64,000 bases of DNA from Martinezella multihospitum. Its GTDB lineage: Bacteria > Pseudomonadota > Alphaproteobacteria > Rhizobiales > Rhizobiaceae. This document shows positions 1-64,000 of this stretch, piece by piece. The DNA is taken from the NCBI RefSeq assembly GCF_900094585.1, contig NZ_FMAG01000010.1, positions 124,001-188,000 on the forward strand, given 5' to 3'. Position 1 is the first letter of the stretch; each line of letters starts with the position of its first letter. Under the pieces are notes generated by a model. It made no database searches. It was given only the letters and a program-made list of their open reading frames with translations, and was not told the DNA's origin. A program made the position numbers and the translations under genes.

Positions 1-2
1 GC

Positions 3-230
3 TTCCATGCCATTCCGGTCGCCGGTCTTGTCCTTCTGCTTGGCGTCGATCGCTTTATGAACGAGGCCCGCGCCGTCGTAAACCTGATCGGCAACGGCAT
101 CGCCACCATCGCGATCGCAAAATGGGAAGGCGCTCTCGACCAGGAGACGGTCGCCGCTGTCATCTCCGAGCAGCGCGGCGAACGTCCCCGAAACATCACC
201 GCATCACCCGCCGAACTGGCGTCCCGATAA
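3..230 (+). CDS. dctA: DctA-like C4-dicarboxylate/H+ symporter, C-terminal end (partial)
   Basis: The window opens inside a gene; the third frame is open from base 3 to a TAA at 228-230 and encodes the last 75 residues. The stretch [20 protein letters not shown] followed by AKWEGALD is the characteristic C-terminal end of DctA-type dicarboxylate:cation symporters (DAACS family), inner-membrane importers of succinate, malate and fumarate. The D-tartrate dehydratase gene starts 35 bases downstream on the same strand, so here the carrier may import tartrate, a C4-dicarboxylate; that is inferred from context. The N-terminal and most membrane segments lie outside the window. Confidence 0.85.
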
Positions 231-265
231 CAAACACATCGAACAAGTACCGAACGGAGAATGCT

Positions 266-1429
266 ATGCGTATCCTTGATGTTTGCGAAGTTACGAAGCC
301 AATCGCTTCGCCAATCCGTAATGCCTATATCGACTTCAGCAAAATGACGGCTAGCCTGGTTGCCATCGTCACCGACGTCGTCCGTGACGGTCGCCGTGTT
401 GTCGGCTACGGCTTCAACTCGAACGGTCGTTATGGCCAGGGCGGCCTGATCCGTGAGCGCTTCAAGGACCGTATCCTCGAAGCCTCCCCGGAAAGCCTGA
501 TGAATGACGCGGGCACCAATCTCGATCCGCACAAAATCTGGGCGACGATGATGATGAACGAGAAGCCCGGGGGGCATGGCGAGCGGTCTGTCGCCGTCGG
601 TACCCTCGACATGGCGATATGGGATGCGGTTGCAAAGATCGAGGGCAAGCCGCTCTTCCGCCACCTTGCAGAACTGAAGGGCCGGGAAGCCAATCCGAAG
701 GTTTTCGTCTATGCGGCTGGCGGTTACTACTATCCGGGTAAGGACAACAGCGCGCTTCGCAAGGAGATGCGCAGCTATCTCGACCGTGGCTATAACGTCG
801 TGAAGATGAAGATCGGCGGGGCATCAATCGATGAGGATCGCGGTCGTATCGAATCTGTCCTCGAAGAGATCAGCTCCCAGGCCCGGCTAGCGGTGGATGC
901 CAACGGTCGCTTCGATCTTGAGACCGGCATCGCTTATGCCAAGATGCTGCGCGACTACCCGCTCTTCTGGTACGAGGAAATCGGCGATCCGCTCGACTAC
1001 GCCCTGCAGGCGGCAATTTCCGAGTTTTACGACGCCCCGATGGCAACCGGCGAGAACCTGTTCTCCCACCAGGATGCCCGCAACCTGCTGCGTTATGGCG
1101 GCATGCGTGCCGACCGCGACTTCTTGCAATTCGATTGCGCCTTGTCCTACGGCCTCGTGGAATACCTTCGGACCCTTGATGTCCTGCGCCAATTCGGCTG
1201 GTCGCCTTCTCGCTGCATACCACATGGCGGCCACCAGATGTCCCTCAACATTGCGGCAGGGCTTGGTCTCGGCGGCAATGAAAGTTACCCGGACCTGTTC
1301 CAGCCCTATGGCGGCTTCCCGGATGGCGTGAAAGTCATCGACGGACACATCACCATGCCGGAACTGCCGGGCATCGGCTTCGAGGGCAAGTCCGACCTCA
1401 TCAAGGTCATGCGCGAACTCGCTGAGTAA
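266..1429 (+). CDS. tarD: D(-)-tartrate dehydratase (enolase superfamily)
   Basis: A 387-residue mandelate-racemase-branch enolase-superfamily protein. It closely resembles my recollection of the characterised Bradyrhizobium D-tartrate dehydratase along its length, which removes water from D-tartrate to give oxaloacetate. Visible active-site features are the KMK motif (K180, K182), the metal-ligand segments VDANGRF, WYEEIGDP and ATGENLFS, and the catalytic histidine in IPHGGHQ (H320). The ATG at 266 was chosen because CGGAGA lies just upstream and homologues start here; an upstream in-frame extension has no family match. It follows the DctA-like carrier closely, suggesting a tartrate uptake and conversion unit. 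Function is well supported by family identity; co-transcription is inferred. Confidence 0.9.
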   Translation: MRILDVCEVTKPIASPIRNAYIDFSKMTASLVAIVTDVVRDGRRVVGYGFNSNGRYGQGGLIRERFKDRILEASPESLMNDAGTNLDPHKIWATMMMNEKPGGHGERSVAVGTLDMAIWDAVAKIEGKPLFRHLAELKGREANPKVFVYAAGGYYYPGKDNSALRKEMRSYLDRGYNVVKMKIGGASIDEDRGRIESVLEEISSQARLAVDANGRFDLETGIAYAKMLRDYPLFWYEEIGDPLDYALQAAISEFYDAPMATGENLFSHQDARNLLRYGGMRADRDFLQFDCALSYGLVEYLRTLDVLRQFGWSPSRCIPHGGHQMSLNIAAGLGLGGNESYPDLFQPYGGFPDGVKVIDGHITMPELPGIGFEGKSDLIKVMRELAE

Positions 1430-1436
1430 GATCAAC

Positions 1437-1464
1437 GGAGTGGGTGAAAACTTTCGCCCCCTCC
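1437..1464 (+). terminator. Hairpin after tarD
   Basis: A 12-pair imperfect stem begins eight bases after the tarD stop: GGAGTGGGTGAAA pairs with TTTCGCCCCCTCC with one mismatch and one wobble. There is no clear T-run, so it may act as a 3'-end stabiliser or a Rho-linked end rather than a classic intrinsic terminator. Confidence 0.45.
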
Positions 1465-1530
1465 AGCTCACGCTTCATGGGTGCCTGCCAAGAAGCCGCA
1501 ATCCCTAGACGCATCCAACGGAGGCGCCTG

Positions 1531-1745
1531 TCAGCTCCGGGCTATATCTACGTTCGGCCCAGGCGACGAACGACGCATGTCACGCCGCCTGAAAACCCAA
1601 TCGATGAGTTCCGCCATTGATGGACCTAAGGCGACCCCTATCTCACTGAGTGCATATTCGACCCTTGGCGGAACCTGGGGATAGAGTGGCAAACTCGCGG
1701 GCCTGACACAATCGATCATCCGGAGGTGGTTGCCTGAGGCGGGCA
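1531..1745 (-). pseudogene. HxlR-family regulator, C-terminal relic
   Basis: The minus strand encodes YPQVPPRVEYALSEIG followed by a short helix and W, the hallmark end of HxlR-type winged-helix regulators. The segment just before it (NHLRMIDC) resembles the recognition-helix end but is garbled, and the N-terminal half of the domain is absent. It lies back to back with the reductase relic on the plus strand; both are cut off at about 1745. HxlR genes are often divergent from a small redox enzyme, so this was probably a divergent pair. Recognition rests on the YPxVPPRVEY motif. Confidence 0.6.
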
Positions 1746-2266
1746 GGCTTCATTGCATTTCGATTAGCTGGACTTCCGGAAGACATGGTGGTGATCGATA
1801 CGTTTAACCACTACCCATGCGTGACACCGAGATTGCCGATATAGAAGCAGGCGAGGTCGAGAGTGTCTGAGTATTTCAGACAACTCGGCCGACCTGTTGC
1901 AAAGGCTTGGTGCGCTATCGGCTCGGATACTCTCGCCCGATTGGGAAACCTGCCGGCCACCCGGGTCCGGTTGCAACGGAAATGAACGTGATCGACATGT
2001 CGCCATGGCGCTTGTTGGCGATAGGGGGTTCGACGCCGTCGATGATGGAGCAATTTCGGAATCGTGGTGCCAACAATCGGGCTCGCCCGTATACTCTACG
2101 GACTTCACTAGAATTGGCATGCCCGATGCACTCGCCTCCGGGGAAAGATCAAAATTGCCAAAGCGGCGAGACCTTTCCGCCGCTGCGGTTCAAAAGAAGC
2201 CTGGCGATACGAAGAGCAATCGCATTGCGGAATATCTCGTGCGTTTGAACAGGGCCTTGTTCATGT
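1746..2266 (+). pseudogene. F420-dependent NADP reductase-like relic, frameshifted
   Basis: Reading through three frames recovers the C-terminal two thirds of the same family as the intact gene at 30832-31572. MVVIDTFNHYP (about 1785-1817) matches VVVIDTGNYYP. DTEIADIEAGEVESV matches its GNIAVIDEGKPESV. LGRPVAKAW (about 1885-1911) matches LGRPVIKAF. GFDAVDDG then QQSGSPVY (about 2025-2095) match GFDALDAG and QQPGTPAY. At least three frameshifts and an in-frame stop disable it, and the N-terminal Rossmann motif is missing. It is a decayed paralogue, not a working gene. The alignment was done by eye. Confidence 0.7.
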
Positions 2267-2300
2267 AGATCGCAACCTTCTGTATCCGTCGTTCTAGCCC

Positions 2301-2588
2301 CTAGCGATGATTTTCGGAAATCTTGCGAAGATGATCTCTTATAATCGCGCGAAACTCTCCAAATGTTTGAAACCCAATGTGCTGTGCAAGTCGGTGAACC
2401 GTCGTTTGAGAAACCCTGCAATTGCGCGCAATCGCAGCGGCACTTTCGAATGCAATCATTTCCGGCCGTTCTATGATCTGCCTCGCGACCTGCTCGAGAC
2501 TGCTGGGAAAGACGATCTGCCGTTTGGCGATCAGGTACTTCAATTCCTGCAGTGTCGCGGGAGGACGGCGATTTCTATCCTGCAGCAT
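2301..2588 (-). pseudogene. Truncated RpiR-family regulator (HTH domain only)
   Basis: An uninterrupted 95-residue frame contains only the N-terminal helix-turn-helix domain of RpiR regulators (SAAAIARNCRVSQTTVHRLA, then GFQTFGEFRAIIRDHL). The sugar-phosphate-sensing SIS domain, normally another 150-200 residues, is absent: the frame stops at about 2301 and the next DNA is the reductase relic. An AAGGTGA Shine-Dalgarno-like sequence precedes the ATG, so a DNA-binding stub could still be made. It lies downstream of the inositol dehydrogenase gene on the same strand and may be the remnant of that operon's former regulator; that is inference. Confidence 0.65.
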
Positions 2589-2717
2589 TGCGCTTCACCT
2601 TCCAAAGAACCGTCTTCAGTAATCCCGGTGCGATCCAGACGCATGTCTCGGGGCAGCACGTCATCACCGGTGGCGATGCGGCGATGTGAGAACATGGCCG
2701 CATCGCATCGAAGCTTG

Positions 2718-3710
2718 TTAATCGACCTGCACCGGTCTGCCCGTCTGCCAGCTCACGGTGGCGGCCTCCGCCAGTTTCTGAGCCTGAAGCCCGTCAAGTC
2801 CGCCGGGCTTCGGCGAGCGGTCGCCGCTGTCGATCGCATCGATGAAGGCATTGATCTCGTAGGCGTAAGCCTGGGCGTAGCGTTCCAGGAAGAAATATTG
2901 GACGGGATCGCCGCTGACACCGCTCGCATTGGAAAGCTCGACGCTGGTTGCATGGATATTCTTCGCCGCAAGCATGCCGGCAGCTCCATGGACTTCGATG
3001 CGCTGGTCGTAGCCGTAGGTCGCCCGGCGCGAATTGGTGATGACGGCAATGCGTCCGGAAGCCGTCTGCATCTGTACGGCCGCGGTATCCACATCGCCCT
3101 CGGCCCCGATCGACTTGTCAACGAGCGACGATCCGAGCGCATTCACGACGACGAACTCTTCCCCTATGAGGAAACGGGCCATGTCGAAGTCATGGATCAT
3201 CATGTCGCGGAACAGACCACCGGAGGATTTGACGTAATCGGCCGGCGGCGGCGTGGGATCTCGGCTGGTGATCGTCACGATCTCGATGTCGCCTATATCG
3301 CCGCGGCGCAGGCGCGTCTCGACGCTGGCGAAGTTTGGGTCAAAGCGGCGATTGAAGCCGATCATCAAGGTCGACTTGTTCTTCTCGACGACATCGAGGC
3401 AGGCATTGATGCGCTCGACCGACAGGGACACCGGCTTCTCGCAGAGGATTGCCTTGCCGGCCCTCGCGGCCGCCTCGATCAGATCGGCATGGCTGGGCGT
3501 CGGCGTCGCAATGAGGATCGCATCGACGCTTGAGGATTTGATGACATCCTCCGCGTCGGCAACTTCGGCACCCGTCTGTGCCGCAAGCGCCTCTGCCGAT
3601 GCTTTGAAAGCGTCGGCCACGTAAGCGAGGTTCGCCTTCGGGTTCGCCGCGATGGTCGCGGCATGCACCTTGCCTATCCGGCCGGCGCCGATCACTCCAA
3701 ATTTGATCAT
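2718..3710 (-). CDS. iolG: Inositol 2-dehydrogenase (Gfo/Idh/MocA family)
   Basis: A 330-residue NAD-dependent oxidoreductase predicted to oxidise myo-inositol or a related cyclitol to the 2-keto form in the cytoplasm. The N-terminal Rossmann fold carries GVIGAGRIGKVHA; AILCEKPVS is the conserved lysine-proline motif; MMIHDFDMARF holds the catalytic Asp/His region typical of IolG. The length matches the family. It is the last intact gene of an operon reading leftward: binding protein, permease, ATPase, TIM-barrel isomerase, dehydrogenase. Rhizopine oxidoreductase MocA is a close relative and occurs with similar neighbours, so the substrate could be inositol or an inositol derivative. Confidence 0.8.
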   Translation of the reverse strand: MIKFGVIGAGRIGKVHAATIAANPKANLAYVADAFKASAEALAAQTGAEVADAEDVIKSSSVDAILIATPTPSHADLIEAAARAGKAILCEKPVSLSVERINACLDVVEKNKSTLMIGFNRRFDPNFASVETRLRRGDIGDIEIVTITSRDPTPPPADYVKSSGGLFRDMMIHDFDMARFLIGEEFVVVNALGSSLVDKSIGAEGDVDTAAVQMQTASGRIAVITNSRRATYGYDQRIEVHGAAGMLAAKNIHATSVELSNASGVSGDPVQYFFLERYAQAYAYEINAFIDAIDSGDRSPKPGGLDGLQAQKLAEAATVSWQTGRPVQVD

Positions 3711-3752
3711 TGTTATCTCTCCATGATATGTAAGTGTTGACTATCGAAATCT

Positions 3753-4556
3753 TCAAACCGTGAAGGCGTCGCGGAAACGGGCAAGCGCCGTCTCGTCATC
3801 GCCGGAGGCCCAGGCCTCCATGCCGATCGTGCCGCGATAGCCCATGTCCTTGAGCGCGCGGGCGATTGCCTTGTAGTTGATCTCTCCGGTGCCCGGTTCC
3901 ATACGGCCGGGAACATCCGCCACCTGGATTTCACCGATATAGGGCAGAGCGCGCCGGCATAATTCGATCAGATTTCCTTCACCGATCTGGGCGTGATAGA
4001 GGTCGAGATTGAGCTTCAACGCCGGTCGGTTCACCGACGAAACGAGAGCAAGCGTGTCTTCCGCCTTGGCAAAAGGTGTCTTAGGGTAATCGACGGCTTC
4101 ATTGAGGTTTTCGAGCACGAAGGTGACACCCTCTTTTTCACCGAGGTCGGCGATGCGGTTGAGCGTATCGCGCGCCTTGAGCCACATGGCGCCCGTCACC
4201 TTGTCGGCCTTGACCAGGGGCAGGCCCTGACCGTCGAGACCGGTCCCATGCAGGTTGAGGCGTGGGCAGTTGATTTCCCTGGCGATCGGGATCGATCGCT
4301 TCGCGGTTCGCAGCAAGTCGTCGGCGCCCTCGTCATCGGCGAGCGTGCCGGTCACATAGCCCGTCATCGACGAGAAGGTCGCTCCTGATCTTGCAAGTGC
4401 GGCGATGTCATGTTTCGTCCAGTCCCAGATCTCGGCGTGAAAGCCGAGTTCGGTGATGCGCTTGAGCCTGTCGACGACAGGAAGCGACTTGAAGACCATC
4501 TCGGCGCAGACCGCGAGCGTGAAGGGGGATGAGGCATTCGACGAGCCGTCGTTCAT
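3753..4556 (-). CDS. Hydroxypyruvate-isomerase-like TIM-barrel protein
   Basis: A 267-residue xylose-isomerase-like TIM barrel. The segments VLENLNEAVDYP, LNLDLYHAQIGEG and IQVADVPGRMEPGTGEI match the metal-binding and substrate-binding strands of the hydroxypyruvate isomerase (Hyi) group. It sits between the ABC ATPase and the inositol dehydrogenase on the same strand, so here it probably isomerises or dehydrates an intermediate from cyclitol oxidation rather than hydroxypyruvate itself; MocC of rhizopine clusters has an analogous place. Fold and family are secure, the reaction is not. Confidence 0.65.
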   Translation of the reverse strand: MNDGSSNASSPFTLAVCAEMVFKSLPVVDRLKRITELGFHAEIWDWTKHDIAALARSGATFSSMTGYVTGTLADDEGADDLLRTAKRSIPIAREINCPRLNLHGTGLDGQGLPLVKADKVTGAMWLKARDTLNRIADLGEKEGVTFVLENLNEAVDYPKTPFAKAEDTLALVSSVNRPALKLNLDLYHAQIGEGNLIELCRRALPYIGEIQVADVPGRMEPGTGEINYKAIARALKDMGYRGTIGMEAWASGDDETALARFRDAFTV

Positions 4557-4636
4557 GACCGTATTCCATGTTGATGATTGAGTGAAAGGCGGCGGTCTTT
4601 GAGAGCCGGCCGGTCGCCGCCTTGGAAGCGTGCGGA

Positions 4637-5431
4637 TTAGATCGTGCCGCCGAGCTCTTCGGAAAGTTGCTGCAGTTCCTTGCCGCCGGCCATGAGGTTT
4701 TGCAGCTCATCCATCGCGATATCAGCCTTGGCAAAGGTGCCAAGCGTCTGGCCGCGATTGAGGATGGTGAAGCGGTCCGCCACCGCATAGGCATGTCGGA
4801 CGTTGTGGGTGATGAAAATGACGCCCAATCCATTCTGTCGAACCTGGTGGATGTATTTCAGCACCATCGAGGTTTGCGCTACACCGAGCGCCGAAGTCGG
4901 CTCATCGAGGATGAGGATCTTGGCGCCGAAGTAGACTGCACGTGCAATGGCAACGCATTGGCGCTCGCCTCCGGACAGAGTACCTACTGCCTGATTAGGG
5001 TCACGGATATCGATGCCGATTTTGCGCATCTCTTCACGGGTGACATTGTTGCAATGCGTGAGGTCGAGGTGGCGGAAGGGGAAGAAGCCTCTGCGAGGCT
5101 CCCGCCCCATGAAGAAATTGCGAGTAATCGACATCAGCGGGATCATGGCAAGATCCTGATAGACGGTCGCGATCCCCGCATCGAGCGCATCGCGCGGACT
5201 GCGAAAATTGACCGGCTTGCCATCGACGAGGAACTCGCCTCCGCTTGGGCGGACAACGCCGGAGAGCGTCTTGATCAAAGTGGATTTACCCGCGCCATTG
5301 TCTCCGAGGAGACAAAGTACCTCTCCGGCCGACACTTGCATCGATACGCCGTTGAGCGCAATCACGGAGCCGTAGTGTTTGATGATGTCGGTCACTTCGA
5401 TGATCGGCGTTTGCTTGTGGACATCAGACAT
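4637..5431 (-). CDS. CUT2 sugar/cyclitol ABC transporter, single-domain ATPase
   Basis: A 264-residue ABC ATPase with Walker [11 protein letters not shown]-loop VYQDLAMI, signature LSGGERQ and Walker [13 protein letters not shown]. It has one nucleotide-binding domain, unlike the double-domain RbsA type elsewhere in the window, and in that resembles FrcA-type and rhizobial inositol ATPases. The start at 5431 is the ATG two bases after the permease stop; a longer frame would run into the permease gene. It couples ATP hydrolysis to import through the permease encoded just upstream. The substrate is inferred from the linked inositol dehydrogenase. Confidence 0.85.
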
Positions 5432-5433
5432 GA

Positions 5434-6555
5434 TCAGCGCTCCCCGGTAACCTTGCGGCGAATGAAATTGTTGAAGAGAACGGCCAGCAGCAGCATCGAG
5501 CCCAGGAAGACCTGAAACCAGTCGGAGTCGAACTTGGTATAGGTCAGGCCAATCGAGACCGAACCGAAGATGATCGCGCCGAAGAAGGCGCCGATCGCCG
5601 AACCATAGCCGCCGGTCAGCAAGCACCCGCCGATGACGGCGGCGATGATCGCCTCGAACTCTTTCTGAAAGCCGCGTCTGGCGTCAGTCGAGCCGGCATC
5701 GAGCACAGTGATGATGGCGACCAGCGCCGCCGCGCATGCCGTCAGCGCAAACAGGCCGGTCTTGACCCTGTGGACCGGGACACCAGAATTTCTTGCAGCG
5801 TTGGGATCACCACCGGCGGCAAAGATCCAGTTGCCCATGCGGGTACGCAGCAGGACCCAGGTTGCAGCCAGCGCAAGCGCTACGAACCATAATACCGATA
5901 CCGGAATACCCGTGACCTTCGGCATGCCGTTAGGGAATTTGTCGATAAGATCATGATCGGCAAGCCAGACAAAAGCGCCCTTCAGCGCATCGCCGGAAAA
6001 GAAGCCAAGCAGCGGACTGTCGCTGACCCGGTCGCCGATGCCGCGAAGCTGTGTCGAGCCACCGGTCGCCCATTTCAGGCCGACGAGCGTCAAGCCACGG
6101 AGAATGAAGAGGAATGCCAAGGTCACGATGAAGGACGGAAGGCGCGTGTGAATGACGATCTGCCCATTGATCGCCCCCATGAACGCGGCAAAAAGCATCG
6201 TCATGACGATGGCAACCGAAAGCGGCTGGCCGAAATTCGTGAGGATGACGCCGAAAATCAGTCCCGCAAAGGCCACCATCGAGCCGATCGAAAGATCAAA
6301 CTCGCCGCCGATCATCAGAAGGGCCGCCGCAATGGCCAAAATCCCCAATTGCGATGCTGGCGCCATGATGGTCATCAGGCCGGAAAGCGAGAACATGGTA
6401 CGGTCGGCGGTGAGAAAGAAAAAGACGATGACGAGAACAAGGCCAGCCACGGCACCAAGCTCAGGCCGCCGCATCATATGTGTCAGAAAACTTACTTGTT
6501 TGACGCGCTCATCGGCCTTCGGCGCAGCCGCCGTTCTCTGCTCAAGCGAAGCCAT
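5434..6555 (-). CDS. CUT2 sugar/cyclitol ABC transporter permease
   Basis: A 373-residue integral membrane protein of the RbsC/XylH type with about ten hydrophobic segments. [17 protein letters not shown] is the conserved permease motif, and [11 protein letters not shown] followed by a [14 protein letters not shown] loop is typical of the C-terminal half. The ATG at 6555 has GGGAGGAG seven bases upstream, which decides the start over an earlier in-frame codon. It is preceded by the binding-protein gene and a stem-loop. It forms the membrane channel of the importer; substrate as for the neighbouring genes. Confidence 0.87.
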
Positions 6556-6626
6556 AACTCCTCCCACGGATCATAATTTAGGGTAGCGTTGGCGCTGCTC
6601 GGCAGCGCGGTCAGACAGCCAAACCC

Positions 6627-6646
6627 CCTCCCCATCAAGGGGGAGG
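6627..6646 (-). promoter_or_regulatory. Stem-loop between binding-protein and permease genes
   Basis: CCTCCCC (6627-6633) pairs exactly with GGGGAGG (6640-6646) around a six-base loop. It lies after the binding-protein stop and before the permease start in the same transcript. Such hairpins usually protect the upstream message from 3' decay and attenuate downstream transcription, giving excess binding protein. Confidence 0.6.
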
Positions 6647-6679
6647 AGATTCTGGGAGAATGCCTTTCGGCAATTCCGG

Positions 6680-7627
6680 TTAGCGAATGCCCTTGGCGGA
6701 AAGATCCACGACTTGGGCGGCCTTTTCCTTGGTGATAAGGTTCGGGCCGGATGGAACATTACCCCCGGGAATAAGCCCGTATTTGGCATAGTTGGCCAAG
6801 AATACGACCGGCAGATAGCCCTGCAGGAACTGCTGCTGATCGATCGCGAAGGCAGCCTTACCATCGGCCACGGCCTTCAGGAAATCAGCTGAAAGGTCGA
6901 ATGTCGCCACCTTGATCTTGCCGGTCATTCCGACATCCTCGACCGCCGCCAGAGAGGGCTCGCCGGCGGTACCGGAACCAAGCGCCATGACAGTGTCGAC
7001 AGCCGTATTGGAACTCAGCGCCGCCTTGACCTTCGCGCGGACATCAGCCGGATCGTTGCTGACCGGAAGAACCGTAACCTTGCCGCCGAAACCATCGGCA
7101 AAGCCTTTGCAGCGCAGGTCGAGCGAAACGTTGCCGACCTCCTGGTTCACACATAGGCCTTCCTTGCCGCCCATCTCATGCAGCTTCGCGCCGGCTGCCT
7201 TGCCGGCGGTATATTCGTCCTGGCCGACATGAAGAAGCGCTCCCAGTTCCTTGGAAACGTCGGAACCGGAATTGATGGAAATAACCGGAATGCCGGCGGC
7301 GACAGCCTTCCTGATCGACGGTCCGAGCGCGGAGGCATCGGGAATGGAGACGATGAGCCCGTCGGGCTTCTGATTGACGGCCGCATCGATGAGCTGCCCC
7401 ATCGACACCATGTCGAAGGTTTCCGGAGCGCGGTAATCGACGCTGACGCCCATGTCCTTCGCCGCTGAATTGACGCCATTCTTGACGACGGACCAGAAAG
7501 GATCATTGGCCTGGCCGTGGGTGACGGCAACGATGTGAACGTCCGCGGCATTGGCGATTGCCGAAGAGCACATGAGCGCGGCAGCGATGGCTGCGCTCGT
7601 GAGAAGCGATTTCAAACCAAATTTCAT
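6680..7627 (-). CDS. Periplasmic sugar/cyclitol-binding protein (CUT2)
   Basis: A 315-residue periplasmic-binding-protein type I solute receptor. A clear Sec signal peptide ends at about residue 27 (SSAIANA). The mature part shows THGQANDPFWSVVKNGV, DGLIVSIPD and VISINSGSD, characteristic of RbsB/inositol-binding folds, with two internal cysteines. It is the first gene of the leftward operon and lies opposite the LacI regulator, with two operator-like repeats between them. It captures the substrate for the permease/ATPase pair; cyclitol specificity is inferred from the dehydrogenase in the operon. Confidence 0.87.
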   Translation of the reverse strand: MKFGLKSLLTSAAIAAALMCSSAIANAADVHIVAVTHGQANDPFWSVVKNGVNSAAKDMGVSVDYRAPETFDMVSMGQLIDAAVNQKPDGLIVSIPDASALGPSIRKAVAAGIPVISINSGSDVSKELGALLHVGQDEYTAGKAAGAKLHEMGGKEGLCVNQEVGNVSLDLRCKGFADGFGGKVTVLPVSNDPADVRAKVKAALSSNTAVDTVMALGSGTAGEPSLAAVEDVGMTGKIKVATFDLSADFLKAVADGKAAFAIDQQQFLQGYLPVVFLANYAKYGLIPGGNVPSGPNLITKEKAAQVVDLSAKGIR

Positions 7628-7670
7628 TTTACCCTCCCAAAAAACAGTCCGCTCTACGCGAACCTCCCAG

Positions 7671-7684
7671 TGCTACCGGTTGCA
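7671..7684. promoter_or_regulatory. LacI-type operator 1
   Basis: TGCTACCGGTTGCA fits the palindromic LacI-family operator pattern TGNNACCGGTNNCA with a central CCGG. It lies 44 bases upstream of the binding-protein start, in the gap shared with the divergent LacI gene, so repression of both directions is likely. Confidence 0.7.
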
Positions 7685-7693
7685 ACTCCATTT

Positions 7694-7707
7694 TGCACCC
7701 GGTAGCA
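7694..7707. promoter_or_regulatory. LacI-type operator 2
   Basis: TGCACCCGGTAGCA is a second copy in mirror orientation. The two 14-base sites are 23 bases apart centre to centre, about two helical turns, and the larger 15-base arms match at 14 positions, so paired occupancy on one DNA face is plausible. Confidence 0.68.
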
Positions 7708-7770
7708 AGCTCGATAAAACTACTTTATTGTCGACAAAAATCAAGCATCCATTCCATTTTTATTCTTTTG

Positions 7771-7786
7771 TGGAATATTCATTCCA
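7771..7786. promoter_or_regulatory. Inverted repeat upstream of lacI
   Basis: TGGAAT (7771-7776) and ATTCCA (7781-7786) form a perfect inverted repeat with a four-base spacer; another ATTCCA half-site lies at 7751-7756. It overlaps the region just before the LacI ribosome-binding site and may be an autoregulatory or second-regulator site. Confidence 0.35.
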
Positions 7787-7803
7787 CTCAGGAGGAGACG
7801 GTC

Positions 7804-8799
7804 ATGCGCAAACGGGCGACAGCGAAAGAGGTGGCGGAGGCTGCCGGCGTATCGAAGTGGACTGTTATCCGTGCATTCACACCCGGTGCCTCCATTACGG
7901 ATGCCAGCCGACAAAAGGTGCTTCAGGCTGCCGAGGCCCTGAATTATTCGCCCAACCTTCTCGCCCGCAGCCTTGCGACCAACACCACCCATCAGGTCGC
8001 CGTCTTCGTCGACGACTTCGCCAATCCGCACAAGCTTCCGGTTCTGGAGATGTTGACCGAGCGCCTGCAGGCGGAGGGTCTGCTGACCGTATTAATCAAC
8101 ATCAACCGCCATTTCGATCACGTTCACGCGTTGATCAACGCAGACCAGCGGCAGTTCGATGCGGTGATCCTCTTCGGCACGGCCTTTCGCGAGGAAACGC
8201 TGGGTGATCGACGTCTTGGCCCAGGTTTCCCGCCGATGTTCGTACTTGCGAGGGACAGCCAAATCCCCGGCGTCCCCGCCATTGCCTGCGATGCCGAACT
8301 CGCTCTCAGCGAAATCGTCGACTATCTGTTCGACAAGGGCTATCGCCGTCCCGGCTTTATGACGGGGGCGAGAACCCTGTCGACGGCGCTCGGCAGGCGC
8401 CATCATTATACAAATTTCTGGTGGGCGAAAGGTATCGAAGGCGTGACAGAATTGGCTGCGGAGAGATATAGCGCGCAGGCCGGCGCCGAGGCGGCGCGTA
8501 CCTATTTGAGCGCTACTTCGCCCGCATCGCGCATCGACGTATTGATGTGTGAAAATGACATATTGGCAATGGGAGCGATGGATGTCGCCCGGAGCGAATT
8601 CGGGCTCGCAATCCCGAAAGACCTGGCAGTCGTCGGCTTTGACAATATCGAGCTCGGAGGCGCCCCTGCTTATGGATTGACGAGCTACGAGCAGCCGGCC
8701 GTCGAGATGGTGGACGCCGTTGTCGCAATGATCGCCGGAAAGCGCGATGCCGAAATGGTTGTCATGCCGGGGCGGCTTGTGCCGAGGTCATCAGCATGA
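7804..8799 (+). CDS. LacI-family transcriptional regulator
   Basis: A 331-residue repressor. Residues 1-55 form the LacI helix-turn-helix (ATAKEVAEAAGVSKWTVIRA, then LNYSPNLLARSL hinge helix); the rest is a type I periplasmic-binding-like sensor domain ending in DLAVVGFDNIELGG. The ATG at 7804 follows GGAGGAGA closely. It is divergent from the inositol-type ABC operon, with two LacI operator sequences in between. By context it responds to a cyclitol or a breakdown product and represses the operon and itself; the effector is unknown. Confidence 0.88.
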   Translation: MRKRATAKEVAEAAGVSKWTVIRAFTPGASITDASRQKVLQAAEALNYSPNLLARSLATNTTHQVAVFVDDFANPHKLPVLEMLTERLQAEGLLTVLININRHFDHVHALINADQRQFDAVILFGTAFREETLGDRRLGPGFPPMFVLARDSQIPGVPAIACDAELALSEIVDYLFDKGYRRPGFMTGARTLSTALGRRHHYTNFWWAKGIEGVTELAAERYSAQAGAEAARTYLSATSPASRIDVLMCENDILAMGAMDVARSEFGLAIPKDLAVVGFDNIELGGAPAYGLTSYEQPAVEMVDAVVAMIAGKRDAEMVVMPGRLVPRSSA

Positions 8800-9165
8800 A
8801 ATGTCGTGCCGGTGCTGCCAAGCCGATCAAGCATTCCCAATTTAACCGACCTAGGTGCTTCTACACTGATGGCGATCACATCGTACGAGCTACGTTCTTG
8901 GCTGAGTGCGCTCGTGCGAAATGGAGTTGATAGCGCTGCCACTTCATGCTGGCCCGATCGCTAGGTCACTACCATGTGCAACGGTAAACATGGATCGCAA
9001 AAAGTTCGACAGAGTTATTTTCGTGAAGCCGGCCGGCCGGAAGGCAAGCTGCAATAAGTGGGCGAAATGCCTGGCGGAGAATTCCTTTACGAGCACCCTA
9101 GCCAAATGCCCCAAGGCCGGGTTCTTCAGAACGATGCGCAATTTAGGCAATTTGCCGGCCGCCGC
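8800..9165. other. Intergenic stretch without recognised gene
   Basis: This 366-base gap lies between the convergent LacI and chemoreceptor genes. Short frames exist on both strands but none resembles a known protein, and I saw no convincing terminator or promoter. Confidence 0.4.
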
Positions 9166-11007
9166 TCAATGGTATGACCACCCGTGAACCATGGTTGGCA
9201 TTACGGACCCGGTCACACGAAGATCTAAGTCAAGCTTGAACTTTGAGATAAGTTCCCGAAGACGCCCACTTTCACTTGCAAGCCGTGCGCCTGCTGCGCT
9301 CGTCTCCTCGACCATGGCTGCGTTTTGCTGAGTGACGTAATCCATCTGGTTGACCGCCGTATTGACCTCATCAAGACCCACGGATTGTCCTTTCGATGAT
9401 GTGGCAATCGAAGCCATATGCTGGTTCATCGCTACGATGTGGTCCTCAATTGTCCTCAATGCATCGCCCGTCTCGCGCACCAATTGGACGCCGTTTTGAA
9501 CTTCCCTCGAAGCGTTGCGAATCAGCTCTTTGATTTCTTTCGCGGCCTGAGCCGAGCGCTGTGCCAATTCGCGCACTTCCTGAGCAACCACAGCGAAGCC
9601 CTTTCCTGAATCCCCAGCGCGCGCGGCTTCAACGCCGGCGTTCAGTGCGAGCAGGTTCGTCTGAAACGCAATCTCATCGATGACCCCAATGATATTGGAG
9701 ATCTGGTCCGATGATTGTTCGATTTTTTGCATCGCATCTACCGCATCGGCGACAACCCTTCCGGATTGACTGGCGCTTTCGGTTGCCTCCATAGCCACCT
9801 GGCGCGCTTCCTCGGCGCGTTTGGAAGAATTCGCCACATTCACTGTGATCTCGTCGAGGGCAGAGGCAGTCTCTTCAAGAGACGCTGCCTGCTGTTCCGT
9901 CCGCTTGGAGAGATCGTCGGAGCTGGCACTGATTTCCCGGCTCCCAGTGTCGATTGCGTCAGCTGCTTCAGTGACAGCGCGCAGTGTCTCAGCCAGTTGA
10001 GCGACAGCGCCGTTGAAGTCGGCCCGAAGTGTCTCGAATTCGATCGCAAACGGGTTTTCCAACTGGAATGTCAGATCGCCACTGGCCAGATGCTTTAAGC
10101 CTTCTTCCAGCGCCCTCGTCGCCTGGGCCATGGCCTCGCCCCTTATCCGTTCGGCTTCTGCGTTCCGATGACGCTCCAGTTCAGACTGGTTTCGGTTCGT
10201 ATCCGCCTCCTGTTGAAGCCTCAAATTTTCGACGGCATTCGCGCGGAAAATTTCGACTGCTGCGGCCATCTCACCCAGTTCATCCGATCGACCGGCATAG
10301 GGAACCGGGGAATCTGTATTACCCTCCGCGAGCCTTTTCATGGATACAGTGATAGTTTGGATTGGCTTTGCTACGCCAACGATTGCGAAGTATATCGCCG
10401 CAACGATGACCGCAAGGCAGAGCGAAATTATCAAATAAGTGATAGCCAGGGTCGATCGATAGGTTTCCGCACTGGCTCTTTGAGAAGCTGCCGCGCCGTC
10501 GGTATCCACGACGACGATCTCGCCAAGTAATTTTCGGATCTCGTTCTCTAGAGGCTGCATCCGCGTTTGCTGCAACTCGGTCGCTTGAGGGAGTTTTCTG
10601 GCCCGGGCGAGGGAAATTGCCATGTCGCCGAGTTTGTTCAAGTCGGCAAACAGCGCCTTGACCTTCGAGATCCGATCTCGGCCATAGTCGTCGCTGATGA
10701 GAACTTCATATTGAGCCACAGCTCCAAGGAACGCCGAATTTGCCGCCGAAATGCTTTGCTCCGAGGATTTCAGCGAGTCCAAGGTCAAAGCCATAATATA
10801 ATTGTGATATCCAAGGCTCGCGTTGGAAAGTTCAATATTCATGTCCTTCGACAGCGCGACCTTTGGAAGCCACCTAGAGGTAATATCCTGGGTACGTTTA
10901 TCCAAAGCGCCCATGCTCGACACCGAGACGATCGAAAATGCAATCACTGTTGTCGCAATAAGCGTTAGCGCACATGTGAGCGCGGCTTTGATGGTTGGAC
11001 GTTTCAT
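9166..11007 (-). CDS. Methyl-accepting chemotaxis protein
   Basis: A 613-residue transmembrane chemoreceptor. A membrane segment at about 9-29 and another at about 185-210 enclose a periplasmic four-helix-bundle-like sensor. HAMP follows ([20 protein letters not shown]), then a second HAMP-like linker, and a long coiled-coil signalling domain whose tip reads [20 protein letters not shown]. It has no C-terminal CheR-binding pentapeptide, ending instead in WSYH. It stands alone, with no che genes nearby, so its ligand may be one of the compounds handled by the adjacent operons; that is speculation. Confidence 0.92.
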
Positions 11008-11334
11008 AAATGGCTCCCAGGCGACAAAACTGCTTGATCAAGGTGTGGCTGGAACAAGTTTGTTCCGCCGACGGCAAACGAACACGGCCTCATGCCGTCA
11101 GATGGCTTAGGAGAACGACGAAAGATCCAAACCGGCTGCATCTCGAAACGAGGCTGGGAAAGCATCCCTTCGCTGTCCTGCGAGACACAATAGAGGCCCC
11201 AATTGGTTGACAGAATTATACCGTCTACCAAAGCCGTTAAACTGCATTGCGCAGATAGGACGAACTTGCGCAATTTGAATAAATGGCAGCCGATCTACTT
11301 CCCACGCGCAGCGATTAACTGGGAGAGGCCGATC
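11008..11334. other. Intergenic stretch, chemoreceptor promoter region
   Basis: The 327 bases between the chemoreceptor start and the AraC stop (both minus strand) must hold the chemoreceptor promoter. No persuasive operator, repeat or additional gene was found. Confidence 0.35.
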
Positions 11335-12321
11335 TTACTTTCGCGGCAAAGCCGCCTTACGTATAGCTAGCGGATTTTGGCCGTAGCGAAGGCGTATATG
11401 CGCGGCAAACTTGCCCGGATTTGAAAATCCCCACCGTCTTGCGATCTCATCCACGGTAACTGAGGGTGCTTCCGTCAGGAGATCCTTATGCGCGCGCTCA
11501 AGGCGGATTGCAAAAAGATAAGCCATCGGGCTGACACCAAGATATTTCCGAAACCCAAGCTGCAACGTACGAACGCTCGCTCCCGCAGCCGACGAAAGGT
11601 CCTCCAGAGTGATCCTCTGTAGAGCTCGGGCATTCATCCATGCGATGGCCCGCTTGATGTAGTAAGGTCTTGCGACATGTTGATGTGAGCGGGCATTATC
11701 CGTTGGCCAGCATTCTATGAACAGTGCGAGGAATGCTTCAATGAGCAAATGCGTGCCAATTGACACCTCCCCCTGCCGCTCCTCGCTTCCGGACGTTACC
11801 AAAAGTGTTGCCAACTGCCTCAGACGCTGAATCTTGATCTCATTGCAATCAACCACGGATCGTAACGCGGTTAGGTCGGCAGACAGTATGGAAAATTCGT
11901 CGGCAATAAGTCTAGAAAGGCGTGCTTCCTGAATCGAAACAACCACCTGTTTGGACTGTGGGCTCCAAACGGTGTGGTGGGCCTTATAATTCCGCAAAAG
12001 ATAAGCTTGGCCGGCACTTGCCGCTACCGTTTCACAGTTCGTCGTGGACGTACATTGGCCCGCATCGATAAAGTGCAGCTCAAAGCGCTTGTCTGGAGTT
12101 TGCTCGGCACGGAACGCAAATCCAGATGAAGACCATTCGTTCCAAAAGTGGAGTTCTCCCACTCGCACAATCTCGACCGAATGTTCAAACCGCGTGACAC
12201 CGTCTAGGAAGGAGTATCGCACCGGCATCAGTACGTCTGAAATAGCCTCACTCGAGAATCCGGGATCGGAACTTGAAAACGCGAACAAATTCGGGGCAGA
12301 TTCGGGTTTTCTCGAGTTCAC
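11335..12321 (-). CDS. AraC-family transcriptional regulator
   Basis: A 328-residue protein. The N-terminal two thirds resemble the AraC-binding-like (AraC_binding_2) sensor domain. The last 100 residues hold the double helix-turn-helix: LEDLSSAAGASVRTLQLGFR, YLGVSPMAYL and VDEIARRWGFSNPGKFAAHI. The GTG at 12321 is the most upstream reasonable start; a later start cannot be excluded. It is transcribed alone, downstream of the ribokinase operon and upstream of the chemoreceptor. The target and inducer cannot be read from the context. Confidence 0.85.
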   Translation of the reverse strand: MNSRKPESAPNLFAFSSSDPGFSSEAISDVLMPVRYSFLDGVTRFEHSVEIVRVGELHFWNEWSSSGFAFRAEQTPDKRFELHFIDAGQCTSTTNCETVAASAGQAYLLRNYKAHHTVWSPQSKQVVVSIQEARLSRLIADEFSILSADLTALRSVVDCNEIKIQRLRQLATLLVTSGSEERQGEVSIGTHLLIEAFLALFIECWPTDNARSHQHVARPYYIKRAIAWMNARALQRITLEDLSSAAGASVRTLQLGFRKYLGVSPMAYLFAIRLERAHKDLLTEAPSVTVDEIARRWGFSNPGKFAAHIRLRYGQNPLAIRKAALPRK

Positions 12322-12517
12322 CGTCGGCCCCCCTGATTTTGGACAAATGTACCCTCAAGCCGCCGAGCTTTCGCTCGCTGCCTTGTAAGCGCGCAAGAGA
12401 TTTTCTGGCTTACAGTCTGTGGCGATATCGAGGTCTCAAGCCACCCTTCTTCAGAACTGCAGCATAAGCCGTCATCACGCCATCTTTTCCCGCAGGAAGA
12501 TGTCTGACTCTACATGG

Positions 12518-13405
12518 TCAGTCGCGATCAGTTTCCTTTGTTGCAACCAGTTTCGCCGCGGCCTCATTCGCTCTGGCCAAGGCGTTCTTCATTGCTGTTC
12601 CCACGGCCAGTTCGGCTGCAAGAACGCCGATAAATTCGTCACCTGCTCCGTGTGTGCTTTCTACCTTGATCTTCAAACCCTCGATCACAATCTCGCTTCC
12701 CTCACTGTTGGCATAGGCCACACCCGCGCCGCCGGCGGTGACCACGACCTCGGGGAAGATCCGCACAAGTGCGCGCGCAGCCTCAAGCGCGCCACCGAGT
12801 GTCTCGACCACGGGGACTCCTGCCAGCGTTTCGGCCTCGATGGCATTCACGACGATGATATCGATAAGTGGTTGTAGCTCGTTCGACAGGGCGCGCGCGG
12901 GTGCGGCATTAATCAACACACGACCGCCAGCAAGTTTTATAGCTTTTGCTGCCGCGATATTGGCCGCATCCGGAATCTCGTTTTGCAAAACCAGAATTGT
13001 TGTCCTACCAAGCAGTTCGCCCGCTGCCTCGACATCTTGATGGCCGAGCGTCAGGTTGCTCCCCGACACGATAACGGCGCCATAGTCCCCCTCGGCGTCG
13101 AAAATTGCGACGCTCATGCCCGTCGACTGTGATGCGTCACGCCGGACGAACGTGTGATCGACATGTCTTCGATGAAGGTTGGAAATCAGGAAGCGTCCAA
13201 AATCGTCGTCGGCGACCGCTCCGATCATCGAGGTGGGAACCCCTCTCCGAGCAGCCGAAACGGCTTGATTGCCTCCCTTCCCGCCGAATTTTGGGTGCCA
13301 GGACGTCCCGGCGACGGTTTCGCCCTTACGAGGGCGAGCCGGCCCAAAGACGGCTATATCATAGTGAAGGCTGCCGAAAACGGTGACGAGGGGCGAAGAT
13401 GTCAT
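12518..13405 (-). CDS. Ribokinase-like sugar kinase (PfkB family)
   Basis: A 295-residue PfkB kinase that phosphorylates a sugar with ATP. The substrate-binding motif FGGKGGNQAVSAARRG is close to ribokinase, and the catalytic HGAGDEF near residue 255 retains the GAGD aspartate, although the usual DTTGAGD reads ESTHGAGD. Its ATG overlaps the RpiR stop by four bases (ATGA), so the two are translationally coupled. It is the last gene of the operon TIM-barrel isomerase, binding protein, ATPase, permease, RpiR, kinase. The sugar is not identified; ribose or a ketose such as psicose/allulose are reasonable guesses. Confidence 0.83.
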   Translation of the reverse strand: MTSSPLVTVFGSLHYDIAVFGPARPRKGETVAGTSWHPKFGGKGGNQAVSAARRGVPTSMIGAVADDDFGRFLISNLHRRHVDHTFVRRDASQSTGMSVAIFDAEGDYGAVIVSGSNLTLGHQDVEAAGELLGRTTILVLQNEIPDAANIAAAKAIKLAGGRVLINAAPARALSNELQPLIDIIVVNAIEAETLAGVPVVETLGGALEAARALVRIFPEVVVTAGGAGVAYANSEGSEIVIEGLKIKVESTHGAGDEFIGVLAAELAVGTAMKNALARANEAAAKLVATKETDRD

Positions 13406-14277
13406 GGAAGGCGATCTTTTCGTTTGGATTTGACGGCTGACATTGTGCGTTCGAGGTTGCGTTCGGCAGCTTGGTAGTCGCGCTGGGCAACGGCTACGAA
13501 GACCGCATCAAGAATGTTGAGCTGGGCAATACGTGCCGCCGCATTTTCCCCCATCAGCGGCGACCCTTGCGCCGTAGAACACAGAACCACGTCGGCGGAC
13601 TGGGCGAGCGCCGAGGAATCGTAATTGGTGACGGCGATGGTCCTCGCACCATTCCGGCGGGCAAGTTGGAGCGCTTCGATCACCGCGGTCGTATTGCCGG
13701 AATGGGAGAAGCCGACAGCGATATCACCCTCGCCCAGCAGCGACGCCGACATCAACATAAGATGCGAATCGTCGAACACGTTGGCGCGAACACCGATTCG
13801 CAAGAATTTATGCGCCACGTCGCGCGCGATCTGGGCCGAGCCGCCCACCCCGTAAAAATCGCGGGTCACCGCTTTACGGATGAGATCGGCAGCACGGTCG
13901 AATGCTGCCATGTCGAGAATGGCAAGAGTTTCCTCGAGCGCGTGGATCGAGGTTCGAAAAACCTTCTGCACGATTTCCAGCGATGTATCGTCTACTGACA
14001 GCTCCTGATGCATTTCGGCCGTCGGTTGCTGGTTGTACTGGCTCACCGCGAAGCGAAAGTCCCGGAAGCCGGAAAAGCCGAGCTTCTTGGTGATCTTCAC
14101 CACCATGGCCTCCGACACTCCGGCATCTTCAGCGATCTGCTTAAGCGAGGTTTCGTCGCTGAAGTCGCGCATGGCGAAGACGGTATCGACCACTTTTGCT
14201 TCGAGCGGCGTGAGCAGCGGCATCATCATCCGGATGCGTGGGCCCACTGCTTTCATGTCGAAGCTTTCAGTGTTCAT
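13402..14277 (-). CDS. RpiR-family transcriptional regulator
   Basis: A 291-residue regulator with an N-terminal HTH_6 domain (SLKQIAEDAGVSEAMVVKIT) and a C-terminal SIS domain that senses sugar phosphates (FYGVGGSAQIARDVAH, GFSHSGNTTAVIEA, SPLMGENAA). It is encoded inside the sugar operon between the permease and the kinase, the classic arrangement in which the kinase product is the effector. It is the best local candidate to bind the inverted repeat shared by this operon and the CUT1 operon (19036-19065 and 24603-24632). Confidence 0.9.
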   Translation of the reverse strand: MNTESFDMKAVGPRIRMMMPLLTPLEAKVVDTVFAMRDFSDETSLKQIAEDAGVSEAMVVKITKKLGFSGFRDFRFAVSQYNQQPTAEMHQELSVDDTSLEIVQKVFRTSIHALEETLAILDMAAFDRAADLIRKAVTRDFYGVGGSAQIARDVAHKFLRIGVRANVFDDSHLMLMSASLLGEGDIAVGFSHSGNTTAVIEALQLARRNGARTIAVTNYDSSALAQSADVVLCSTAQGSPLMGENAAARIAQLNILDAVFVAVAQRDYQAAERNLERTMSAVKSKRKDRLP

Positions 14278-14287
14278 TCTCGTCCCC

Positions 14288-15262
14288 TTATTCCCGTCCG
14301 CGTGTGGCGCGATCGATCATCATCGCGACGAGGATTATAAGGCCGGTTGCGAGCAGTTGATAGAAGGCTTGCACGTTCATCAGAGTCAAACCATTACGCA
14401 TCGCGCCGAGGATAATTGCACCAAGGATGGTCCCGAAAATGCTACCCTTGCCGCCCATCAGAGATGCTCCACCGATCGCTGCAGCTGCAATCGCATCAAG
14501 CTCCCAAAGATTGCCGAGGATTGGCTCTGCGGCACCCAGACGACCGATCAGAATCAATGATGCAAGAGCTGCCAGACCACCGGAGATGACATAGGCGGTG
14601 ATTTTTGTACGGGCGATTGGAACGCCTGCCACATATGCGGCCTCCTCGTTGCCGCCAACAGCCATCAAATATTCGCCAATGGGCGTCTTCTTGAGCAGGA
14701 TCCAGGCAGTGAGGGCAACAACGGCCACGATGGCGACGGGCGCTGGAATACCCACAATGCTGCTATTGAACAGAGACCGGAAATCTGCCGGAATGCCGAG
14801 AACCGGATTGCCGCCCGTGTAAATGAGCGCGATGGCGCGATAGGTGCTCAGGGTCCCAAGCGTCACGATGAAGGGCTGCAGGCCAACATAGGCCACAAGC
14901 ACGCCATTGATGAAGCCGCAGACGACCCCGATGCCCAATCCTGCAAGGATGGCTAGCGGGACAGGGGTGCCGGCAAGCAGAAGGGTCGCGGTGATGACGG
15001 CGGAGATGGCTGCGGTCGGGCCAACCGACAGGTCGATGCCGCCGGAAATGATAACAAGCGTCATGCCAAGCGCCAGGCACGCGTTGATGCTCGACTGTTG
15101 CAGGATGTTGACGAGATTGCGCTCTGACAAAAAGCCTGGAACTAGTGTGGCGAATACCGCCATAATGACGACAAGGCCGATTAATGTTCCCGCATCGCGC
15201 AGCGAAAATGAGAAGCGGTGGAAGACCGTCGCGGAGGTGATTTCGGAAGGCGAAGTGGTCAT
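14288..15262 (-). CDS. CUT2 sugar ABC transporter permease (RbsC type)
   Basis: A 324-residue permease with about ten membrane segments; SGGIDLSVGPTAAISAV and the GGASLMGGKGSIFGTILGA loop are family hallmarks. The ATG at 15262 has TTAGGA at a good distance. A GTG at 15283 overlaps the upstream ATPase stop and could be used instead, adding seven residues. It pairs with the double-domain ATPase encoded immediately upstream. The substrate is a sugar by family; identity unknown. Confidence 0.88.
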   Translation of the reverse strand: MTTSPSEITSATVFHRFSFSLRDAGTLIGLVVIMAVFATLVPGFLSERNLVNILQQSSINACLALGMTLVIISGGIDLSVGPTAAISAVITATLLLAGTPVPLAILAGLGIGVVCGFINGVLVAYVGLQPFIVTLGTLSTYRAIALIYTGGNPVLGIPADFRSLFNSSIVGIPAPVAIVAVVALTAWILLKKTPIGEYLMAVGGNEEAAYVAGVPIARTKITAYVISGGLAALASLILIGRLGAAEPILGNLWELDAIAAAAIGGASLMGGKGSIFGTILGAIILGAMRNGLTLMNVQAFYQLLATGLIILVAMMIDRATRGRE

Positions 15263-15279
15263 GGAATGTCCTAACAAAT

Positions 15280-16806
15280 TCACGCAGGCTGCGCTGTTTG
15301 GCTATCGGCCGCAGCCGAGCTAGCACCCGGTATGGCATGTGCAACTATCTCGGCTTCAGACAGTCGATCGCGAGGAATATCGGCAGCAATCCGCCCCTCC
15401 CGCATCACAAGTACGCGGTCGGAGAGCCGGATCACTTCTGGAAGTTCTGAAGAAACGACGATGATCGCGTGACCTTCGCTGGCGAGATCCTCAATCAGGC
15501 GGTAGATCTCGGACTTGGCGCCGACGTCGATGCCACGGGTTGGCTCGTCGAAGAGAAGGATCTGCGATCTCGCAGCCAGCCAGCGAGCGATAATCGCCTT
15601 CTGCTGGTTGCCGCCGCTGAAAAGACGGATCGGGCGATCCAATTGGAATGGCCGCAGATTGACGCGCTTCAACAAGGTTTTCGCTGCTGTGCGAAGTTTT
15701 TCAGTGCCTATCATGCCGCCGGACGAGAAACTCGGCAGCGAGGCGAGAGCCATATTATGGGTGACGGAACGCAGAGGAATTATGCCTTCCCGCTTGCGCT
15801 CTTCGGGCACCAGACCAATGCCGGCGGCAATCGCCTCCCTCGGACTGGAAAGACTGACATGCTTGCCGTCAATCGCAAGGGAGCCCGCGCTCAGGCGATC
15901 GGCACCGGCGATCAATCGCAACAATTCAGTTCGGCCCGAGCCGACAAGGCCAGCAATCCCGAGCACCTCACCTTTGTGAAGAGAAAACGAGACGTCGCGA
16001 ATCTTTGCCGACGAGGAAAGGTTCCTTGCTTCCAGCTTGATCGTCTTCGTGGCGAACGAATGATGCTCCTCCTGCATCAGCTCGCGTCCGACCATCATGG
16101 CGATAACGTCCTTTTCGGAGGCCGCTTTGAGATCGACCATCCCGACAAGCTTGCCGTCACGCATGACGCTGGCTCGCTGGCAGATGTGGAAAACTTCGTC
16201 CATCTTATGTGAGACGTAAATGATCGAGACGCCGCTGGCGGAAAGGCTTGCGATGACCTGCGCCAAACGGTCGAATTCGCTCGGCGTCAGGCTCGAGGTT
16301 GGTTCGTCCATCGCGATAACCTTCGCCTTGTCGAGCAAGGCGCGGCCGATTTCGACAATCTGGCGCTGTGCCACCTTCAAAGAGGAGATCGGCGCGGCTG
16401 GATCAATGCTCTTGTCGAGCATTGACAAAGCTTCGGCCGCGCGCATTTCCTGCTCACGGCGCGAGACGAACAGGCCGCCCATGCGGGTCAGCGATTGTCC
16501 GAGGAACATGTTTTGTGCAACGCTTAGATGCGGCACCTGCTGCAATTCCTGATGGATCATCGCGATGCCAGCTTGGCGGGCATCCATAGGCTTCTTGAAG
16601 GCCGCAGCCTCACCATCAACGAAAAACGTGCCGGACGTAGGGCGAAAAACGCCGGAGAGGATCCGCAGCAACGTTGATTTTCCGGCGCCGTTTTCGCCAA
16701 GCAGCCCGTGAATCTCGCCGGAAGCAATGTTGAAGGAAACATCTGTCAGGGCATTCACCCCCGGAAAGCTCTTCGAAATCGCTTCGAATCTCAGTCTCGG
16801 CACCAT
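15280..16806 (-). CDS. CUT2 sugar ABC transporter, double-domain ATPase (RbsA type)
   Basis: A 508-residue protein with two ABC domains. The first has Walker A GENGAGKST and Walker B VIAMDEPTSSL; the second has a degenerate Walker A (GLVGSGRTELL), signature SGGNQQK and Walker B LLFDEPTRGIDVGAKSE, all usual for RbsA/MglA ATPases. The ATG at 16806 is preceded by AGGAGGTGA, a near-perfect ribosome-binding site, so the 18-residue upstream extension is rejected. It powers import with the RbsC-type permease and the binding protein of the same operon. Confidence 0.9.
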   Translation of the reverse strand: MVPRLRFEAISKSFPGVNALTDVSFNIASGEIHGLLGENGAGKSTLLRILSGVFRPTSGTFFVDGEAAAFKKPMDARQAGIAMIHQELQQVPHLSVAQNMFLGQSLTRMGGLFVSRREQEMRAAEALSMLDKSIDPAAPISSLKVAQRQIVEIGRALLDKAKVIAMDEPTSSLTPSEFDRLAQVIASLSASGVSIIYVSHKMDEVFHICQRASVMRDGKLVGMVDLKAASEKDVIAMMVGRELMQEEHHSFATKTIKLEARNLSSSAKIRDVSFSLHKGEVLGIAGLVGSGRTELLRLIAGADRLSAGSLAIDGKHVSLSSPREAIAAGIGLVPEERKREGIIPLRSVTHNMALASLPSFSSGGMIGTEKLRTAAKTLLKRVNLRPFQLDRPIRLFSGGNQQKAIIARWLAARSQILLFDEPTRGIDVGAKSEIYRLIEDLASEGHAIIVVSSELPEVIRLSDRVLVMREGRIAADIPRDRLSEAEIVAHAIPGASSAAADSQTAQPA

Positions 16807-16829
16807 TTTTTCACCTCCTGGGGGAGAGA

Positions 16830-16855
16830 GATGCCGACCGGTCGCGGCCGGCATC
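16830..16855 (-). promoter_or_regulatory. Stem-loop between binding-protein and ATPase genes
   Basis: GATGCCG (16830-16836) pairs with CGGCATC (16849-16855), and an inner CCG/CGG pair closes a GTCG loop after one mismatch. It follows the binding-protein stop by 12 bases in the transcript, a position suited to protecting that message. Confidence 0.58.
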
Positions 16856-16866
16856 TGCAACCTCTA

Positions 16867-17931
16867 TTACTTGGCGGCTTTGGCGTCTTCCATAAGAACG
16901 GCGCGGACGTCCACACCCTCGCCCTTGTAGCGGTCGAGATTGTCCTTGGTGATGAGCGCCTGAGGGGTTGCAACGACGCGGGGCAACTTCTGGCCGGCGA
17001 CAAGGCGGAGTGCTGTCTCGAGCGCAACTTCGCCCGTCAGCACCGGGAAGCTGTCGACCGTGCCGGTCAGATCGCCGGCCTTGATCGACGCATAGGCATC
17101 CGAAATGCCATCCGTGCCGAACACCGCGACCTTGCCTGCAAGACCGGCGGCCTTGACCGCCTCGACGATGCCCAGCGCCATGCCGTCATTATTAGCATAG
17201 AAGCCGATCAAATCGGGATGCTGGTTTAGGATGTTGGTCGCTGCATCATAGGAGGTCTGGCGATCCCAGTTTCCGGGAACGCTGGCCACGACTTGGAACT
17301 TGCCGTTCTGCGTGATCGTTGACTTGAAGCCGTCGGTGCGCTGCACGGCAGCGTAGACGCCAGCCTGGCCTTCGACGATCGCCACCTTGCCGCCCTCCGG
17401 ACGATTTTCGATGAACCACTTGGCGACGCGCACGCCGTTGTCGCGCTGGACGTTGCCGACGTAATGTTCCGCCTGAGGAATTACGGCGTCGTTGACGTTC
17501 ACGACCGGCACATTGGCGGCTTTGGCCTGCTCGATTACCGGCTGCAGATTGGCGTCCGTCTGCGGTGAGACCAAGAGGACATTGTAGCCCTGAGTGATCA
17601 GGCCTTCAGCGATCGTAAGCTGGCCGAGCTGGTCGCCTTCACTTTGTGCTGCTTGATAGACGACAGGCACGCCGACCTTTTTGCCGAACGCTTCGTAGCC
17701 TTCACCGAGCGAACGCCAGTATTCGTTTGTCAAGGTCTTGGAAACCGCGCCCGCCTTGGTGCCTTCGGGAAGCTTGGGGAAAGCGCCCAGCTTGGCTTCA
17801 AGCTGTGACCAATCCATCCTGTCCTTTTCAGTGTCGGAATTCAACGGGGCGAGGTCCTGTGCCAAGGCAGCACTGACCAGAAAGCTTGCCGCGATGCTGG
17901 CAGCGAGGGTCGTCTTCAAAAAGTTCTTCAT
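16867..17931 (-). CDS. Periplasmic sugar-binding protein (RbsB/TorT-like, CUT2)
   Basis: A 354-residue solute receptor. Residues 1-25 form a signal peptide ending LVSAALA. The mature chain has TLTNEYWRSLGEGYEAFGKK, LLVSPQTDANLQPVIEQA and GFYANNDGMALGIVEA, characteristic of type I sugar-binding folds. The ATG at 17931 has GGGAGGAACCG upstream and starts directly with the signal peptide. It follows the isomerase gene and precedes the ATPase, separated from the latter by a stem-loop. The mature N-terminus has about 30 extra residues compared with RbsB, like several rhizobial receptors. Confidence 0.87.
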   Translation of the reverse strand: MKNFLKTTLAASIAASFLVSAALAQDLAPLNSDTEKDRMDWSQLEAKLGAFPKLPEGTKAGAVSKTLTNEYWRSLGEGYEAFGKKVGVPVVYQAAQSEGDQLGQLTIAEGLITQGYNVLLVSPQTDANLQPVIEQAKAANVPVVNVNDAVIPQAEHYVGNVQRDNGVRVAKWFIENRPEGGKVAIVEGQAGVYAAVQRTDGFKSTITQNGKFQVVASVPGNWDRQTSYDAATNILNQHPDLIGFYANNDGMALGIVEAVKAAGLAGKVAVFGTDGISDAYASIKAGDLTGTVDSFPVLTGEVALETALRLVAGQKLPRVVATPQALITKDNLDRYKGEGVDVRAVLMEDAKAAK

Positions 17932-18023
17932 CGGTTCCTCCCGGGTGTTCAACAAACACGCCTCCGGCGTGCCTTAGGTTACAAAGGGTCTTGGGCTCCA
18001 ACAAAATCAGGCGTTTGGGCAGC

Positions 18024-19004
18024 TCAGCCGAGCATCAACTCTTGGATGACGGCCTGAGCGGACACTGCGTCCTGTCGGGCAACCGCGCCGGAAAGCCGAT
18101 TGTCCTGCTCGAGGCGCTCCACGACAGCAAGCATCCGCTTGACGGTCTGGATATTCACCTCGCATTCGTGCACCGGATCGAGACCGGTCATGTCAGGGAA
18201 TGTGTCGAAATAGATCGCGCCGTCATAACCATCCTTGCGGATCTGGCGGAGAAGCTCGATCGTTTGCTGAGTATGCACAGCACCGACCATAAGGCCGTCA
18301 TCGCGCTTGGCGTAGCCATCGTTCAGATGAACGCCGAGGACACGGCTGTGGCGGGCGATCAGTGCCGCGGCAAAGGCAGGCTGTTCATCGGCATAGAGCA
18401 CATGCGCGAAGTCGAGGGTAACGCCAAGATTGGGCATGTCCACGTCCTTGATCGCCAGAAGCGTTGTGGCCGCATCCGGCATAAGGCTAAAGGAGCGTGG
18501 CTCATTGGGCTTGTATTCGATACTAATGAGGCAATCCGTATCATGGGCGCAAACTTCACGAATTCCTTCAACTTCGTGTTCCCACAACAAATGGTAGTCC
18601 GCCTGGAAAGCATAATCGAAACCGTCCTGACCAAGCCAAAGGGTCATCAAGTTGCTGCCGGCGGCGCGGGCTGCATCAATGCCTTTTTTTGTCAGGTCAA
18701 TTGCTTCGCGACGAACGATTGGGTCAGGATTGGTGAAGGCACCGATCTTGAAGGCCGGGTTAGTATAATAGCGCATGGCGAAACCATTGATCGCCAGTCC
18801 TAGGTCGCCAATCTGGCGCGCCAGGAGCGCTGGATCCGCCGTAACGTGGTCTGGATAATTGAGATCAAGGTCGGTCAGGCCGTCGACCTTTGCAGCACGC
18901 GCCGCCATTTGCAACATGGTCGGTTTGCCGGACAGGTTCGGCCACTCGGCCTGTGGCTTGGAAGCAAAAGAGTTCAGGCGGGTAGCGAATTTCAAATTGG
19001 TCAC
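18024..19004 (-). CDS. Sugar isomerase/epimerase-like TIM-barrel protein
   Basis: A 326-residue xylose-isomerase-like TIM barrel, longer than the Hyi group and nearer to the L-rhamnose-isomerase/rhizobial sugar-isomerase branch. Metal-site strands are recognisable as ISIEYKPNEPR, GVTLDFAHVLYA and GVHLNDGYAKRDDG, supplying Glu, Asp, His and Asp. The GTG at 19004 is the first codon of the family alignment. It is the first gene of the sugar operon and follows the shared inverted repeat by 31 bases. It probably converts the imported aldose into the ketose phosphorylated by the ribokinase; the exact sugar is unknown. Confidence 0.72.
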   Translation of the reverse strand: MTNLKFATRLNSFASKPQAEWPNLSGKPTMLQMAARAAKVDGLTDLDLNYPDHVTADPALLARQIGDLGLAINGFAMRYYTNPAFKIGAFTNPDPIVRREAIDLTKKGIDAARAAGSNLMTLWLGQDGFDYAFQADYHLLWEHEVEGIREVCAHDTDCLISIEYKPNEPRSFSLMPDAATTLLAIKDVDMPNLGVTLDFAHVLYADEQPAFAAALIARHSRVLGVHLNDGYAKRDDGLMVGAVHTQQTIELLRQIRKDGYDGAIYFDTFPDMTGLDPVHECEVNIQTVKRMLAVVERLEQDNRLSGAVARQDAVSAQAVIQELMLG

Positions 19005-19035
19005 GATTTTCAGCTCATTTGGTCGATGGGTTATT

Positions 19036-19065
19036 ACTTCACAAATTAATCCATGTTTGTAAAGT
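19036..19065. promoter_or_regulatory. Shared operator, copy A (ACTTCAC-N16-GTAAAGT)
   Basis: ACTTCAC at 19036-19042 and GTAAAGT at 19059-19065 form an inverted repeat with one mismatch and a 16-base spacer. The same heptamers at the same spacing occur at 24603-24632 before the CUT1 operon. It lies just upstream of the isomerase start, where a repressor would block transcription. Confidence 0.6.
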
Positions 19066-19119
19066 TATAAATGTTGTGCGGTGCACCAATTCGTGAGGAC
19101 AAGATGCCCGGTGCATGAA

Positions 19120-19277
19120 TTTTCGACTTGCTGCTCGGTGCTGTAGAACTCGTCAAAGCAGGCCCCGGAATCTTGAAAAGTCCGTGGTTGTTTGATCGAC
19201 CTGCGACAACCGAAGAGGTCGTTGGACATGACCGCTTTGACCTAGGCTCGAGCGGCATTCAGGCTGCTAACCGCTAA
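19120..19277 (+). other. Unidentified short coding-like frame
   Basis: About 50 residues, hydrophobic at first, then polar, ending GSSGIQAANR and TAA at 19275-19277. There is no ribosome-binding site or start codon, so it may be the tail of a decayed gene. I could not assign it to a family. The surrounding 19005-19510 stretch contains otherwise only the shared operator and the kinase relic. Confidence 0.25.
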
Positions 19278-19337
19278 GTTTGACGACCATGCCGAAGTAA
19301 TTGCGGCCTAAGCGGCCGACGCCAAAGAATGGTCAGC

Positions 19338-19450
19338 TCAATCGAGCGCACAAAAAGTTGCCGACAGGGTATCGCCGGCACCCGTCGTGTCGATGACCGG
19401 TCGTCGGGAACGGTCGACACCACGACTAGCGCAGCGCCCTCTGCAGGCAT
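19338..19450 (-). pseudogene. PfkB-family sugar kinase relic
   Basis: The minus strand encodes RPVIDTTGAGDTLSATFCALD and then a stop. DTTGAGD is the catalytic anion-hole motif of PfkB kinases. In another frame just before it MPAEGAALVVVSTVPDD reads like the preceding strands, so one frameshift separates them, and all else is missing. It lies directly downstream of the CUT1 permease gene, suggesting that the CUT1 operon once ended with its own kinase. Confidence 0.6.
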
Positions 19451-19510
19451 GCGGCATGTCGATATTTTTCGTCCTATGGAAGGTCTTGGTATGGCGGCTC
19501 CTCCAGGCTT

Positions 19511-20464
19511 CTATTTGACTGCGCCCGCAGTCAGGCCTTTGACAATGAAGCGCTCCAGGAAGATTCCGACGAGCACAAGGGGCATGATCGCGGCGGTCGC
19601 GATCGCTGCCATCGACCACCAGTTGATCCCCTGCGACCCGGTCTGGCTCGCCACCATTACCGGCAGAGTCTTTGCATTGGAGCTCGTCAGCAAGGCTGCG
19701 AAGAAATATTCATTCCAGCAGAGGATCACCGATAGGATGAAAGCCGCCACCATGCCCGGCAGTGCAATCGGTAGGACAATGCGCACAAACGCGCCCCAGA
19801 TCGAGCATCCATCGACCAAAGCCGCCTGCTCAAGCTCAACCGGAATCGTGTCAAACTGGTCGCGCATGACCCAGATGACGATCGGCAGCACCATCAGCGT
19901 ATAGACGAGCACGAGGCCGATCAGCGTGTCGAGCAGCATGAGGTTCTTGTAGAGAACAAGAAACGGCATGGCGAGGACAACGGGTGGCAGGATCAACTGC
20001 GACAGGAAGAAGAACGAGATGTCCTTGTTCGTCATCCAAAGAAACTTGTATGAAAACCGGCTGAGCCCGTAGGCCGCAAGCGAGCCAATGACGACCGCCA
20101 GGAACGAGGCGCCGGCAGAGGCGACGATGCTGTTGAGAAACCGGCGTAGGAACTCGTCGCGCACGGTGGATGGGGAAAGCAGAGTATCGGGCGAGAGGCC
20201 GAGCGAGCGCCAGCCCTTCCAGTCGGGCGTAAAATCGATAAAGGGGATGAGGTGCCCCTGCGTGACGTTGACCGCCGTCTTGAACGAGGTCGTGATCGTC
20301 CAGTAGATCGGAAACAAGGAAATGAAGGCCCAAAAGATCAGCGCAGCGTAGATCAGCAGGCTGGGCGTCAGGAATCGTGGTCGGCCGGGCCAAAGGCTTC
20401 CGTACCGCGACAAAGGGCGCCTCACGGAAGGGCTGGCTGAGGATGTGTCGGTGGCGTTGACCAT
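19511..20464 (-). CDS. CUT1 sugar ABC transporter permease (MalG type)
   Basis: A 317-residue permease with six membrane segments. The EAA loop near the C-terminal third reads ELEQAALVDGCSIWGAFVRI, the coupling motif that docks to the ATPase. The ATG at 20464 starts ten bases after the preceding permease stop; the long upstream frame overlapping that gene is not plausible. It partners the MalF-type permease, the Tat-exported receptor and the UgpC/MalK-type ATPase of this operon. The transported sugar or polyol is not evident. Confidence 0.88.
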   Translation of the reverse strand: MVNATDTSSASPSVRRPLSRYGSLWPGRPRFLTPSLLIYAALIFWAFISLFPIYWTITTSFKTAVNVTQGHLIPFIDFTPDWKGWRSLGLSPDTLLSPSTVRDEFLRRFLNSIVASAGASFLAVVIGSLAAYGLSRFSYKFLWMTNKDISFFFLSQLILPPVVLAMPFLVLYKNLMLLDTLIGLVLVYTLMVLPIVIWVMRDQFDTIPVELEQAALVDGCSIWGAFVRIVLPIALPGMVAAFILSVILCWNEYFFAALLTSSNAKTLPVMVASQTGSQGINWWSMAAIATAAIMPLVLVGIFLERFIVKGLTAGAVK

Positions 20465-20474
20465 AGCAGGTGCC

Positions 20475-21599
20475 TCAGTTGGATCGCTGCATCCATCGGC
20501 TGGCACCTTTGAGGATGAGCGCGACGACGATGATGATGACAACGAGGTAAAATTCAGCGAGCATGGTGCCGTAGCCCACGTTCGAGCGGTCGCGATATTC
20601 GCGGAAGATGAAGCTCGACACGGTGTCGGTCGCGCCACCCGGCCCCCCTGCCGTCACGTTGATGACGATGTCGGCGAGCTTGAGCTGGAAAATGATGCGC
20701 AAGATGACGACGGTCAAGCTGACCGGCAGCATTAGGGGAAAGGTGATCTCCTTGAAACTCTGCCAACCGGAGGCGCCGTCCACCTTCGCCGCTTCCTTCA
20801 CCTCCGCCGGCAGCGCCTGCAGGCCAGCCAGGAGCAGGATCATCATGAAGGGGATCGATACCCAGGCATCCATCGCCATGATGGAGGTCCGCGCCAGCCA
20901 GGGTGTTGCAAAGAAAGCAGGATTGTCCCAGCCGAGGTGGCGGGCGAGCGTGGCCGCCGGACCAAAGCGGTATTCCATCAGCGATTTGCCGATCATCCAG
21001 CTAACGGCCACCGGGCTCAGCATCAGCGGTAGCAGGAAGGCCACGCGGAAGAACTTGCGCGCACGGATCTCCGCATTCAGCAATAGAGCAAGCCCGAAGG
21101 CGATGGCATATTGCACCAGCACCGACAGGACATAATAGACCATGTTGAGCAGCGCGTTCCAGAAATAGGTGTCCGAAAATAGTGCGCGAAGATTGTCGAG
21201 CCCGTTGAAACGACGGCCGGCGACAGCACTCAAGTTCCAGTCCGTGAAGGCGATATAAGCGCCGAAGACGGTAGGAAACACGACCATTGCCACTGTGAAG
21301 AGGACCGCTGGCAGCACGAAGACAGCGCGCTGCCCGTCTTCACCACGGATCATGACCTGCGCGGCACATAGCGCACTCGCCCATATAATATAAGCGAAGA
21401 GCAGCGGACGCCAGTTGACAAGGCCAATTGATGTTGCACCGGTGGCTTCGAGAACCTGCAGGACGAGCGTCGCAAACAGCAACGTGGTCGCGGCCCACAG
21501 TAGTATGCGGCCGCGCCGCGCGCCGCTGATCTGAACCGCCGTTTGCTCGGAACGCGTTGCAGCGGGTGGGATGCCTGCTGGCATTATGGTATGGGACAT
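20475..21599 (-). CDS. CUT1 sugar ABC transporter permease (MalF type)
   Basis: A 374-residue permease with about eight membrane segments; the EAA loop reads EVKEAAKVDGASGWQSFKEI. The N-terminal region, with two extra hydrophobic segments before the MalF core, is longer than in most short CUT1 permeases. The ATG at 21599 is preceded by GAAGG; a TTG two codons earlier is possible. It follows the receptor gene after a strong stem-loop and precedes the MalG-type permease. Confidence 0.87.
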   Translation of the reverse strand: MSHTIMPAGIPPAATRSEQTAVQISGARRGRILLWAATTLLFATLVLQVLEATGATSIGLVNWRPLLFAYIIWASALCAAQVMIRGEDGQRAVFVLPAVLFTVAMVVFPTVFGAYIAFTDWNLSAVAGRRFNGLDNLRALFSDTYFWNALLNMVYYVLSVLVQYAIAFGLALLLNAEIRARKFFRVAFLLPLMLSPVAVSWMIGKSLMEYRFGPAATLARHLGWDNPAFFATPWLARTSIMAMDAWVSIPFMMILLLAGLQALPAEVKEAAKVDGASGWQSFKEITFPLMLPVSLTVVILRIIFQLKLADIVINVTAGGPGGATDTVSSFIFREYRDRSNVGYGTMLAEFYLVVIIIVVALILKGASRWMQRSN

Positions 21600-21638
21600 T
21601 GACAAACCTTCGACGCATGCTCTTCAGGCATGGATGAG

Positions 21639-21666
21639 AGCCAGGCGTCGCGGGCGACGCTTGGCT
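21639..21666 (-). promoter_or_regulatory. Stem-loop after the CUT1 receptor gene
   Basis: AGCCAGGCGTCG (21639-21650) pairs over 12 positions (one G-T) with CGACGCTTGGCT (21655-21666) around a CGGG loop. It begins about eight bases after the receptor stop in the transcript. It is the strongest of the binding-protein-associated hairpins. Confidence 0.65.
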
Positions 21667-21673
21667 GTTCAGC

Positions 21674-23335
21674 TTAGGCCCCGAGCGAGGCCTTGTAGAG
21701 CGCGATCTGCTTGTCGCGGCCGAGCTGCTCGGTGATCTTTTCCCAAGCGGCAGCGATTGCATCGGCTCCGGCTTGTGCGCTCGCCTGACCGGCAAAAACC
21801 TTCGCCAGTTCGTCTTCGGCCACGCTGTAATACTGGAAGATGCCCGGTATGCGCGGTTCGATGGCCGCATTCGGATGGTTGTAAGAATTCGACTGGGAAG
21901 CAAGATAGCTCGAGATGAATGCTTCGTCGTAACCGGCTGCCACCCATTCCTTGATATCGAACTGACTCTTGCGGTAGCATTGGAAGCCGGATGGATACGC
22001 CGCAGTCCAAAGAGCAAGATCCTTTCCACCGAGATGGGCTGCCGCACTCCAGGCCGCCTTCTTCTTCTTCTCGTCGCTGTCAACGCGCGCCATTACGTAA
22101 ACGCCCCAGCCGAGATAGGCCATGTTCGGCGCGTGGTTCGGACCGCTTGCGAGCTTGTCCCACTGGCCGGTCTTGGCGTTGTAGACGTCGTCTGAACCCG
22201 GCAGGATATCGAATCCGATTGTATCGCCAACAACCGAGCTGTCGCTGGTGCGGGCGCTGGAGCCTACATCGCCCCACCAGGAGACCATGGAGCCCGTGCC
22301 GGCCAGAAACTGCTGGAAGGCGGTCGTGCCCGGATCGGCATTAAGCTGGTCGCCGGCTTCCGACGGCAGGGCGTCGATGACGTCCTGAATTGCGCGAACC
22401 CATGCCGGATTGTTGATGCGCGGCTTCATAGTATCCACGTCGAAGAGCCAAGCTTTGTCGTCTGGGTGTTTAGCGTAGGCCGTGGCCCTTGAGCCCAGGA
22501 AGTAGAAGCCAAATCCGCCCCACGCCTTTGGTGCATCGAGATAACCGATGGCATCCGCGCCGCCGATCTTCTTGCCTTTGAGAAACTTGGTGGCCTCCTG
22601 GACCTTCTGCCAAGTCTTTGGCACCCCCCATTCGCCCTCGTGGCCTTCGTCTTTCCAGGCCTTAGCGAGTGTCTCGTCGGTAAAATAGTCAGTGCGATAA
22701 TTGAAGTTGTGACAATCGCCATCGACCGAGATGCGGTAGGTCTTACCGTCCCAGGTGCCGACGGGCGCTTTCAGGTAATCGACATAGTCATCCATGTCGA
22801 TCTGCGCCTTGACCCAATCGGGCATTTCCGACGCCAGTCCCTTGCCACAAACATCGCCCTCAAACGGAGCGCCCATTTCCAGGATGTCAAAATCGACGGT
22901 ACCCGTGGCAATTGCCTGCTGCAGGCGCGGATTGTAGTCGGCCTGGGCCAGATCGATCCATGTGATCTTGGCACCGGTATAGGCCTCCCACGGCTTCAAG
23001 AAACCGCGGAAAAGGACGTTGTGGAGATTCTGGTTATTCAAGCCCATGAAGGAAAGTTCGACGCCCGAGAACTCGCCCTGCTTGACGTTCTTCTTGGTGG
23101 CCTCCAGGCACATCTCACCAACTTTCTGCCAGTCGGCGTCCGTTGGCGATCCTTTGCCCACGCCTGGAACCTGCAGAATTTGACCCCGCAACGAGGTGTC
23201 CTGTGCGAAGGCTGTGCCGAACGGGCTGATGACACCACCCATGGCGGCAACGGCACCAATACTGGCACTGGTCTTTAAGATAGCGCGCCTGCTCAGGCCG
23301 ATTGCCATCATTTTCTCGAAATCACTGACTTTCAC
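21674..23335 (-). CDS. CUT1 extracellular solute-binding protein, Tat-type signal
   Basis: A 553-residue receptor, long for the family. The N-terminus carries a twin-arginine signal (LSRRAILKTSASIG) ending at about residue 44 (GTAFAQ), so it is exported folded, perhaps with a bound metal or ligand. The mature part shows type II (MalE/UgpB) features: ITWIDLAQADYNPRLQQAIA, MVSWWGDVG and a C-terminal helical lid. The GTG at 23335 is chosen because GGGAGGAGA lies immediately upstream. It is the second gene of the operon after the ATPase. The substrate is unknown. Confidence 0.86.
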   Translation of the reverse strand: MKVSDFEKMMAIGLSRRAILKTSASIGAVAAMGGVISPFGTAFAQDTSLRGQILQVPGVGKGSPTDADWQKVGEMCLEATKKNVKQGEFSGVELSFMGLNNQNLHNVLFRGFLKPWEAYTGAKITWIDLAQADYNPRLQQAIATGTVDFDILEMGAPFEGDVCGKGLASEMPDWVKAQIDMDDYVDYLKAPVGTWDGKTYRISVDGDCHNFNYRTDYFTDETLAKAWKDEGHEGEWGVPKTWQKVQEATKFLKGKKIGGADAIGYLDAPKAWGGFGFYFLGSRATAYAKHPDDKAWLFDVDTMKPRINNPAWVRAIQDVIDALPSEAGDQLNADPGTTAFQQFLAGTGSMVSWWGDVGSSARTSDSSVVGDTIGFDILPGSDDVYNAKTGQWDKLASGPNHAPNMAYLGWGVYVMARVDSDEKKKKAAWSAAAHLGGKDLALWTAAYPSGFQCYRKSQFDIKEWVAAGYDEAFISSYLASQSNSYNHPNAAIEPRIPGIFQYYSVAEDELAKVFAGQASAQAGADAIAAAWEKITEQLGRDKQIALYKASLGA

Positions 23336-23407
23336 GTGGTTCTCCTCCCGTTGTTGAACAAATGCCACGGTGTGGCTAAGCCGCTTTCTCCAAAGCGTCT
23401 GCAAAAT

Positions 23408-24469
23408 TTACCCGAGCCGCGTTCCGCTCTGTGCATCGAATAGATGTACGCGATCGGCGTTGGGCGTCATCGCGATCAGGTGGTCTGAGGGCTCTTTGAC
23501 CCGGTCGCGAAATACGCCGATGACCTTCTGCTGTCCGAGCCTGGCAAAAACCTGAGTTTCAGACCCGGTGGATTCCACCACCGACACTTGAGCTTTGACA
23601 TCACCGCCAAGCGTGAAATGCTCTGGTCGTATGCCATACCAGGCGGGCCGCCCATCTGACCCTGCCGGCACGCGGGCCAGCGGCAATCGAATCCCGTCGT
23701 CGGTCTCGAAAAATGGCTGCGCTGCAGCGCGGATGTGGCCCTTGATCAGATTCATCGATGGCGAGCCGATGAAGCCGGCGACAAAGGTGTTGGCGGGATT
23801 GTCGTAAAGCGTCATCGGTGCGCCGATCTGCTCCACGTGGCCATCTCTGAGAACCACAATCCGGTCGGCCATGGTCATGGCCTCCACCTGGTCATGCGTC
23901 ACGTAAATCATGGTTGTTGCTAGCCGACGCTGCAACTCCTTGATCTCAGCGCGCATCTGCACGCGAAGCTTGGCGTCCAGATTGGACAGCGGCTCATCAA
24001 ACAGGAACACTTTGGGATCACGAACAATCGCCCTGCCCATCGCTACCCGCTGACGCTGGCCGCCGGAAAGCTGCCGGGGATATCTGGCGAGGTAAGGTGC
24101 CAGATCGAGGATCTCGGCAGCCTTGCGCACGTGTTCGTCAATATAAGCCTTCGCTTCACCTCGCATTTTCAGTGCGAAGCCCATGTTCTCGGCCACCGTC
24201 TTGTGCGGATAGAGGGCATAGCTCTGAAAGACCATAGCGATGTCGCGATCCTTCGGCGGCAGATCGTTAACCACTCTGCCGTCGATCTTGATGTCGCCAG
24301 TGCTGATCTGCTCAAGGCCGGCAACCATGCGAAGCAGCGTCGACTTCCCGCAACCGGATGGTCCAACAAGAACGACAAACTCGCCGTCAGGGATTTCGAC
24401 GGATACCCCATGAATCACCGTCAGGCTGCCATAGGCTTTGCCGACATTGTCGATATTCATTGATGCCAA
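23408..24469 (-). CDS. CUT1 sugar ABC transporter ATPase (UgpC/MalK type)
   Basis: A 353-residue ATPase with Walker A GPSGCGKST, signature LSGGQRQ, Walker B FLFDEPLSNLD, H-loop THD and a C-terminal TOBE regulatory domain (GIRPEHFTLG). The TTG at 24469 is preferred over the ATG at 24460 because AGGAGA is correctly spaced for it and the resulting start matches the usual MASxxIxNVxKxYG beginning. Such ATPases often serve several CUT1 systems. It is first in the operon, downstream of a strong leader hairpin and the shared inverted repeat. Confidence 0.9.
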   Translation of the reverse strand: MASMNIDNVGKAYGSLTVIHGVSVEIPDGEFVVLVGPSGCGKSTLLRMVAGLEQISTGDIKIDGRVVNDLPPKDRDIAMVFQSYALYPHKTVAENMGFALKMRGEAKAYIDEHVRKAAEILDLAPYLARYPRQLSGGQRQRVAMGRAIVRDPKVFLFDEPLSNLDAKLRVQMRAEIKELQRRLATTMIYVTHDQVEAMTMADRIVVLRDGHVEQIGAPMTLYDNPANTFVAGFIGSPSMNLIKGHIRAAAQPFFETDDGIRLPLARVPAGSDGRPAWYGIRPEHFTLGGDVKAQVSVVESTGSETQVFARLGQQKVIGVFRDRVKEPSDHLIAMTPNADRVHLFDAQSGTRLG

Positions 24470-24532
24470 ATTATTCTCCTCAAACGGCGTCGCGCTCTCC
24501 TCGCTACTTCCCCTTCCAAAATCCCCTCAACG

Positions 24533-24567
24533 ACGGCGGTGGGAAGCATACGCTTCACCACCGCCGT
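24533..24567 (-). promoter_or_regulatory. Strong leader hairpin upstream of the CUT1 operon
   Basis: ACGGCGGTGG (24533-24542) pairs perfectly with CCACCGCCGT (24558-24567); after a one-base bulge GAAGC pairs with GCTTC over an ATAC loop, giving about 15 pairs. It lies about 65 bases before the ATPase start in the untranslated leader, so it may be an attenuator, RNA-stability element or protein site. Confidence 0.55.
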
Positions 24568-24602
24568 TCCGAAGATCCTGGGAGGATACCGCCGTACATG
24601 AA

Positions 24603-24632
24603 ACTTCACATAATATTGTGATGTTGTAAAGT
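24603..24632. promoter_or_regulatory. Shared operator, copy B (ACTTCAC-N16-GTAAAGT)
   Basis: Heptamers ACTTCAC (24603-24609) and GTAAAGT (24626-24632) repeat copy A exactly, including the 16-base spacer; flanking bases extend the identity to ACTTCACA and TTGTAAAGT. It lies in the divergent gap upstream of the CUT1 ATPase, so one regulator probably controls both sugar operons. Confidence 0.6.
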
Positions 24633-24829
24633 GTTTCGGCTGATAAGTTGCGTATTTTTTGTGAGCGGTAATCAGTCGCTAATGACAAAGGCAGGCCGGG
24701 GGGCATACCGCCGCACTCATCCCCAAACCGGGTGAGAAACCCGAGTCTCGCGTGGCGTGTGATTGCCAACATTACAGAAATGCAATAATTCGTAAAGAAT
24801 AGAGTGTTGTCGCTCGGGAGGAGAATTGA

Positions 24830-25270
24830 GTGCTGAAGGGAATTGATCCGGTTTTAAACGCCGAACTGTTGTACGCCTTGATGCTTATGGGACATGGCGA
24901 TCAATTGGTGCTGTGCGATGTCAATCACCCGGCCCAAACTATTGCTCGGCATACAACCTACGGCCGCCTTATCGACGTTTCCGGATGTGGTCTCGAACGT
25001 ACTGCGAAAGCTGTTTTGAAACTGTTTCCTCTCGACACGTTCATCACCTCACCGGTCAAGCGCATGCAGGTTGTCGATGACCCAGCTGGTCATATGCCAA
25101 TTTTCGAGACTATTCAGTCAGTCGTCGATGAGGCCGAAGGTAGGCCTGTGCCCATGGAAGCCTTGGAACGCTTTGCATTTTATGAAGCTGCAAAAGAATC
25201 GTTCGCGATTGTAAGAACGTCCGATATGGGGCCGTATGGGTGCTTCATTTTTAGCAAAGGCGTCATTTAA
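24830..25270 (+). CDS. fucU: RbsD/FucU-family sugar mutarotase
   Basis: A 146-residue protein of the RbsD/FucU superfamily, which interconverts sugar anomers so that they can be used after import. LLYALMLMGHGDQLVLCDVNHPA contains the conserved GHGD and D catalytic/binding residues, and the C-terminal region (FAIVRTSDMGPYGCFIFSKGV) has the conserved Tyr. The length matches FucU (about 140). The GTG at 24830 follows GGGAGGAGA. It is divergent from the CUT1 operon and probably serves the same sugar. FucU is the nearer branch, but fucose specificity is not proven. Confidence 0.82.
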   Translation: MLKGIDPVLNAELLYALMLMGHGDQLVLCDVNHPAQTIARHTTYGRLIDVSGCGLERTAKAVLKLFPLDTFITSPVKRMQVVDDPAGHMPIFETIQSVVDEAEGRPVPMEALERFAFYEAAKESFAIVRTSDMGPYGCFIFSKGVI

Positions 25271-25634
25271 CTTACGGCCCGCTAAAGATAACAATCTAAG
25301 CGATCTGATAGCGTCGGTAGATGCCTAACCCCCCGGAGATGCGAAGATTGGTGTTAGGCGTGATCGCGTGGATCGGATCGGCTGCCGGGTTAGCATGAGA
25401 CAGAGTTGTTCCGGGATTGGCGCATGGAACAGGGTGCGCTTGAGGAACACACAGTGGCGCGCCCCGGCCGGCCGTCGACGGCTGATCAGCGGAAGGTGCC
25501 GCGTTCGATGCGGTGACCTTGTGCAACGTTCACATCGATCCGAAGTACGCGCGTCGCGATCGCAGATGGGGCCGGTACAGGCGGAAGCCGATCATCTCAA
25601 GCGTATTGCCCTACCGGAGAATGCTTTGGCGACT

Positions 25635-25838
25635 TTAGCCAATCTCATTGACAATGAGCAGTCTCGGTCTGCAGAAGAAGCGAATGCGTTCTTGCAGGCT
25701 GCCTCCCTTCCTGACCAGGGCAAGCGAACCGGTCAGTTCGGCTAGCGTGTAAAAGTACACACTCTGGCTTTTGGGGCCTCGACGGCCGAGCGCCGTGGCG
25801 AGATAGCGCTTTAACGTTCCCGGTAGGCCGAGGAAATG
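25635..25838 (-). pseudogene. IS21-family IstB ATPase relic
   Basis: The frame encodes FLGLPGTLKRYLATALG, where IstB has FxGxPGTGKTHLAxALG, so the Walker A GK is lost. YFYTLAELTGSLA and RPRLLIVNEIG follow, the latter being the Walker B region usually written LLIVDEIGY. It stops there and the C-terminal half is missing, as is the partner transposase IstA. It is an inactive internal fragment of an IS21-like element. Confidence 0.72.
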
Positions 25839-26255
25839 AACCGCTCGTGACGATCGATGAACCCGAGCTGGGTCGGTGTAAAAACGGATCGCCGATCCTG
25901 CGCCAACGATCACCACGTCCGCGGCAATCGCATCGGTAAGTTCGGCAGTTGGCGGCGGCGGCGGCGGCGTAGTTTTTTCCCATAGTCCGTGGATCGCGGG
26001 TCATTAAGCGTTGTCACAATCCCTTGAGCACAGGAAGGTCCTAGCCAAGGAGCCCACCTCATACGCTCTGCGGCAGAAAATAATGATTTCGAACAAACTT
26101 ATTCCCAATCGGAATGACCTACAGTCCGTCGCCACGAGATCTCTCGCAGGCAGCGACAACCCATCGCTTGGAGCGCGTGACATGAGACGCTTCCGGTCGA
26201 CCTTTTCGGATGAGAGCATAATGCGCGCCGCTACTCGGCATTTCCTCAATCGACG

Positions 26256-26351
26256 GGGTACCAGCGCACCTTTTTGCAAATGCTTCTCGATTATCGCCTC
26301 CCAGCCGAGGCGAACACCCTCTCCTTCAAAGGTGGTGGTGACAGCATCCAT
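26256..26351 (-). pseudogene. LysR-family regulator, C-terminal relic
   Basis: FEGEGVRLGWEAIIEKHLQKGALV resembles the last part of the LysR effector domain (usually AGQGVALGWxxLIxxxLxxGxLV). Only about 30 residues are recognisable, without start, DNA-binding domain or proper end. The assignment is by motif and modest. Confidence 0.4.
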
Positions 26352-26525
26352 TCAGTAGTTGCTATGGGTACGACTGCGCATCGATCTGCTCCCCGAACGC
26401 GTAGTTTGCCCAATCAGACCAGCTTGCCAGGATTCCCGCCCCTGCTGTCATCCGTGACGAGATGGCGATCGTTGTCGGAAGGACCTTGCAAATGGTCTCT
26501 GCGTGTGACCGTCTCTGGCGGGATC

Positions 26526-27383
26526 CTAGTATTCTGGTTTGCTGGCGTTACTCCTGAGCTTCCGCGGATCGGCAACTGTGCGGTCGAAGTAGCGTGACGG
26601 TGTTGTTCCCAAGGCCTTACGAAACATTGTTATAAAGGAAGTCGCTGACTCGTAGCCAAGGGCGTCGGAGACTTGCTGTACGGGCACTCCGTCGGACAGC
26701 TTAGAGAGCGCAACAAGCAGATGGAGCTGCTGCCGCCATCGCCCGAACGACATCCCCGTTTCCCGGACGACCAAACGGGCTAGCGTTCGCTCACTGGTCG
26801 CAGTCCGTCCGGACCATTCGGCCAGCGTCGTTCGGTCGGCCGGATGCGCCATCAACGCCTCCTGGATAGCCACCATCTTGGGATGGGATGAAACAGGGAG
26901 TCTCAGTCCGCCCGTCGGCATCCCCTCCAGCTCTCTCAACAGTACCTTCATCAGAAGAAGTACGTGCTCGCCGGTGTCGTTTCCTACGGTCGTGCCAGCA
27001 AGGCGCAGGACTATCTCCCTCACCAGTGGGGTGATCTCGAGGGTGCAACAGTGCTCCGGCAGGCAGGCGGCATCCTGCTTGACAAACAGGATGCATAAGC
27101 GCGAGTGCGGAGATGCGGGGCTGCGATGTCGAAGGCCGGCCGGAACCCATACGGCGCATCCGGAGGGGACGATCCATATCGAGCCGGGAACGTGGCACAT
27201 GACTGCACCGCTCAGGGCTATAATGAGTTGCCCACTCGCGTGCTCGTGCAGCGGCAGCTCAGCCCAGTGCTGATCGTACCCGACAAGCAACGCCATCGCG
27301 GGTGTTGCGAACTCGACATCCCATGCGGCTGCCGACGGCGCCCGAAGAGGTATTATTGGCATATTTTCGATATCAGTAGTCAT
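26526..27383 (-). CDS. AraC-family regulator with cupin sensor domain
   Basis: A 285-residue regulator. An N-terminal cupin segment (ELPLHEHASGQLIIALSG, PSGCAVWVPAGLRH) is followed by the AraC DNA-binding domain (LAEWSGRTATSERTLARLV, VQQVSDALGYESATSFITMF). The ATG at 27383 is chosen; a TTG 20 codons upstream is the alternative. It is divergent from the amidohydrolase gene with a 92-base gap, so it probably regulates that gene. The inducer may be an aromatic acid, judged only from the neighbour. Confidence 0.85.
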   Translation of the reverse strand: MTTDIENMPIIPLRAPSAAAWDVEFATPAMALLVGYDQHWAELPLHEHASGQLIIALSGAVMCHVPGSIWIVPSGCAVWVPAGLRHRSPASPHSRLCILFVKQDAACLPEHCCTLEITPLVREIVLRLAGTTVGNDTGEHVLLLMKVLLRELEGMPTGGLRLPVSSHPKMVAIQEALMAHPADRTTLAEWSGRTATSERTLARLVVRETGMSFGRWRQQLHLLVALSKLSDGVPVQQVSDALGYESATSFITMFRKALGTTPSRYFDRTVADPRKLRSNASKPEY

Positions 27384-27475
27384 TCTGGAGCGTATCACGC
27401 CAACGATGGAAGCAGTACTAACGACGTCTGCGGGTATCTTCAACCTTAGCGCCGTCGAATGGAGAGAATGACATC

Positions 27476-28468
27476 ATGCGTATTGTTGCTTTAGAGGAGC
27501 ATGTAATGCTCCCCGAAATGACCCAACGGATTCCAGCTTCGATTGCCGTAGACGCTGGCTGGGTGCCATCGGGTGGGCATTGGGGGCCTGGACCTCTCAA
27601 CGAGGCACTGGGCGATATACAGGATGGGCGCATCGATGCCATGAATCAGGCAGGGGTAACCCTGCAAGTGCTGTCTGTCATAGGTCCGGGTGCCGAATTG
27701 CTTGCCGGAGAAGAAGGCATAAGCTTCGCGCGTGATTACAACGATCGACTTGCCGCGGCGGTTGAAAGGCATCCAGATCATTTTGCGGCATTCGCTCACT
27801 TGCCTATGAAAGAACCAGCCGCTGCCGCGGACGAACTGGAGCGGTGCGTGGAAAAGCTCGGTTTTCGTGGTGCCTCTATCAATGGGACCACGGATGGTCT
27901 GTTCCTGGACGACCCGCGGTTCGCGCCGATCCTGTCACAGGCCGAGGCGCTCGCCTGTCCGCTATATATTCATCCCGGCCCCCCTCCACGTGCAGTGCGG
28001 GACGTTTATTATGGTGGATTGCCAAGCGAAATCTCATCATATCTGCTGTCGAACGCCGGCTTTGGCTGGCATTCAGAAGTAGCGATTCAAATTCTTCGCC
28101 TGGTGCTGTCCGGCGCACTCGACCGGAATCCAGGACTGAAGCTGATCATTGGTCACATGGGCGAGTTGCTGCCGATGCTGCTCAAACGCGTTGACGAGAC
28201 TTTCGGAACGGTAGCGGAAACAGGACGGCAGCGTACCGTATCTGAGACTATTCTGGATCAGGTGTGGATTACGACCAGTGGCTTCTTCGACACGTCTGCT
28301 TTTCTTGCCGCGCTGACCGCATTCGGCACGGATCGCATCCTGTTTTCAATCGATTATCCCTACGCCACGAACGGCGCTGGCGTGGCGTTTCTGAACAACC
28401 TACCTGTCTCCAAGGCCGACAGAGCACGAATCGCCCACGGAAACGCCGACTCTCTACTCGGCCTATGA
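27476..28468 (+). CDS. Amidohydrolase-family decarboxylase (gamma-resorcylate decarboxylase-like)
   Basis: A 330-residue amidohydrolase-2 protein. The N-terminus VALEEHVMLPEM closely resembles the start of gamma-resorcylate (2,6-dihydroxybenzoate) decarboxylases, with the metal-binding ExH; LYIHPGPPP supplies a histidine ligand and FSIDYPY the aspartate. This branch catalyses non-oxidative, metal-dependent decarboxylation of aromatic acids rather than amide hydrolysis. GGAGAG precedes the ATG. Neighbours are a divergent cupin-AraC regulator and, beyond a convergent TetR gene, a flavin monooxygenase, so an aromatic catabolic role fits. The substrate is not established. Confidence 0.72.
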   Translation: MRIVALEEHVMLPEMTQRIPASIAVDAGWVPSGGHWGPGPLNEALGDIQDGRIDAMNQAGVTLQVLSVIGPGAELLAGEEGISFARDYNDRLAAAVERHPDHFAAFAHLPMKEPAAAADELERCVEKLGFRGASINGTTDGLFLDDPRFAPILSQAEALACPLYIHPGPPPRAVRDVYYGGLPSEISSYLLSNAGFGWHSEVAIQILRLVLSGALDRNPGLKLIIGHMGELLPMLLKRVDETFGTVAETGRQRTVSETILDQVWITTSGFFDTSAFLAALTAFGTDRILFSIDYPYATNGAGVAFLNNLPVSKADRARIAHGNADSLLGL

Positions 28469-28475
28469 AACCCTC

Positions 28476-28507
28476 GATCAAGGAGCCGAACCGGTCGGCC
28501 CTTGATC
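28476..28507. terminator. Terminator-like hairpin between convergent genes
   Basis: GATCAAGG (28476-28483) pairs perfectly with CCTTGATC (28500-28507), and GCCGA/TCGGC continue the stem after a bulged A, about 13 pairs in all. It starts eight bases after the amidohydrolase stop and faces the TetR gene end. T-runs are weak. Confidence 0.55.
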
Positions 28508-28760
28508 AAATATGACGACCCGAAGGGGCCGTTGTGTGCAACAGTAGACGAGATTCGCGTATCTACCTCCAGCAAAGGAAGTCGACAGATCTCTCCTAAA
28601 ACACGAATATCACAGAGGTCAGCATGGGACGCTAACGTGCCAGCAACCTAGTCTGATCGCCATTGCCGCACGTCATGCCGCGCGGGATACGATCGACCGT
28701 CCACATGGTATCCGTCATGAAGCACCTCTCGATGGAAATTGATTAGCGGACGACCGATTG

Positions 28761-29339
28761 TTATTTTCGCTCCAGCCAGCCGTTTCGCAGAACGTCGCTA
28801 AGCACGTCCCGCGTATCTTCCTCTGCGAGCGAGGCTCCGCTTGCCCACGCAATCGCCAGTGCCCCCAAAAAAATATCCCGGCCGGTCACCGTTCGACGTG
28901 CGACCCCGCTTTGCTGTGCAGCATTCAGGATGCGCTCGGTCGTGGCGGTGACGGCATGGCAGGTAGGGGTGAGCGGAGACTCTTGACGGCACGCCGCGCG
29001 TAACGGCTCAGGCAATCCCTCATAAGCCACCATCCAGTCTCCCAAAGCGTCAATCCAGCGCTCGAGCACACGAGCTGGATCCGAATCCTGCGCTTCTATC
29101 TCGACGCGACGACGGTCCAATGCTTCATAATGATCAACCAGGAGCGCGGCGAGTAGAGCGTCCTTGTTCGGAAAATGGCGGTAGAGCGTGCCCGGCCCCA
29201 CCTCGGCCAGCTTTGCGACAGCATCCATCGACACGTCAACACCGTTTGTTCGAAACGCCTGCCTGGCCACGTCGAGTATGTGAGCCCGGTTGTGTCGGGC
29301 GTCTCTGCGAGGCGCAGACGATTTCGGCAACATTTCCAT
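28761..29339 (-). CDS. TetR-family transcriptional repressor
   Basis: A 192-residue repressor. The N-terminal helix-turn-helix reads ILDVARQAFRTNGVDVSMDA then GPGTLYRHFPNKDALLAALL, typical of TetR; the C-terminal ligand domain is unassigned. The ATG at 29339 avoids a poorly supported extension of 11 residues. It is divergent from the monooxygenase gene, and two matching inverted repeats lie between them, making it the likely repressor of the monooxygenase-reductase operon and of itself. Confidence 0.88.
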   Translation of the reverse strand: MEMLPKSSAPRRDARHNRAHILDVARQAFRTNGVDVSMDAVAKLAEVGPGTLYRHFPNKDALLAALLVDHYEALDRRRVEIEAQDSDPARVLERWIDALGDWMVAYEGLPEPLRAACRQESPLTPTCHAVTATTERILNAAQQSGVARRTVTGRDIFLGALAIAWASGASLAEEDTRDVLSDVLRNGWLERK

Positions 29340-29363
29340 ATTTAACCTATAACACTTGATTAT

Positions 29364-29378
29364 CGGAGACACTCTCCG
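29364..29378. promoter_or_regulatory. TetR operator 1
   Basis: CGGAGA-CAC-TCTCCG is a perfect inverted repeat with a three-base spacer, located 25 bases upstream of the TetR start codon. Confidence 0.7.
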
Positions 29379-29394
29379 TATATGACAACGGAAG

Positions 29395-29409
29395 CGGAGA
29401 TACTCTCCA
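29395..29409. promoter_or_regulatory. TetR operator 2
   Basis: CGGAGA-TAC-TCTCCA repeats operator 1 with one mismatch in the last position. The centres are 31 bases apart, about three helical turns, so two dimers could bind one face of the DNA. Confidence 0.68.
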
Positions 29410-29462
29410 TATAGCGTACCACAGACCTATTTAACAGGTTGTTCGGCGGGAACGAGGATAGA

Positions 29463-30785
29463 ATGACGAGACAGATGATAATTGGGATGCATCTGGGCAA
29501 CGGTTACGGGAACCTCCCTGGCGCCTGGCGCGCATCCTCAGTGGATCCCACGAGTTATACAAGTTTCGATGCTAAGGTAAGGCACGCTCAGGCTGCTGAG
29601 CGGGGCAAGCTCCAGTTCCTGTTCCTTCCAGACGGCCCCACCCATGTCGCGGATATCGCCAATGAGCCGCCGAACTTCAACCTCGATGTGATGCTGACCT
29701 TGGCGGCCGTCGCGCGCGAAACCAGTCGGATTGGTCTCATCGCCACCGGCTCGACGACGTTCAACGAACCGTTCAACCTGGCGCGCCAGTTTAAAGCGCT
29801 GGACATTATGAGCCACGGACGGACAGGTTGGAATGCTGTCACTTCGAGCGGCGAAGACGTTGCTGCAAATTACGGAAGACGCCTGCCGTCCAGCTCGGAT
29901 CGCTATGGACGGGCACATGAGACTGTCCAGCTGGTACAAGCGCTTTGGGGCAGCTGGGGCAAGGATGCCTGGGTGCACGACAAGGCAACGGGCCGGTTCG
30001 CGAATGCCGAACAGGTGGTTCCAATCAACATGGGGGGCGAGTTCGTCGCCGCGCGTGGGCCCTTGCACATTCCGCCTTCCGAGCAGGGGCAACCCGTCAT
30101 TTTCCACGCCGGCGGCAGTCCGAACGCTATTGAGTTAGCCGGCCGTTATGCCAGTGGCGTCATCGGCGCTGCGTTCACGATCGATGACGCGCACGCACAG
30201 CGCGCTGCTTTCCGTACTGCGGCCGAACGCGCGGGGCGGGATCCGGACGAGCTCAAGTTCTTCGCCGGGCTCATGACGACGATCGCCTACGATCGACGGG
30301 AAGGTCTCGATCGCCGAATTGCATTGAGTGAACGCACCTTCCCTCAACGGGCGGCGTATCTCGGTCATATGCTCGGCGTGCGCCTTAATCCTGCTCGGCT
30401 CGACGAGCCATTATCGCCCGACCAGTTGGCCAAGGCGCGTCCATCGCCTGGCGATCCACGCTCGGCCCATGCGCTGAAGGTTGTACGCGAAGGTTGGACT
30501 ATACGCGACGTTCTTGCACACGGCGTTATCGACTACCATCCGGTCATTGTTGGACCCGCCATCGAGGCCGCTGACCACATGCAGGAGTGGTTCGAAGCAG
30601 ACGCCGTCGATGGCTTCTGGGTTTCACCGGACATCTATGACGACGGGATAAACGCCTTCGTCGACGGTGTGGTGCCGATCCTGCAGGATCGCGGGCTGTT
30701 CCACCGGGATTATAACGGCGTCACCTTGCGCGAACATCTGGGCGCTCCGGCACAATACGGAACCGACCCGCGCGTTACGCAGTGA
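29463..30785 (+). CDS. FMN-dependent monooxygenase (NtaA/SnaA/DszA group, luciferase-like)
   Basis: A 440-residue two-component flavin monooxygenase of the luciferase-like superfamily. Family marks are the N-terminal GMHLGNGYGNLPGAWR, the GLIATGSTTFNEPFNLARQF strand and the GRTGWNAVTS flavin-pocket segment; the length (about 440) fits NtaA-type enzymes that attack C-N, C-S or C-O bonds using reduced FMN from a separate reductase. The ATG at 29463 follows GAGGATA. It is first in an operon with the NADP-binding protein and is preceded by twin TetR operators. The substrate is unknown. Confidence 0.86.
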   Translation: MTRQMIIGMHLGNGYGNLPGAWRASSVDPTSYTSFDAKVRHAQAAERGKLQFLFLPDGPTHVADIANEPPNFNLDVMLTLAAVARETSRIGLIATGSTTFNEPFNLARQFKALDIMSHGRTGWNAVTSSGEDVAANYGRRLPSSSDRYGRAHETVQLVQALWGSWGKDAWVHDKATGRFANAEQVVPINMGGEFVAARGPLHIPPSEQGQPVIFHAGGSPNAIELAGRYASGVIGAAFTIDDAHAQRAAFRTAAERAGRDPDELKFFAGLMTTIAYDRREGLDRRIALSERTFPQRAAYLGHMLGVRLNPARLDEPLSPDQLAKARPSPGDPRSAHALKVVREGWTIRDVLAHGVIDYHPVIVGPAIEAADHMQEWFEADAVDGFWVSPDIYDDGINAFVDGVVPILQDRGLFHRDYNGVTLREHLGAPAQYGTDPRVTQ

Positions 30786-30831
30786 CGTCAATAACTATCG
30801 ACAGGCACACATTCATCGAAAGGATATGGAC

Positions 30832-31572
30832 ATGAAAATCGGCATTATCGGCGCTGGAAACATCGGTGCTACAATAGCGAAAAAACTGGCAGGAGCCGGG
30901 CACACGGTCAAGCTGGCGGGCTCGAAGGGGCCCGAGGACATCCGCGAGAAAGCTGAGGAGATCGGCACTATTCCGGTCGCCGCTGAGGATGCGGTCAAGG
31001 ACGTTGAGGCAATTATCCTCTCGATCCCGTTCGCGCAGATCCCTAATATCGCTGGCCTGTTTGCACATCTACCGGCGGATGTCGTCGTGATCGACACCGG
31101 TAACTACTATCCCTTCCGCGATGGCAACATTGCGGTGATCGATGAGGGCAAGCCGGAAAGCGTCTGGTCGAGCGAACAGCTTGGTCGGCCGGTGATCAAG
31201 GCGTTTAACGCGCTTCTCGCTGAAACGCTTACCAATGGAGGCACCCCAGAGGGCACAGTCAACCGCATCGCGATACCGGTTGCGGGCGATGACGCACGTG
31301 GAAAAGCGATTGCAAGTAAACTGGTGAACGAAACCGGCTTCGATGCGCTGGATGCCGGAGATCTCGCAAATTCCTGGCGCCAGCAGCCAGGCACGCCCGC
31401 CTATTGCACGGAACTAGCGCTGCCCGAACTCAGGGACGCGCTGTCCAAAGCCAACCAGGCGAGCGCGCCGAAGAACCGCGATGTGCTCATCAAGAGCTTT
31501 ATGGAAGAGACGTCGCCGCTCAGTCACGGGCAGATTGTTGCCCGCAATCGTGAAGTCACTGCCCCAAAGTGA
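30832..31572 (+). CDS. NADPH-dependent F420 reductase-like Rossmann protein
   Basis: A 246-residue protein with N-terminal Rossmann motif GIIGAGNIGATIAKKLAG and the family blocks VVVIDTGNYYPFRDG, LGRPVIKAFNALL and ETGFDALDAGDL. Databases usually call this group NADPH-dependent F420 reductase, but most proteobacteria lack F420, so the real hydride acceptor is uncertain; it could supply reduced flavin to the adjacent monooxygenase or reduce its product. AAAGGA is best spaced for the ATG at 30832. A frameshifted paralogue lies at 1746-2266. Confidence 0.72.
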   Translation: MKIGIIGAGNIGATIAKKLAGAGHTVKLAGSKGPEDIREKAEEIGTIPVAAEDAVKDVEAIILSIPFAQIPNIAGLFAHLPADVVVIDTGNYYPFRDGNIAVIDEGKPESVWSSEQLGRPVIKAFNALLAETLTNGGTPEGTVNRIAIPVAGDDARGKAIASKLVNETGFDALDAGDLANSWRQQPGTPAYCTELALPELRDALSKANQASAPKNRDVLIKSFMEETSPLSHGQIVARNREVTAPK

Positions 31573-31582
31573 TCCCCTGCGC

Positions 31583-31620
31583 CGATCGGGAGGCAGCGAG
31601 CGCCCCCGCCTTCCCGATCG
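31583..31620. terminator. Terminator-like hairpin after the monooxygenase operon
   Basis: CGATCGGGA (31583-31591) pairs perfectly with TCCCGATCG (31612-31620) across a 20-base GC-rich loop, beginning 10 bases after the reductase stop. It is followed by TAAAT rather than a T-run. Confidence 0.45.
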
Positions 31621-31813
31621 TAAATCGAGAGTAAGGTAGCAGACGTGTAAATCGGGCCCCCTGCCTCCGGCCGGGCCTGTTGCAAACTTTCAGTGATGTC
31701 CGCATGACCCCAAAGCGGCGGAAATTTCTCCGGTAATCGTCAACACGCGGTTAACCAAGAAAATTTGCGACAGGGCCCCCCGCCTTCTAGATAATGAGGA
31801 ATGTGCCAATTGT

Positions 31814-32731
31814 TCAGCCTGTGATCGCGCGCCTCGCCATCGTCCAATTCGGGGCTTCGTGAAACAGCTTCTTATATTCGGCCGAAAACCGACCCAGGTG
31901 GTAAAATGAATAGTCCATCGCAACCTGAGTCACGCTGGAGCAAGTTCGGTCCCTCAGCGCCTGCCGTACGGCGTTGAGGCGTGCCATGCGCAGCCATTTG
32001 ATTGGCGGCATCCCCATAACCTCCTTAAAGGCTTGCTGCAGGACCCGAAGACTGACACCCGATGCCTCGCACATGGTGCTCAGCGATGCATCTCCCAGGC
32101 CTGAAGCGTATGCGCTGGCGCAAGCCTTCGTCACTGCGGTCTGTCGGTCAGCCCGCCAAGAACTTGCTCCTGCAAGCAAGGCATCTGCGTTGCACACTGC
32201 TGTCGCGAAATAATCGAGAATTGTTGACTGCGCCGCGGCCGCCGATTGCGTGTCTAAACCATCTTTAGCGGTGTCGATAACCCAGAGGCCGTACTCGATG
32301 AAATCCGACGAAAGGACGATCTGGTGCTGCAAAAGCGGACCTGCGTCGACCTTGAGATCATGTAGATGCGATCGCAATAATTCGATCGGTACGCTGTAGA
32401 TGACAACGTCCGAATCCTGCGTGGTCAGGCCGTGATAGATCTTGTCATGAGTCATCACCACGCTTTTCGACGGCATGCGATGACGCCAGTCGAGGTAGCG
32501 TAGTTTGTCACGGTCGACAGGAAAGGTGAAACCGACCCAACCATCCATCGGTGTTGCCACGTGATGGACACTGACATTCATCCGCTCGCGCGCGAGCTTC
32601 ATGCCGCCGACGTCGACTTCGACAATCGTTCCCTCAAATCGACCTGGCGACATCTGGGTATAGGTCTGCTCCCAGGCGCTCAATAGTCCGGCCTGCTCCA
32701 TGACATCGGCGGCGACGGAATGCCTCAGCAA
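31814..32731 (-). CDS. AraC-family transcriptional regulator
   Basis: A 305-residue regulator with an AraC_binding_2-like sensor and a C-terminal double helix-turn-helix (LSTMCEASGVSLRVLQQAFK, then VTQVAMDYSFYHLGRFSAEY). TTG at 32731 is taken because GGAGA sits six bases upstream; an ATG ten codons later is the alternative. It is divergent from the aminotransferase/amino-acid-uptake genes and has an 18-base palindrome just ahead of it. It is a candidate activator of those genes; the inducer is unknown. Confidence 0.83.
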   Translation of the reverse strand: MLRHSVAADVMEQAGLLSAWEQTYTQMSPGRFEGTIVEVDVGGMKLARERMNVSVHHVATPMDGWVGFTFPVDRDKLRYLDWRHRMPSKSVVMTHDKIYHGLTTQDSDVVIYSVPIELLRSHLHDLKVDAGPLLQHQIVLSSDFIEYGLWVIDTAKDGLDTQSAAAAQSTILDYFATAVCNADALLAGASSWRADRQTAVTKACASAYASGLGDASLSTMCEASGVSLRVLQQAFKEVMGMPPIKWLRMARLNAVRQALRDRTCSSVTQVAMDYSFYHLGRFSAEYKKLFHEAPNWTMARRAITG

Positions 32732-32754
32732 TCTAATCTCCAGGCGAACGCTTG

Positions 32755-32772
32755 TTTTAGTCGAGACTAAAA
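32755..32772. promoter_or_regulatory. 18-base palindrome upstream of araC-type gene
   Basis: TTTTAGTC (32755-32762) and GACTAAAA (32765-32772) are perfect inverted arms around GA. It sits 24 bases before the regulator start codon in a divergent gap, a typical operator place. AraC sites are usually direct repeats, so another dimeric repressor may bind it. Confidence 0.5.
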
Positions 32773-33021
32773 GTGGTGAGCCATCTAAGTCAACATGATC
32801 GAGCGCTTATTTTTTAAACATTGCGAAAGGTCGCCTATAATTCAGGCGCCAAAGAGAGCCTAGCGTACGCTGGTCAGCGTCATCGTTCGTCAAATGGATA
32901 TTGCATCCCGCGTACGGGCATATGATGTCCGGCAGATGCAGCCCTTGGCGACAGGGATGGGCTGCAGGTCTGGTTGTATGGCCTGCGATCTGCTCTGTCG
33001 AACAAATTGAAGAGAATGGAC

Positions 33022-34410
33022 ATGGATCATCTATCCGGCACTAACCCGCTTTCCAATTCCCTGCGTGACCGCGATATCGGACACCTCATTCATCTGGGCA
33101 CAAACCTGGCCGCCCACCAGCAGGATGGACCATTTGTCATTGCAAGGGGCGAGGGCGTCCATATCTTCGACGAAGCCGGGAACCGTTATATAGAGGCGAT
33201 GAGCGGCCTGTGGTGTGCGTCCCTGGGCTTCAACGTGCCGCGACTGCGCGATGCTGCCGCCCGACAGATCGACACGCTCGCCTATTCCCATTTGTTTTTC
33301 TCCCGCTCCCACGACCAGGCAATTCAACTCGCCGAGAAGCTGGTAGAACTGGCGCCGGGCAATCTCAAGAAAGTCCTGTTTTCCAACTCTGGATCTGAGG
33401 CCAACGACGCCGCGATTAAGCTTGTCTGGTATTACCAGAACGCTCGCGGTCTTCCTGAAAAGAAAAAGATCATTGGTCGGATGGGCGGCTATCACGGAAC
33501 CACGATCGCAACCGCCAGTCTTTCGGGCATACCGACAATGCATCGCGGATACGACCTTCCGCTTTCTTTCGTCGAGCACGTCGATTGCCCGCATTACTGG
33601 AAGTATGGTCTCCCAGGCGAGAGCGAAGAGGCCTATGCGCAGCGTCTGGCCGAGGATCTCGAAGCGCGAATCCTACGTGAAGGTGCTCATACCATCGCAG
33701 CGTTCATTGCCGAGCCGATCATCGGCTCCGGTGGTGTCATCATTCCGCCCAAGGGCTATTTCGACCTCATCCTTCCGATCCTGAAACGACACGACATCCT
33801 GTTTATCGCCGACGAAATCATCTGCGGTTTTGGCCGCACCGGCGAATGGTGGGGGTGTGACGTCTTCGGAATAAATCCCGACATCCTGACATGCGGCAAG
33901 CAATTGGCTGCAGGAGTTCAGCCAATATCCGCCACCCTGATGACGGAAGAAATCTTTGACACGGTTTCACGGCAGTCTGCGGAAATCGGCGCCTTCTGGC
34001 ACGGCGTCACCCACGCCGGGCATCCGGTATGCGCGGCCGTCGCCCGCGAGACTATCAGCATCTACGAGGAAGAAGACACGATCGGCCATGTTCGTGCAAT
34101 GGCGCCGATTTTCAAGCAGGGGCTGGAGGCGTTCGCTAGTCACCCGCTCGTCGGCGAAGTACGCGCGATTGGCCTGATGGGGGCCTTGCAATTGGTGTCC
34201 GACAAGGCGTCGAAAGCAGGGTTCTTGCCGAAAACTGCGATCGGCCCGGTCGTGAGGAAGTCCGCGCTCGCCCATGGCCTCGCCTTGCGTGAAGCCGGCG
34301 ATGCGGTCGTGCTGTCGCCGCCCCTGATCATTTCAGCAGATGAGATTCACGCCATGCTTGACCGGCTCAGAGCCACTCTCGATCAAGTCTATTCCGAGCA
34401 AACGCTTTGA
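33022..34410 (+). CDS. Class III (omega) aminotransferase, PLP-dependent
   Basis: A 462-residue PLP enzyme of the omega-amino-acid:pyruvate group, transferring an amino group from an amine or omega-amino acid to an oxo acid. SNSGSEANDAAIKL binds the cofactor phosphate, FIADEIICGFGRTG contains the PLP-nitrogen aspartate, and K293 in TCGKQLAAG forms the internal aldimine. GAAGAG is correctly spaced for the ATG at 33022 rather than the one six bases earlier. The downstream genes encode a polar amino acid importer, so uptake and deamination of one amino compound is likely. Confidence 0.88.
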   Translation: MDHLSGTNPLSNSLRDRDIGHLIHLGTNLAAHQQDGPFVIARGEGVHIFDEAGNRYIEAMSGLWCASLGFNVPRLRDAAARQIDTLAYSHLFFSRSHDQAIQLAEKLVELAPGNLKKVLFSNSGSEANDAAIKLVWYYQNARGLPEKKKIIGRMGGYHGTTIATASLSGIPTMHRGYDLPLSFVEHVDCPHYWKYGLPGESEEAYAQRLAEDLEARILREGAHTIAAFIAEPIIGSGGVIIPPKGYFDLILPILKRHDILFIADEIICGFGRTGEWWGCDVFGINPDILTCGKQLAAGVQPISATLMTEEIFDTVSRQSAEIGAFWHGVTHAGHPVCAAVARETISIYEEEDTIGHVRAMAPIFKQGLEAFASHPLVGEVRAIGLMGALQLVSDKASKAGFLPKTAIGPVVRKSALAHGLALREAGDAVVLSPPLIISADEIHAMLDRLRATLDQVYSEQTL

Positions 34411-34655
34411 TCGAGACCGTCTGGGCGACGCCTGCGGGAGCAAAAGCACTCGATCGACGAAATCGAACGAGTTCGCATATCACGAATAAATTCGCGAAGT
34501 GGATAGTTCACATCGATGAAGCGCACTATCGTCTGATCATTGAGCAGAAGTGCTGAAACAACGGTCCGATCGGAGCAAGGCGCCCCGAAAAGAAGCCAAG
34601 ACGGCATGATTGCACTGGTCGCGTAGTTTAGAAGAACCAGAAAAGGGGATCAAAT

Positions 34656-35420
34656 ATGAAACTAGCACTGCTAACCGCTGCCTTCGGCTTTTTGATAACC
34701 GCTTCCGCCAATGCCGCCGACGGCGACAAAATCAAAGTGGCGGTCGAAGGCGTCTACCCTCCCTTCAGCTTCGTTGAAGGCGGAACACTGAAGGGTTTTG
34801 ACGTCGATATCGGCAAGGCGCTTTGTGAAAAAGCCAAGCTGAGTTGCGAATTCATTGCACAGGAATGGGACGGAATCATTCCTGGCCTGCTGGCAAAGAA
34901 ATATGACGCCATCGTCTCCTCGATGAACATCACCGAAGAGCGCAAGAAAAAGGTCCTGTTCGGGGACAAGTATTACGACACGCCGACGATGTTCGTTGCA
35001 GCCAAATCGGCCAAGATCACCGACACGTCACCGAAGGGCCTCAGCGGCAAGATAGTCGGCGTCCAGGGCTCGACGACGGCGCAGAACTACATGGAAGAGA
35101 AGTACAAGGGCCTCGACTTCAAGACCTATAGCACGATCGACGATGCTCTGAACGACCTGGCCGCGGGGCGGATTGATCTGATGATTTCCGACAAGATACA
35201 GATCAACCAGTGGCTCGAACAGTCTAAGGAAGCCGCGGAATGCTGCGAGTTTGTCGGCAAGGAAATCCGTGATCCGATCCTTGGCGCTGGCAAGGGCGTC
35301 GCCTTCCGCAAGGAGGACGAGGCGCTGAAGGACAAGTTCAATGTCGCACTGAAAGCGATCCTCGCGGACGGCACCTATCAGAAGATCAACGCGAAATATT
35401 TCCCGTTCTCGATCTACTGA
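34656..35420 (+). CDS. Polar amino acid ABC transporter, periplasmic receptor
   Basis: A 254-residue receptor of the lysine/arginine/octopine group (SBP_bac_3). The signal peptide ends at about residue 20 (SANA). KVAVEGVYPPFSFVEGGTLK and GFDVDIGKALCEKAKLSCEF are the ligand-binding family motifs, with two cysteines positioned for the disulphide of this group, and another CC pair further on. AAAAGGGGA precedes the ATG. It is followed by two permease genes but no ATPase gene. Confidence 0.88.
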   Translation: MKLALLTAAFGFLITASANAADGDKIKVAVEGVYPPFSFVEGGTLKGFDVDIGKALCEKAKLSCEFIAQEWDGIIPGLLAKKYDAIVSSMNITEERKKKVLFGDKYYDTPTMFVAAKSAKITDTSPKGLSGKIVGVQGSTTAQNYMEEKYKGLDFKTYSTIDDALNDLAAGRIDLMISDKIQINQWLEQSKEAAECCEFVGKEIRDPILGAGKGVAFRKEDEALKDKFNVALKAILADGTYQKINAKYFPFSIY

Positions 35421-35445
35421 GCACGTCATAGGCCAAGAAATCGGG

Positions 35446-35461
35446 CCCCGGAAATCCGGGG
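35446..35461 (+). promoter_or_regulatory. Stem-loop after the amino acid receptor gene
   Basis: CCCCGG (35446-35451) pairs with CCGGGG (35456-35461) over an AAAT loop, 26 bases after the receptor stop and 36 before the permease start, again between a receptor gene and its permease genes. Confidence 0.6.
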
Positions 35462-35496
35462 TTCGCAGTCCAATCTGCTAAGACGGTGTTGCGAAA

Positions 35497-36201
35497 TTGA
35501 GCGATCTACTTTCCCCTGACGGCTGGGGCTGGCAATTGCTGAAGGGCTTGTGGCTGACGATCAGGCTTGCCCTGACAACCCTTCCGATCGGGCTGGCATC
35601 CGGCCTCCTCCTTGCCTTGCTGATCAACGGCGGCAATGTCTGGCTAGCCAAGATCGCGGTCCTCTTCACTACAGTGTTTCGCTCTCTGCCTGAACTGCTG
35701 ACACTGTTCATTATCTATTTCGGTGGCCAGCAGGCTCTTCAGTACCTGTCTCGCCTCGTCACCGGGCATGAAATCGGTGAAATCAGTGGGTTTCTCGCCG
35801 GCATCATTGCGCTCGGGATCGTGTTCGCGTCTTTCTCCTCGGAAATCTTCGTCGCTGGTCTCCGCGCCATTCCACGTGGCCAGCGTGAGGCTGCTGCAGC
35901 GCTTGGCCTATCGCGCGGGCGCACCTTTCTGAGCGTGATCCTCCCCCAGCTGTGGCGTCTGGTTCTCCCGGGCCTTGGCAATCTATGGTTCGTCCTTTTG
36001 AAGGATACGGCCCTCGTCTCGGTCATCTCGCTCAACGACCTGATGCGCCAAACTCAGTTGGCGGTCGCTAGCACCAAGGAACCACTGTTCTTCTTTGCAA
36101 TCACCTGCCTGATCTACCTGGCCGTCTCACTCCTCTCATCTGGCGCGATCTCCCGGATGGAAGCCAGGGCGAACCGCGGTTACGTTGGAGGCCGAACATG
36201 A
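35497..36201 (+). CDS. Polar amino acid ABC transporter permease 1 (HisQ/OccQ type)
   Basis: A 234-residue His/Glu/Gln/Arg/opine-family permease with five membrane segments; VFRSLPELLTLFIIYFG and the EAA-like loop PRGQREAAAALGLSRG are diagnostic. The frame begins with TTG at 35497 and has no nearby ATG, with a weak ribosome-binding site, so translation may depend on upstream coupling. It overlaps the next permease by four bases. It pairs with the second permease to form the channel. Confidence 0.87.
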   Translation: MSDLLSPDGWGWQLLKGLWLTIRLALTTLPIGLASGLLLALLINGGNVWLAKIAVLFTTVFRSLPELLTLFIIYFGGQQALQYLSRLVTGHEIGEISGFLAGIIALGIVFASFSSEIFVAGLRAIPRGQREAAAALGLSRGRTFLSVILPQLWRLVLPGLGNLWFVLLKDTALVSVISLNDLMRQTQLAVASTKEPLFFFAITCLIYLAVSLLSSGAISRMEARANRGYVGGRT

Positions 36202-36974
36202 ACTTCGAGCTCTTCGGCACCTATGCACCTCGCCTCCTTGGTGGCCTGTTCGTCACCTTGCAACTTGTCTTCACCTCGGCAATCATCGGCTTTATGCTCA
36301 GCGTGCCGCTGGCTTTGGCGCGCGACAGCCGTTTAACAATCACCCGGTGGCTGGTGAAGCTGTACATTGTGCTGTTTCGGGGGACGCCTCTGCTCGGTCA
36401 GCTCTTTCTCGTCTACTATGGCGCCAGCCAAATCCGCGACGAACTGTCGGCTCTTGGTCTGTGGTGGTTCTTTCGCGATGGCTATAACTGCGCCGTGCTC
36501 GTCTTCACTTTGAACACCACCGCTTACCAGGCTGAAATCGTCCGGGGCGCGATTACTTCGGTCCCGAGGGGGCAGAAGGAGGCCGCAAAATCACTTGGCC
36601 TTGGACCGATCGTGACCTTCGTGAAGGTAATCTTCCCGCAAGCGGCGATTATGGCGGTCCGGCCCTTGAGCAATGAGCTGATCTTCTCTCTCAAGGCTTC
36701 AGCGCTTGCCAGCGTCGTGACGGTTCCAGATTTCATGCAGGTAACCAAGCTTGTGTTCTCACGGTCGTTCGAATTCCAGGTATATCTGTGGGCAGCTGTC
36801 GTTTACTTCGTCATGGTTGAGACCATCCGAAGGGCATGTGTTATTCTTGAACGTTACCTCTCTCGCCATATCGCGGCCCAAACCCGCCCAAGCAGCGAAG
36901 CATCGAGCCGGATGATGACACTGCGGAGGGCTGGTGCCCGTGTATCGCCGATAGTGCCGAAAGGGGCTGGCTGA
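36198..36974 (+). CDS. Polar amino acid ABC transporter permease 2 (HisM/OccM type)
   Basis: A 258-residue permease of the same family, coupled by ATGA overlap. LFRGTPLLGQLFLVYYG and the loop PRGQKEAAKSLGLGPI are typical; a 25-residue hydrophilic tail rich in Arg and Ser extends past the usual end. No ATP-binding subunit follows: the next gene is a convergent LysR. The transporter must borrow an ATPase encoded elsewhere or be incomplete. Confidence 0.87.
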   Translation: MNFELFGTYAPRLLGGLFVTLQLVFTSAIIGFMLSVPLALARDSRLTITRWLVKLYIVLFRGTPLLGQLFLVYYGASQIRDELSALGLWWFFRDGYNCAVLVFTLNTTAYQAEIVRGAITSVPRGQKEAAKSLGLGPIVTFVKVIFPQAAIMAVRPLSNELIFSLKASALASVVTVPDFMQVTKLVFSRSFEFQVYLWAAVVYFVMVETIRRACVILERYLSRHIAAQTRPSSEASSRMMTLRRAGARVSPIVPKGAG

Positions 36975-37002
36975 TCCGATCCGAGCGCGAGATTGCTGCC
37001 CC

Positions 37003-37923
37003 TTAGTTCTTATTCCAGGGCGGTTCGGGCAGGAACCTCGACACGAGCTCGTCGATGACGACCCGGACTTTCGGAGCTGTCAGACGTGATCTCGGCCAGA
37101 TCGCGTGGATCGGGAAGCCCCGGGTCTGGATCTGGGGAAGAACCTGACATAGCCGGCCTTCCCTCACATGGTCGGCAATCAACCATGTCGCGAGTTGAAC
37201 TATTCCCTGCCCTGCGATTGCTGCCTCACAGATGGCGTCGGAATCGTTGGTGGTTATTCGCCCGGAAACCGGCAGGGCAATCATGCCTCCGTTTGGGTCG
37301 GCGAACCACCATGGCAGCGGCTGCCGCCCACTGGCAAAGACGATGCAGTCGTGACGAGAGAGGTCATCGATCGATTGTGGCGATCCATATCGACGGATAT
37401 AGTCCGGTGAGGCACAGAGGATCGACTGCTGGATACCCAGCTGCCTGGCAATCAACGTTGAACTGTCCTCGAGATCTCCAATCCGAACCACAAGATCGAC
37501 GGCGTCATCAACGGGATCGATGCGACGGTCTGTAAACTTGATTTCAAGCGATAGGTCGTGATGGCGCGCGGCAATCTCCAGAATGACGGGCAAGAGCCAG
37601 CGTCGACCGAAGACGACGGGTAGATCGATCCTCAGCAGGCCCCTCGGACTGAGGTGATGGGACGACAGGGCATCCTGGGCACCTTCCAATTCACCGAGAA
37701 TTCGCGAGCACGTCTCGTAAAATGCCTGCCCGTCGGCGGTCAAAGCGAACCGCCGTGTCGTTCGGTTGAAGAGACGCACGCCAAGGCGCTCCTCAAGCCG
37801 CATGACGGTCTTCGCTACCCCCGATTTCGAAAGTCCGAGCCGCAACGCCGCCTGTGTAAAGCCGCCCGCATCGGCAGACTGTACGAAAATGGAGATACCT
37901 TTCAGGTGGTCTTCAGTGATCAT
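37003..37923 (-). CDS. LysR-family transcriptional regulator
   Basis: A 306-residue regulator of the CrgA/DsdC-like subgroup. The N-terminal winged helix reads GGFTQAALRLGLSKSGVAKT with the usual LEERLGVRLFNRTTRR extension; the C-terminal effector domain has DLVVRIGDL and a typical IAGQGIVQLATWL. It is divergent from the MFS exporter gene and convergent with the amino acid permeases. The short inverted repeat at 37937-37953 next to its start suits an autoregulatory LysR site. The exporter is its likeliest target. Confidence 0.9.
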   Translation of the reverse strand: MITEDHLKGISIFVQSADAGGFTQAALRLGLSKSGVAKTVMRLEERLGVRLFNRTTRRFALTADGQAFYETCSRILGELEGAQDALSSHHLSPRGLLRIDLPVVFGRRWLLPVILEIAARHHDLSLEIKFTDRRIDPVDDAVDLVVRIGDLEDSSTLIARQLGIQQSILCASPDYIRRYGSPQSIDDLSRHDCIVFASGRQPLPWWFADPNGGMIALPVSGRITTNDSDAICEAAIAGQGIVQLATWLIADHVREGRLCQVLPQIQTRGFPIHAIWPRSRLTAPKVRVVIDELVSRFLPEPPWNKN

Positions 37924-37936
37924 ATGGTTCCAAATT

Positions 37937-37953
37937 GACGACTCCAGGTCGTC
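37937..37953. promoter_or_regulatory. Possible LysR-binding inverted repeat
   Basis: GACGA (37937-37941) and TCGTC (37949-37953) flank a seven-base centre, immediately upstream of the LysR start and 89 bases before the divergent MFS gene. Spacing and position fit a LysR site, although the arms are short. Confidence 0.4.
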
Positions 37954-38041
37954 TTAGTTGCGAAGTTGAAGGACTTTATCACGATCTTGATCGACAATAA
38001 AACGGCACCAGGGAGGGTTTCGACCGAAAAAGGGGAAATCC

Positions 38042-39277
38042 ATGTCGGCACAAGTACAAGCGCTGTCGCGCCAATCCGAACTTGAGACAATCGATGAGGC
38101 GCAGCCGGCAGGCCGAGCTGTCATCATGCTTCTCGCAGCTGGCGCCGGTGTCGGCGTTGCAAGCGTCTATTACAGCCAGCCGATATTGCCGCTCATTCGT
38201 CAGTCGCTTGGTGCAACATCAGAGCAGATGATCTGGGTTCCGGCCGTCGCGCAGGCAGGCTATGCCGTAGGCATGCTCTTGCTGGCTCCCCTTGGCGACT
38301 TTGTCGAACGAAAGCGCCTAGTACTTGTGAAGTCGACCTTGCTTGTCATCACATTGACGATTGCCGCAGTCTCCCCTGCCCTCTCCGTCCTGCTGATAGC
38401 AAGCCTCGCACTCGGAATACTTGGCAGCCTGGGGCAGGACTTTGTGCCGATGGCGGCCCATCTTGCGACGGAAGAGCGGCGCGGCCACACGATCGGCGTC
38501 GTTACCACGGGATTGCTCTGCGGAATTCTTTTGTCGCGGACCGTTAGCGGCGTGATCGGATCGGCTTTTGGATGGCGCGCCATCTATGAGATCGCAGCGG
38601 TCGCAGTCGCCTTGGTCGCGCTGGCTGTTTGGCGATGGTTGCCGTATCAGCCGGCCACAGTGAGTGGATCCTATGCAAGCCTGCTCAAGAGTCTTGTCGT
38701 TCTGTTCCGCAAGCACGCGGTCTTAAGAAAATCGCTTCTCACACAAGCGTTTCTGGCTGCCCCGCTTGGCGCATTCTGGTCCGTGCTCGCTCTGATGCTT
38801 GCGGGCGCTCCATTTCACCTCGGGCCTGCGGCCGCGGGTGAGTTCGGACTTGCCGGAGCTGCGGGAGCTCTGGGCGCGCCGCTTTTCGGCCGGCTCGCCG
38901 ATAGCAGAGGACCGAGCGCAGCGATACGGATAGGTGCTACGCTTGTTATCGTCGCCTTTCTACTTCTGCTGGTGTTCCCGCAGTCTTTGCCGGTTCTAAT
39001 TGTCTCTACCGTTCTTTTCGATCTCGGTGTCATGGCAGGATTGGTCTCGCACCAGTCGATCGTCACCTCAATTGATCCTGCAGCGCGCAGCCGCCTAAAC
39101 GGCCTCCTCATGAGTGCCGCGATGATCGGCATGTCCGTCGGCGCCACAGTGGGCGGTTTTGCCTGGAACCTATTCGGCTGGACCGGCATCTGCGCGCTTT
39201 GTGCCCTGTCAGGATGCTTGGCACTGCTGCGATCGATCCTGCCGCCCTCTTCCAGTCTTGCCAAGCGGAAGGCTTGA
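38042..39277 (+). CDS. MFS transporter (YnfM/arabinose-efflux-like)
   Basis: A 411-residue major-facilitator protein with 12 predicted membrane segments. GVASVYYSQPILPLIRQSLG at the first helix and the loop FVERKRLV (motif A-like) identify the drug:H+ antiporter-1 branch related to YnfM and NepI. It probably exports a small molecule or inhibitor. It is divergent from a LysR regulator, a common exporter-regulator pairing. It ends in front of a strong bidirectional hairpin. The substrate is unknown. Confidence 0.85.
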   Translation: MSAQVQALSRQSELETIDEAQPAGRAVIMLLAAGAGVGVASVYYSQPILPLIRQSLGATSEQMIWVPAVAQAGYAVGMLLLAPLGDFVERKRLVLVKSTLLVITLTIAAVSPALSVLLIASLALGILGSLGQDFVPMAAHLATEERRGHTIGVVTTGLLCGILLSRTVSGVIGSAFGWRAIYEIAAVAVALVALAVWRWLPYQPATVSGSYASLLKSLVVLFRKHAVLRKSLLTQAFLAAPLGAFWSVLALMLAGAPFHLGPAAAGEFGLAGAAGALGAPLFGRLADSRGPSAAIRIGATLVIVAFLLLLVFPQSLPVLIVSTVLFDLGVMAGLVSHQSIVTSIDPAARSRLNGLLMSAAMIGMSVGATVGGFAWNLFGWTGICALCALSGCLALLRSILPPSSSLAKRKA

Positions 39278-39307
39278 GCTCCAGCTTCTGCCTTCTGCCT
39301 TCTGCCT

Positions 39308-39335
39308 CTGCGTCGCGACGACCGTCGCGGCGCAG
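39308..39335. terminator. Bidirectional terminator-like hairpin
   Basis: CTGCGTCGCGAC (39308-39319) pairs along 12 positions with GTCGCGGCGCAG (39324-39335), one wobble, four-base loop. It lies between the convergent MFS and EthD genes. A TTCTGCC triple direct repeat precedes it at about 39288-39306. Confidence 0.6.
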
Positions 39336-39363
39336 CCCGGCTTTGCTGGATTTGGTCTTCCGA

Positions 39364-40008
39364 CTAGAGAATTGTCAGCGGATCACAAAGGTAGACCGAC
39401 GCAAGTCTGGAGACGCCCCTCACCGCATCATGAAGGGAAGAACCAGGATTGAAGGCGCCGCGCGCATGGTTCGAGCTTTCGAACCAAGCGACGAAAATCA
39501 TGGTTGGTGCCACCGGCTCCGACCACAGACGCGGGCGCGCATGGCTCGTCGTGACATGGTTGAGCGAGATGGCGGTAGCGCCTGCGGCTCGGGCTGCATC
39601 GGTGAGGGCATCCACAACCTGTTCTGTGGTCAATGTCTCACGGGCCGCGAGAGGGATCATCACCTTCGCTCCGACACCGTCGTTCGGCCCGTCCACCTCC
39701 ACGATATTCAACGACCAACCTTTCAGGAACAGCAGCTCATCGTCGGGTATCATGACATTGCCCGTGTCGGACGCTTGGGCAGTCTTCATCGTTTCTGCAT
39801 CAGTGAAATAAAGTTCGACGATACCTTGCGCATTGAATGCGCCACCCTGCGGTATCGTCAGCAGTTCTTCATCGATCCGGTTCTGGCTGTATTTGCATAC
39901 GCCCGGTAGCGAAAGGGCGAGCTGCGCGTGGTTTCCAGCCCAATGGGTCCGAAAGGCCTCGATGCTCAGATCTTCCCTCTTCGCCAACAATGTCATTCGC
40001 TTCAGCAC
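39364..40008 (-). CDS. EthD-domain protein 1
   Basis: A 214-residue protein with two ferredoxin-like EthD units. The first reads LSIEAFRTHWAGNHAQLALSLPGVCKYSQNRI, whose FxxHWxxxHAxL-PGxxxYxQN pattern defines EthD (length stated as a pattern). EthD proteins act in breakdown of ethers, aromatics and other xenobiotics, but their reaction is rarely known; some relatives are isomerases or cyclases. It is downstream of and co-directional with an SDR gene, and a related double-EthD protein is encoded at 48572-49228, so both probably belong to one pathway. Confidence 0.72.
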   Translation of the reverse strand: MLKRMTLLAKREDLSIEAFRTHWAGNHAQLALSLPGVCKYSQNRIDEELLTIPQGGAFNAQGIVELYFTDAETMKTAQASDTGNVMIPDDELLFLKGWSLNIVEVDGPNDGVGAKVMIPLAARETLTTEQVVDALTDAARAAGATAISLNHVTTSHARPRLWSEPVAPTMIFVAWFESSNHARGAFNPGSSLHDAVRGVSRLASVYLCDPLTIL

Positions 40009-40092
40009 GGCAAACCTCCCTTACGCGATGCATTCCTGGGAACGGTCGGTGGGTGCGGTCCCGCAACCATTGACCCTGAGCTGCAACCCGGC

Positions 40093-40842
40093 TCAAACGG
40101 CCAAATAGCCGCCGTCCACGACGATCGTTGCACCAGTCATGTAGCTGGACATGCTCGATGCCAGAAAGAGGGTAGGACCGACCAGTTCTTCCGGCTCGCC
40201 GTATCGCCCCATAGGAATGCGTGCCAGAAACTTTGCGGAGCGCTCGGGATTGTTGCGGGTTGCCGCCGTCATTGGTGTAGCAAAGGTTCCCGGCGCGATC
40301 GCGTTTACACGGACTCCATCTTTGGCAAGCTCTTGGGCGAGGTTCTGGGTGAACATGCGCACGGCAGCCTTGGAGGTCGAATAGCTGACCGAGGTCGCGG
40401 TCGAAACGAACGAGGCAATAGAAGCCATGTTGATGATCGACCCTTTGGTGGCACGTAGCGCTCCAACAAAAGCCAGAGACACATTGAGCGTGCCTTCCAG
40501 ATTCACTTTCATCGCGGCATCCCAGGAGGCCCGAAGATCAGGGCTGTCGATCGTGTTGCGTGGGCAGATGCCAGCATTATTCACCAAGACGGAAACGTCT
40601 CCGATGGAAGCGGATATTTCACGGGCCAATTCCATGCATCCGGCCGCATCGGTAACATCGAGCGCGAAGGACCAAGCCTCGCCGCCACGTTCCTTGATCT
40701 GTGCCGCCGTCGCAGACGCGGCATCGCCATTGATGTCTGTCGCAATAACGCGAGCGCCTTCAGCCGCCAGCCCAAGGGCGATGGCGGCGCCGTTGCCCTG
40801 GCCTGCGCCCGTGATGAATGCAATGCGATTCTCTAATAACAC
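40093..40842 (-). CDS. Short-chain dehydrogenase/reductase (SDR)
   Basis: A 249-residue classical SDR. ITGAGQGNGAAIALGL binds NAD(P), VLVNNAGI is the structural NNAG motif, and Ser in MASIASF with Y-S-T-S-K supply the catalytic triad. PGTFATPMT follows the usual PG motif. GTG at 40842 is selected because GGGGAGGAGAAACTC precedes it directly; the upstream TTG would place that site inside the gene. It is transcribed with EthD protein 1 and divergent from the fused ABC transporter, so it likely oxidises the imported compound, perhaps to a lactone. The substrate is unknown. Confidence 0.87.
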   Translation of the reverse strand: MLLENRIAFITGAGQGNGAAIALGLAAEGARVIATDINGDAASATAAQIKERGGEAWSFALDVTDAAGCMELAREISASIGDVSVLVNNAGICPRNTIDSPDLRASWDAAMKVNLEGTLNVSLAFVGALRATKGSIINMASIASFVSTATSVSYSTSKAAVRMFTQNLAQELAKDGVRVNAIAPGTFATPMTAATRNNPERSAKFLARIPMGRYGEPEELVGPTLFLASSMSSYMTGATIVVDGGYLAV

Positions 40843-41220
40843 GAGTTTCTCCTCCCCGTATGTCAATCAATACCAGTTTCAATTTGCTGGCAGCGTTGCC
40901 TTCTAACGAATGAATTCGGTTATGGCAAAATTTTTCTACCGCATTTTCGGGCCAATAGACAAGTAGCTGCAAGAACCTGCACCGACGTGAATGATGTAAC
41001 TCCTTTCTTCTAATCGTTTTAGCTTTGAGCTCTTCCCGATATACCGGGGGATAGGAAATGCGCGCGACGGGCGATCAATAAAGGCACCCAAGGACGCTCA
41101 GCGCGTCTACTAAGGAAACACAGCTCTTTCTATCCAATTGATTTTGCGTTTTTTCCGTCTAGGAATTTTGAGCTTCTCCTCTTTCCTTAAACGCCTTCTG
41201 GTTGTGTTAAATTTTTCTCG

Positions 41221-41246
41221 ACTTGCCACTGTCGTGGCAAGTTTTT
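41221..41246 (+). terminator. Intrinsic terminator in a divergent gap, no obvious upstream gene
   Basis: ACTTGCCAC (41221-41229) pairs perfectly with GTGGCAAGT (41234-41242) over a TGTC loop, directly followed by TTTT. It has textbook intrinsic-terminator form on the plus strand, yet no plus-strand gene lies upstream, so it may end a small RNA or a leader transcript. Confidence 0.6.
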
Positions 41247-41287
41247 CCGCTGTTTGGCGGTATGCGAGTTCGAGATAAAATATTATA

Positions 41288-41316
41288 TTGACAAATCTCT
41301 TCGTTATCAAAGAATA
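41288..41316 (+). promoter_or_regulatory. Candidate sigma-70-type promoter for the fused ABC operon
   Basis: TTGACA at 41288-41293 is a perfect -35 box; AGAATA/GAATAT follows after 17-18 bases in an AT-rich stretch. A transcript from here would have a leader of about 200 bases containing the short frame at 41427. Confidence 0.4.
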
Positions 41317-41426
41317 TGTCGCGACAGCCAAGGACCTTTTTTTGCCGTGAGGTCAAGCGTATCGGGAGTACGCTGCTGTTAGGAGGACGGCGGCTATTGT
41401 CGCCGTAAAAGTTTGGAGGAGACAGC

Positions 41427-41534
41427 GTGTCCACGATTGCGCCTATTCGTGCGTTTGCACAGCTTTGCCTGAAATTCGAGGAGTTCGTTTTCGTCATGGT
41501 TGTGCCGGAGGATGGCTATCATGTCGAAACATAA
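41427..41534 (+). CDS. Putative 35-residue leader peptide overlapping the ABC gene start
   Basis: A GTG-initiated frame of 35 codons has a strong ribosome-binding site (GGAGGAGA, four bases upstream) and ends at TAA 41532-41534, overlapping the start of the ABC fusion gene (ATG 41521) by 14 bases in another frame. It encodes an Ala/Phe/Val-rich peptide with four Phe and one Tyr. It is too short for the usual gene callers. It could be a translational-coupling leader; no homologue is known to me, and it may be chance. Confidence 0.4.
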   Translation: MSTIAPIRAFAQLCLKFEEFVFVMVVPEDGYHVET

Positions 41535-44001
41535 CAGCCTCCTTCTTGAAATGTCGGGTGTCTGCAAGGTCTTCCCCGGCGTCCGGGCTCTTCATGAGAT
41601 TACCTTCGATGTCCAGGCGGGAGAAGTCCACGGCCTTGTCGGCGAGAATGGAGCTGGCAAGTCGACGTTGATGAGCGTGGCGTCTGGCGCGCTGTCTGCG
41701 GAGGCCGGTGTCGTCAAGATCGCCGGCGAGGAAGTCCGCGGCAATCCGCAGCTTGCCCGCGACCTCGGCCTGGCCATCGTGCGGCAGGAGCCGTCGTTGA
41801 TGCCGGATCTGACAGTCGCGGAAAATCTCTATCTCGGCCTGCCCGAATCGAAGCGGCCGCCTTTGTCCTCGCTGGTGCGCTGGGCAAGACAGCTTTTGAG
41901 CCGCTGGAGCAGCGACGTCACGATCGATGTTCGCGATCATGTTGCCACACTCAATCCGGAACACCGGTTTATCGTCGAGATCGTCAAGGCGCTGGCTTGC
42001 GAACCCAAGGTGCTGGTCCTCGACGAGCCGACCGAGCATCTCGCGGCCGAAGATGTCAGCCGCCTCTTCGCCAGAATCCGGGAAGTGACGACGCGCGGCG
42101 CTTCCGTCATCTATATCTCTCACCGCATTCGCGAGGTGCAAGCCATAGCAGACCGCCTGACCGTACTGCGCGACGGCGAAGGTCAGGGGACCTATAATGC
42201 GGCGACGCTCTCCGAAGACAAGATCGTTTCGCTGATCGTCGGCACGTCTCTCGACCGGACTTTTCCTGAAAAGGCCGGTAGCGGCGTCGGCGAGGTTATT
42301 CTCGACATCCAGAATTTCTCCGGTCCCGGCTTTTCGCATGTGACGCTTAATGTTCGGCGCGGCGAAATCCTCGGTCTTGCCGGGATCGACGCGAACGGAC
42401 AGCGGGAATTCATGCGCGCGCTTGCCGGATTGACCAAGGGCCACGGCGATGTCTCCCTCTCGGGCAAGGAAGTTTCGATCGCAACATCCAAGGATGCGAT
42501 GAACGCTGGCGTTTCCTACCTGCCCGGAGATCGCCACCGCGAAGGCATTTTCGCGGAATTGAGCGTTCGGGAAAACTTCTCCGCGCGCAGCCCTGCCGCC
42601 GATATCATCGGTGGCGTCGTTAATCTCGGCTCGGAAGAAAGCCGCGCCCGGCAGGCGGTCCATCGCTTTGCGGTAAAGACGCCCAGCATCGAGACGCCGA
42701 TCCGCTCGCTCTCGGGCGGCAATCAGCAAAAGGTGGTGCTGGCCAGCGTTCTTGCCTCCAACCCGTCTGTGCTTCTGGTCGACGAGCCGACACAGGGCGT
42801 CGATGTCGGCGCGCGCGCCGAGATCTACAAGATCCTACGCGATACGGCTGCCAAGGGCGTTGCGATAATCGTGGTCTCTTCCGACGCACAGGAAGTTGCC
42901 GGGCTGAGCGATCGCGTGGCGATCTTTTCGCGCGGCCAGATCGTCAAGACATTGACGGGCGACAACGTCAGCGAAGACAACATCACGTCTGCCGTCCTCA
43001 AGTCGACCACCCAGCGTGACAAGGTGCATCGCCAGGCGAACGCATTCTGGAAATGGGCCGCAGGCGATGCGGCGCCGCTTGTGATGGTCGCAGCCGCGAT
43101 CCTTATTCTCGGCACGGCCGCGGCATTCTGGAACCCCTTCTATATTTCCCCGCGAAGTTTGTCGGGGATGATGACGCTGGTGGCCACGCTTGCCCTCGTT
43201 GCCTATGGCCAGCAACTGCTGATGCTGGTCGGAGGGATTGATCTTTCGGTCGGACCGCTGATGGGGCTGTCTCAGGTCGTGGCCTCGTTTTTCCTGATCA
43301 AGGGAATGCCGATCGAAATGCAGCTTGCCGGCTGGGTGCTGGTTATCGCGGTGGCCGCCTTGGTAGGTGTCATCAACTGGGTGCTCGTCGAGCCTCTGAA
43401 GCTTCATCCGATGATCGCTACGCTGTCCACCTTCATGGCCGTCCAGGCGGTCGCGCTTCTGTTGCGCCCCGTTCCCGGCGGCATGATCGACGGTGCCATT
43501 CTATCGACGCTTTCCACCCGGCTTGGCTTCGTTCCGATTACCTTCCTGGCGGCGGTGGCACTCGCCCTGCTCCTGGAGTTCTGCCTCTACAGGTTTGCCG
43601 TCGGCGTTTCCATTCGCGGTCTCGGGTCGCGGCCGGAGGCAGCGCGTGTCGCCGGCGTGAGCCCGCAGAAGATGCGGTTCCTTGCCTATGTCGGATGCTC
43701 CGTGCTTGCCGGTATCGCCGCCATCACGATGATGCAGCAGGTCGGTATCGGCGATCCTCGCTCCGGCCTCGGCTACACGCTGTCTTCTATTGCCGCGGTG
43801 GTGATCGGCGGGGCGAGCCTGTTCGGAGGACGCGGTTCGTTCATCGGCGCATTGCTCGGCGCGATCTTCATTACGCAGATCAACGCGGTGACCTCGTTCC
43901 TCAGCCTTGACCAAGCGTGGCAGTCCTACCTCCTCGGAGGCCTCATTCTTGCAGCAGTAGCACTTTTCTCGAAGAGCAGGCAGAAGGTGATTGCGGCATG
44001 A
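41521..44001 (+). CDS. Fused CUT2 ABC transporter: double ATPase plus permease
   Basis: An 826-residue fusion. Residues about 1-500 are an RbsA-type double ATPase: Walker A GENGAGKST (about 41-49), Walker B VLVLDEPTEHL, second-domain signature LSGGNQQK and VDEPTQGVDVGARAE. Residues about 515-826 are an RbsC-type permease (GGIDLSVGPLMGLSQVV; GGASLFGGRGSFIGA). These are normally two proteins. The ATG at 41521 has CCGGAGG nine bases upstream; an ATG at 41512 overlaps that site. A second, separate permease overlaps its stop by four bases, so the complex probably pairs the fused and free permeases. First gene of the EthD/cyclase/lactonase operon. Confidence 0.87.
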   Translation: MSKHNSLLLEMSGVCKVFPGVRALHEITFDVQAGEVHGLVGENGAGKSTLMSVASGALSAEAGVVKIAGEEVRGNPQLARDLGLAIVRQEPSLMPDLTVAENLYLGLPESKRPPLSSLVRWARQLLSRWSSDVTIDVRDHVATLNPEHRFIVEIVKALACEPKVLVLDEPTEHLAAEDVSRLFARIREVTTRGASVIYISHRIREVQAIADRLTVLRDGEGQGTYNAATLSEDKIVSLIVGTSLDRTFPEKAGSGVGEVILDIQNFSGPGFSHVTLNVRRGEILGLAGIDANGQREFMRALAGLTKGHGDVSLSGKEVSIATSKDAMNAGVSYLPGDRHREGIFAELSVRENFSARSPAADIIGGVVNLGSEESRARQAVHRFAVKTPSIETPIRSLSGGNQQKVVLASVLASNPSVLLVDEPTQGVDVGARAEIYKILRDTAAKGVAIIVVSSDAQEVAGLSDRVAIFSRGQIVKTLTGDNVSEDNITSAVLKSTTQRDKVHRQANAFWKWAAGDAAPLVMVAAAILILGTAAAFWNPFYISPRSLSGMMTLVATLALVAYGQQLLMLVGGIDLSVGPLMGLSQVVASFFLIKGMPIEMQLAGWVLVIAVAALVGVINWVLVEPLKLHPMIATLSTFMAVQAVALLLRPVPGGMIDGAILSTLSTRLGFVPITFLAAVALALLLEFCLYRFAVGVSIRGLGSRPEAARVAGVSPQKMRFLAYVGCSVLAGIAAITMMQQVGIGDPRSGLGYTLSSIAAVVIGGASLFGGRGSFIGALLGAIFITQINAVTSFLSLDQAWQSYLLGGLILAAVALFSKSRQKVIAA

Positions 44002-44993
44002 GCAGCACATATATGGAAAAAGCAACAATGACCTCTGCGGAGCGCATCGGCACGAAAGTTCGCGAGCTCACCAGCCATGAATTCGTATGGATTTGGGTCG
44101 GCACGGTAGCGATCTTCGCGGCTAGCGCCATTCTTGCTCCGGGAACGGTGCGCGCAGCCTCGATCTACTCGATGCTGCCCTTCGCGGGTATTCTCGCAAT
44201 CGTCGCTGCGGGACAGACGATCGTCATCCAGCAGCGTGGCCTTGATATGTCGCTCGCGGGCATGATGACGATTTCGGGCCTCCTGCTCGCCAAGCTGGGC
44301 TTCATGACGGGATCCCTGTTGCTTGCCGCGCCGATTACCCTTGTACTGGCCTATCTGTTCGGCGTTCTGAACGGATTGTTGGTGTCGAAGGTTAATATCA
44401 CGCCCATCGTGGTTACCCTGGCGACGAATGCCATCCTGCTCGGCGCGGTACGGACATTGTCTGGGGGCAGCCCGATGGCTGCTCCTGCGGCACTGGCGAC
44501 CTTCTCCCACCAGACCGTGTTCGGCATGCCGATGACCTTGATCCTGGCCCTGCTGTTCATCGCTTTCATCAGCTTTGCAACCAAACGAACCGCATTCGGT
44601 CGCCGCTTTGTGGCGGTAGGTGCCAATCCTGCCGCGGCGGCAGCGGCAGGTATCCCAATTCTGCGATATCAGGTCGCGACCTATGGCATCGCGGCGGTCT
44701 GCTTCTCCGTGGCCGGCATGTTGTTCACCGGCTTCATCGGTTCGGCATCCCAGACAGCAGGCAACGACTACCTCCTGCCGGCGATCGCCGCGGTCGTCGT
44801 CGGAGGGACGCCGTTCACCGGTGGCCGCGGAAGCGTCGTTGCGAGCGGCGTGGCGGCACTGTTCATGGTGCAACTGGGCCAGATGGTCCTAGCGCTCGGC
44901 GCGGGCACGGCCGTCCAGCTTCTGGTTCAGGCACTTGCTATCATCCTGGCCGTGACCATTCGGCATGTCCCGGGATTGTTGCGCCTGAAATGA
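43998..44993 (+). CDS. CUT2 ABC transporter permease, second copy
   Basis: A 331-residue RbsC-type permease coupled by ATGA to the fusion gene. QQRGLDMSLAGMMTISGLLL corresponds to the GGIDLSVG motif but reads RGLDMSLA; VGGTPFTGGRGSVVASG is the later loop. It is not a simple duplicate of the fused permease domain, so the transporter is probably a heterodimer in the membrane. Confidence 0.87.
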   Translation: MSSTYMEKATMTSAERIGTKVRELTSHEFVWIWVGTVAIFAASAILAPGTVRAASIYSMLPFAGILAIVAAGQTIVIQQRGLDMSLAGMMTISGLLLAKLGFMTGSLLLAAPITLVLAYLFGVLNGLLVSKVNITPIVVTLATNAILLGAVRTLSGGSPMAAPAALATFSHQTVFGMPMTLILALLFIAFISFATKRTAFGRRFVAVGANPAAAAAAGIPILRYQVATYGIAAVCFSVAGMLFTGFIGSASQTAGNDYLLPAIAAVVVGGTPFTGGRGSVVASGVAALFMVQLGQMVLALGAGTAVQLLVQALAIILAVTIRHVPGLLRLK

Positions 44994-45181
44994 CGTAACG
45001 CCCGAACGTCAAAGAGCCGGGCGACGAATCGACTGCATCCATTCCACGGCCGGCGCTTTGTCGGGTGTTTCCGGGCCAGCGATGGTTTGCCCGCCGCCCG
45101 CGAACGTCTGCGCGATCAGTTCAGAGGAGCCGGCAATATCCAGAACAATACGGATGCTTGCCGAATATGAGGGAGGACTAC

Positions 45182-46264
45182 ATGGCCATGAAACTTCTAT
45201 GTCGCTTGCTGGCATCCGCCACTGCGATCTGCACTTTGGCGGCGACGGCCCACGCTGCCGACTTCGTCTACACGAACAAGCATGCAGACATTACCAAGAT
45301 GTGCGGCACCAAGCCGACCCGCGTCGCGATGATCGACGGCCAAGGCGGCGACACCTGGCGCAAGACCTCGCTTGCCGAACTTCGCGACGAAGCCTCCAAG
45401 TGTAAGAACATCACCGAGGTCCAATACACGGATGCTGGCGGCGACGCACAGGCTTACAATTCGGCAATCAACGCTTACACGGCTCAGGGCTTTGATATCA
45501 TCATCGCGTTCACGGATTTCGGCGATGCGGCCATCCCCGCCTATCGGGAAGCAACCAAGGCCGGCGTGATCATGGCGCCCTATTTCAACAATCTGGGCGG
45601 CGAAATCGGCGTTGATTATTCCGTCAATACCTATGAGGACGCCTTCACCGAGGGAAAGATGTTCGGTGACTGGGTCGGCAAGACGGTTAAGAAAGGCAAC
45701 ACAGTCTTCCTCGGCGGCATCCCCGGCGCAGCTTCTTCGACCGCCTATTTCGAGGGTTACAAGGAGGGGCTAAAGGCCTATCCGAACATCAAGCTGCTGG
45801 ACGAGAATTTCATCGTCACGAACTGGAACCCGGCAGACGCTCAGCGCGCCGTAACAGGATTGATCGCGCGCTACCCCAAGATCGACGCCATCGGTGCCGA
45901 TTACGGACAGAGCAGCCTGGCGGCGGTCAAGGCTTTCGAGCAGGCCGGCCTTGCCGTCCCTGCCATGGCCTATCCGGGCACCAATAACGAATATAGTTGC
46001 AAGTTCATCGACCAGAAGGCCGCCGGCAAGGCATGGAAGCAGTTTGCCGTCAGCGGCAACACGGCAGATATCCGTTTCGCATTGAGAGCAGCACTCGCCA
46101 AGTTCCAGGGCACGGAGAACAACGAACCCCGCGCTGCGGTCGCCTACACCTTCTCCGACACGGAAGCCGGGCTTGATCCTCTGTGCGACAAGAACGCTCC
46201 GCCGGATGCCGACCTCGGTTCCTCGCTGCCGCGTGAGAAGCTGATTGAACTCTTCAAACATTGA
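45182..46264 (+). CDS. Periplasmic binding protein 1 of the fused ABC system
   Basis: A 360-residue receptor with a signal peptide ending ATAHA at about residue 27. It differs from ordinary RbsB: the mature protein has four cysteines spaced near both ends (KMCGTKP, EASKCKN, YSCKF, DPLCDKN), suggesting disulphides. ADAQRAVTGLIARYPKIDA and FGDAAIPAYREATKAG are shared with the second receptor at 47392-48474. GGGAGGA precedes the ATG at 45182; an ATG six bases later is possible. Ligand unknown. Confidence 0.83.
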   Translation: MAMKLLCRLLASATAICTLAATAHAADFVYTNKHADITKMCGTKPTRVAMIDGQGGDTWRKTSLAELRDEASKCKNITEVQYTDAGGDAQAYNSAINAYTAQGFDIIIAFTDFGDAAIPAYREATKAGVIMAPYFNNLGGEIGVDYSVNTYEDAFTEGKMFGDWVGKTVKKGNTVFLGGIPGAASSTAYFEGYKEGLKAYPNIKLLDENFIVTNWNPADAQRAVTGLIARYPKIDAIGADYGQSSLAAVKAFEQAGLAVPAMAYPGTNNEYSCKFIDQKAAGKAWKQFAVSGNTADIRFALRAALAKFQGTENNEPRAAVAYTFSDTEAGLDPLCDKNAPPDADLGSSLPREKLIELFKH

Positions 46265-46312
46265 TCAAGCGGAAGTCGTTTCCGGACCGAACAACGCAAG
46301 ACAGGCTTTGAA

Positions 46313-47260
46313 ATGACCCTACCGAAATATCACGAATTGCCGGTCGATCCCTCCAAGCCCCCACGCTCTGCGTGGGGTGTCTGGGGCGATGACGATGAAC
46401 TCGGCTCGCTGAACCTGCTCGGCGAAGAGCAGGTTCGCCGCGCCAGGGATTCGATCAAGAGCTGCGAGACCTTCTCGCTCAATTGGCATCTCGAGAAGCC
46501 AGACCCGCCGCTCTTCGGGCGGCACGCACTGGAGCATCATCCGTTCCCGATCGAGGGCGTTGGCTTCGATGATTGCTACGACAACTTCTCGACACAGGCA
46601 TCGACGCAATGGGACGCGCTTTCCCATATCGAGCATCCGAAATACGGTTCCTACAATGGCCGCACACGCGAGCAGCTGTCGGTCGAGGGCGGAGCCCACA
46701 ACGGAATCCATCACTATGCCCGTAAGGGCATTGTCGGCCGAGGCGTTCTTCTCGATGTCGCGGCCTATCTTGCCGAACAGGGGCGTCCCGTCGATTGTAG
46801 CAAGCGCCAGGATTTCACGGTGGCCGAGCTCGAAGCCACCCGCGAATGGGCGGGCATCCGCTACGAGGTCGGCGATATCTTGATCGTACGCACCGGCTGG
46901 ATCGGCTGGTACGAACAGGCTGATGGGGCAACGCGTGTGGCGATGGCCGAGGGTACTCCGAAGACGCCGGGCCTCGCCGGTGGCGAGGACATGGCGGAGT
47001 ATCTGTGGAACAGCCATTTTTCCGCTGTCACCTCCGACTGCCCAGCTGTCGAGGCTTGGCCGCACGAATTCGAGGTCGACAAATATCTGCATTTCCGATT
47101 GATCCCGCTGCTTGGCTTTGCGCTCGGCGAGATGTGGGCCGTCGACGGGCTGGCCAAGGCCTGTGCCCAGGACCGGCGCTACGAATTCATGATTACCGCG
47201 GCACCGCTGAACAAGCTTGGCGGTGTCGGTTCTCCGGGCAACGTTCTCGCGATCCGCTAG
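46313..47260 (+). CDS. Cyclase-family (kynurenine-formamidase-like) metal hydrolase
   Basis: A 315-residue member of the cyclase/KynB-like fold. The metal-binding motif STQWDALSHIEHP corresponds to the family HxGTHxDxPxH/QWDxxxH pattern; GVLLDVAAY and GDILIVRTGW follow as usual. Members hydrolyse amides, lactones or cyclic ketones using Zn or Mn. It is placed between two receptor genes of the same operon, so it should act on the imported compound, for example opening a ring. The family is certain; the substrate is not. Confidence 0.8.
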   Translation: MTLPKYHELPVDPSKPPRSAWGVWGDDDELGSLNLLGEEQVRRARDSIKSCETFSLNWHLEKPDPPLFGRHALEHHPFPIEGVGFDDCYDNFSTQASTQWDALSHIEHPKYGSYNGRTREQLSVEGGAHNGIHHYARKGIVGRGVLLDVAAYLAEQGRPVDCSKRQDFTVAELEATREWAGIRYEVGDILIVRTGWIGWYEQADGATRVAMAEGTPKTPGLAGGEDMAEYLWNSHFSAVTSDCPAVEAWPHEFEVDKYLHFRLIPLLGFALGEMWAVDGLAKACAQDRRYEFMITAAPLNKLGGVGSPGNVLAIR

Positions 47261-47300
47261 GACAGCTGCCCGGCGCGCCGGCGGCGCCGCTTCCGCTTCA

Positions 47301-47325
47301 GGCTGGCATCGGGAGGATGCCAGCC
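47301..47325 (+). promoter_or_regulatory. Stem-loop upstream of receptor 2
   Basis: GGCTGGCATC (47301-47310) pairs perfectly over ten bases with GATGCCAGCC (47316-47325), five-base loop. It lies between the cyclase and second receptor genes and may separate their expression. Confidence 0.6.
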
Positions 47326-47391
47326 GACGAATATGGCATCGGACGCGACGGCCGATGCGTTGAACCCGACGTCGCATGGGAGGAGTAAATC

Positions 47392-48474
47392 ATGTCACGA
47401 CAAAAGTTTCTGAAACCTGCCCTGCTTGCCGGTGCTGCGGTAGCGGCGATCTCGACATCGGCGTTTTCCGCGGATTTCGCCAAGCTAGGCAAGGGCGCCG
47501 ACATCTCGACGATCTGCGGCGAAAAGCCCGCGAGCGTTGCCATGATCGACGGCTATGGCGGCAACACCTGGCGAAAGATTGCCTTTGCCGAGATGAAGGA
47601 CGAGGCGAGCAAGTGCCCGAACATTAAGCGGACCGTCTATTCCGACGCCGGTGGCGATGCGCAGAAATACAATAGCGACATCAACAGCTTCGTCGCGCAG
47701 GGCTATGATATTATCATGACCTTTGCCGATTTCGGCGACGCAGCGCTCCCAGCCTATCGCGCTGCGATGCAGGCCGGCGCGGTCGTCGTGCCCTACAACG
47801 CGAAGCTCACCGGTACGCCGGGTGTGGATTATACTGCCAATCCACATCAGGAGATGACCGAGGTCGGCAAGGAGATGGCCCGTTGGGCCGGAACGAACGT
47901 CAAGAAAGGCAATGTCGTCTTCCTTGGCGGCTTTCCGGGCGCTGCAACCTCGCAGGCCATCATGGAAGGCATTCGCGATGGCATCAAGGATTACCCCGAT
48001 CTCAAGCTGCTCGACGAGAATTATGTCGTCACCAACTGGAACCCGGCCGATGCGCAGAAGGTCGTGGCGGGACTGATCGCCAAATATCCGCAGATTGACG
48101 TCGTCATGTCGGACTATGGCGTCATCTCATTGGCGGGCATCAAGGCCTTCCAGCAGGTAGGATTGCCGGTGCCGGCGCAAACGGTCCTTGCCAGCCAGAA
48201 CGACATCAACTGCAAGTATCTTGCCGACAAGGCCGCGGGCAAAGGCTGGCGGTACATGTCTCTCGACAGCACGAGCACCATCGTCCGCTTCGCGCTACGC
48301 CAGGGCCTCGCGGCGTTCGAAGGCACGAAGCTCGACGAGACGACAAATCTGGTGCCTCTCACCTATGTCGACAGCTTCAAGTCGCAGGATCCGAAGTGCG
48401 ACGAGAACGCGCCCCCGGATGCGGACTTCACGTCGTTGCTGACGCAGGACGAATTGATGAAGGCGATTCGATAA
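47392..48474 (+). CDS. Periplasmic binding protein 2 of the fused ABC system
   Basis: A 360-residue paralogue of the receptor at 45182-46264, with the same length and cysteine pattern (STICGEKP, EASKCPN, NDINCKY, DPKCDEN) and matching blocks (TNWNPADAQKVVAGLIAKYP; GNVVFLGGFPGAATS). The signal peptide ends TSAFSA at about residue 24. Differences cluster in the ligand-facing parts, so the two receptors may bind related compounds for the same membrane complex. A strong hairpin flanks it on either side. Confidence 0.83.
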   Translation: MSRQKFLKPALLAGAAVAAISTSAFSADFAKLGKGADISTICGEKPASVAMIDGYGGNTWRKIAFAEMKDEASKCPNIKRTVYSDAGGDAQKYNSDINSFVAQGYDIIMTFADFGDAALPAYRAAMQAGAVVVPYNAKLTGTPGVDYTANPHQEMTEVGKEMARWAGTNVKKGNVVFLGGFPGAATSQAIMEGIRDGIKDYPDLKLLDENYVVTNWNPADAQKVVAGLIAKYPQIDVVMSDYGVISLAGIKAFQQVGLPVPAQTVLASQNDINCKYLADKAAGKGWRYMSLDSTSTIVRFALRQGLAAFEGTKLDETTNLVPLTYVDSFKSQDPKCDENAPPDADFTSLLTQDELMKAIR

Positions 48475-48488
48475 TACCGAGCCAGCCG

Positions 48489-48514
48489 TGCCGGGCGGTG
48501 GTCGCCGCTCGGCA
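48489..48514 (+). promoter_or_regulatory. Stem-loop after receptor 2
   Basis: TGCCGGGCGG (48489-48498) pairs with CCGCTCGGCA (48505-48514), one G-T, six-base loop, 15 bases after the receptor stop. Same placement as the other receptor-associated hairpins. Confidence 0.6.
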
Positions 48515-48571
48515 TGGTCAAAATCATATCCGCCAACACGTTGTCTGGCGGCACGTTTCAGAGGAAGAGCA

Positions 48572-49228
48572 ATGATTATCCGCAGTGGCTTGATACGCAA
48601 CCGCGACGGCGTCGACTTCGAGACGTTCACGGCGCATTGGCGAAATGTCCATGCGTCACTTGTCGTAAAGATCGATGGTCTCCGTGCCTATTCGCAGAAT
48701 CATGTCCGCAAGCGGCTGGCATCGAACACCGAGACGGAGTTGCACCGCGTGGACGGGATATCGCAGCTCTATTTCGATGATGTCGAATCCATGAAAGTCT
48801 CCATGGCCTCGCCTGAACAGGACGCCTGCATCGTCGATCTGCGCGGCTTTCTGAGCGACGTCACATTGCTGATCCAGCAGGCGGCCGACTTCAACATCTT
48901 CGGACGTAACACCGCCTTGCCCGTAAAGCTTCTTTATCTTCTTCATTGTCATGCAAGCGATGCGAATGATCTCACCACTCGGATACAGGCAGAGTTCGGG
49001 ACGTCGGGGGCAAACTGGCAGTATCGCATAAATCCGATCATTGCCCGGGATGTCGTGGTCGATCAGTCCATTTCGGCTGGTGAGCAGATCGTCGATCTCG
49101 TCATGGAAATCTGGACGGAAAACGAGGCCGATTCCGCGACGGCCGCCGGTCTGGTTGAGAGCAGCACGACCATCGGTATCGTCGCGGGCTTCCAGGTCGA
49201 CGAACTCGTGATCCTGCCGCCGCGCTGA
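48572..49228 (+). CDS. EthD-domain protein 2
   Basis: A 218-residue double-EthD protein. VDFETFTAHWRNVHASLVV, then GLRAYSQNHV, gives the family pattern; the second half repeats the ferredoxin-like fold weakly. It resembles EthD protein 1 at 39364-40008 in length and layout. The ATG at 48572 follows GAGGAAGAGCA. It is in the operon with the SMP-30 lactonase and the receptors. Enzymatic role unknown; it may stabilise or isomerise an intermediate. Confidence 0.7.
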   Translation: MIIRSGLIRNRDGVDFETFTAHWRNVHASLVVKIDGLRAYSQNHVRKRLASNTETELHRVDGISQLYFDDVESMKVSMASPEQDACIVDLRGFLSDVTLLIQQAADFNIFGRNTALPVKLLYLLHCHASDANDLTTRIQAEFGTSGANWQYRINPIIARDVVVDQSISAGEQIVDLVMEIWTENEADSATAAGLVESSTTIGIVAGFQVDELVILPPR

Positions 49229-49255
49229 ATTCGGGTTTAAAGGAGGAGAAATTAT

Positions 49256-50140
49256 ATGAACAAAGTGATAGCAACGGGCATCATCGAGGGCGAAGGACCG
49301 GTCGTCAAATCGGACGGTACCTTCTGGGCGGTCGAGATGGCCGAGGGCCGTGCTTGCGTCTCGCGGGTCAGCGTCGTAGACGGCATCGTCCCGACGATCA
49401 ACGTCGGCGGTCGGCCCAACGGGATGACGATCGATGGCGACGATCGGCTTTGGGTCGCCGAAGCGAGACACGGTGCGGTGATCTGCTATGACGGAAGCGG
49501 TGAAATCGTCCGCAAGATCACCCATCCGACCAAGCGCTTTCTTTGGGCGAACGATCTGCGCTTCGGGCCGAACGGTCTGCTCTACCTGACCGATTCAGGC
49601 GTGCTCGACACCAAGTATATCACCGGCATCTCCATCGATCCGGGCTATCGCGGCTTCGATTACGAAGGATGCATTTTCGAGATCGACCCGGTCGCGGGAA
49701 CGATCCTTCGAACGATCGACGCCGGTATGATCTTCGCCAACGGGCTTGCATTCGATGCCGACGGATTTCTTTATGTGAACGAGACCCTGTCCGGCAATGT
49801 GTACCGCTACGATCTTAGCGAAGCCGATCCGGCCCGCAGCCTCTTCGGAAACGTGTATCAGCCGGGCGACTATCCGGATTGGTCCGGGCCTGACGGCATG
49901 GCCTTCGGCGCCGATGGAAGGCTGTACTGCACCGTGTATGGCCAGGGCGGAATATCGGTTCTCGACCGAAGTGGAAAGCTGGTCGATGTCGTGAAGACGA
50001 ACGGGGTGCGGACGACAAACATCGCCTTCGTCGGCAACACATCGACGGCGATCATCACTGAAGTCGAAAATTCCGCGGTCGAACTGGTCGAGATGCCCTG
50101 CCCCGGCCTGCCGCTTCACCGGCCGTCGCTGGCCCTGTAG
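49256..50140 (+). CDS. SMP-30/gluconolactonase-family lactonase
   Basis: A 294-residue six-bladed beta-propeller of the SMP-30/regucalcin/XylC-like family, which opens sugar or other lactones with a divalent metal. GEGPVVKSDGTFW holds the metal-binding Glu; WANDLRFGPNG and GPDGMAFGADG supply Asn and Asp ligands. AAAGGAGGAGAAAT precedes the ATG. It is the last gene of the operon. With an SDR oxidising a hydroxyl to a lactone, its job would be to hydrolyse that lactone; this is inference. Confidence 0.85.
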   Translation: MNKVIATGIIEGEGPVVKSDGTFWAVEMAEGRACVSRVSVVDGIVPTINVGGRPNGMTIDGDDRLWVAEARHGAVICYDGSGEIVRKITHPTKRFLWANDLRFGPNGLLYLTDSGVLDTKYITGISIDPGYRGFDYEGCIFEIDPVAGTILRTIDAGMIFANGLAFDADGFLYVNETLSGNVYRYDLSEADPARSLFGNVYQPGDYPDWSGPDGMAFGADGRLYCTVYGQGGISVLDRSGKLVDVVKTNGVRTTNIAFVGNTSTAIITEVENSAVELVEMPCPGLPLHRPSLAL

Positions 50141-50165
50141 GTCGCACTCCCGCTTCAAAAGAAAA

Positions 50166-50195
50166 GCTCACCGGCGGGCAAGGCCGCCTGTGAGC
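50166..50195 (-). terminator. Intrinsic terminator between convergent genes
   Basis: GCTCAC-C-GGCGG (50166-50177) pairs with CCGCC-T-GTGAGC (50184-50195). On the minus strand the stem is followed by TTTTCTTTT, so it ends the 50233-50844 gene; it may also stop the lactonase operon from the other side. Confidence 0.65.
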
Positions 50196-50232
50196 AAGAG
50201 GTCGACAGCGGTGTAACTAAGCCCAGGAGCGG

Positions 50233-50844
50233 TCAATAGCCTACGGTAAAGCGCTGCTTGACGTGTTTGGGATTTTCGAGCTCGTCGACAAGGGCAATGG
50301 CATAATCTTCAAACGAGATCTTGCTGCCGTCGCTTGACGAAAGAAGAGTATTGCTGCCGATGCGGAATTTCCCCGTCTTCTCACCGGGAACGAACAGCGC
50401 CGATGGCGACAGGAAGGTCCAGTCGAGGTCGTCGACGGCCTTGAGGTAGTCGAGAAACTGGCTGCCTTTCGCGGCTTCCGCCTTGAATGCTTCCGGAAAC
50501 GAGGGGGTATCGATCAGCATCACGCCCGGCGAGACTTCCAGGCTGCCCGCGCCACCAACGACGAGATAGCGGCGCACCCCGGATTTTCGCACCGCGCCGA
50601 CGAGCCTGTGCGGATCGCTGGCAACGAATTTGACGGCGCTGATGACAGCATCGTGTCCCGCAAGAATGGTGGCGAGCGCATCCTCGTCAACGATGTCGCC
50701 GGCAACCTTCGCAACGCCGTCAATCTCTGCGATTGCTTCAGGATTGCGCGCAATGGCGGTGACATGATGCCCGCGGGCGACCAGTTCCCTCAAGATACGT
50801 GAGCCCGCTCGTCCGGACGCACCGATCAGCGCAACTTTCGACAT
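50233..50844 (-). CDS. NAD(P)H-binding NmrA-like reductase
   Basis: A 203-residue atypical SDR. The N-terminal VALIGASGRAGSRILRELVA (GxxGxxG) binds NAD(P), with AIARNPE following. The family (YwnB/NmrA-like) includes quinone reductases, flavin reductases and regulatory proteins. It lacks the classical YxxxK motif. It is downstream of fahA, separated by a hairpin, and may be unrelated to homogentisate breakdown. Function not assignable. Confidence 0.75.
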   Translation of the reverse strand: MSKVALIGASGRAGSRILRELVARGHHVTAIARNPEAIAEIDGVAKVAGDIVDEDALATILAGHDAVISAVKFVASDPHRLVGAVRKSGVRRYLVVGGAGSLEVSPGVMLIDTPSFPEAFKAEAAKGSQFLDYLKAVDDLDWTFLSPSALFVPGEKTGKFRIGSNTLLSSSDGSKISFEDYAIALVDELENPKHVKQRFTVGY

Positions 50845-50889
50845 AAAATCTCCCTGTATCTTGTCTTTATCCGTTGTGAAGGACGGAAA

Positions 50890-50914
50890 GCATTCACCAG
50901 CGAGTAGTGAATGC
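50890..50914 (-). terminator. Hairpin downstream of fahA
   Basis: GCATTCAC (50890-50897) pairs with GTGAATGC (50907-50914), nine-base loop; on the minus strand it is followed by TTTCC. It lies 22 bases after the fahA stop and also 46 bases before the NmrA-like start, so termination or operator function are both possible. Confidence 0.5.
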
Positions 50915-50936
50915 GGTCTTCATTCCGGCTCTGCCG

Positions 50937-52247
50937 TTATCGCTTGGCCGGCAGGATCGTCGACCGGCACTCGCCGAAGCCGATGGTGACATAGCCGTCG
51001 CGACGGCCGCGAGCCTGAAGGATGATCTCGTCGCCATCTTCGAGGAACCGTCTTACTTCGCCGGTCACTAGCTCAATCGGATGCTTCCCACCTTCGGTCG
51101 CTTCCAGGATGCTGCCGAAACCGCTGCGGTCCGGCGCAGATATGGTGCCGGAGCCAAGGAAATCGCCCGGTTGCAGGTTGCAGCCGTTGACGGTGTGATG
51201 GGTGACCATCTGCGCCACCGTCCAATACATGTGCCGGGTGTTGGACAGCGACAACCGGTGCGGCGGCAGTCCTTTGTCCCGCATCGTGGGTGTGAGGAGC
51301 AGCACTTCCAGTTCGATATCGAAAGCACCTTCGCGCTGGTCCGTCTCATCGGAAAGGTAGGGCAGCGGCGCCGGGTCACCCTCGGGACGCTTGGGTTGGG
51401 CAATGCGGAAGGGTGCGAGAGCTTCCGGCGTGATAATCCATGGAGATATGGTGCTCCCGAAACTCTTGGAGAGAAACGGGCCGAGGGGCTGATATTCCCA
51501 TGCCTGGATGTCCCGCGCCGACCAATCGTTCAACAGGCAAAATCCGGCCACGCTCGCAGCGGCTTCGCCGATAGCGATAGGCTCGCCCTGCGCATTGCCG
51601 GGACCGAGCCAGACGCCAAGTTCAAGTTCATAATCGAGCCGTTCTGTTGCAGCGTGCCGCGGCATCTCGGCATCAGGGGACTTGAGCTGGCCCATCGGCC
51701 TTCGCGTCGCCACGCCGGAGGGCCGGATCGAGGATGCGCGGCCGTGATAGCCGATCGGCACATATTTGTAGTTCGGGAGCAGCGGATTGTCGGGGCGGAA
51801 CAGCTTTCCGACATTCGTCGCATGATGGATCCCGACGTAGAAATCCGTATAGTCGCCGATCTGTGCCGGAACATGCAGGGTAACGTCGCCGAGATCGTGC
51901 AGGCACTTCTCGACCTTGCCTTTGTCAGTCGCGCCAACGGCAAAAAGTTCAGAAAGCCGGTTACGCAGGGCGCTTCGCGCTCCCTGCCCAAGTCCCAGGA
52001 ACGTATTTAGCGTTTTCTGCGAGGCGGCTTCCGCCGCCTCCGCCGCCTGCCCCGGGAAAAGACCCGAAGCGAAACCTGCGAATATGTCGAAAACCTTGTC
52101 GCCGATCCGGACGCCGCCACGCGGCTCTGCGTCCTTGTAGGAGAAGATACCGATCGGAAGATTCTGGATCGGGAAGTCCGATCCCTCATTGGCACTTGCA
52201 ATCCAGCTTTTCAGCTTCGGGTCATGGGTATGATCAAGTCTATTCAT
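50937..52247 (-). CDS. fahA: Fumarylacetoacetase
   Basis: A 436-residue enzyme that hydrolyses fumarylacetoacetate to fumarate and acetoacetate, the last step of homogentisate breakdown. DYTDFYVGIHHATNVG carries the first metal-binding Asp and catalytic His, YELELGVWLG two glutamate ligands, and LLNDWSARDIQAWEYQPLGP the conserved Asp; the length matches eukaryotic-type FAH (about 420). It is four bases after hmgA and plainly in one operon. The maleylacetoacetate isomerase gene of the same route is at 62312-62941. Confidence 0.95.
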   Translation of the reverse strand: MNRLDHTHDPKLKSWIASANEGSDFPIQNLPIGIFSYKDAEPRGGVRIGDKVFDIFAGFASGLFPGQAAEAAEAASQKTLNTFLGLGQGARSALRNRLSELFAVGATDKGKVEKCLHDLGDVTLHVPAQIGDYTDFYVGIHHATNVGKLFRPDNPLLPNYKYVPIGYHGRASSIRPSGVATRRPMGQLKSPDAEMPRHAATERLDYELELGVWLGPGNAQGEPIAIGEAAASVAGFCLLNDWSARDIQAWEYQPLGPFLSKSFGSTISPWIITPEALAPFRIAQPKRPEGDPAPLPYLSDETDQREGAFDIELEVLLLTPTMRDKGLPPHRLSLSNTRHMYWTVAQMVTHHTVNGCNLQPGDFLGSGTISAPDRSGFGSILEATEGGKHPIELVTGEVRRFLEDGDEIILQARGRRDGYVTIGFGECRSTILPAKR

Positions 52248-52251
52248 AATC

Positions 52252-53607
52252 TCAGCGCTTGTTGGGATCGAAATGCTTGGTGAGCTTCTTGCCGTAGTGA
52301 CCGTAATCGCTCTGCAAGGACGGGATTTCGGCCGCGAACGAGGTCACCTTCTGCGGGAACCTAGTCTCGAACATGAAGGCGAGCGTCCCTTCAAGTTTGT
52401 GAGGCTTGAGCTCCGCATTGCTCGCCTTTTCGAAGGCGTCCATGTCCGGACCGTGCGGCAGCATCGTATTGTGGAGCGAGATGCCACCAGGCACGAAGCC
52501 ACCGCCTGTCTTGGCATCATAGACGCCGTAGATCAGGCCCATGAACTCGCTCATGACGTTCATATGGTACCAGGGCGGGCGGAAGGTGTTTTCCGCGACC
52601 AGCCACCGGTCCGGGAAGATCACGAAGTCGATATTCGCGGTGCCGGGTGTTTCCGACGGCGAGGTCAGCACCGTGAAGATCGACGGGTCGGCGTGGTCGT
52701 AAAGCAATGGTCCGACCGGCGAAAAGCGTCGCAGATCATATTTATAGGGCGCATAGTTTCCATGCCATGCGACCACGTCGAGCGGCGAATGGTCGATATC
52801 GGTTACCCAAAGATTACCCGACCATTTGACATACATTTTCGAGGCAACGTCCTTGTCCTCGTAGGCGGCGACTGGAGTCAGGAAGTCGCGCGGATTGGCG
52901 AGGCAATTGGCGCCGATCGGGCCGCGTTCCGGCAGGCTGAAGGCGCCGCCATAATTCTCACAGATGTAACCACGGGCAGGTCCGTTGGTCAGCTCTGCAC
53001 GGATTTTCACGCCGCGCGGGATGATGGCGATTTCGCCGGGCTCGATATCGATGATGCCGAATTCCGTCCACAGCCGCAGATCCCCGTGTTCGGGGACGAT
53101 CAACATTTCGCCGTCGGCATTGTAGAAATATTCGTCGACCATGGAGCGGGTCGCGAGATAAACATGGGTGCCCATACCGGCCTGGCTGCCGGCATCGCCG
53201 GCCGTGGTGATGGTGCGGACGCCTTCGATAAAGCTCAGCTTCTCTTCCGGCAGCGGGATTGGCGACCAGCGCATCGGAGCAATCGGCACATCCACCTCGT
53301 GCGCCGGCGCCGTCCGCCACAGCCCGATATCGGCTTTTTCGAATCTGCCCCAATTGGCGACCGTTGGCCGGATGCGATAGAGCCAGGACCTTTCGTTGGT
53401 GGTGCGCGGCGCCGTGAAGGGCGATCCGCTCAGCTGCTCGGCATAAAGGCCATAGGCACATTTCTGCGGCGAGTTGCGGCCAAGCGGAAGAGCGCCGGCC
53501 AGCGCTTCAGTTTCGAACCCGTTGCCGAAGCCGGACATGTAACCTGTCTGGATCGCGCTACCGCCAAGGGCGCTTGTTGCATCAAAGATTGGATTCTGGA
53601 CATTCAT
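52252..53607 (-). CDS. hmgA: Homogentisate 1,2-dioxygenase
   Basis: A 451-residue Fe(II) dioxygenase that opens the ring of homogentisate to maleylacetoacetate in tyrosine and phenylalanine degradation. [11 protein letters not shown] gives the iron-binding His and Glu, [13 protein letters not shown] the second His, and [18 protein letters not shown] at the N-terminus is a family signature. The length is typical (about 450). It is first in the hmgA-fahA operon and divergent from a MarR regulator with a palindrome between them. Confidence 0.96.
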
Positions 53608-53626
53608 GACGATTCCTCCTAACAGT

Positions 53627-53642
53627 AGTTACGAGCGTAACT
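53627..53642. promoter_or_regulatory. MarR-type operator between hmgA and its regulator
   Basis: AGTTAC-GAGC-GTAACT is a perfect 16-base inverted repeat in the 57-base gap, with an extra GTAACT-like half-site (TGTAACTA) at 53651-53658. It lies directly upstream of hmgA's ribosome-binding site, so binding would block both promoters. Confidence 0.72.
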
Positions 53643-53664
53643 GTCAATTTTGTAACTATCAACA

Positions 53665-54105
53665 ATGGCCAAACTCAAACTCGAGAATTTCCTCCCCTAT
53701 CGCCTGAACCGGATTTCGGCCGCCGTTTCGGCGGAATTCAGGACCGTCTATGGTCCCCATCACGACCTTACAATTCCCGAATGGCGCGTTCTCGCCACGC
53801 TCGGCCAGTTCGAAGAAATGGGAGCCAAAGCAATCGGCACCCATTCGAAAATGCACAAGACCAAAGTCAGCCGAGCTGTACGAGCGCTCGAAGTGCGGCG
53901 CTGGCTTGTCCGCCGTGAATCCGAGGAGGACCGGCGAGAAGAAATTTTATCGCTCACGACAGCTGGCCGAAATGCCTATGACGATATCGTCCCCCGCGCC
54001 ATCACATTCGAGCAACGTATTCTTGCTGCAGTCGGTGCCGACGCGAGTGATGTTCTTCTTCTCCTGACGCGCCTGGAAGACGCTTTGCATGAAGCGCCCG
54101 AATGA
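53665..54105 (+). CDS. MarR-family regulator of homogentisate genes
   Basis: A 146-residue winged-helix repressor. IPEWRVLATLGQFEEMGAKA and SKMHKTKVSRAVRALEVR form the DNA-binding helices, followed by the wing ESEEDRREEILSLTTAG. It is divergent from hmgA with a perfect palindrome in the gap. HmgR-like MarR repressors of other bacteria respond to homogentisate, so the same effector is likely; this is inference from position. Confidence 0.87.
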   Translation: MAKLKLENFLPYRLNRISAAVSAEFRTVYGPHHDLTIPEWRVLATLGQFEEMGAKAIGTHSKMHKTKVSRAVRALEVRRWLVRRESEEDRREEILSLTTAGRNAYDDIVPRAITFEQRILAAVGADASDVLLLLTRLEDALHEAPE

Positions 54106-54120
54106 CCTTTTGGTGGTCGG

Positions 54121-54843
54121 TCAGGCGGCATTGTGCGTGACACCGAGATAAGCGGCGCGTACCTTCGGATCGTGCAAGAGCTGCTGTCCCGTGCCCGACA
54201 TGGTGACCCGTCCGGTCTCCAAAACATAAGCGCGATCGGCGATTGCTAGCGCGAGATTGGCCATCTGCTCGACAAGTAGAATCGTGATGCCGGCCTTGCG
54301 CAAGGACACGATGATCTCGAAGATTTCCTGGATGATCTTCGGCGCAAGCCCGAGCGACGGCTCGTCGAGCAACAGCAGCTTCGGCTTGCTCATCAGCGCA
54401 CGGGCGATCGCCAGCATCTGCTGTTCCCCGCCGGAAAGCGTCTCGGACAACTGATCCTTCCGCTCGCGAAGCCGCGGGAACAATCTGAACTGTTGCTCGA
54501 TCTCCGCCTCCAACTCGGCTTTCGACAGGTTACGAAAATAGGCACCAAGGGTCAGATTGTCGTAGACTGTTTGATCCGAGAAGACCTGTCGGCCTTCGGG
54601 AGACAGGGCCAACCCGCGCGCGACACGCGCATGCGGCGGCACGTGGGTAATGTCGCTGCCGTCGAAATGAATTTCGCCGGTGTCGGCCCGCATCAGGCCC
54701 GCGATACCTTTGAGCAGCGTGCTCTTGCCGGCGCCGTTGCCGCCGACGATAGCGACGACTTCGCTCTGATCGACCTTGATGGAAACACCGCGAACGGCGG
54801 TGATCGGTCCATAGGCAAGATTGACGTTCCTGAGTTCCAACAT
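54121..54843 (-). CDS. livF: Branched-chain-type ABC transporter ATPase LivF
   Basis: A 240-residue ATPase with Walker A GGNGAGKST, signature LSGGEQQ, Walker B LLLLDEPSLGLAP and H-loop at VEQM, which is typical of LivF. It is the last gene of a leftward Liv-type operon. The operon abuts the homogentisate cluster and probably imports an aromatic amino acid or aryl-acetate precursor; the HAAT family accepts many such ligands. The substrate is inferred from neighbours. Confidence 0.9.
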   Translation of the reverse strand: MLELRNVNLAYGPITAVRGVSIKVDQSEVVAIVGGNGAGKSTLLKGIAGLMRADTGEIHFDGSDITHVPPHARVARGLALSPEGRQVFSDQTVYDNLTLGAYFRNLSKAELEAEIEQQFRLFPRLRERKDQLSETLSGGEQQMLAIARALMSKPKLLLLDEPSLGLAPKIIQEIFEIIVSLRKAGITILLVEQMANLALAIADRAYVLETGRVTMSGTGQQLLHDPKVRAAYLGVTHNAA

Positions 54844-54854
54844 CGCTATTTCTC

Positions 54855-56630
54855 CTATGCTGCTTCCACGGCTGCACCGAGATAGGCTTCCATGACGCGC
54901 GGGTTCGACTGCACTTTGTCTGGGCTACCTTCGGCGATCTTCTGGCCGTAATCGAGAACGACGACGTGGTCGGAAATGGTCATGACGAGATCCATGTGGT
55001 GCTCGATTAGCAGGATCGTCACACCCTCTTCTCGGATGCGCACCAGCAACTGGCCGAGCTCGGCAGTCTCTTGCGGATTGAGGCCAGCCGCCGGTTCATC
55101 GAGAAGAAGAAGCTGTGGCTCTGATGCCAGGGCTCGGGCGAGTTCGACCCGACGTTGCAGCCCATAGGCAAGACTGCCGGCGGGCGCCTCAGCATACTGG
55201 GTAAGCCCGGTGAAGCGCAGCACGTCATCCACCTTCTTCATGGCACTTTCCTCCTCGCGCTTTGCCAGCGGCAGACCGAGGAGCGACGAAAAGAAGCCGT
55301 TCTTCATGCGGGAATGCTGGCCGAGCAGGACGTTTTGCCGAACAGACAGATCCTGGAACAGCCGCAGGTTCTGAAACGTCCGCGCAATACCGCGCCGGCA
55401 AATATCATGGACCTTGTGGCCGGTAATATCGCGATCCCGCAATTTGATGGAGCCGCGATCGACGCTGATGATGCCGGTCAACATGTTGATGAACGTGCTT
55501 TTGCCAGCCCCATTTGGCCCGATCAGCGCGTGAATATGACCGGTTGTAAGACGCACGGATATGTCCTTTGCCGGGACGACACCGCCGAAAGCCTTATGGA
55601 GGGAATCGATCGTCATCAGCGCGCTGCCGGGCACGTCCGCTTGAGTGGTGGGCAGGCAAATTTTTTGGTTCAAGGTCGCGGGCGTTTCACTGGCTGCCAC
55701 GCTCTTGCCGGAACGCTTTGCCAGTTTGGCAATCACGCCCGCAAGCCCCTTCGGCATGGCGAACAGTGCGAAGAGCAGCAGCGCGCCATTGACGAAATGC
55801 TCAGCCCATGTCCAGCGGGCCAACACAGCGCCGATGATCACAAGGCTGACGGATCCGAGAAGTGGACCAGAGAGCGAGCCACTACCGCCGAACAGGACCA
55901 GAAGCAGAATGAAGATGGACAGATTGAAGTTGATGAAATCCGAGTTGATGTACTGGTTCTGCTGCGCGACGAGAGCACCTGCCAGACCGCAGGTGACGGC
56001 GGCGATAACGAAGGCGAGAACCTTGTAGCGATAGACCGGTACGCCGACCGCGCCGGCCGCTATCTCGTCTGCCTGGAGCGACAGGAAGGCGCGCCCGAAG
56101 CGCCCCTTCAGCAGGTTGCGCAAGAGGATGTGGGTGACGAGGCAAAGTGCAAGCCCGAACCAGACCCATTGGAGCATGGTGAAGGGAACGCCGTTAAAAG
56201 TCAGCGGCTGGATGGCATAGATGCCCATCGCCCCGCCGAAAATATCGGATCCTTCCGCCACGAGCTTCTCGATAACGATGCCAAAGGCGAGCGTCACCAT
56301 GGCAAGGCTCGGGCCGCGGACACGTAAGGAGGGCACAGCGATCAGCACGCCGAAGATGGCGGAGACAAAACAGGCGATCAACAACGACGTCCAGGGGCCG
56401 AAGCCGTAAAGCGTCGTCAGCAACGCAACCGTATAGGCGCCAGCGGCAAACAGGCCGGCTTGGCCGAGGGATTTCTGTCCGGCAAAACCGAGAAGCACGT
56501 TCATGCCTGCGGCACAGAGGAAATAGATGCAGATCATGAACAGGGTGCGCAGGTAGAACTCGTTCTGAATCAACGAGGCAGCGCAAGCGAGGATGACCGC
56601 GAGGCCGATGGCTCCAATCAGATGGCGCAT
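54855..56630 (-). CDS. Fused Liv permease-ATPase (LivM-LivG)
   Basis: A 591-residue fusion of LivM-type permease (residues about 1-310, ten or so membrane segments, LLGFAGQKSLGQAGLFAAGA) to a LivG-type ATPase (about 335-591; Walker A GPNGAGKST, signature LAYGLQRR, Walker B LLLLDEPAAGLNPQE). The signature motif is LAYGLQR in place of LSGGQ, as in many LivG proteins. Such LivMG fusions occur in Rhizobiales. It is followed closely by livF and preceded by livH. Confidence 0.9.
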   Translation of the reverse strand: MRHLIGAIGLAVILACAASLIQNEFYLRTLFMICIYFLCAAGMNVLLGFAGQKSLGQAGLFAAGAYTVALLTTLYGFGPWTSLLIACFVSAIFGVLIAVPSLRVRGPSLAMVTLAFGIVIEKLVAEGSDIFGGAMGIYAIQPLTFNGVPFTMLQWVWFGLALCLVTHILLRNLLKGRFGRAFLSLQADEIAAGAVGVPVYRYKVLAFVIAAVTCGLAGALVAQQNQYINSDFINFNLSIFILLLVLFGGSGSLSGPLLGSVSLVIIGAVLARWTWAEHFVNGALLLFALFAMPKGLAGVIAKLAKRSGKSVAASETPATLNQKICLPTTQADVPGSALMTIDSLHKAFGGVVPAKDISVRLTTGHIHALIGPNGAGKSTFINMLTGIISVDRGSIKLRDRDITGHKVHDICRRGIARTFQNLRLFQDLSVRQNVLLGQHSRMKNGFFSSLLGLPLAKREEESAMKKVDDVLRFTGLTQYAEAPAGSLAYGLQRRVELARALASEPQLLLLDEPAAGLNPQETAELGQLLVRIREEGVTILLIEHHMDLVMTISDHVVVLDYGQKIAEGSPDKVQSNPRVMEAYLGAAVEAA

Positions 56631-56633
56631 GAA

Positions 56634-57557
56634 CTAAACCTTGTCGATTGCGGCGTGACCGAACAGTCCTTGCGGACGCAACGCCAGAACGAGAATGATG
56701 AGGCTGAAAACGACGATCTCCTTCCACTGCGCTTGCCAAAGGCCGACAGCGGATTCCAGAACGCCAAGCATAAAGCCCCCATAGATGCAGCCGCGCGGGT
56801 TGGTCAGGCCGCCGATGATCGCGCCGGAAAACGCCTTCAGCGCAAAGGCCAGCCCCATGAATAGCGATGCAGATGCGATCGGAGCGATGAGAACGCCGGC
56901 AAGCCCGGCAAGGCCACTTGAGAGAGCAAAGGCGCCGATCATCATGGCGCTGACATTGATGCCCATGAGGCTTGCCGTCTGCGGATTGTGCGCAACCGCC
57001 ATCATCGCCTTGCCGATCTTCGAGCGGCGCATGACGAGATCAAAGGCGACCATGATCACGACGGCGGAGACGAGAACCAGAATCTCCTGAGGACGTACGC
57101 CAGCGCCAGCGATTCGAATGACCTGATCTCCGAATGGCGACGGCACCATGACTGGGGCCGGCCCCCAAATGGTAAGGCCGATGCTCTGCAAGATGACGCC
57201 GAAGCCGATCGTGCTCATCACCCAGTTCATCCCGCGCTTGCCGGCGAAAGGCCGAACCGCAAGAAGGAAGATGAGGACACCCATCAGCCCGGCGACGACC
57301 GTCGCGATAATCGCGGCTGCCGGGTATCGCCAGCCTGCCGCCGCCTCACCGGGGACGGCCGTCAGCCCCCCGGCGAGACCCGACAGTATCAGGAGTGAAG
57401 CCACACCGATGAAGGCGCCAAAGGAGATGAATTCCCCCTGGGCGAAGTTCATGGTTTTCGTCGTCGTAAAAGTAATGCTGAAGCTCAGCGAAATGAGGGC
57501 GTAAACGCCTCCGATCGCCAGGCCACTGACGAGAGTTTGTATGTATGTTGCCAGCAT
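56634..57557 (-). CDS. livH: Branched-chain-type ABC transporter permease LivH
   Basis: A 307-residue permease with about eight membrane segments. GVYALISLSFSITFTTTKT and NFAQGEFISFGAF are the conserved beginning, and AFSGAIIGGLTNPRGCIYGG is the diagnostic later loop. It ends three bases before the fused LivMG gene. It forms half of the membrane channel. Confidence 0.92.
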   Translation of the reverse strand: MLATYIQTLVSGLAIGGVYALISLSFSITFTTTKTMNFAQGEFISFGAFIGVASLLILSGLAGGLTAVPGEAAAGWRYPAAAIIATVVAGLMGVLIFLLAVRPFAGKRGMNWVMSTIGFGVILQSIGLTIWGPAPVMVPSPFGDQVIRIAGAGVRPQEILVLVSAVVIMVAFDLVMRRSKIGKAMMAVAHNPQTASLMGINVSAMMIGAFALSSGLAGLAGVLIAPIASASLFMGLAFALKAFSGAIIGGLTNPRGCIYGGFMLGVLESAVGLWQAQWKEIVVFSLIILVLALRPQGLFGHAAIDKV

Positions 57558-57603
57558 GACTGCTCCAAACGTGGTCTAACTTGAAAGGCGCGATTGCTTG
57601 CGC

Positions 57604-58797
57604 TTATTCCTGAAAGTCCGAAGGTTTCAGAGCATCGACGGTCGCGTCGGTATAGGTGACTAATTTGCCGTCCTTCCAATGGGTCCATCGATAGTCCGAT
57701 GCCGTCAGCGCTTCGTGCTGATCGACCGTGAAGGGCTTTTCGTATGTCTTCATAATGCCCTTGACCGGGGTCTGAAGGTCGTCGAGCGCCGCATGGAGCT
57801 TCGCGCCGTCTGTGCCGTTTGCCTGCTTGATGGCGGCAGCAAGGATCATTGTCGCATCATAGCAATGTGCTGCGAAGCTGAAGGCGCTCTTCGACTTCAG
57901 ATTCGGCCCGAGGCGATCGAAGAGCTTTTGCTGGTCCGGCGTCCGATCTTCGGTGATCGTGCGCATGAAGATCGGCCGCTCCGCAAGCGTCTTGCCGGCC
58001 GTGTCGAAGAAGCTGGCGTTGTCGGCGGCCCATGAGGTCAGCGTAACTGGCGCGTAGTCGATCTTTTCCATGCTGCGCAGAAGCTGGGCGATCGGCGTAC
58101 CTTGTGCCCAGACGAGAACGGTATCGACACCGGCAGCCTTCATCTTGTTGAGCTGCGAGGTCATATCGGTGTCGTTGACGCCGAATTTTTCCGTCGCCAC
58201 CGGCTTGAGTCCTTTGGCAGCCGCCAGCGTTTCGAGATCCTTCAGCCCGCCCTGACCATAGCCAGTCGTCTCTACCAGAAAGCCTACTGCCTTCGTTCCC
58301 GGGCGGTTCTTGGCATAGGCCACCATGCCGGCGATCTGAGCCCGGTCAACCATCGACACACGGTACATGTAATTGTCGACACCCGGCATCGCCTTGGTGA
58401 TGTCCGTCGCAGAGCCGACGCACCCGAGAGACGGGTTCTTCCGCTGGTTGGGGATATGCTTCCAGGCAAGCGCATTGCCGGAGTTCGTCGGGCCGAAAAC
58501 TGCGGCGACCTTTTCGCTGTCGATGAGGTCGCTCATGTTCTGGATTGATTTTGGCGGCTGGGACAGGTCGTCTCGTACGACGAGGGAAAGCTTCTGTCCG
58601 AGCACCCCGCCGGCGGCATTGAGGTCCTCGATTGCGGCCTGGATACCCAGAACACCTGCCTGTCCGCTTTGGGCCGACGGCGATGCCGAAAGATCGCCGT
58701 TGAAGCCGAGCTTGATTTCCTGTGCTGATGCCGCCGTCGCCAGCGCCAGCGCGCTAGTCAAGATTGCGGATCTAAAAAGCTTTTTGTTCACTGCCAT
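57604..58797 (-). CDS. Branched-chain-type periplasmic binding protein
   Basis: A 397-residue Leu/Ile/Val-binding-like receptor (type I fold). The signal peptide ends TAASA at about residue 25. KLGFNGDLSASPSAQSGQAG, AVFGPTNSGNALA and GYGQGGLKDLETLAAAKG are typical. It heads the Liv-type operon adjacent to hmgA/fahA. A GAAAAC-GGT-GTTTTC inverted repeat overlaps its leader. Unlike the other receptors in the window no strong hairpin separates it from the next gene. The ligand could be an aromatic amino acid or acid. Confidence 0.88.
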   Translation of the reverse strand: MAVNKKLFRSAILTSALALATAASAQEIKLGFNGDLSASPSAQSGQAGVLGIQAAIEDLNAAGGVLGQKLSLVVRDDLSQPPKSIQNMSDLIDSEKVAAVFGPTNSGNALAWKHIPNQRKNPSLGCVGSATDITKAMPGVDNYMYRVSMVDRAQIAGMVAYAKNRPGTKAVGFLVETTGYGQGGLKDLETLAAAKGLKPVATEKFGVNDTDMTSQLNKMKAAGVDTVLVWAQGTPIAQLLRSMEKIDYAPVTLTSWAADNASFFDTAGKTLAERPIFMRTITEDRTPDQQKLFDRLGPNLKSKSAFSFAAHCYDATMILAAAIKQANGTDGAKLHAALDDLQTPVKGIMKTYEKPFTVDQHEALTASDYRWTHWKDGKLVTYTDATVDALKPSDFQE

Positions 58798-59296
58798 AGT
58801 CCTCCTCCACTTCAGAAAACGGTGTTTTCATTCGGGTCTTGTGGCCCGGAACGTGAAGGAGTTCGCGATTTTCCGGTGCGTGATCATCGCCACAACCGGT
58901 CGAGACTTCTGCTCGAGCCGCTGCTCTCTCCTCCACTAACCCTTGCTCCTCCAAGCCTGCCTCGTCGCTATCGCTTCGTTAGCGAGTTAGGGAAAAAGCA
59001 ATACCTCATGACGAATTGATTAGCAATAGACAAACAAATGCATGCTTCCGAAACAAGTGTCCCCCTGAGGCGTGACAAACCGAGACGCGGCTAAAATGCT
59101 GTTTTCGCGCGATTATTCGTCATGAGAATTTTGAGTTCGCTGTTCACAAGCTCCAAATTCTTGGAACTATCTTCCGACTAAACGGGCGCCCAGAGACAAT
59201 ATTTGCGGTTCAAGAAAAATTGTTGAGGAACGAAGCGATTTGCATATAGCGTCATGGACGTGAGGAAAATTCGCTGAGCTTCAGGAGGAGGAGCAA
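58798..59296. other. Divergent gap between Liv operon and lactonase-like gene
   Basis: These 499 bases contain no recognised gene. Next to the Liv receptor start is the inverted repeat at 58815-58829; the rest shows no structure I can name, apart from AT-richer DNA at about 59020-59260 likely to hold promoters. Confidence 0.4.
58815..58829. promoter_or_regulatory. Candidate operator of the Liv-type operon
   Basis: GAAAAC-GGT-GTTTTC is a perfect inverted repeat 18 bases before the receptor start codon. Its place over the leader and near the ribosome-binding site suits a repressor or a small RNA hairpin. Confidence 0.4.
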
Positions 59297-60124
59297 ATGA
59301 GGCAGCCGTCCAATCGCCGTATGAAATTATGGATTCTGCGCCTGGGAGCCACCCAGGGAGATGTAGGTTGGTTCCTGCGGGGAAGAAATTCGTCGACGGT
59401 GTCAAACCCTACACCGGACCATGACCGCCGGCGCATGATGATGTTCGCAATGCTGATCGATCATCCTGATAACGGGCTGGTTCTCTACGATTGCGGCTCC
59501 GTGCCCGATCCGTCCACAGCCTGGGGGCCGGACTTTGCGGATGGATTCCCATGGATCGAATACGCCGACGAGCATCGCCTCGATCGGGCAATTGCGCTGA
59601 CGGGTAACAGCATCGACGACGTCAAAGCAATCGTTCTGAGCCATCTTCATCTCGACCATGCCGGCGGTCTTCATTATTTCGAGGGTAGAAAAATCCCGAT
59701 CTACGTCCATGAGGACGAGTTGCGCCAAGCGTTTTATGCCGTGGCAACGAAAGAGGACTACGGGAACTATCTCCCGGACTACCTGTCCTTCGAACACAAC
59801 TGGCAGCCTTTGACGGGGTCGACTGTCGAGATCTTCCGGGGGATGACCCTTCATCTGCTGCCCGGCCATGCGAACGGCCTAATGGGTTTGATGCTTGACT
59901 TGCCGAACACGGGACCCGTTTTTTTCACATCCGACCAATGCGTGTTCAGAGAAAATCTCGAAGACTTCGAACCACCGGGCTGGGGGCTGCGCAACCAGGA
60001 TGCCTGGTATGCCTCGAACCGGCGCATTCGCCGCATTGTCGATCTTGCTGGAGCGCGCGTCTTCTACGGTCACGACGAATTCAATCTGACAACGTTCGAG
60101 TGTGCCCCACATCACTACGACTGA
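59297..60124 (+). CDS. Metallo-beta-lactamase-fold hydrolase, AHL-lactonase-like
   Basis: A 275-residue Zn hydrolase. SHLHLDHAGG contains the HxHxDH two-metal site; further ligands are H in LLPGHANG, D in TSDQ and H in YGHDEF. The layout resembles AttM/AhlD N-acyl-homoserine lactone hydrolases, which open lactones, but homologues of unknown substrate are common. AGGAGGAGGAGCAA precedes the ATG. It could act on a lactone from aromatic degradation or quench quorum signals. The family fold is certain. Confidence 0.78.
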   Translation: MRQPSNRRMKLWILRLGATQGDVGWFLRGRNSSTVSNPTPDHDRRRMMMFAMLIDHPDNGLVLYDCGSVPDPSTAWGPDFADGFPWIEYADEHRLDRAIALTGNSIDDVKAIVLSHLHLDHAGGLHYFEGRKIPIYVHEDELRQAFYAVATKEDYGNYLPDYLSFEHNWQPLTGSTVEIFRGMTLHLLPGHANGLMGLMLDLPNTGPVFFTSDQCVFRENLEDFEPPGWGLRNQDAWYASNRRIRRIVDLAGARVFYGHDEFNLTTFECAPHHYD

Positions 60125-60361
60125 AAAGATGCACGGAATTGAGCGCACCTAAAATTCGTTAAATGCGAATGTGTTGACGACTGGCGAATATAAAATTACC
60201 ACATGATCGCCAATGAGCGTGAAGGATGCCCGCCTTTTTCAGAGCGTCTATTCCTATGGCTTGCAAAATTCGCTCAGAAGAAACGGCGTTCGCATCGATC
60301 GCGGCCGCAGCGACCTTCAGGCTCAAATCCAAAGTCATATACGCATTAGGAGGAACCCGAA

Positions 60362-62224
60362 ATGACAATGGCAGCCGGTAACATGGGACTGGTTCGTCGA
60401 ATGGCGACCATATCACGAATTGCAGCAGCTTTTTTTCTGGCGGGATGCGCGCCTTTGGCCGTTTTGCCGGCCGCGGCGCAGGAGGAGAAAGGTCCTTCTG
60501 CGGCGTCTCCGTGGCCCGGGGGAACCTGGACGCCCGGCGAGGCCGGCTATGGCGTCAAACTGGAAAAGCAATCATCCGTTCGCATGAGCGATGGAACCGT
60601 GCTGCGCGTCGACATTGCCTATCCCACTGACTTGGCGACGGGCGGAAGGGCAAAGGGTCCCTTCCCCGTGTTGCTGACACAGACACCCTATCTCAATACC
60701 GAGCCGACCGCAGGCGACTATTTCGTCCGGCGGGGCTATATTTTCGTGACAGCCTACATTCGGGGTACGACCACATCTGGCGGCGAATTCGGATTCTTCG
60801 ACGACCGTGAAGCGAAAGACGGTGCCGAGCTCGTCAGATGGGCCGCTGAACAGCTCGAGAATTCCAATGGCGTTGTCGGTCTGAATGGGGGGTCCTATGC
60901 CGGAATCAACCAGTTCCTGACGGTGGCAGAGCTCGGTCCGAGCTCGCCGGTCAAGGCTATGGCCCCTTATTGCATGGGTGCAGAACTCTACAGGGAGCCC
61001 TATTTTGCCGGTGGCATCCCGTCACAGACGTTGAATTTCCAGCGCGTCATCGGCAATGCCATGGGCGGCAAGACCGCGCAGACAGGCGTCGCTTTCCTGG
61101 ATGACGTCACCGCTGGCGGGCCTCGTGCCTATGACGGCACATACTGGCGGTTAAGGACAGTCGGAAACCTAGCGCAGAAGGTCGCCGATACCGAGGTTCC
61201 GATTCTTCTGTGGAGCAACGAGGGCGACATCTACGCGCAGAGCTCGCTTGAACTTTACACTTATCTGCAGAATGCAGGCCAGAAGCGGCCCGTATTTGGT
61301 CAGATGGCCAGGGACCAGGCTGCTTCCGGGCGATACCAGATCGTTATGGGGCAAGGCGGCCACTGCGAAAACAGCGACGAACGCATCACGCTCGAATGGT
61401 ACGATACTTGGCTGAAGGGCGCCAAAACGGGAATGGCGGATACCCGCGCACCGATCCATGTCCACGAGATGATCTCCAACCGATGGTTCAATACCGGCAC
61501 CTATCCACCGGTGGCGACCTATACGCGCTACTACCTCTCAGCCGGCAGGACGCTGTCAAAGGAGCCTCCAGGCAACGAGAGCCGCGACGGCATTGTCTGG
61601 GCACAACCCGGAGCTGGCAGCGTTCTGCAATTCGATTCGGAAAGCTTCCCCGACGGCGCCACACTGGCAGGCCCGATCAGCGCCTCGGTCTACGCCTCCT
61701 CGAACACCAAGAATCTCGAATTGATCGCAACCGTTCAGGTTGTCGATCGCGACGGCATGGCGACGAAAATCTCGTCGGGAACGCTGTTGGGCAGCCTTGC
61801 GGAGAACGATCCGGATCGCTCGTGGAGTGATGCGAACGGGATACCGGTGCGACCCTATGGAAAATATGATGCCGAGAAGCCGGTCGTTCCAGGCGCGGTC
61901 GACAAATATGACTTTGCCGTCTCGGCAAGGTTTTCGTCTATACCGCCAGGCAGCAAGCTGCGGCTCGTCCTGACCACCCAGACGCCGGCCGACAAATGCG
62001 GGCCAGCGCTTGGTCTTGACCCTTGCTTCCCCACGGCCCCTCAGGCGGCATCCCTGGCCGGGAACACGACGACGCTGCACTATGGACCGCAGACCGCGTC
62101 TTCGCTGAACCTTCCCCTTGCGCCCGCCAAATGCTGGGTTTCCGGCGATAATCCGGGCATTCCCTTCTGGAAGAACGATCCCGAAGTCGCCGGAGACGGC
62201 CCTTGCCAGGTTCGGCCGCAATAG
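60362..62224 (+). CDS. CocE/NonD-family acyl hydrolase, exported
   Basis: A 620-residue alpha/beta hydrolase of the X-Pro dipeptidyl peptidase S15/CocE group. Catalytic Ser lies in NGGSYAGIN, Asp in NEGDIY and His in GQGGHCE; a C-terminal jelly-roll domain follows (XPP_PepX_C). The N-terminus has Arg residues then FFLAGCAP, a lipobox-like LAGC, and an AAAQ signal-peptidase site soon after, so it is exported, perhaps as a lipoprotein. AGGAGGAACCCG precedes the ATG. Substrates of the family include cocaine esters and glutaryl amides. Possibly releases aromatic acids in the periplasm. Confidence 0.78.
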   Translation: MTMAAGNMGLVRRMATISRIAAAFFLAGCAPLAVLPAAAQEEKGPSAASPWPGGTWTPGEAGYGVKLEKQSSVRMSDGTVLRVDIAYPTDLATGGRAKGPFPVLLTQTPYLNTEPTAGDYFVRRGYIFVTAYIRGTTTSGGEFGFFDDREAKDGAELVRWAAEQLENSNGVVGLNGGSYAGINQFLTVAELGPSSPVKAMAPYCMGAELYREPYFAGGIPSQTLNFQRVIGNAMGGKTAQTGVAFLDDVTAGGPRAYDGTYWRLRTVGNLAQKVADTEVPILLWSNEGDIYAQSSLELYTYLQNAGQKRPVFGQMARDQAASGRYQIVMGQGGHCENSDERITLEWYDTWLKGAKTGMADTRAPIHVHEMISNRWFNTGTYPPVATYTRYYLSAGRTLSKEPPGNESRDGIVWAQPGAGSVLQFDSESFPDGATLAGPISASVYASSNTKNLELIATVQVVDRDGMATKISSGTLLGSLAENDPDRSWSDANGIPVRPYGKYDAEKPVVPGAVDKYDFAVSARFSSIPPGSKLRLVLTTQTPADKCGPALGLDPCFPTAPQAASLAGNTTTLHYGPQTASSLNLPLAPAKCWVSGDNPGIPFWKNDPEVAGDGPCQVRPQ

Positions 62225-62256
62225 GCTCTGGCGAGCACCATCAGCACGGCAGCTTT

Positions 62257-62303
62257 CCGGCATCGAATACTTGAAACGATGCCGGGAGCGGCTGCAACCG
62301 CTC
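62257..62303. terminator. Tandem hairpins between convergent genes
   Basis: CCGGCATCG (62257-62265) pairs perfectly with CGATGCCGG (62277-62285), and GAGCGG (62286-62291) with CCGCTC (62298-62303). They fill the gap between the hydrolase and maiA ends and probably stop both. Confidence 0.6.
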
Positions 62304-62311
62304 GTCGTCGC

Positions 62312-62941
62312 TTAGGATCTGAAATGGTCGGGGTGTGCGGCGGCAACTTCGGGAAGCTGCTCCAACTCGCCGGAGATGCGAGCAAGCCGCGGCCAAACCG
62401 CAATGTCCACCCCCCATCTGCTGGCGTTGTAGACCTGAGGAACGAGGCAAATGTCGGCGATCGAAAGATCGTCGCCATGGCAGAAGCGCCCGGTAGCGCG
62501 ATCGTCGAGCATTGCCTCGAACGCAGTCAGGCCCTTCTCGATGAAGTGTTTCATCCAGGCCTGCGTTGTAATCTGTCCTGTAGATGCTTCGACGGCGTGC
62601 TTTGCCACCGAGACATTGCAGATCGGATGAATGTCCATCGAAATAGCGTAGGCGAGCGCCCGCACCCGGGCGCGGGCGCCCGCGTCGCCGGGCAGCAGAC
62701 GAGCCGCCCCGCTATCGTGCAGATATTCGAGGATCGCCACCGACTGGGTGAAGGTCTTGCCGTCGAGTTGCAGGGCAGGGACGAAGCCCTGCGGGTTTAG
62801 GGCGAGATAATCCTCGGATCGCTGCTCGCCCTCCAGCAGGTTCACGCTCTTCGTTTCGAACGGAATTCCAGCCAGTTTCAACCCGATGCGAACGCGATAA
62901 GACGAAGAGGATCGCCAGTAGTCATACAAAAGAGCGGACAT
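62312..62941 (-). CDS. maiA: Maleylacetoacetate isomerase (zeta-class GST)
   Basis: A 209-residue glutathione-dependent isomerase that converts maleylacetoacetate to fumarylacetoacetate, linking HmgA to FahA. The N-terminal thioredoxin fold contains SSSSYRVRIGL, the zeta-class active-site serine motif, and NPQGFVPALQLDG; the C-terminal helices are typical. The length is normal. It lies about nine kb from hmgA-fahA, on the same strand, with the Liv importer and hydrolases between. Confidence 0.94.
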   Translation of the reverse strand: MSALLYDYWRSSSSYRVRIGLKLAGIPFETKSVNLLEGEQRSEDYLALNPQGFVPALQLDGKTFTQSVAILEYLHDSGAARLLPGDAGARARVRALAYAISMDIHPICNVSVAKHAVEASTGQITTQAWMKHFIEKGLTAFEAMLDDRATGRFCHGDDLSIADICLVPQVYNASRWGVDIAVWPRLARISGELEQLPEVAAAHPDHFRS

Positions 62942-63257
62942 TCATACCTCCCATTGATTGCTTCGATTCCGAGACCTTGACCTCTCCCCGGAAATGCCGA
63001 TATGTTTGTTATAGGCGAATTCGTTTGTCAAATACGATTTCCCCGATGCGGCGGGAGGGCGATCATCGAAGCTTTGGGCGGCGCGAGTTGGGAGCTCAAG
63101 CCCTGTCTGCTGCGATGGTCTCTCTTTCGTTCAACAGCCTCCTCGATTGCCGCAATCGACATCGAGCAGGTGAATTTTGGTTTGCGCGGACCCGCGCGCA
63201 TGCCGGTCTTGGGCCGGGATTTTAGCCGGCACGGAATGCAAGTCAGGAGAAACACCA
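62942..63257. other. Divergent promoter region of maiA and the metallohydrolase gene
   Basis: This 316-base gap is AT-richer near 63000-63050, just upstream of maiA, but I could not assign a clear promoter or operator. The plus-strand gene has its own ribosome-binding site (CAGGAGA) at about 63244-63250. Confidence 0.4.
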
Positions 63258-64000
63258 ATGGAAAAGAAATTCGCGTCGCAGGGCGATCTCACCGAAAAGA
63301 AGGTTACTTTCAGTGAGATCGGGAGGGATCTTTACGCCTTTACCGCAGAAGGAGATCCGAATTCGGGAGTGATCATTGGCGACGACAGTGTCATGGTCAT
63401 CGAGGCGCAGGCCACGCCGCGCCTGGCCAGGAAGGTCGTCGAATGCATTCGCTCAGTAACCGATAAGCCGATCAAGCATGTCGTGCTGACCCATTACCAT
63501 GCTGTCCGCGTTCTCGGCGCATCGGCATTCGGCGACACAGAGATAATCATGTCGGACATTGCCCGCGCGCAGGTCGAGGAACGCGGCCAGGAGGACTGGG
63601 ATTCTGAATTCGGTCGCTTCCCCCGTCTCTTTGAAGGCCACGAGGAAATTCCTGGCCTGACTTGGCCGACGACCACTTATTCCGGCAAGATGACCGTCTA
63701 TCTCGGAAAGCGTAAAGTCGAGATCATGCATCTCGGTCGCTCGCACACAGCTGGCGATTCGGTTATCTGGGTGCCGGATGAAGAAGTGATGTTTACCGGC
63801 GATATCGTCGAATATCATTCCGCCTGCTATTGCGGCGATGCGCATTTCACCGATTGGCCGCAGACCCTTAAGGAGATCGCCAAGTATAATCCCAAGTCAA
63901 TCGTGCCGGGTCGTGGCGACGCGCTCGTCGGCCACGACATGGTTGCCAAGGCCATCGCCAGCACCACCGACTTTCTCGAGAGCACCTACAAGCCGATCGC
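63258..64000 (+). CDS. Metallo-beta-lactamase-fold hydrolase (partial, runs off window)
   Basis: The frame opens at ATG 63258 after CAGGAGA and continues to the window end (at least 247 codons). It encodes an MBL-fold hydrolase related to those in aromatic catabolic clusters. HYHAVR (H79, H81) replaces the usual HxHxDH, so the Asp/His of the second metal site is changed; MHLGRSHTAGDSVIW and FTGDIVEY supply the later ligands. The odd first motif suggests a single-metal or non-classical site. Its link with maiA suggests a side activity in the homogentisate route; function unknown. Confidence 0.75.
   Translation, partial: MEKKFASQGDLTEKKVTFSEIGRDLYAFTAEGDPNSGVIIGDDSVMVIEAQATPRLARKVVECIRSVTDKPIKHVVLTHYHAVRVLGASAFGDTEIIMSDIARAQVEERGQEDWDSEFGRFPRLFEGHEEIPGLTWPTTTYSGKMTVYLGKRKVEIMHLGRSHTAGDSVIWVPDEEVMFTGDIVEYHSACYCGDAHFTDWPQTLKEIAKYNPKSIVPGRGDALVGHDMVAKAIASTTDFLESTYKPI

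Follow-up and report, generated by a model that had tools for sequence, protein, structure and literature searches.

Three long-spaced inverted repeats in the window, the 64,000-nucleotide stretch of the Martinezella multihospitum genome analysed here, are with a probability of roughly 0.86 three operators of the AlsR-type RpiR regulator encoded at 13402-14277, which would unite a CUT2 and a CUT1 sugar importer, an isomerase, a kinase and a mutarotase. The grouping of these components into one regulon had been proposed by the first-pass annotation and gains support from the co-occurrence of the sites with the RpiR regulator, from the confinement of exact sites to this locus and from the similar arms found at relatives of AlsR.

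Genes and repeats of the locus

The gene content claimed earlier, namely a CUT2, isomerase and ribokinase-like kinase operon, an RpiR regulator, a CUT1 operon and a mutarotase, was borne out by domain and family matches. The first operon lies on the minus strand and comprises a TIM-barrel sugar isomerase/epimerase (18024..19004), a CUT2 sugar-binding protein (16867..17955), a CUT2 ATPase with two ABC_tran stretches (15280..16860), a CUT2 permease (14288..15283), the RpiR/AlsR-type regulator (13402..14277), a member of the operon by gene order, and a PfkB family (ribokinase-like) sugar kinase (12518..13405). The top NCBIfam model for the CUT2 binding protein is that of the D-allose binding protein, at a score below the cut-off (171.9 against 335); in the PDB, two chains bearing the name MSD3 rank first and D-allose-binding proteins next, and both allose- and ribose-type proteins are among its relatives. 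The CUT1 operon, likewise on the minus strand, consists of an ATPase of the UgpC/MalK type (23408..24469), a putative substrate-binding protein of 576 residues (21674..23404) and the permeases A (20475..21605) and B (19511..20638), whose starts were taken mechanically from the open reading frame list. At the limits used, the putative binding protein matched nothing in Pfam, NCBIfam or the PDB sequences, and it is named from its place in the operon. An RbsD/FucU family sugar mutarotase is encoded on the plus strand (24830..25270).

The regulator carries HTH_6 (PF01418) and SIS (PF01380) domains, both above the gathering thresholds, which places it in the MurR/RpiR family. It matches the PRK11337 group (NF008458) with 452.4 bits, above the cut-off of 378, a model matched by E. 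coli AlsR itself with 549 bits. The regulator was not filed as AlsR, since its score against the AlsR equivalog (NF040776) is 327.1 bits, below the cut-off of 400.

Two of the repeats had been reported before, and both were found in place, with identical heptamers and an N16 spacer each. Operator 1 (19036..19065, minus strand) reads ACTTTACA-N14-TGTGAAGT toward the isomerase gene directly behind it, with 31 bp from its end to the GTG start. Operator 2 (24603..24632, minus strand) is oriented in the same manner toward the CUT1 operon and stands 133 bp from the open reading frame of the CUT1 ATPase, the gene directly behind it. Operator 3 (24769..24798, plus strand), absent from the earlier description, is a weaker form, ACATTAC-N16-GTAAAGA, with two mismatches to the degenerate pattern; its deviations, the ACAT start and the final A, are common to relatives. 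It stands before the mutarotase gene, whose open reading frame starts 31 bp on, and thereby ties the mutarotase into the regulon.

A chance agreement between the first two repeats had been called unlikely and a genome-wide motif search named as a check. Run on the whole genome (7,315,880 bases in 19 contigs), the search found ACTTYAC-N16-GTRAAGT exactly at two places, both in the window, rather than many unrelated copies. With up to three mismatches, the window gave six matches, corresponding to the three places on both strands, while its shuffled versions gave a mean of 1.55 and at most five, none of the 100 shuffles reaching six. At up to two mismatches the reversed control matched the whole genome at 57 places and the true pattern at 27; loose matching is therefore noise, only near-exact sites are meaningful, and the two-mismatch pattern was dropped as a site finder. 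The sole place with one mismatch (C9, L003, 1501-1530) was rejected, having a GC-rich core and lying within an open reading frame of 596 codons. An operator model (R1) of 50 of the 117 distinct sites recovered from the window's own genome the three window sites and nothing else at E<=10. These three sites had themselves been used in training, and the scoring covered 150 of 441 first-look candidates. A spacing of 21, which scored in some rows, was discarded as an overlap of the same arms, and a search of viral contigs gave no match.

Conservation of the operators and co-occurrence with the regulator

The operator before the isomerase gene was examined at 85 loci, of which L038 and L080 were left out as their retrieved DNA holds no isomerase. 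It is kept in all the 83 isomerase-containing loci, exactly in 67, with one mismatch in 12 and with two in four. After removal of repeated genomes (77 rows), the N16 spacing was found in every row, with at most two mismatches at N16 and at least four at N15 and N17. The 16 arm positions are near-invariant (1.4-2.0 bits), as against 0.15-0.63 bits at 11 of the 14 core positions; the remaining three carry 1.08-1.65 bits. A T at position 5 of the upstream arm and a G at the mirror position occur in 67 of the 77 isomerase rows and in 29/29 CUT1 rows. Two genomes with the isomerase operon (G583 and G776) have an N16 site with one mismatch each, and an N8 reading is nearly equal there, with two and one mismatches respectively. 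No carrier of the isomerase operon was found in E. coli by a near-match search.

The CUT1 survey covered 30 loci, out of 81 places of CUT1 proteins in 80 genomes. Where the CUT1 operon is colinear, the operator precedes the ATPase gene in 12/12 loci (four exact, eight with one mismatch) and RpiR is present in all 12 genomes; among CUT1 loci in other arrangements it was found in 0/18. In the rows with divergent rbsD and CUT1 genes, operators 2 and 3 are both present in 28 of 29, operator 3 being scored there with the pattern widened to its own form; these rows keep repeated genomes and correspond to 23 distinct sequences per site. The exception, L155, showed no recognisable mutarotase-side operator. 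The mutarotase loci L168-L180 and L166, which has no CUT1 neighbour, were left out of this survey. The start-to-start distance between operators 2 and 3 in the 28 rows is 166-171 bp in 23, 146 bp in four and 183 bp in one. The first two classes correspond to about 16 and 14 turns of the helix, which is suggestive of helical phasing, but the single row at 183 bp (17.4 turns) breaks the pattern and strict phasing is thus disfavoured.

An exact-pattern scan found the site in 15 of 394 genomes of the family, at 18 places, and its reversed form at none. All the 18 places precede this isomerase gene (15) or the CUT1 ATPase gene (three), and an RpiR orthologue lies on the same contig, at most 11 kb away, in 14 of the 15 genomes. 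The fifteenth, G117, has the site and an isomerase at a contig end, yet no RpiR at E<=1e-30. Among the 151 genomes scanned for both site and RpiR (taken as G000-G150), the exact site occurs in 3/7 RpiR carriers as against 1/144 others (Fisher p = 0.0002), and the other four carriers have a site with one or two mismatches before the isomerase gene. The class-wide exact scan detected the site in one of 385 genomes, that of the window, the control also giving one match. Not every near relative of the regulator has the operator, since the 19 kb around a 61% relative in G583 (L195) contain no site below two mismatches. A reading of this copy as decayed was rejected: two stops were counted in it, but the stop counted in the copy of G358 turned out to be the terminal one.

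Relation to AlsR and competing readings

The regulator shares 42% identity over 273 residues with E. coli AlsR, and as in E. coli the CUT2 importer adjoins the regulator gene and similar arms of the same polarity occur at the regulator's own operon. In the loci of AlsR relatives (K-12 and 14 further genomes), the arms precede alsR in 15/15, with one mismatch in 13, K-12 included, and with two mismatches in two; the left arm there is mostly ACTTTAT. The spacing is N15, unlike the N16 of the rhizobial locus. The K-12 intergenic region has two matches to a pattern allowing gaps of 14-17 and at most one mismatch, while among 3000 Markov simulations three gave one match and none gave two. A site on the rpiB side with up to two mismatches was found in only eight of the 15 enterobacterial loci, one of these at N16. 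The rhizobial locus also differs from als in carrying a PfkB kinase and a TIM-barrel isomerase, roles whose E. coli counterparts are AlsK, RpiB and AlsE, in bearing operators at a CUT1 importer and a mutarotase as well, and in having its regulator gene within the CUT2 operon rather than divergent from rpiB.

RccR of Pseudomonas, an RpiR-family protein, is reported to bind sites of 28 bp, whose TGTAGT/ACTACA arms leave, by subtraction, an N16 spacer (PMC5489143). The rhizobial operators resemble these in being long-spaced inverted repeats, in a distance of about 22 bp between the arm centres and in the presence of sites for one RpiR-family protein at several operons, but their arms are ACTTYACA/TGTRAAGT and did not match the RccR type; if TGTAGT is related to TGTRAAGT, the RccR arms point the opposite way. 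A further difference is that RccR has a second type of site, of 15 bp, and that its control of central metabolism works through KDPG (PMC5489143). NanR of Streptococcus pneumoniae (SpNanR), also an RpiR-family regulator, likewise has several sites within one catabolic cluster, but its site is an 18-bp near-palindrome, TCTGAAAGTACTTTTAGA, and hence short, with abutting arms of opposite polarity (PMC12713135).

SpNanR is reported as an activator with a ligand that leaves its DNA affinity unchanged (PMC12713135), which lends some weight to the view that the rhizobial regulator binds the operators but activates, or both activates and represses. The T/G asymmetry of the arms relative to transcription is compatible with an oriented contact. 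This view is nevertheless improbable, as E. coli AlsR, the nearest characterised relative, is annotated as a repressor, and operators 1 and 3 stand 31 bp from start codons, a place that would be more usual for repression.

Occupation of the sites by another regulator is a good deal less probable still. Two AraC-type proteins are encoded near the locus in the window (11335-12321 and 26526-27443), but at E<=1e-20 the first has a counterpart in only one of the retrieved loci, the near-identical L023, and the second has only 29-31% matches, in L031 and L034, a weak comparison in its case since most loci stop short of its place. In nearly all the genomes selected by the site, by comparison, the RpiR gene is no more than 11 kb from the operator, and similar arms accompany the operon of the AlsR clade itself.

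That the repeat acts as a leader RNA hairpin, be it an attenuator or a protein-binding stem, is very improbable. In its favour, the conserved T/G asymmetry would give U-G pairing in the sense RNA, and C-A is absent among the 71 isomerase, 23 CUT1 and 23 mutarotase distinct sites. One pair, of columns 8 and 23, shows three double changes, and covariation scores slightly above the shuffle mean (0.108 against 0.095, 45 of 500 shuffles as high). Paired cells, on the other hand, amount to 90.0% as against 89.6% in column shuffles, a value reached in 135/500 and thus not above the shuffles, and the outer pairs are broken in five to 14 of 50 sequences. Nothing would oblige a hairpin loop to be exactly 16 (it is 15 in enterics), but for a protein on DNA the phase would have to be fixed. 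Chance similarity, or shared descent from a duplicated promoter, could be entertained because operators 1 and 2 share one locus, but it is next to negligible given the family and class-wide exact scans, the conservation of the isomerase site, the retention of the arms across many genera, in contrast to the variability between genomes of the more distant flanks and of the greater part of the core, and the similar repeat with altered spacing at the promoter of AlsR relatives themselves.

The predicted regulon

In the preferred reading, control by the AlsR-type regulator, the protein would recognise two 8-bp arms, ACTTYACA and TGTRAAGT. Their centre-to-centre distance of 22 bp amounts to roughly two turns of B-DNA, which would bring both arms to the same side. 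The operators before the isomerase-CUT2-rpiR-kinase operon, the CUT1 operon and the divergent mutarotase gene would form one local regulon, which would take in the regulator's own gene. By analogy with E. coli AlsR, the most likely mode would be repression until a phosphorylated sugar product binds the SIS domain, the imported sugar being perhaps D-allose or another monosaccharide close to it. The upstream arm is bordered by an AT-rich stretch, but no promoter is claimed, because no -35 element is conserved. The sole sigma-70-like match in promoter scans was the repeat itself, and these scans placed no -10 or -35 element firmly at the operators.

A doubtful extension concerns geometry. The AlsR clade may have two outward half-sites of the TGTRAAGT type, two turns apart, each operator being filled by the two DNA-binding dimers of a tetramer rather than by a single dimer, and the tetramer might also bridge operators 2 and 3. 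The half-sites of RccR, HexR and NanR point inward, and an outward arrangement is not reported in the RpiR-family literature consulted.

The regulon is well supported as a new one of an already known kind. It provides a precise operator for the AlsR-type clade, for which none was found in the open-licence literature searched, and for E. coli K-12 a code very close to it points to two predicted operators of AlsR. It would also link the CUT1 importer, with its unclassified putative binding protein of 576 residues, to a monosaccharide pathway, and thereby narrow the search for its sugar.

Operators and gene rows in the window

Two identical inverted repeats, ACTTCAC-N16-GTAAAGT, are present on the reverse strand at 19036-19065 and 24603-24632 (operators 1 and 2), which confirms both of the copies placed by the first-pass annotation before a CUT2 and a CUT1 operon; a weaker copy absent from its list, ACATTAC-N16-GTAAAGA, is found on the forward strand at 24769-24798 (operator 3). 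Operator 1 lies 31 bp 5' of a TIM-barrel isomerase gene, followed by genes for a CUT2 binding protein, ATPase and permease, the RpiR regulator (13402-14277, reverse strand) and a PfkB kinase. Operator 2 lies 133 bp 5' of the CUT1 ATPase gene, the first of a row that continues with a putative binding protein and two permeases, and operator 3 lies 31 bp 5' of a divergent RbsD/FucU gene. The 576-aa putative CUT1 binding protein (21674-23404) has no match in Pfam, NCBIfam or PDB. A PfkB kinase remnant (PVIDTTGAGDTLSATFCA, 18 residues, E ~2e-4) is observed at 19347-19400 (reverse strand), between CUT1 permease B and operator 1; the CUT1 operon of several relatives ends with a kinase at the place of the remnant, a second RbsD/FucU gene, or both.

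The genome-wide motif search proposed earlier as a check located ACTTYAC-N16-GTRAAGT at exactly two places in the organism's own 7.3 Mb genome, operators 1 and 2. With up to two mismatches, 27 places were obtained against 57 for the reversed control, and loose matches are thus noise. A sequence model trained on 50 operators, the window's three included, reported only operators 1, 2 and 3 in this genome at E<=10 (150 of 441 first-look candidates scored).

Conservation of the operators and co-occurrence with RpiR

Loci were fetched by their relatives of the RpiR protein and comprise 59 named loci, Alphaproteobacteria by organism name and mostly Rhizobium, Agrobacterium and Mesorhizobium, together with others from further genomes of the Rhizobiaceae. 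All 83 sequences that include the isomerase, among 85 examined, carry the operator 5' of it, with no mismatch in 67, one in 12 and two in 4. In the 77 non-repeated rows the N16 spacing is invariant (77/77), and the 16 arm positions hold 1.4-2.0 bits of information; the core holds 0.15-0.63 bits at 11 of 14 positions and 1.08-1.65 at positions 9, 10 and 21, and the upstream flank more than 8 bp away at most 0.43. Read toward the gene, the arms are ACTTTACAAA and then TGTGAAGT, a T/G asymmetry that 67 of 77 isomerase rows and all 29 CUT1 rows retain.

A search for exact ACTTYACA-N14-TGTRAAGT in 394 genomes of the family, made without the use of any gene, identified 18 places in 15 genomes (reversed control, 0), all of which precede the isomerase (15) or the CUT1 ATPase gene (3). 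An RpiR orthologue is present on the same contig, at most 11 kb away, in 14 of these 15 genomes; in the exception, G117, the site adjoins an isomerase truncated at the contig end and RpiR was not found at E<=1e-30. Across the 151 genomes scanned for both site and RpiR (taken as handles G000-G150), exact sites occur in 3 of the 7 that carry RpiR and in 1 of the 144 that do not (Fisher p = 0.0002), and the other four carriers have a site with 1-2 mismatches 5' of the isomerase. The class-wide exact scan of 385 alphaproteobacterial genomes returned one, the window's own, with one match for the control.

Relatives of the 576-aa protein are encoded in 80 of the 394 family genomes at E<=1e-150. The ATPase gene is colinear in 12 of 30 CUT1 loci read; all 12 have the operator 5' of it, 4 as exact copies and 8 with a single mismatch, and all 12 genomes carry RpiR. 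None of the 18 loci with another arrangement has a site with up to two mismatches, and since six of these genomes (G084, G271, G224, G278, G356 and G314) also carry RpiR, the site tracks the linked locus and not the protein family. Of 29 rows covering the divergent mutarotase-CUT1 region, 28 have both operators, operator 3 being scored with the pattern widened to its own form; locus L155 has no mutarotase-side operator. On the mutarotase side a deviant form of the site is conserved, for the most part RCATYAC...GTRAAGA/T. In R. mongolense subsp. loessense (loci L023 and L151) the RpiR protein is identical to that of the window and the mutarotase just 88-89% identical, which hints at recombination inside the locus.

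The candidate binder and its proposed action

These comparisons support and extend the earlier proposal that the RpiR protein would bind both operon heads and join the CUT1 and CUT2 importers, isomerase, kinase and mutarotase in one predicted regulon. Genome G583 counts against this pairing: it has a further RpiR relative (61%; L195 8998-9867), beside other CUT2-like genes, and in the 19 kb read there no site has fewer than two mismatches. Two neighbouring AraC-type genes are improbable alternative sources of the binder: for the second the comparison is weak, as the fetched DNA mostly stops short of its place. The first is kept with the operator in a single locus, L023, which is nearly identical to the window's.

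From centre to centre the arms are separated by 22 bp, about two turns. Tetramers are reported in crystals of RpiR-family proteins, the effector sitting at the interface of the tetramer (PMC12713135; RccR with KDPG, PMC10810197), though SpNanR itself is reported to show a dimer-tetramer equilibrium (PMC12713135). In the simplest account for the RpiR protein, each operator would be occupied by the repressor, which would be released by a sugar phosphate, the product of the isomerase and kinase; the regulator would also control itself, because its gene sits in the row behind operator 1. We infer the repression, the ligand and the sugar alike. The annotation of E. coli AlsR is that of a repressor, and D-allose is its listed effector (PMC8249747). 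The best PDB matches of the CUT2 binding protein are two chains named MSD3, then D-allose-binding proteins, with ribose-binding proteins lower, and such mixed matches do not fix the sugar.

Relation to E. coli AlsR and to known sites

With 452 bits against a cut-off of 378, the RpiR protein belongs to the PRK11337 group of the MurR/RpiR family; its score for the AlsR equivalog, 327, is under the cut-off of 400, and its identity to E. coli K-12 AlsR is 42% over 273 residues. In the K-12 alsR-rpiB intergenic region two AlsR operators are predicted, at a distance of 238 bp from each other (L150, the K-12 locus, 4062-4090 and 4300-4328). One is ACTTTAT-N15-GTGAAGT, 70 bp 5' of alsR, and the other ACTTCAC-N15-GTGATGT (read toward alsR), adjoining rpiB; their spacing is N15, whereas that of the window operators is N16. 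A Markov simulation of 3000 intergenic regions (gaps 14-17, at most one mismatch) gave a single match in 3 of the regions and two matches in none of them. All of 14 further genomes from the family of G572, probably the Enterobacteriaceae judging from one genome's AlsR at 99.7-100% of that of E. coli, share the N15 site on the alsR side, 12 of them with a single mismatch and 2 with two. On the rpiB side the site is kept less regularly: 8 of 15 loci have it with up to two mismatches, one of the 8 at N16. Two genomes of the same family carry the whole isomerase-CUT2-RpiR-kinase row (RpiR 54-55%), with an N16 site of one mismatch 5' of the isomerase (L196 4418-4447, L197 4459-4488), for which an N8 pairing is nearly as good; a change of spacing is possible there. 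A shared ACATTACAAC comes next in both.

RccR is reported to have 28-bp sites with TGTAGT/ACTACA arms, and also 15-bp sites, and HexR the site TTGT-N7-8-ACAA (PMC5489143); with the 28-bp site of RccR, a long-spaced inverted repeat is already known in the RpiR family. The window arms differ in sequence and, if related, run in the opposite direction. Among the matches listed from the open-licence literature, no description of an AlsR operator or of this rhizobial regulon was found. The predicted regulon is considered new and its kind known, and a clean prediction follows for E. coli K-12, in which AlsR would act at the two predicted operators.
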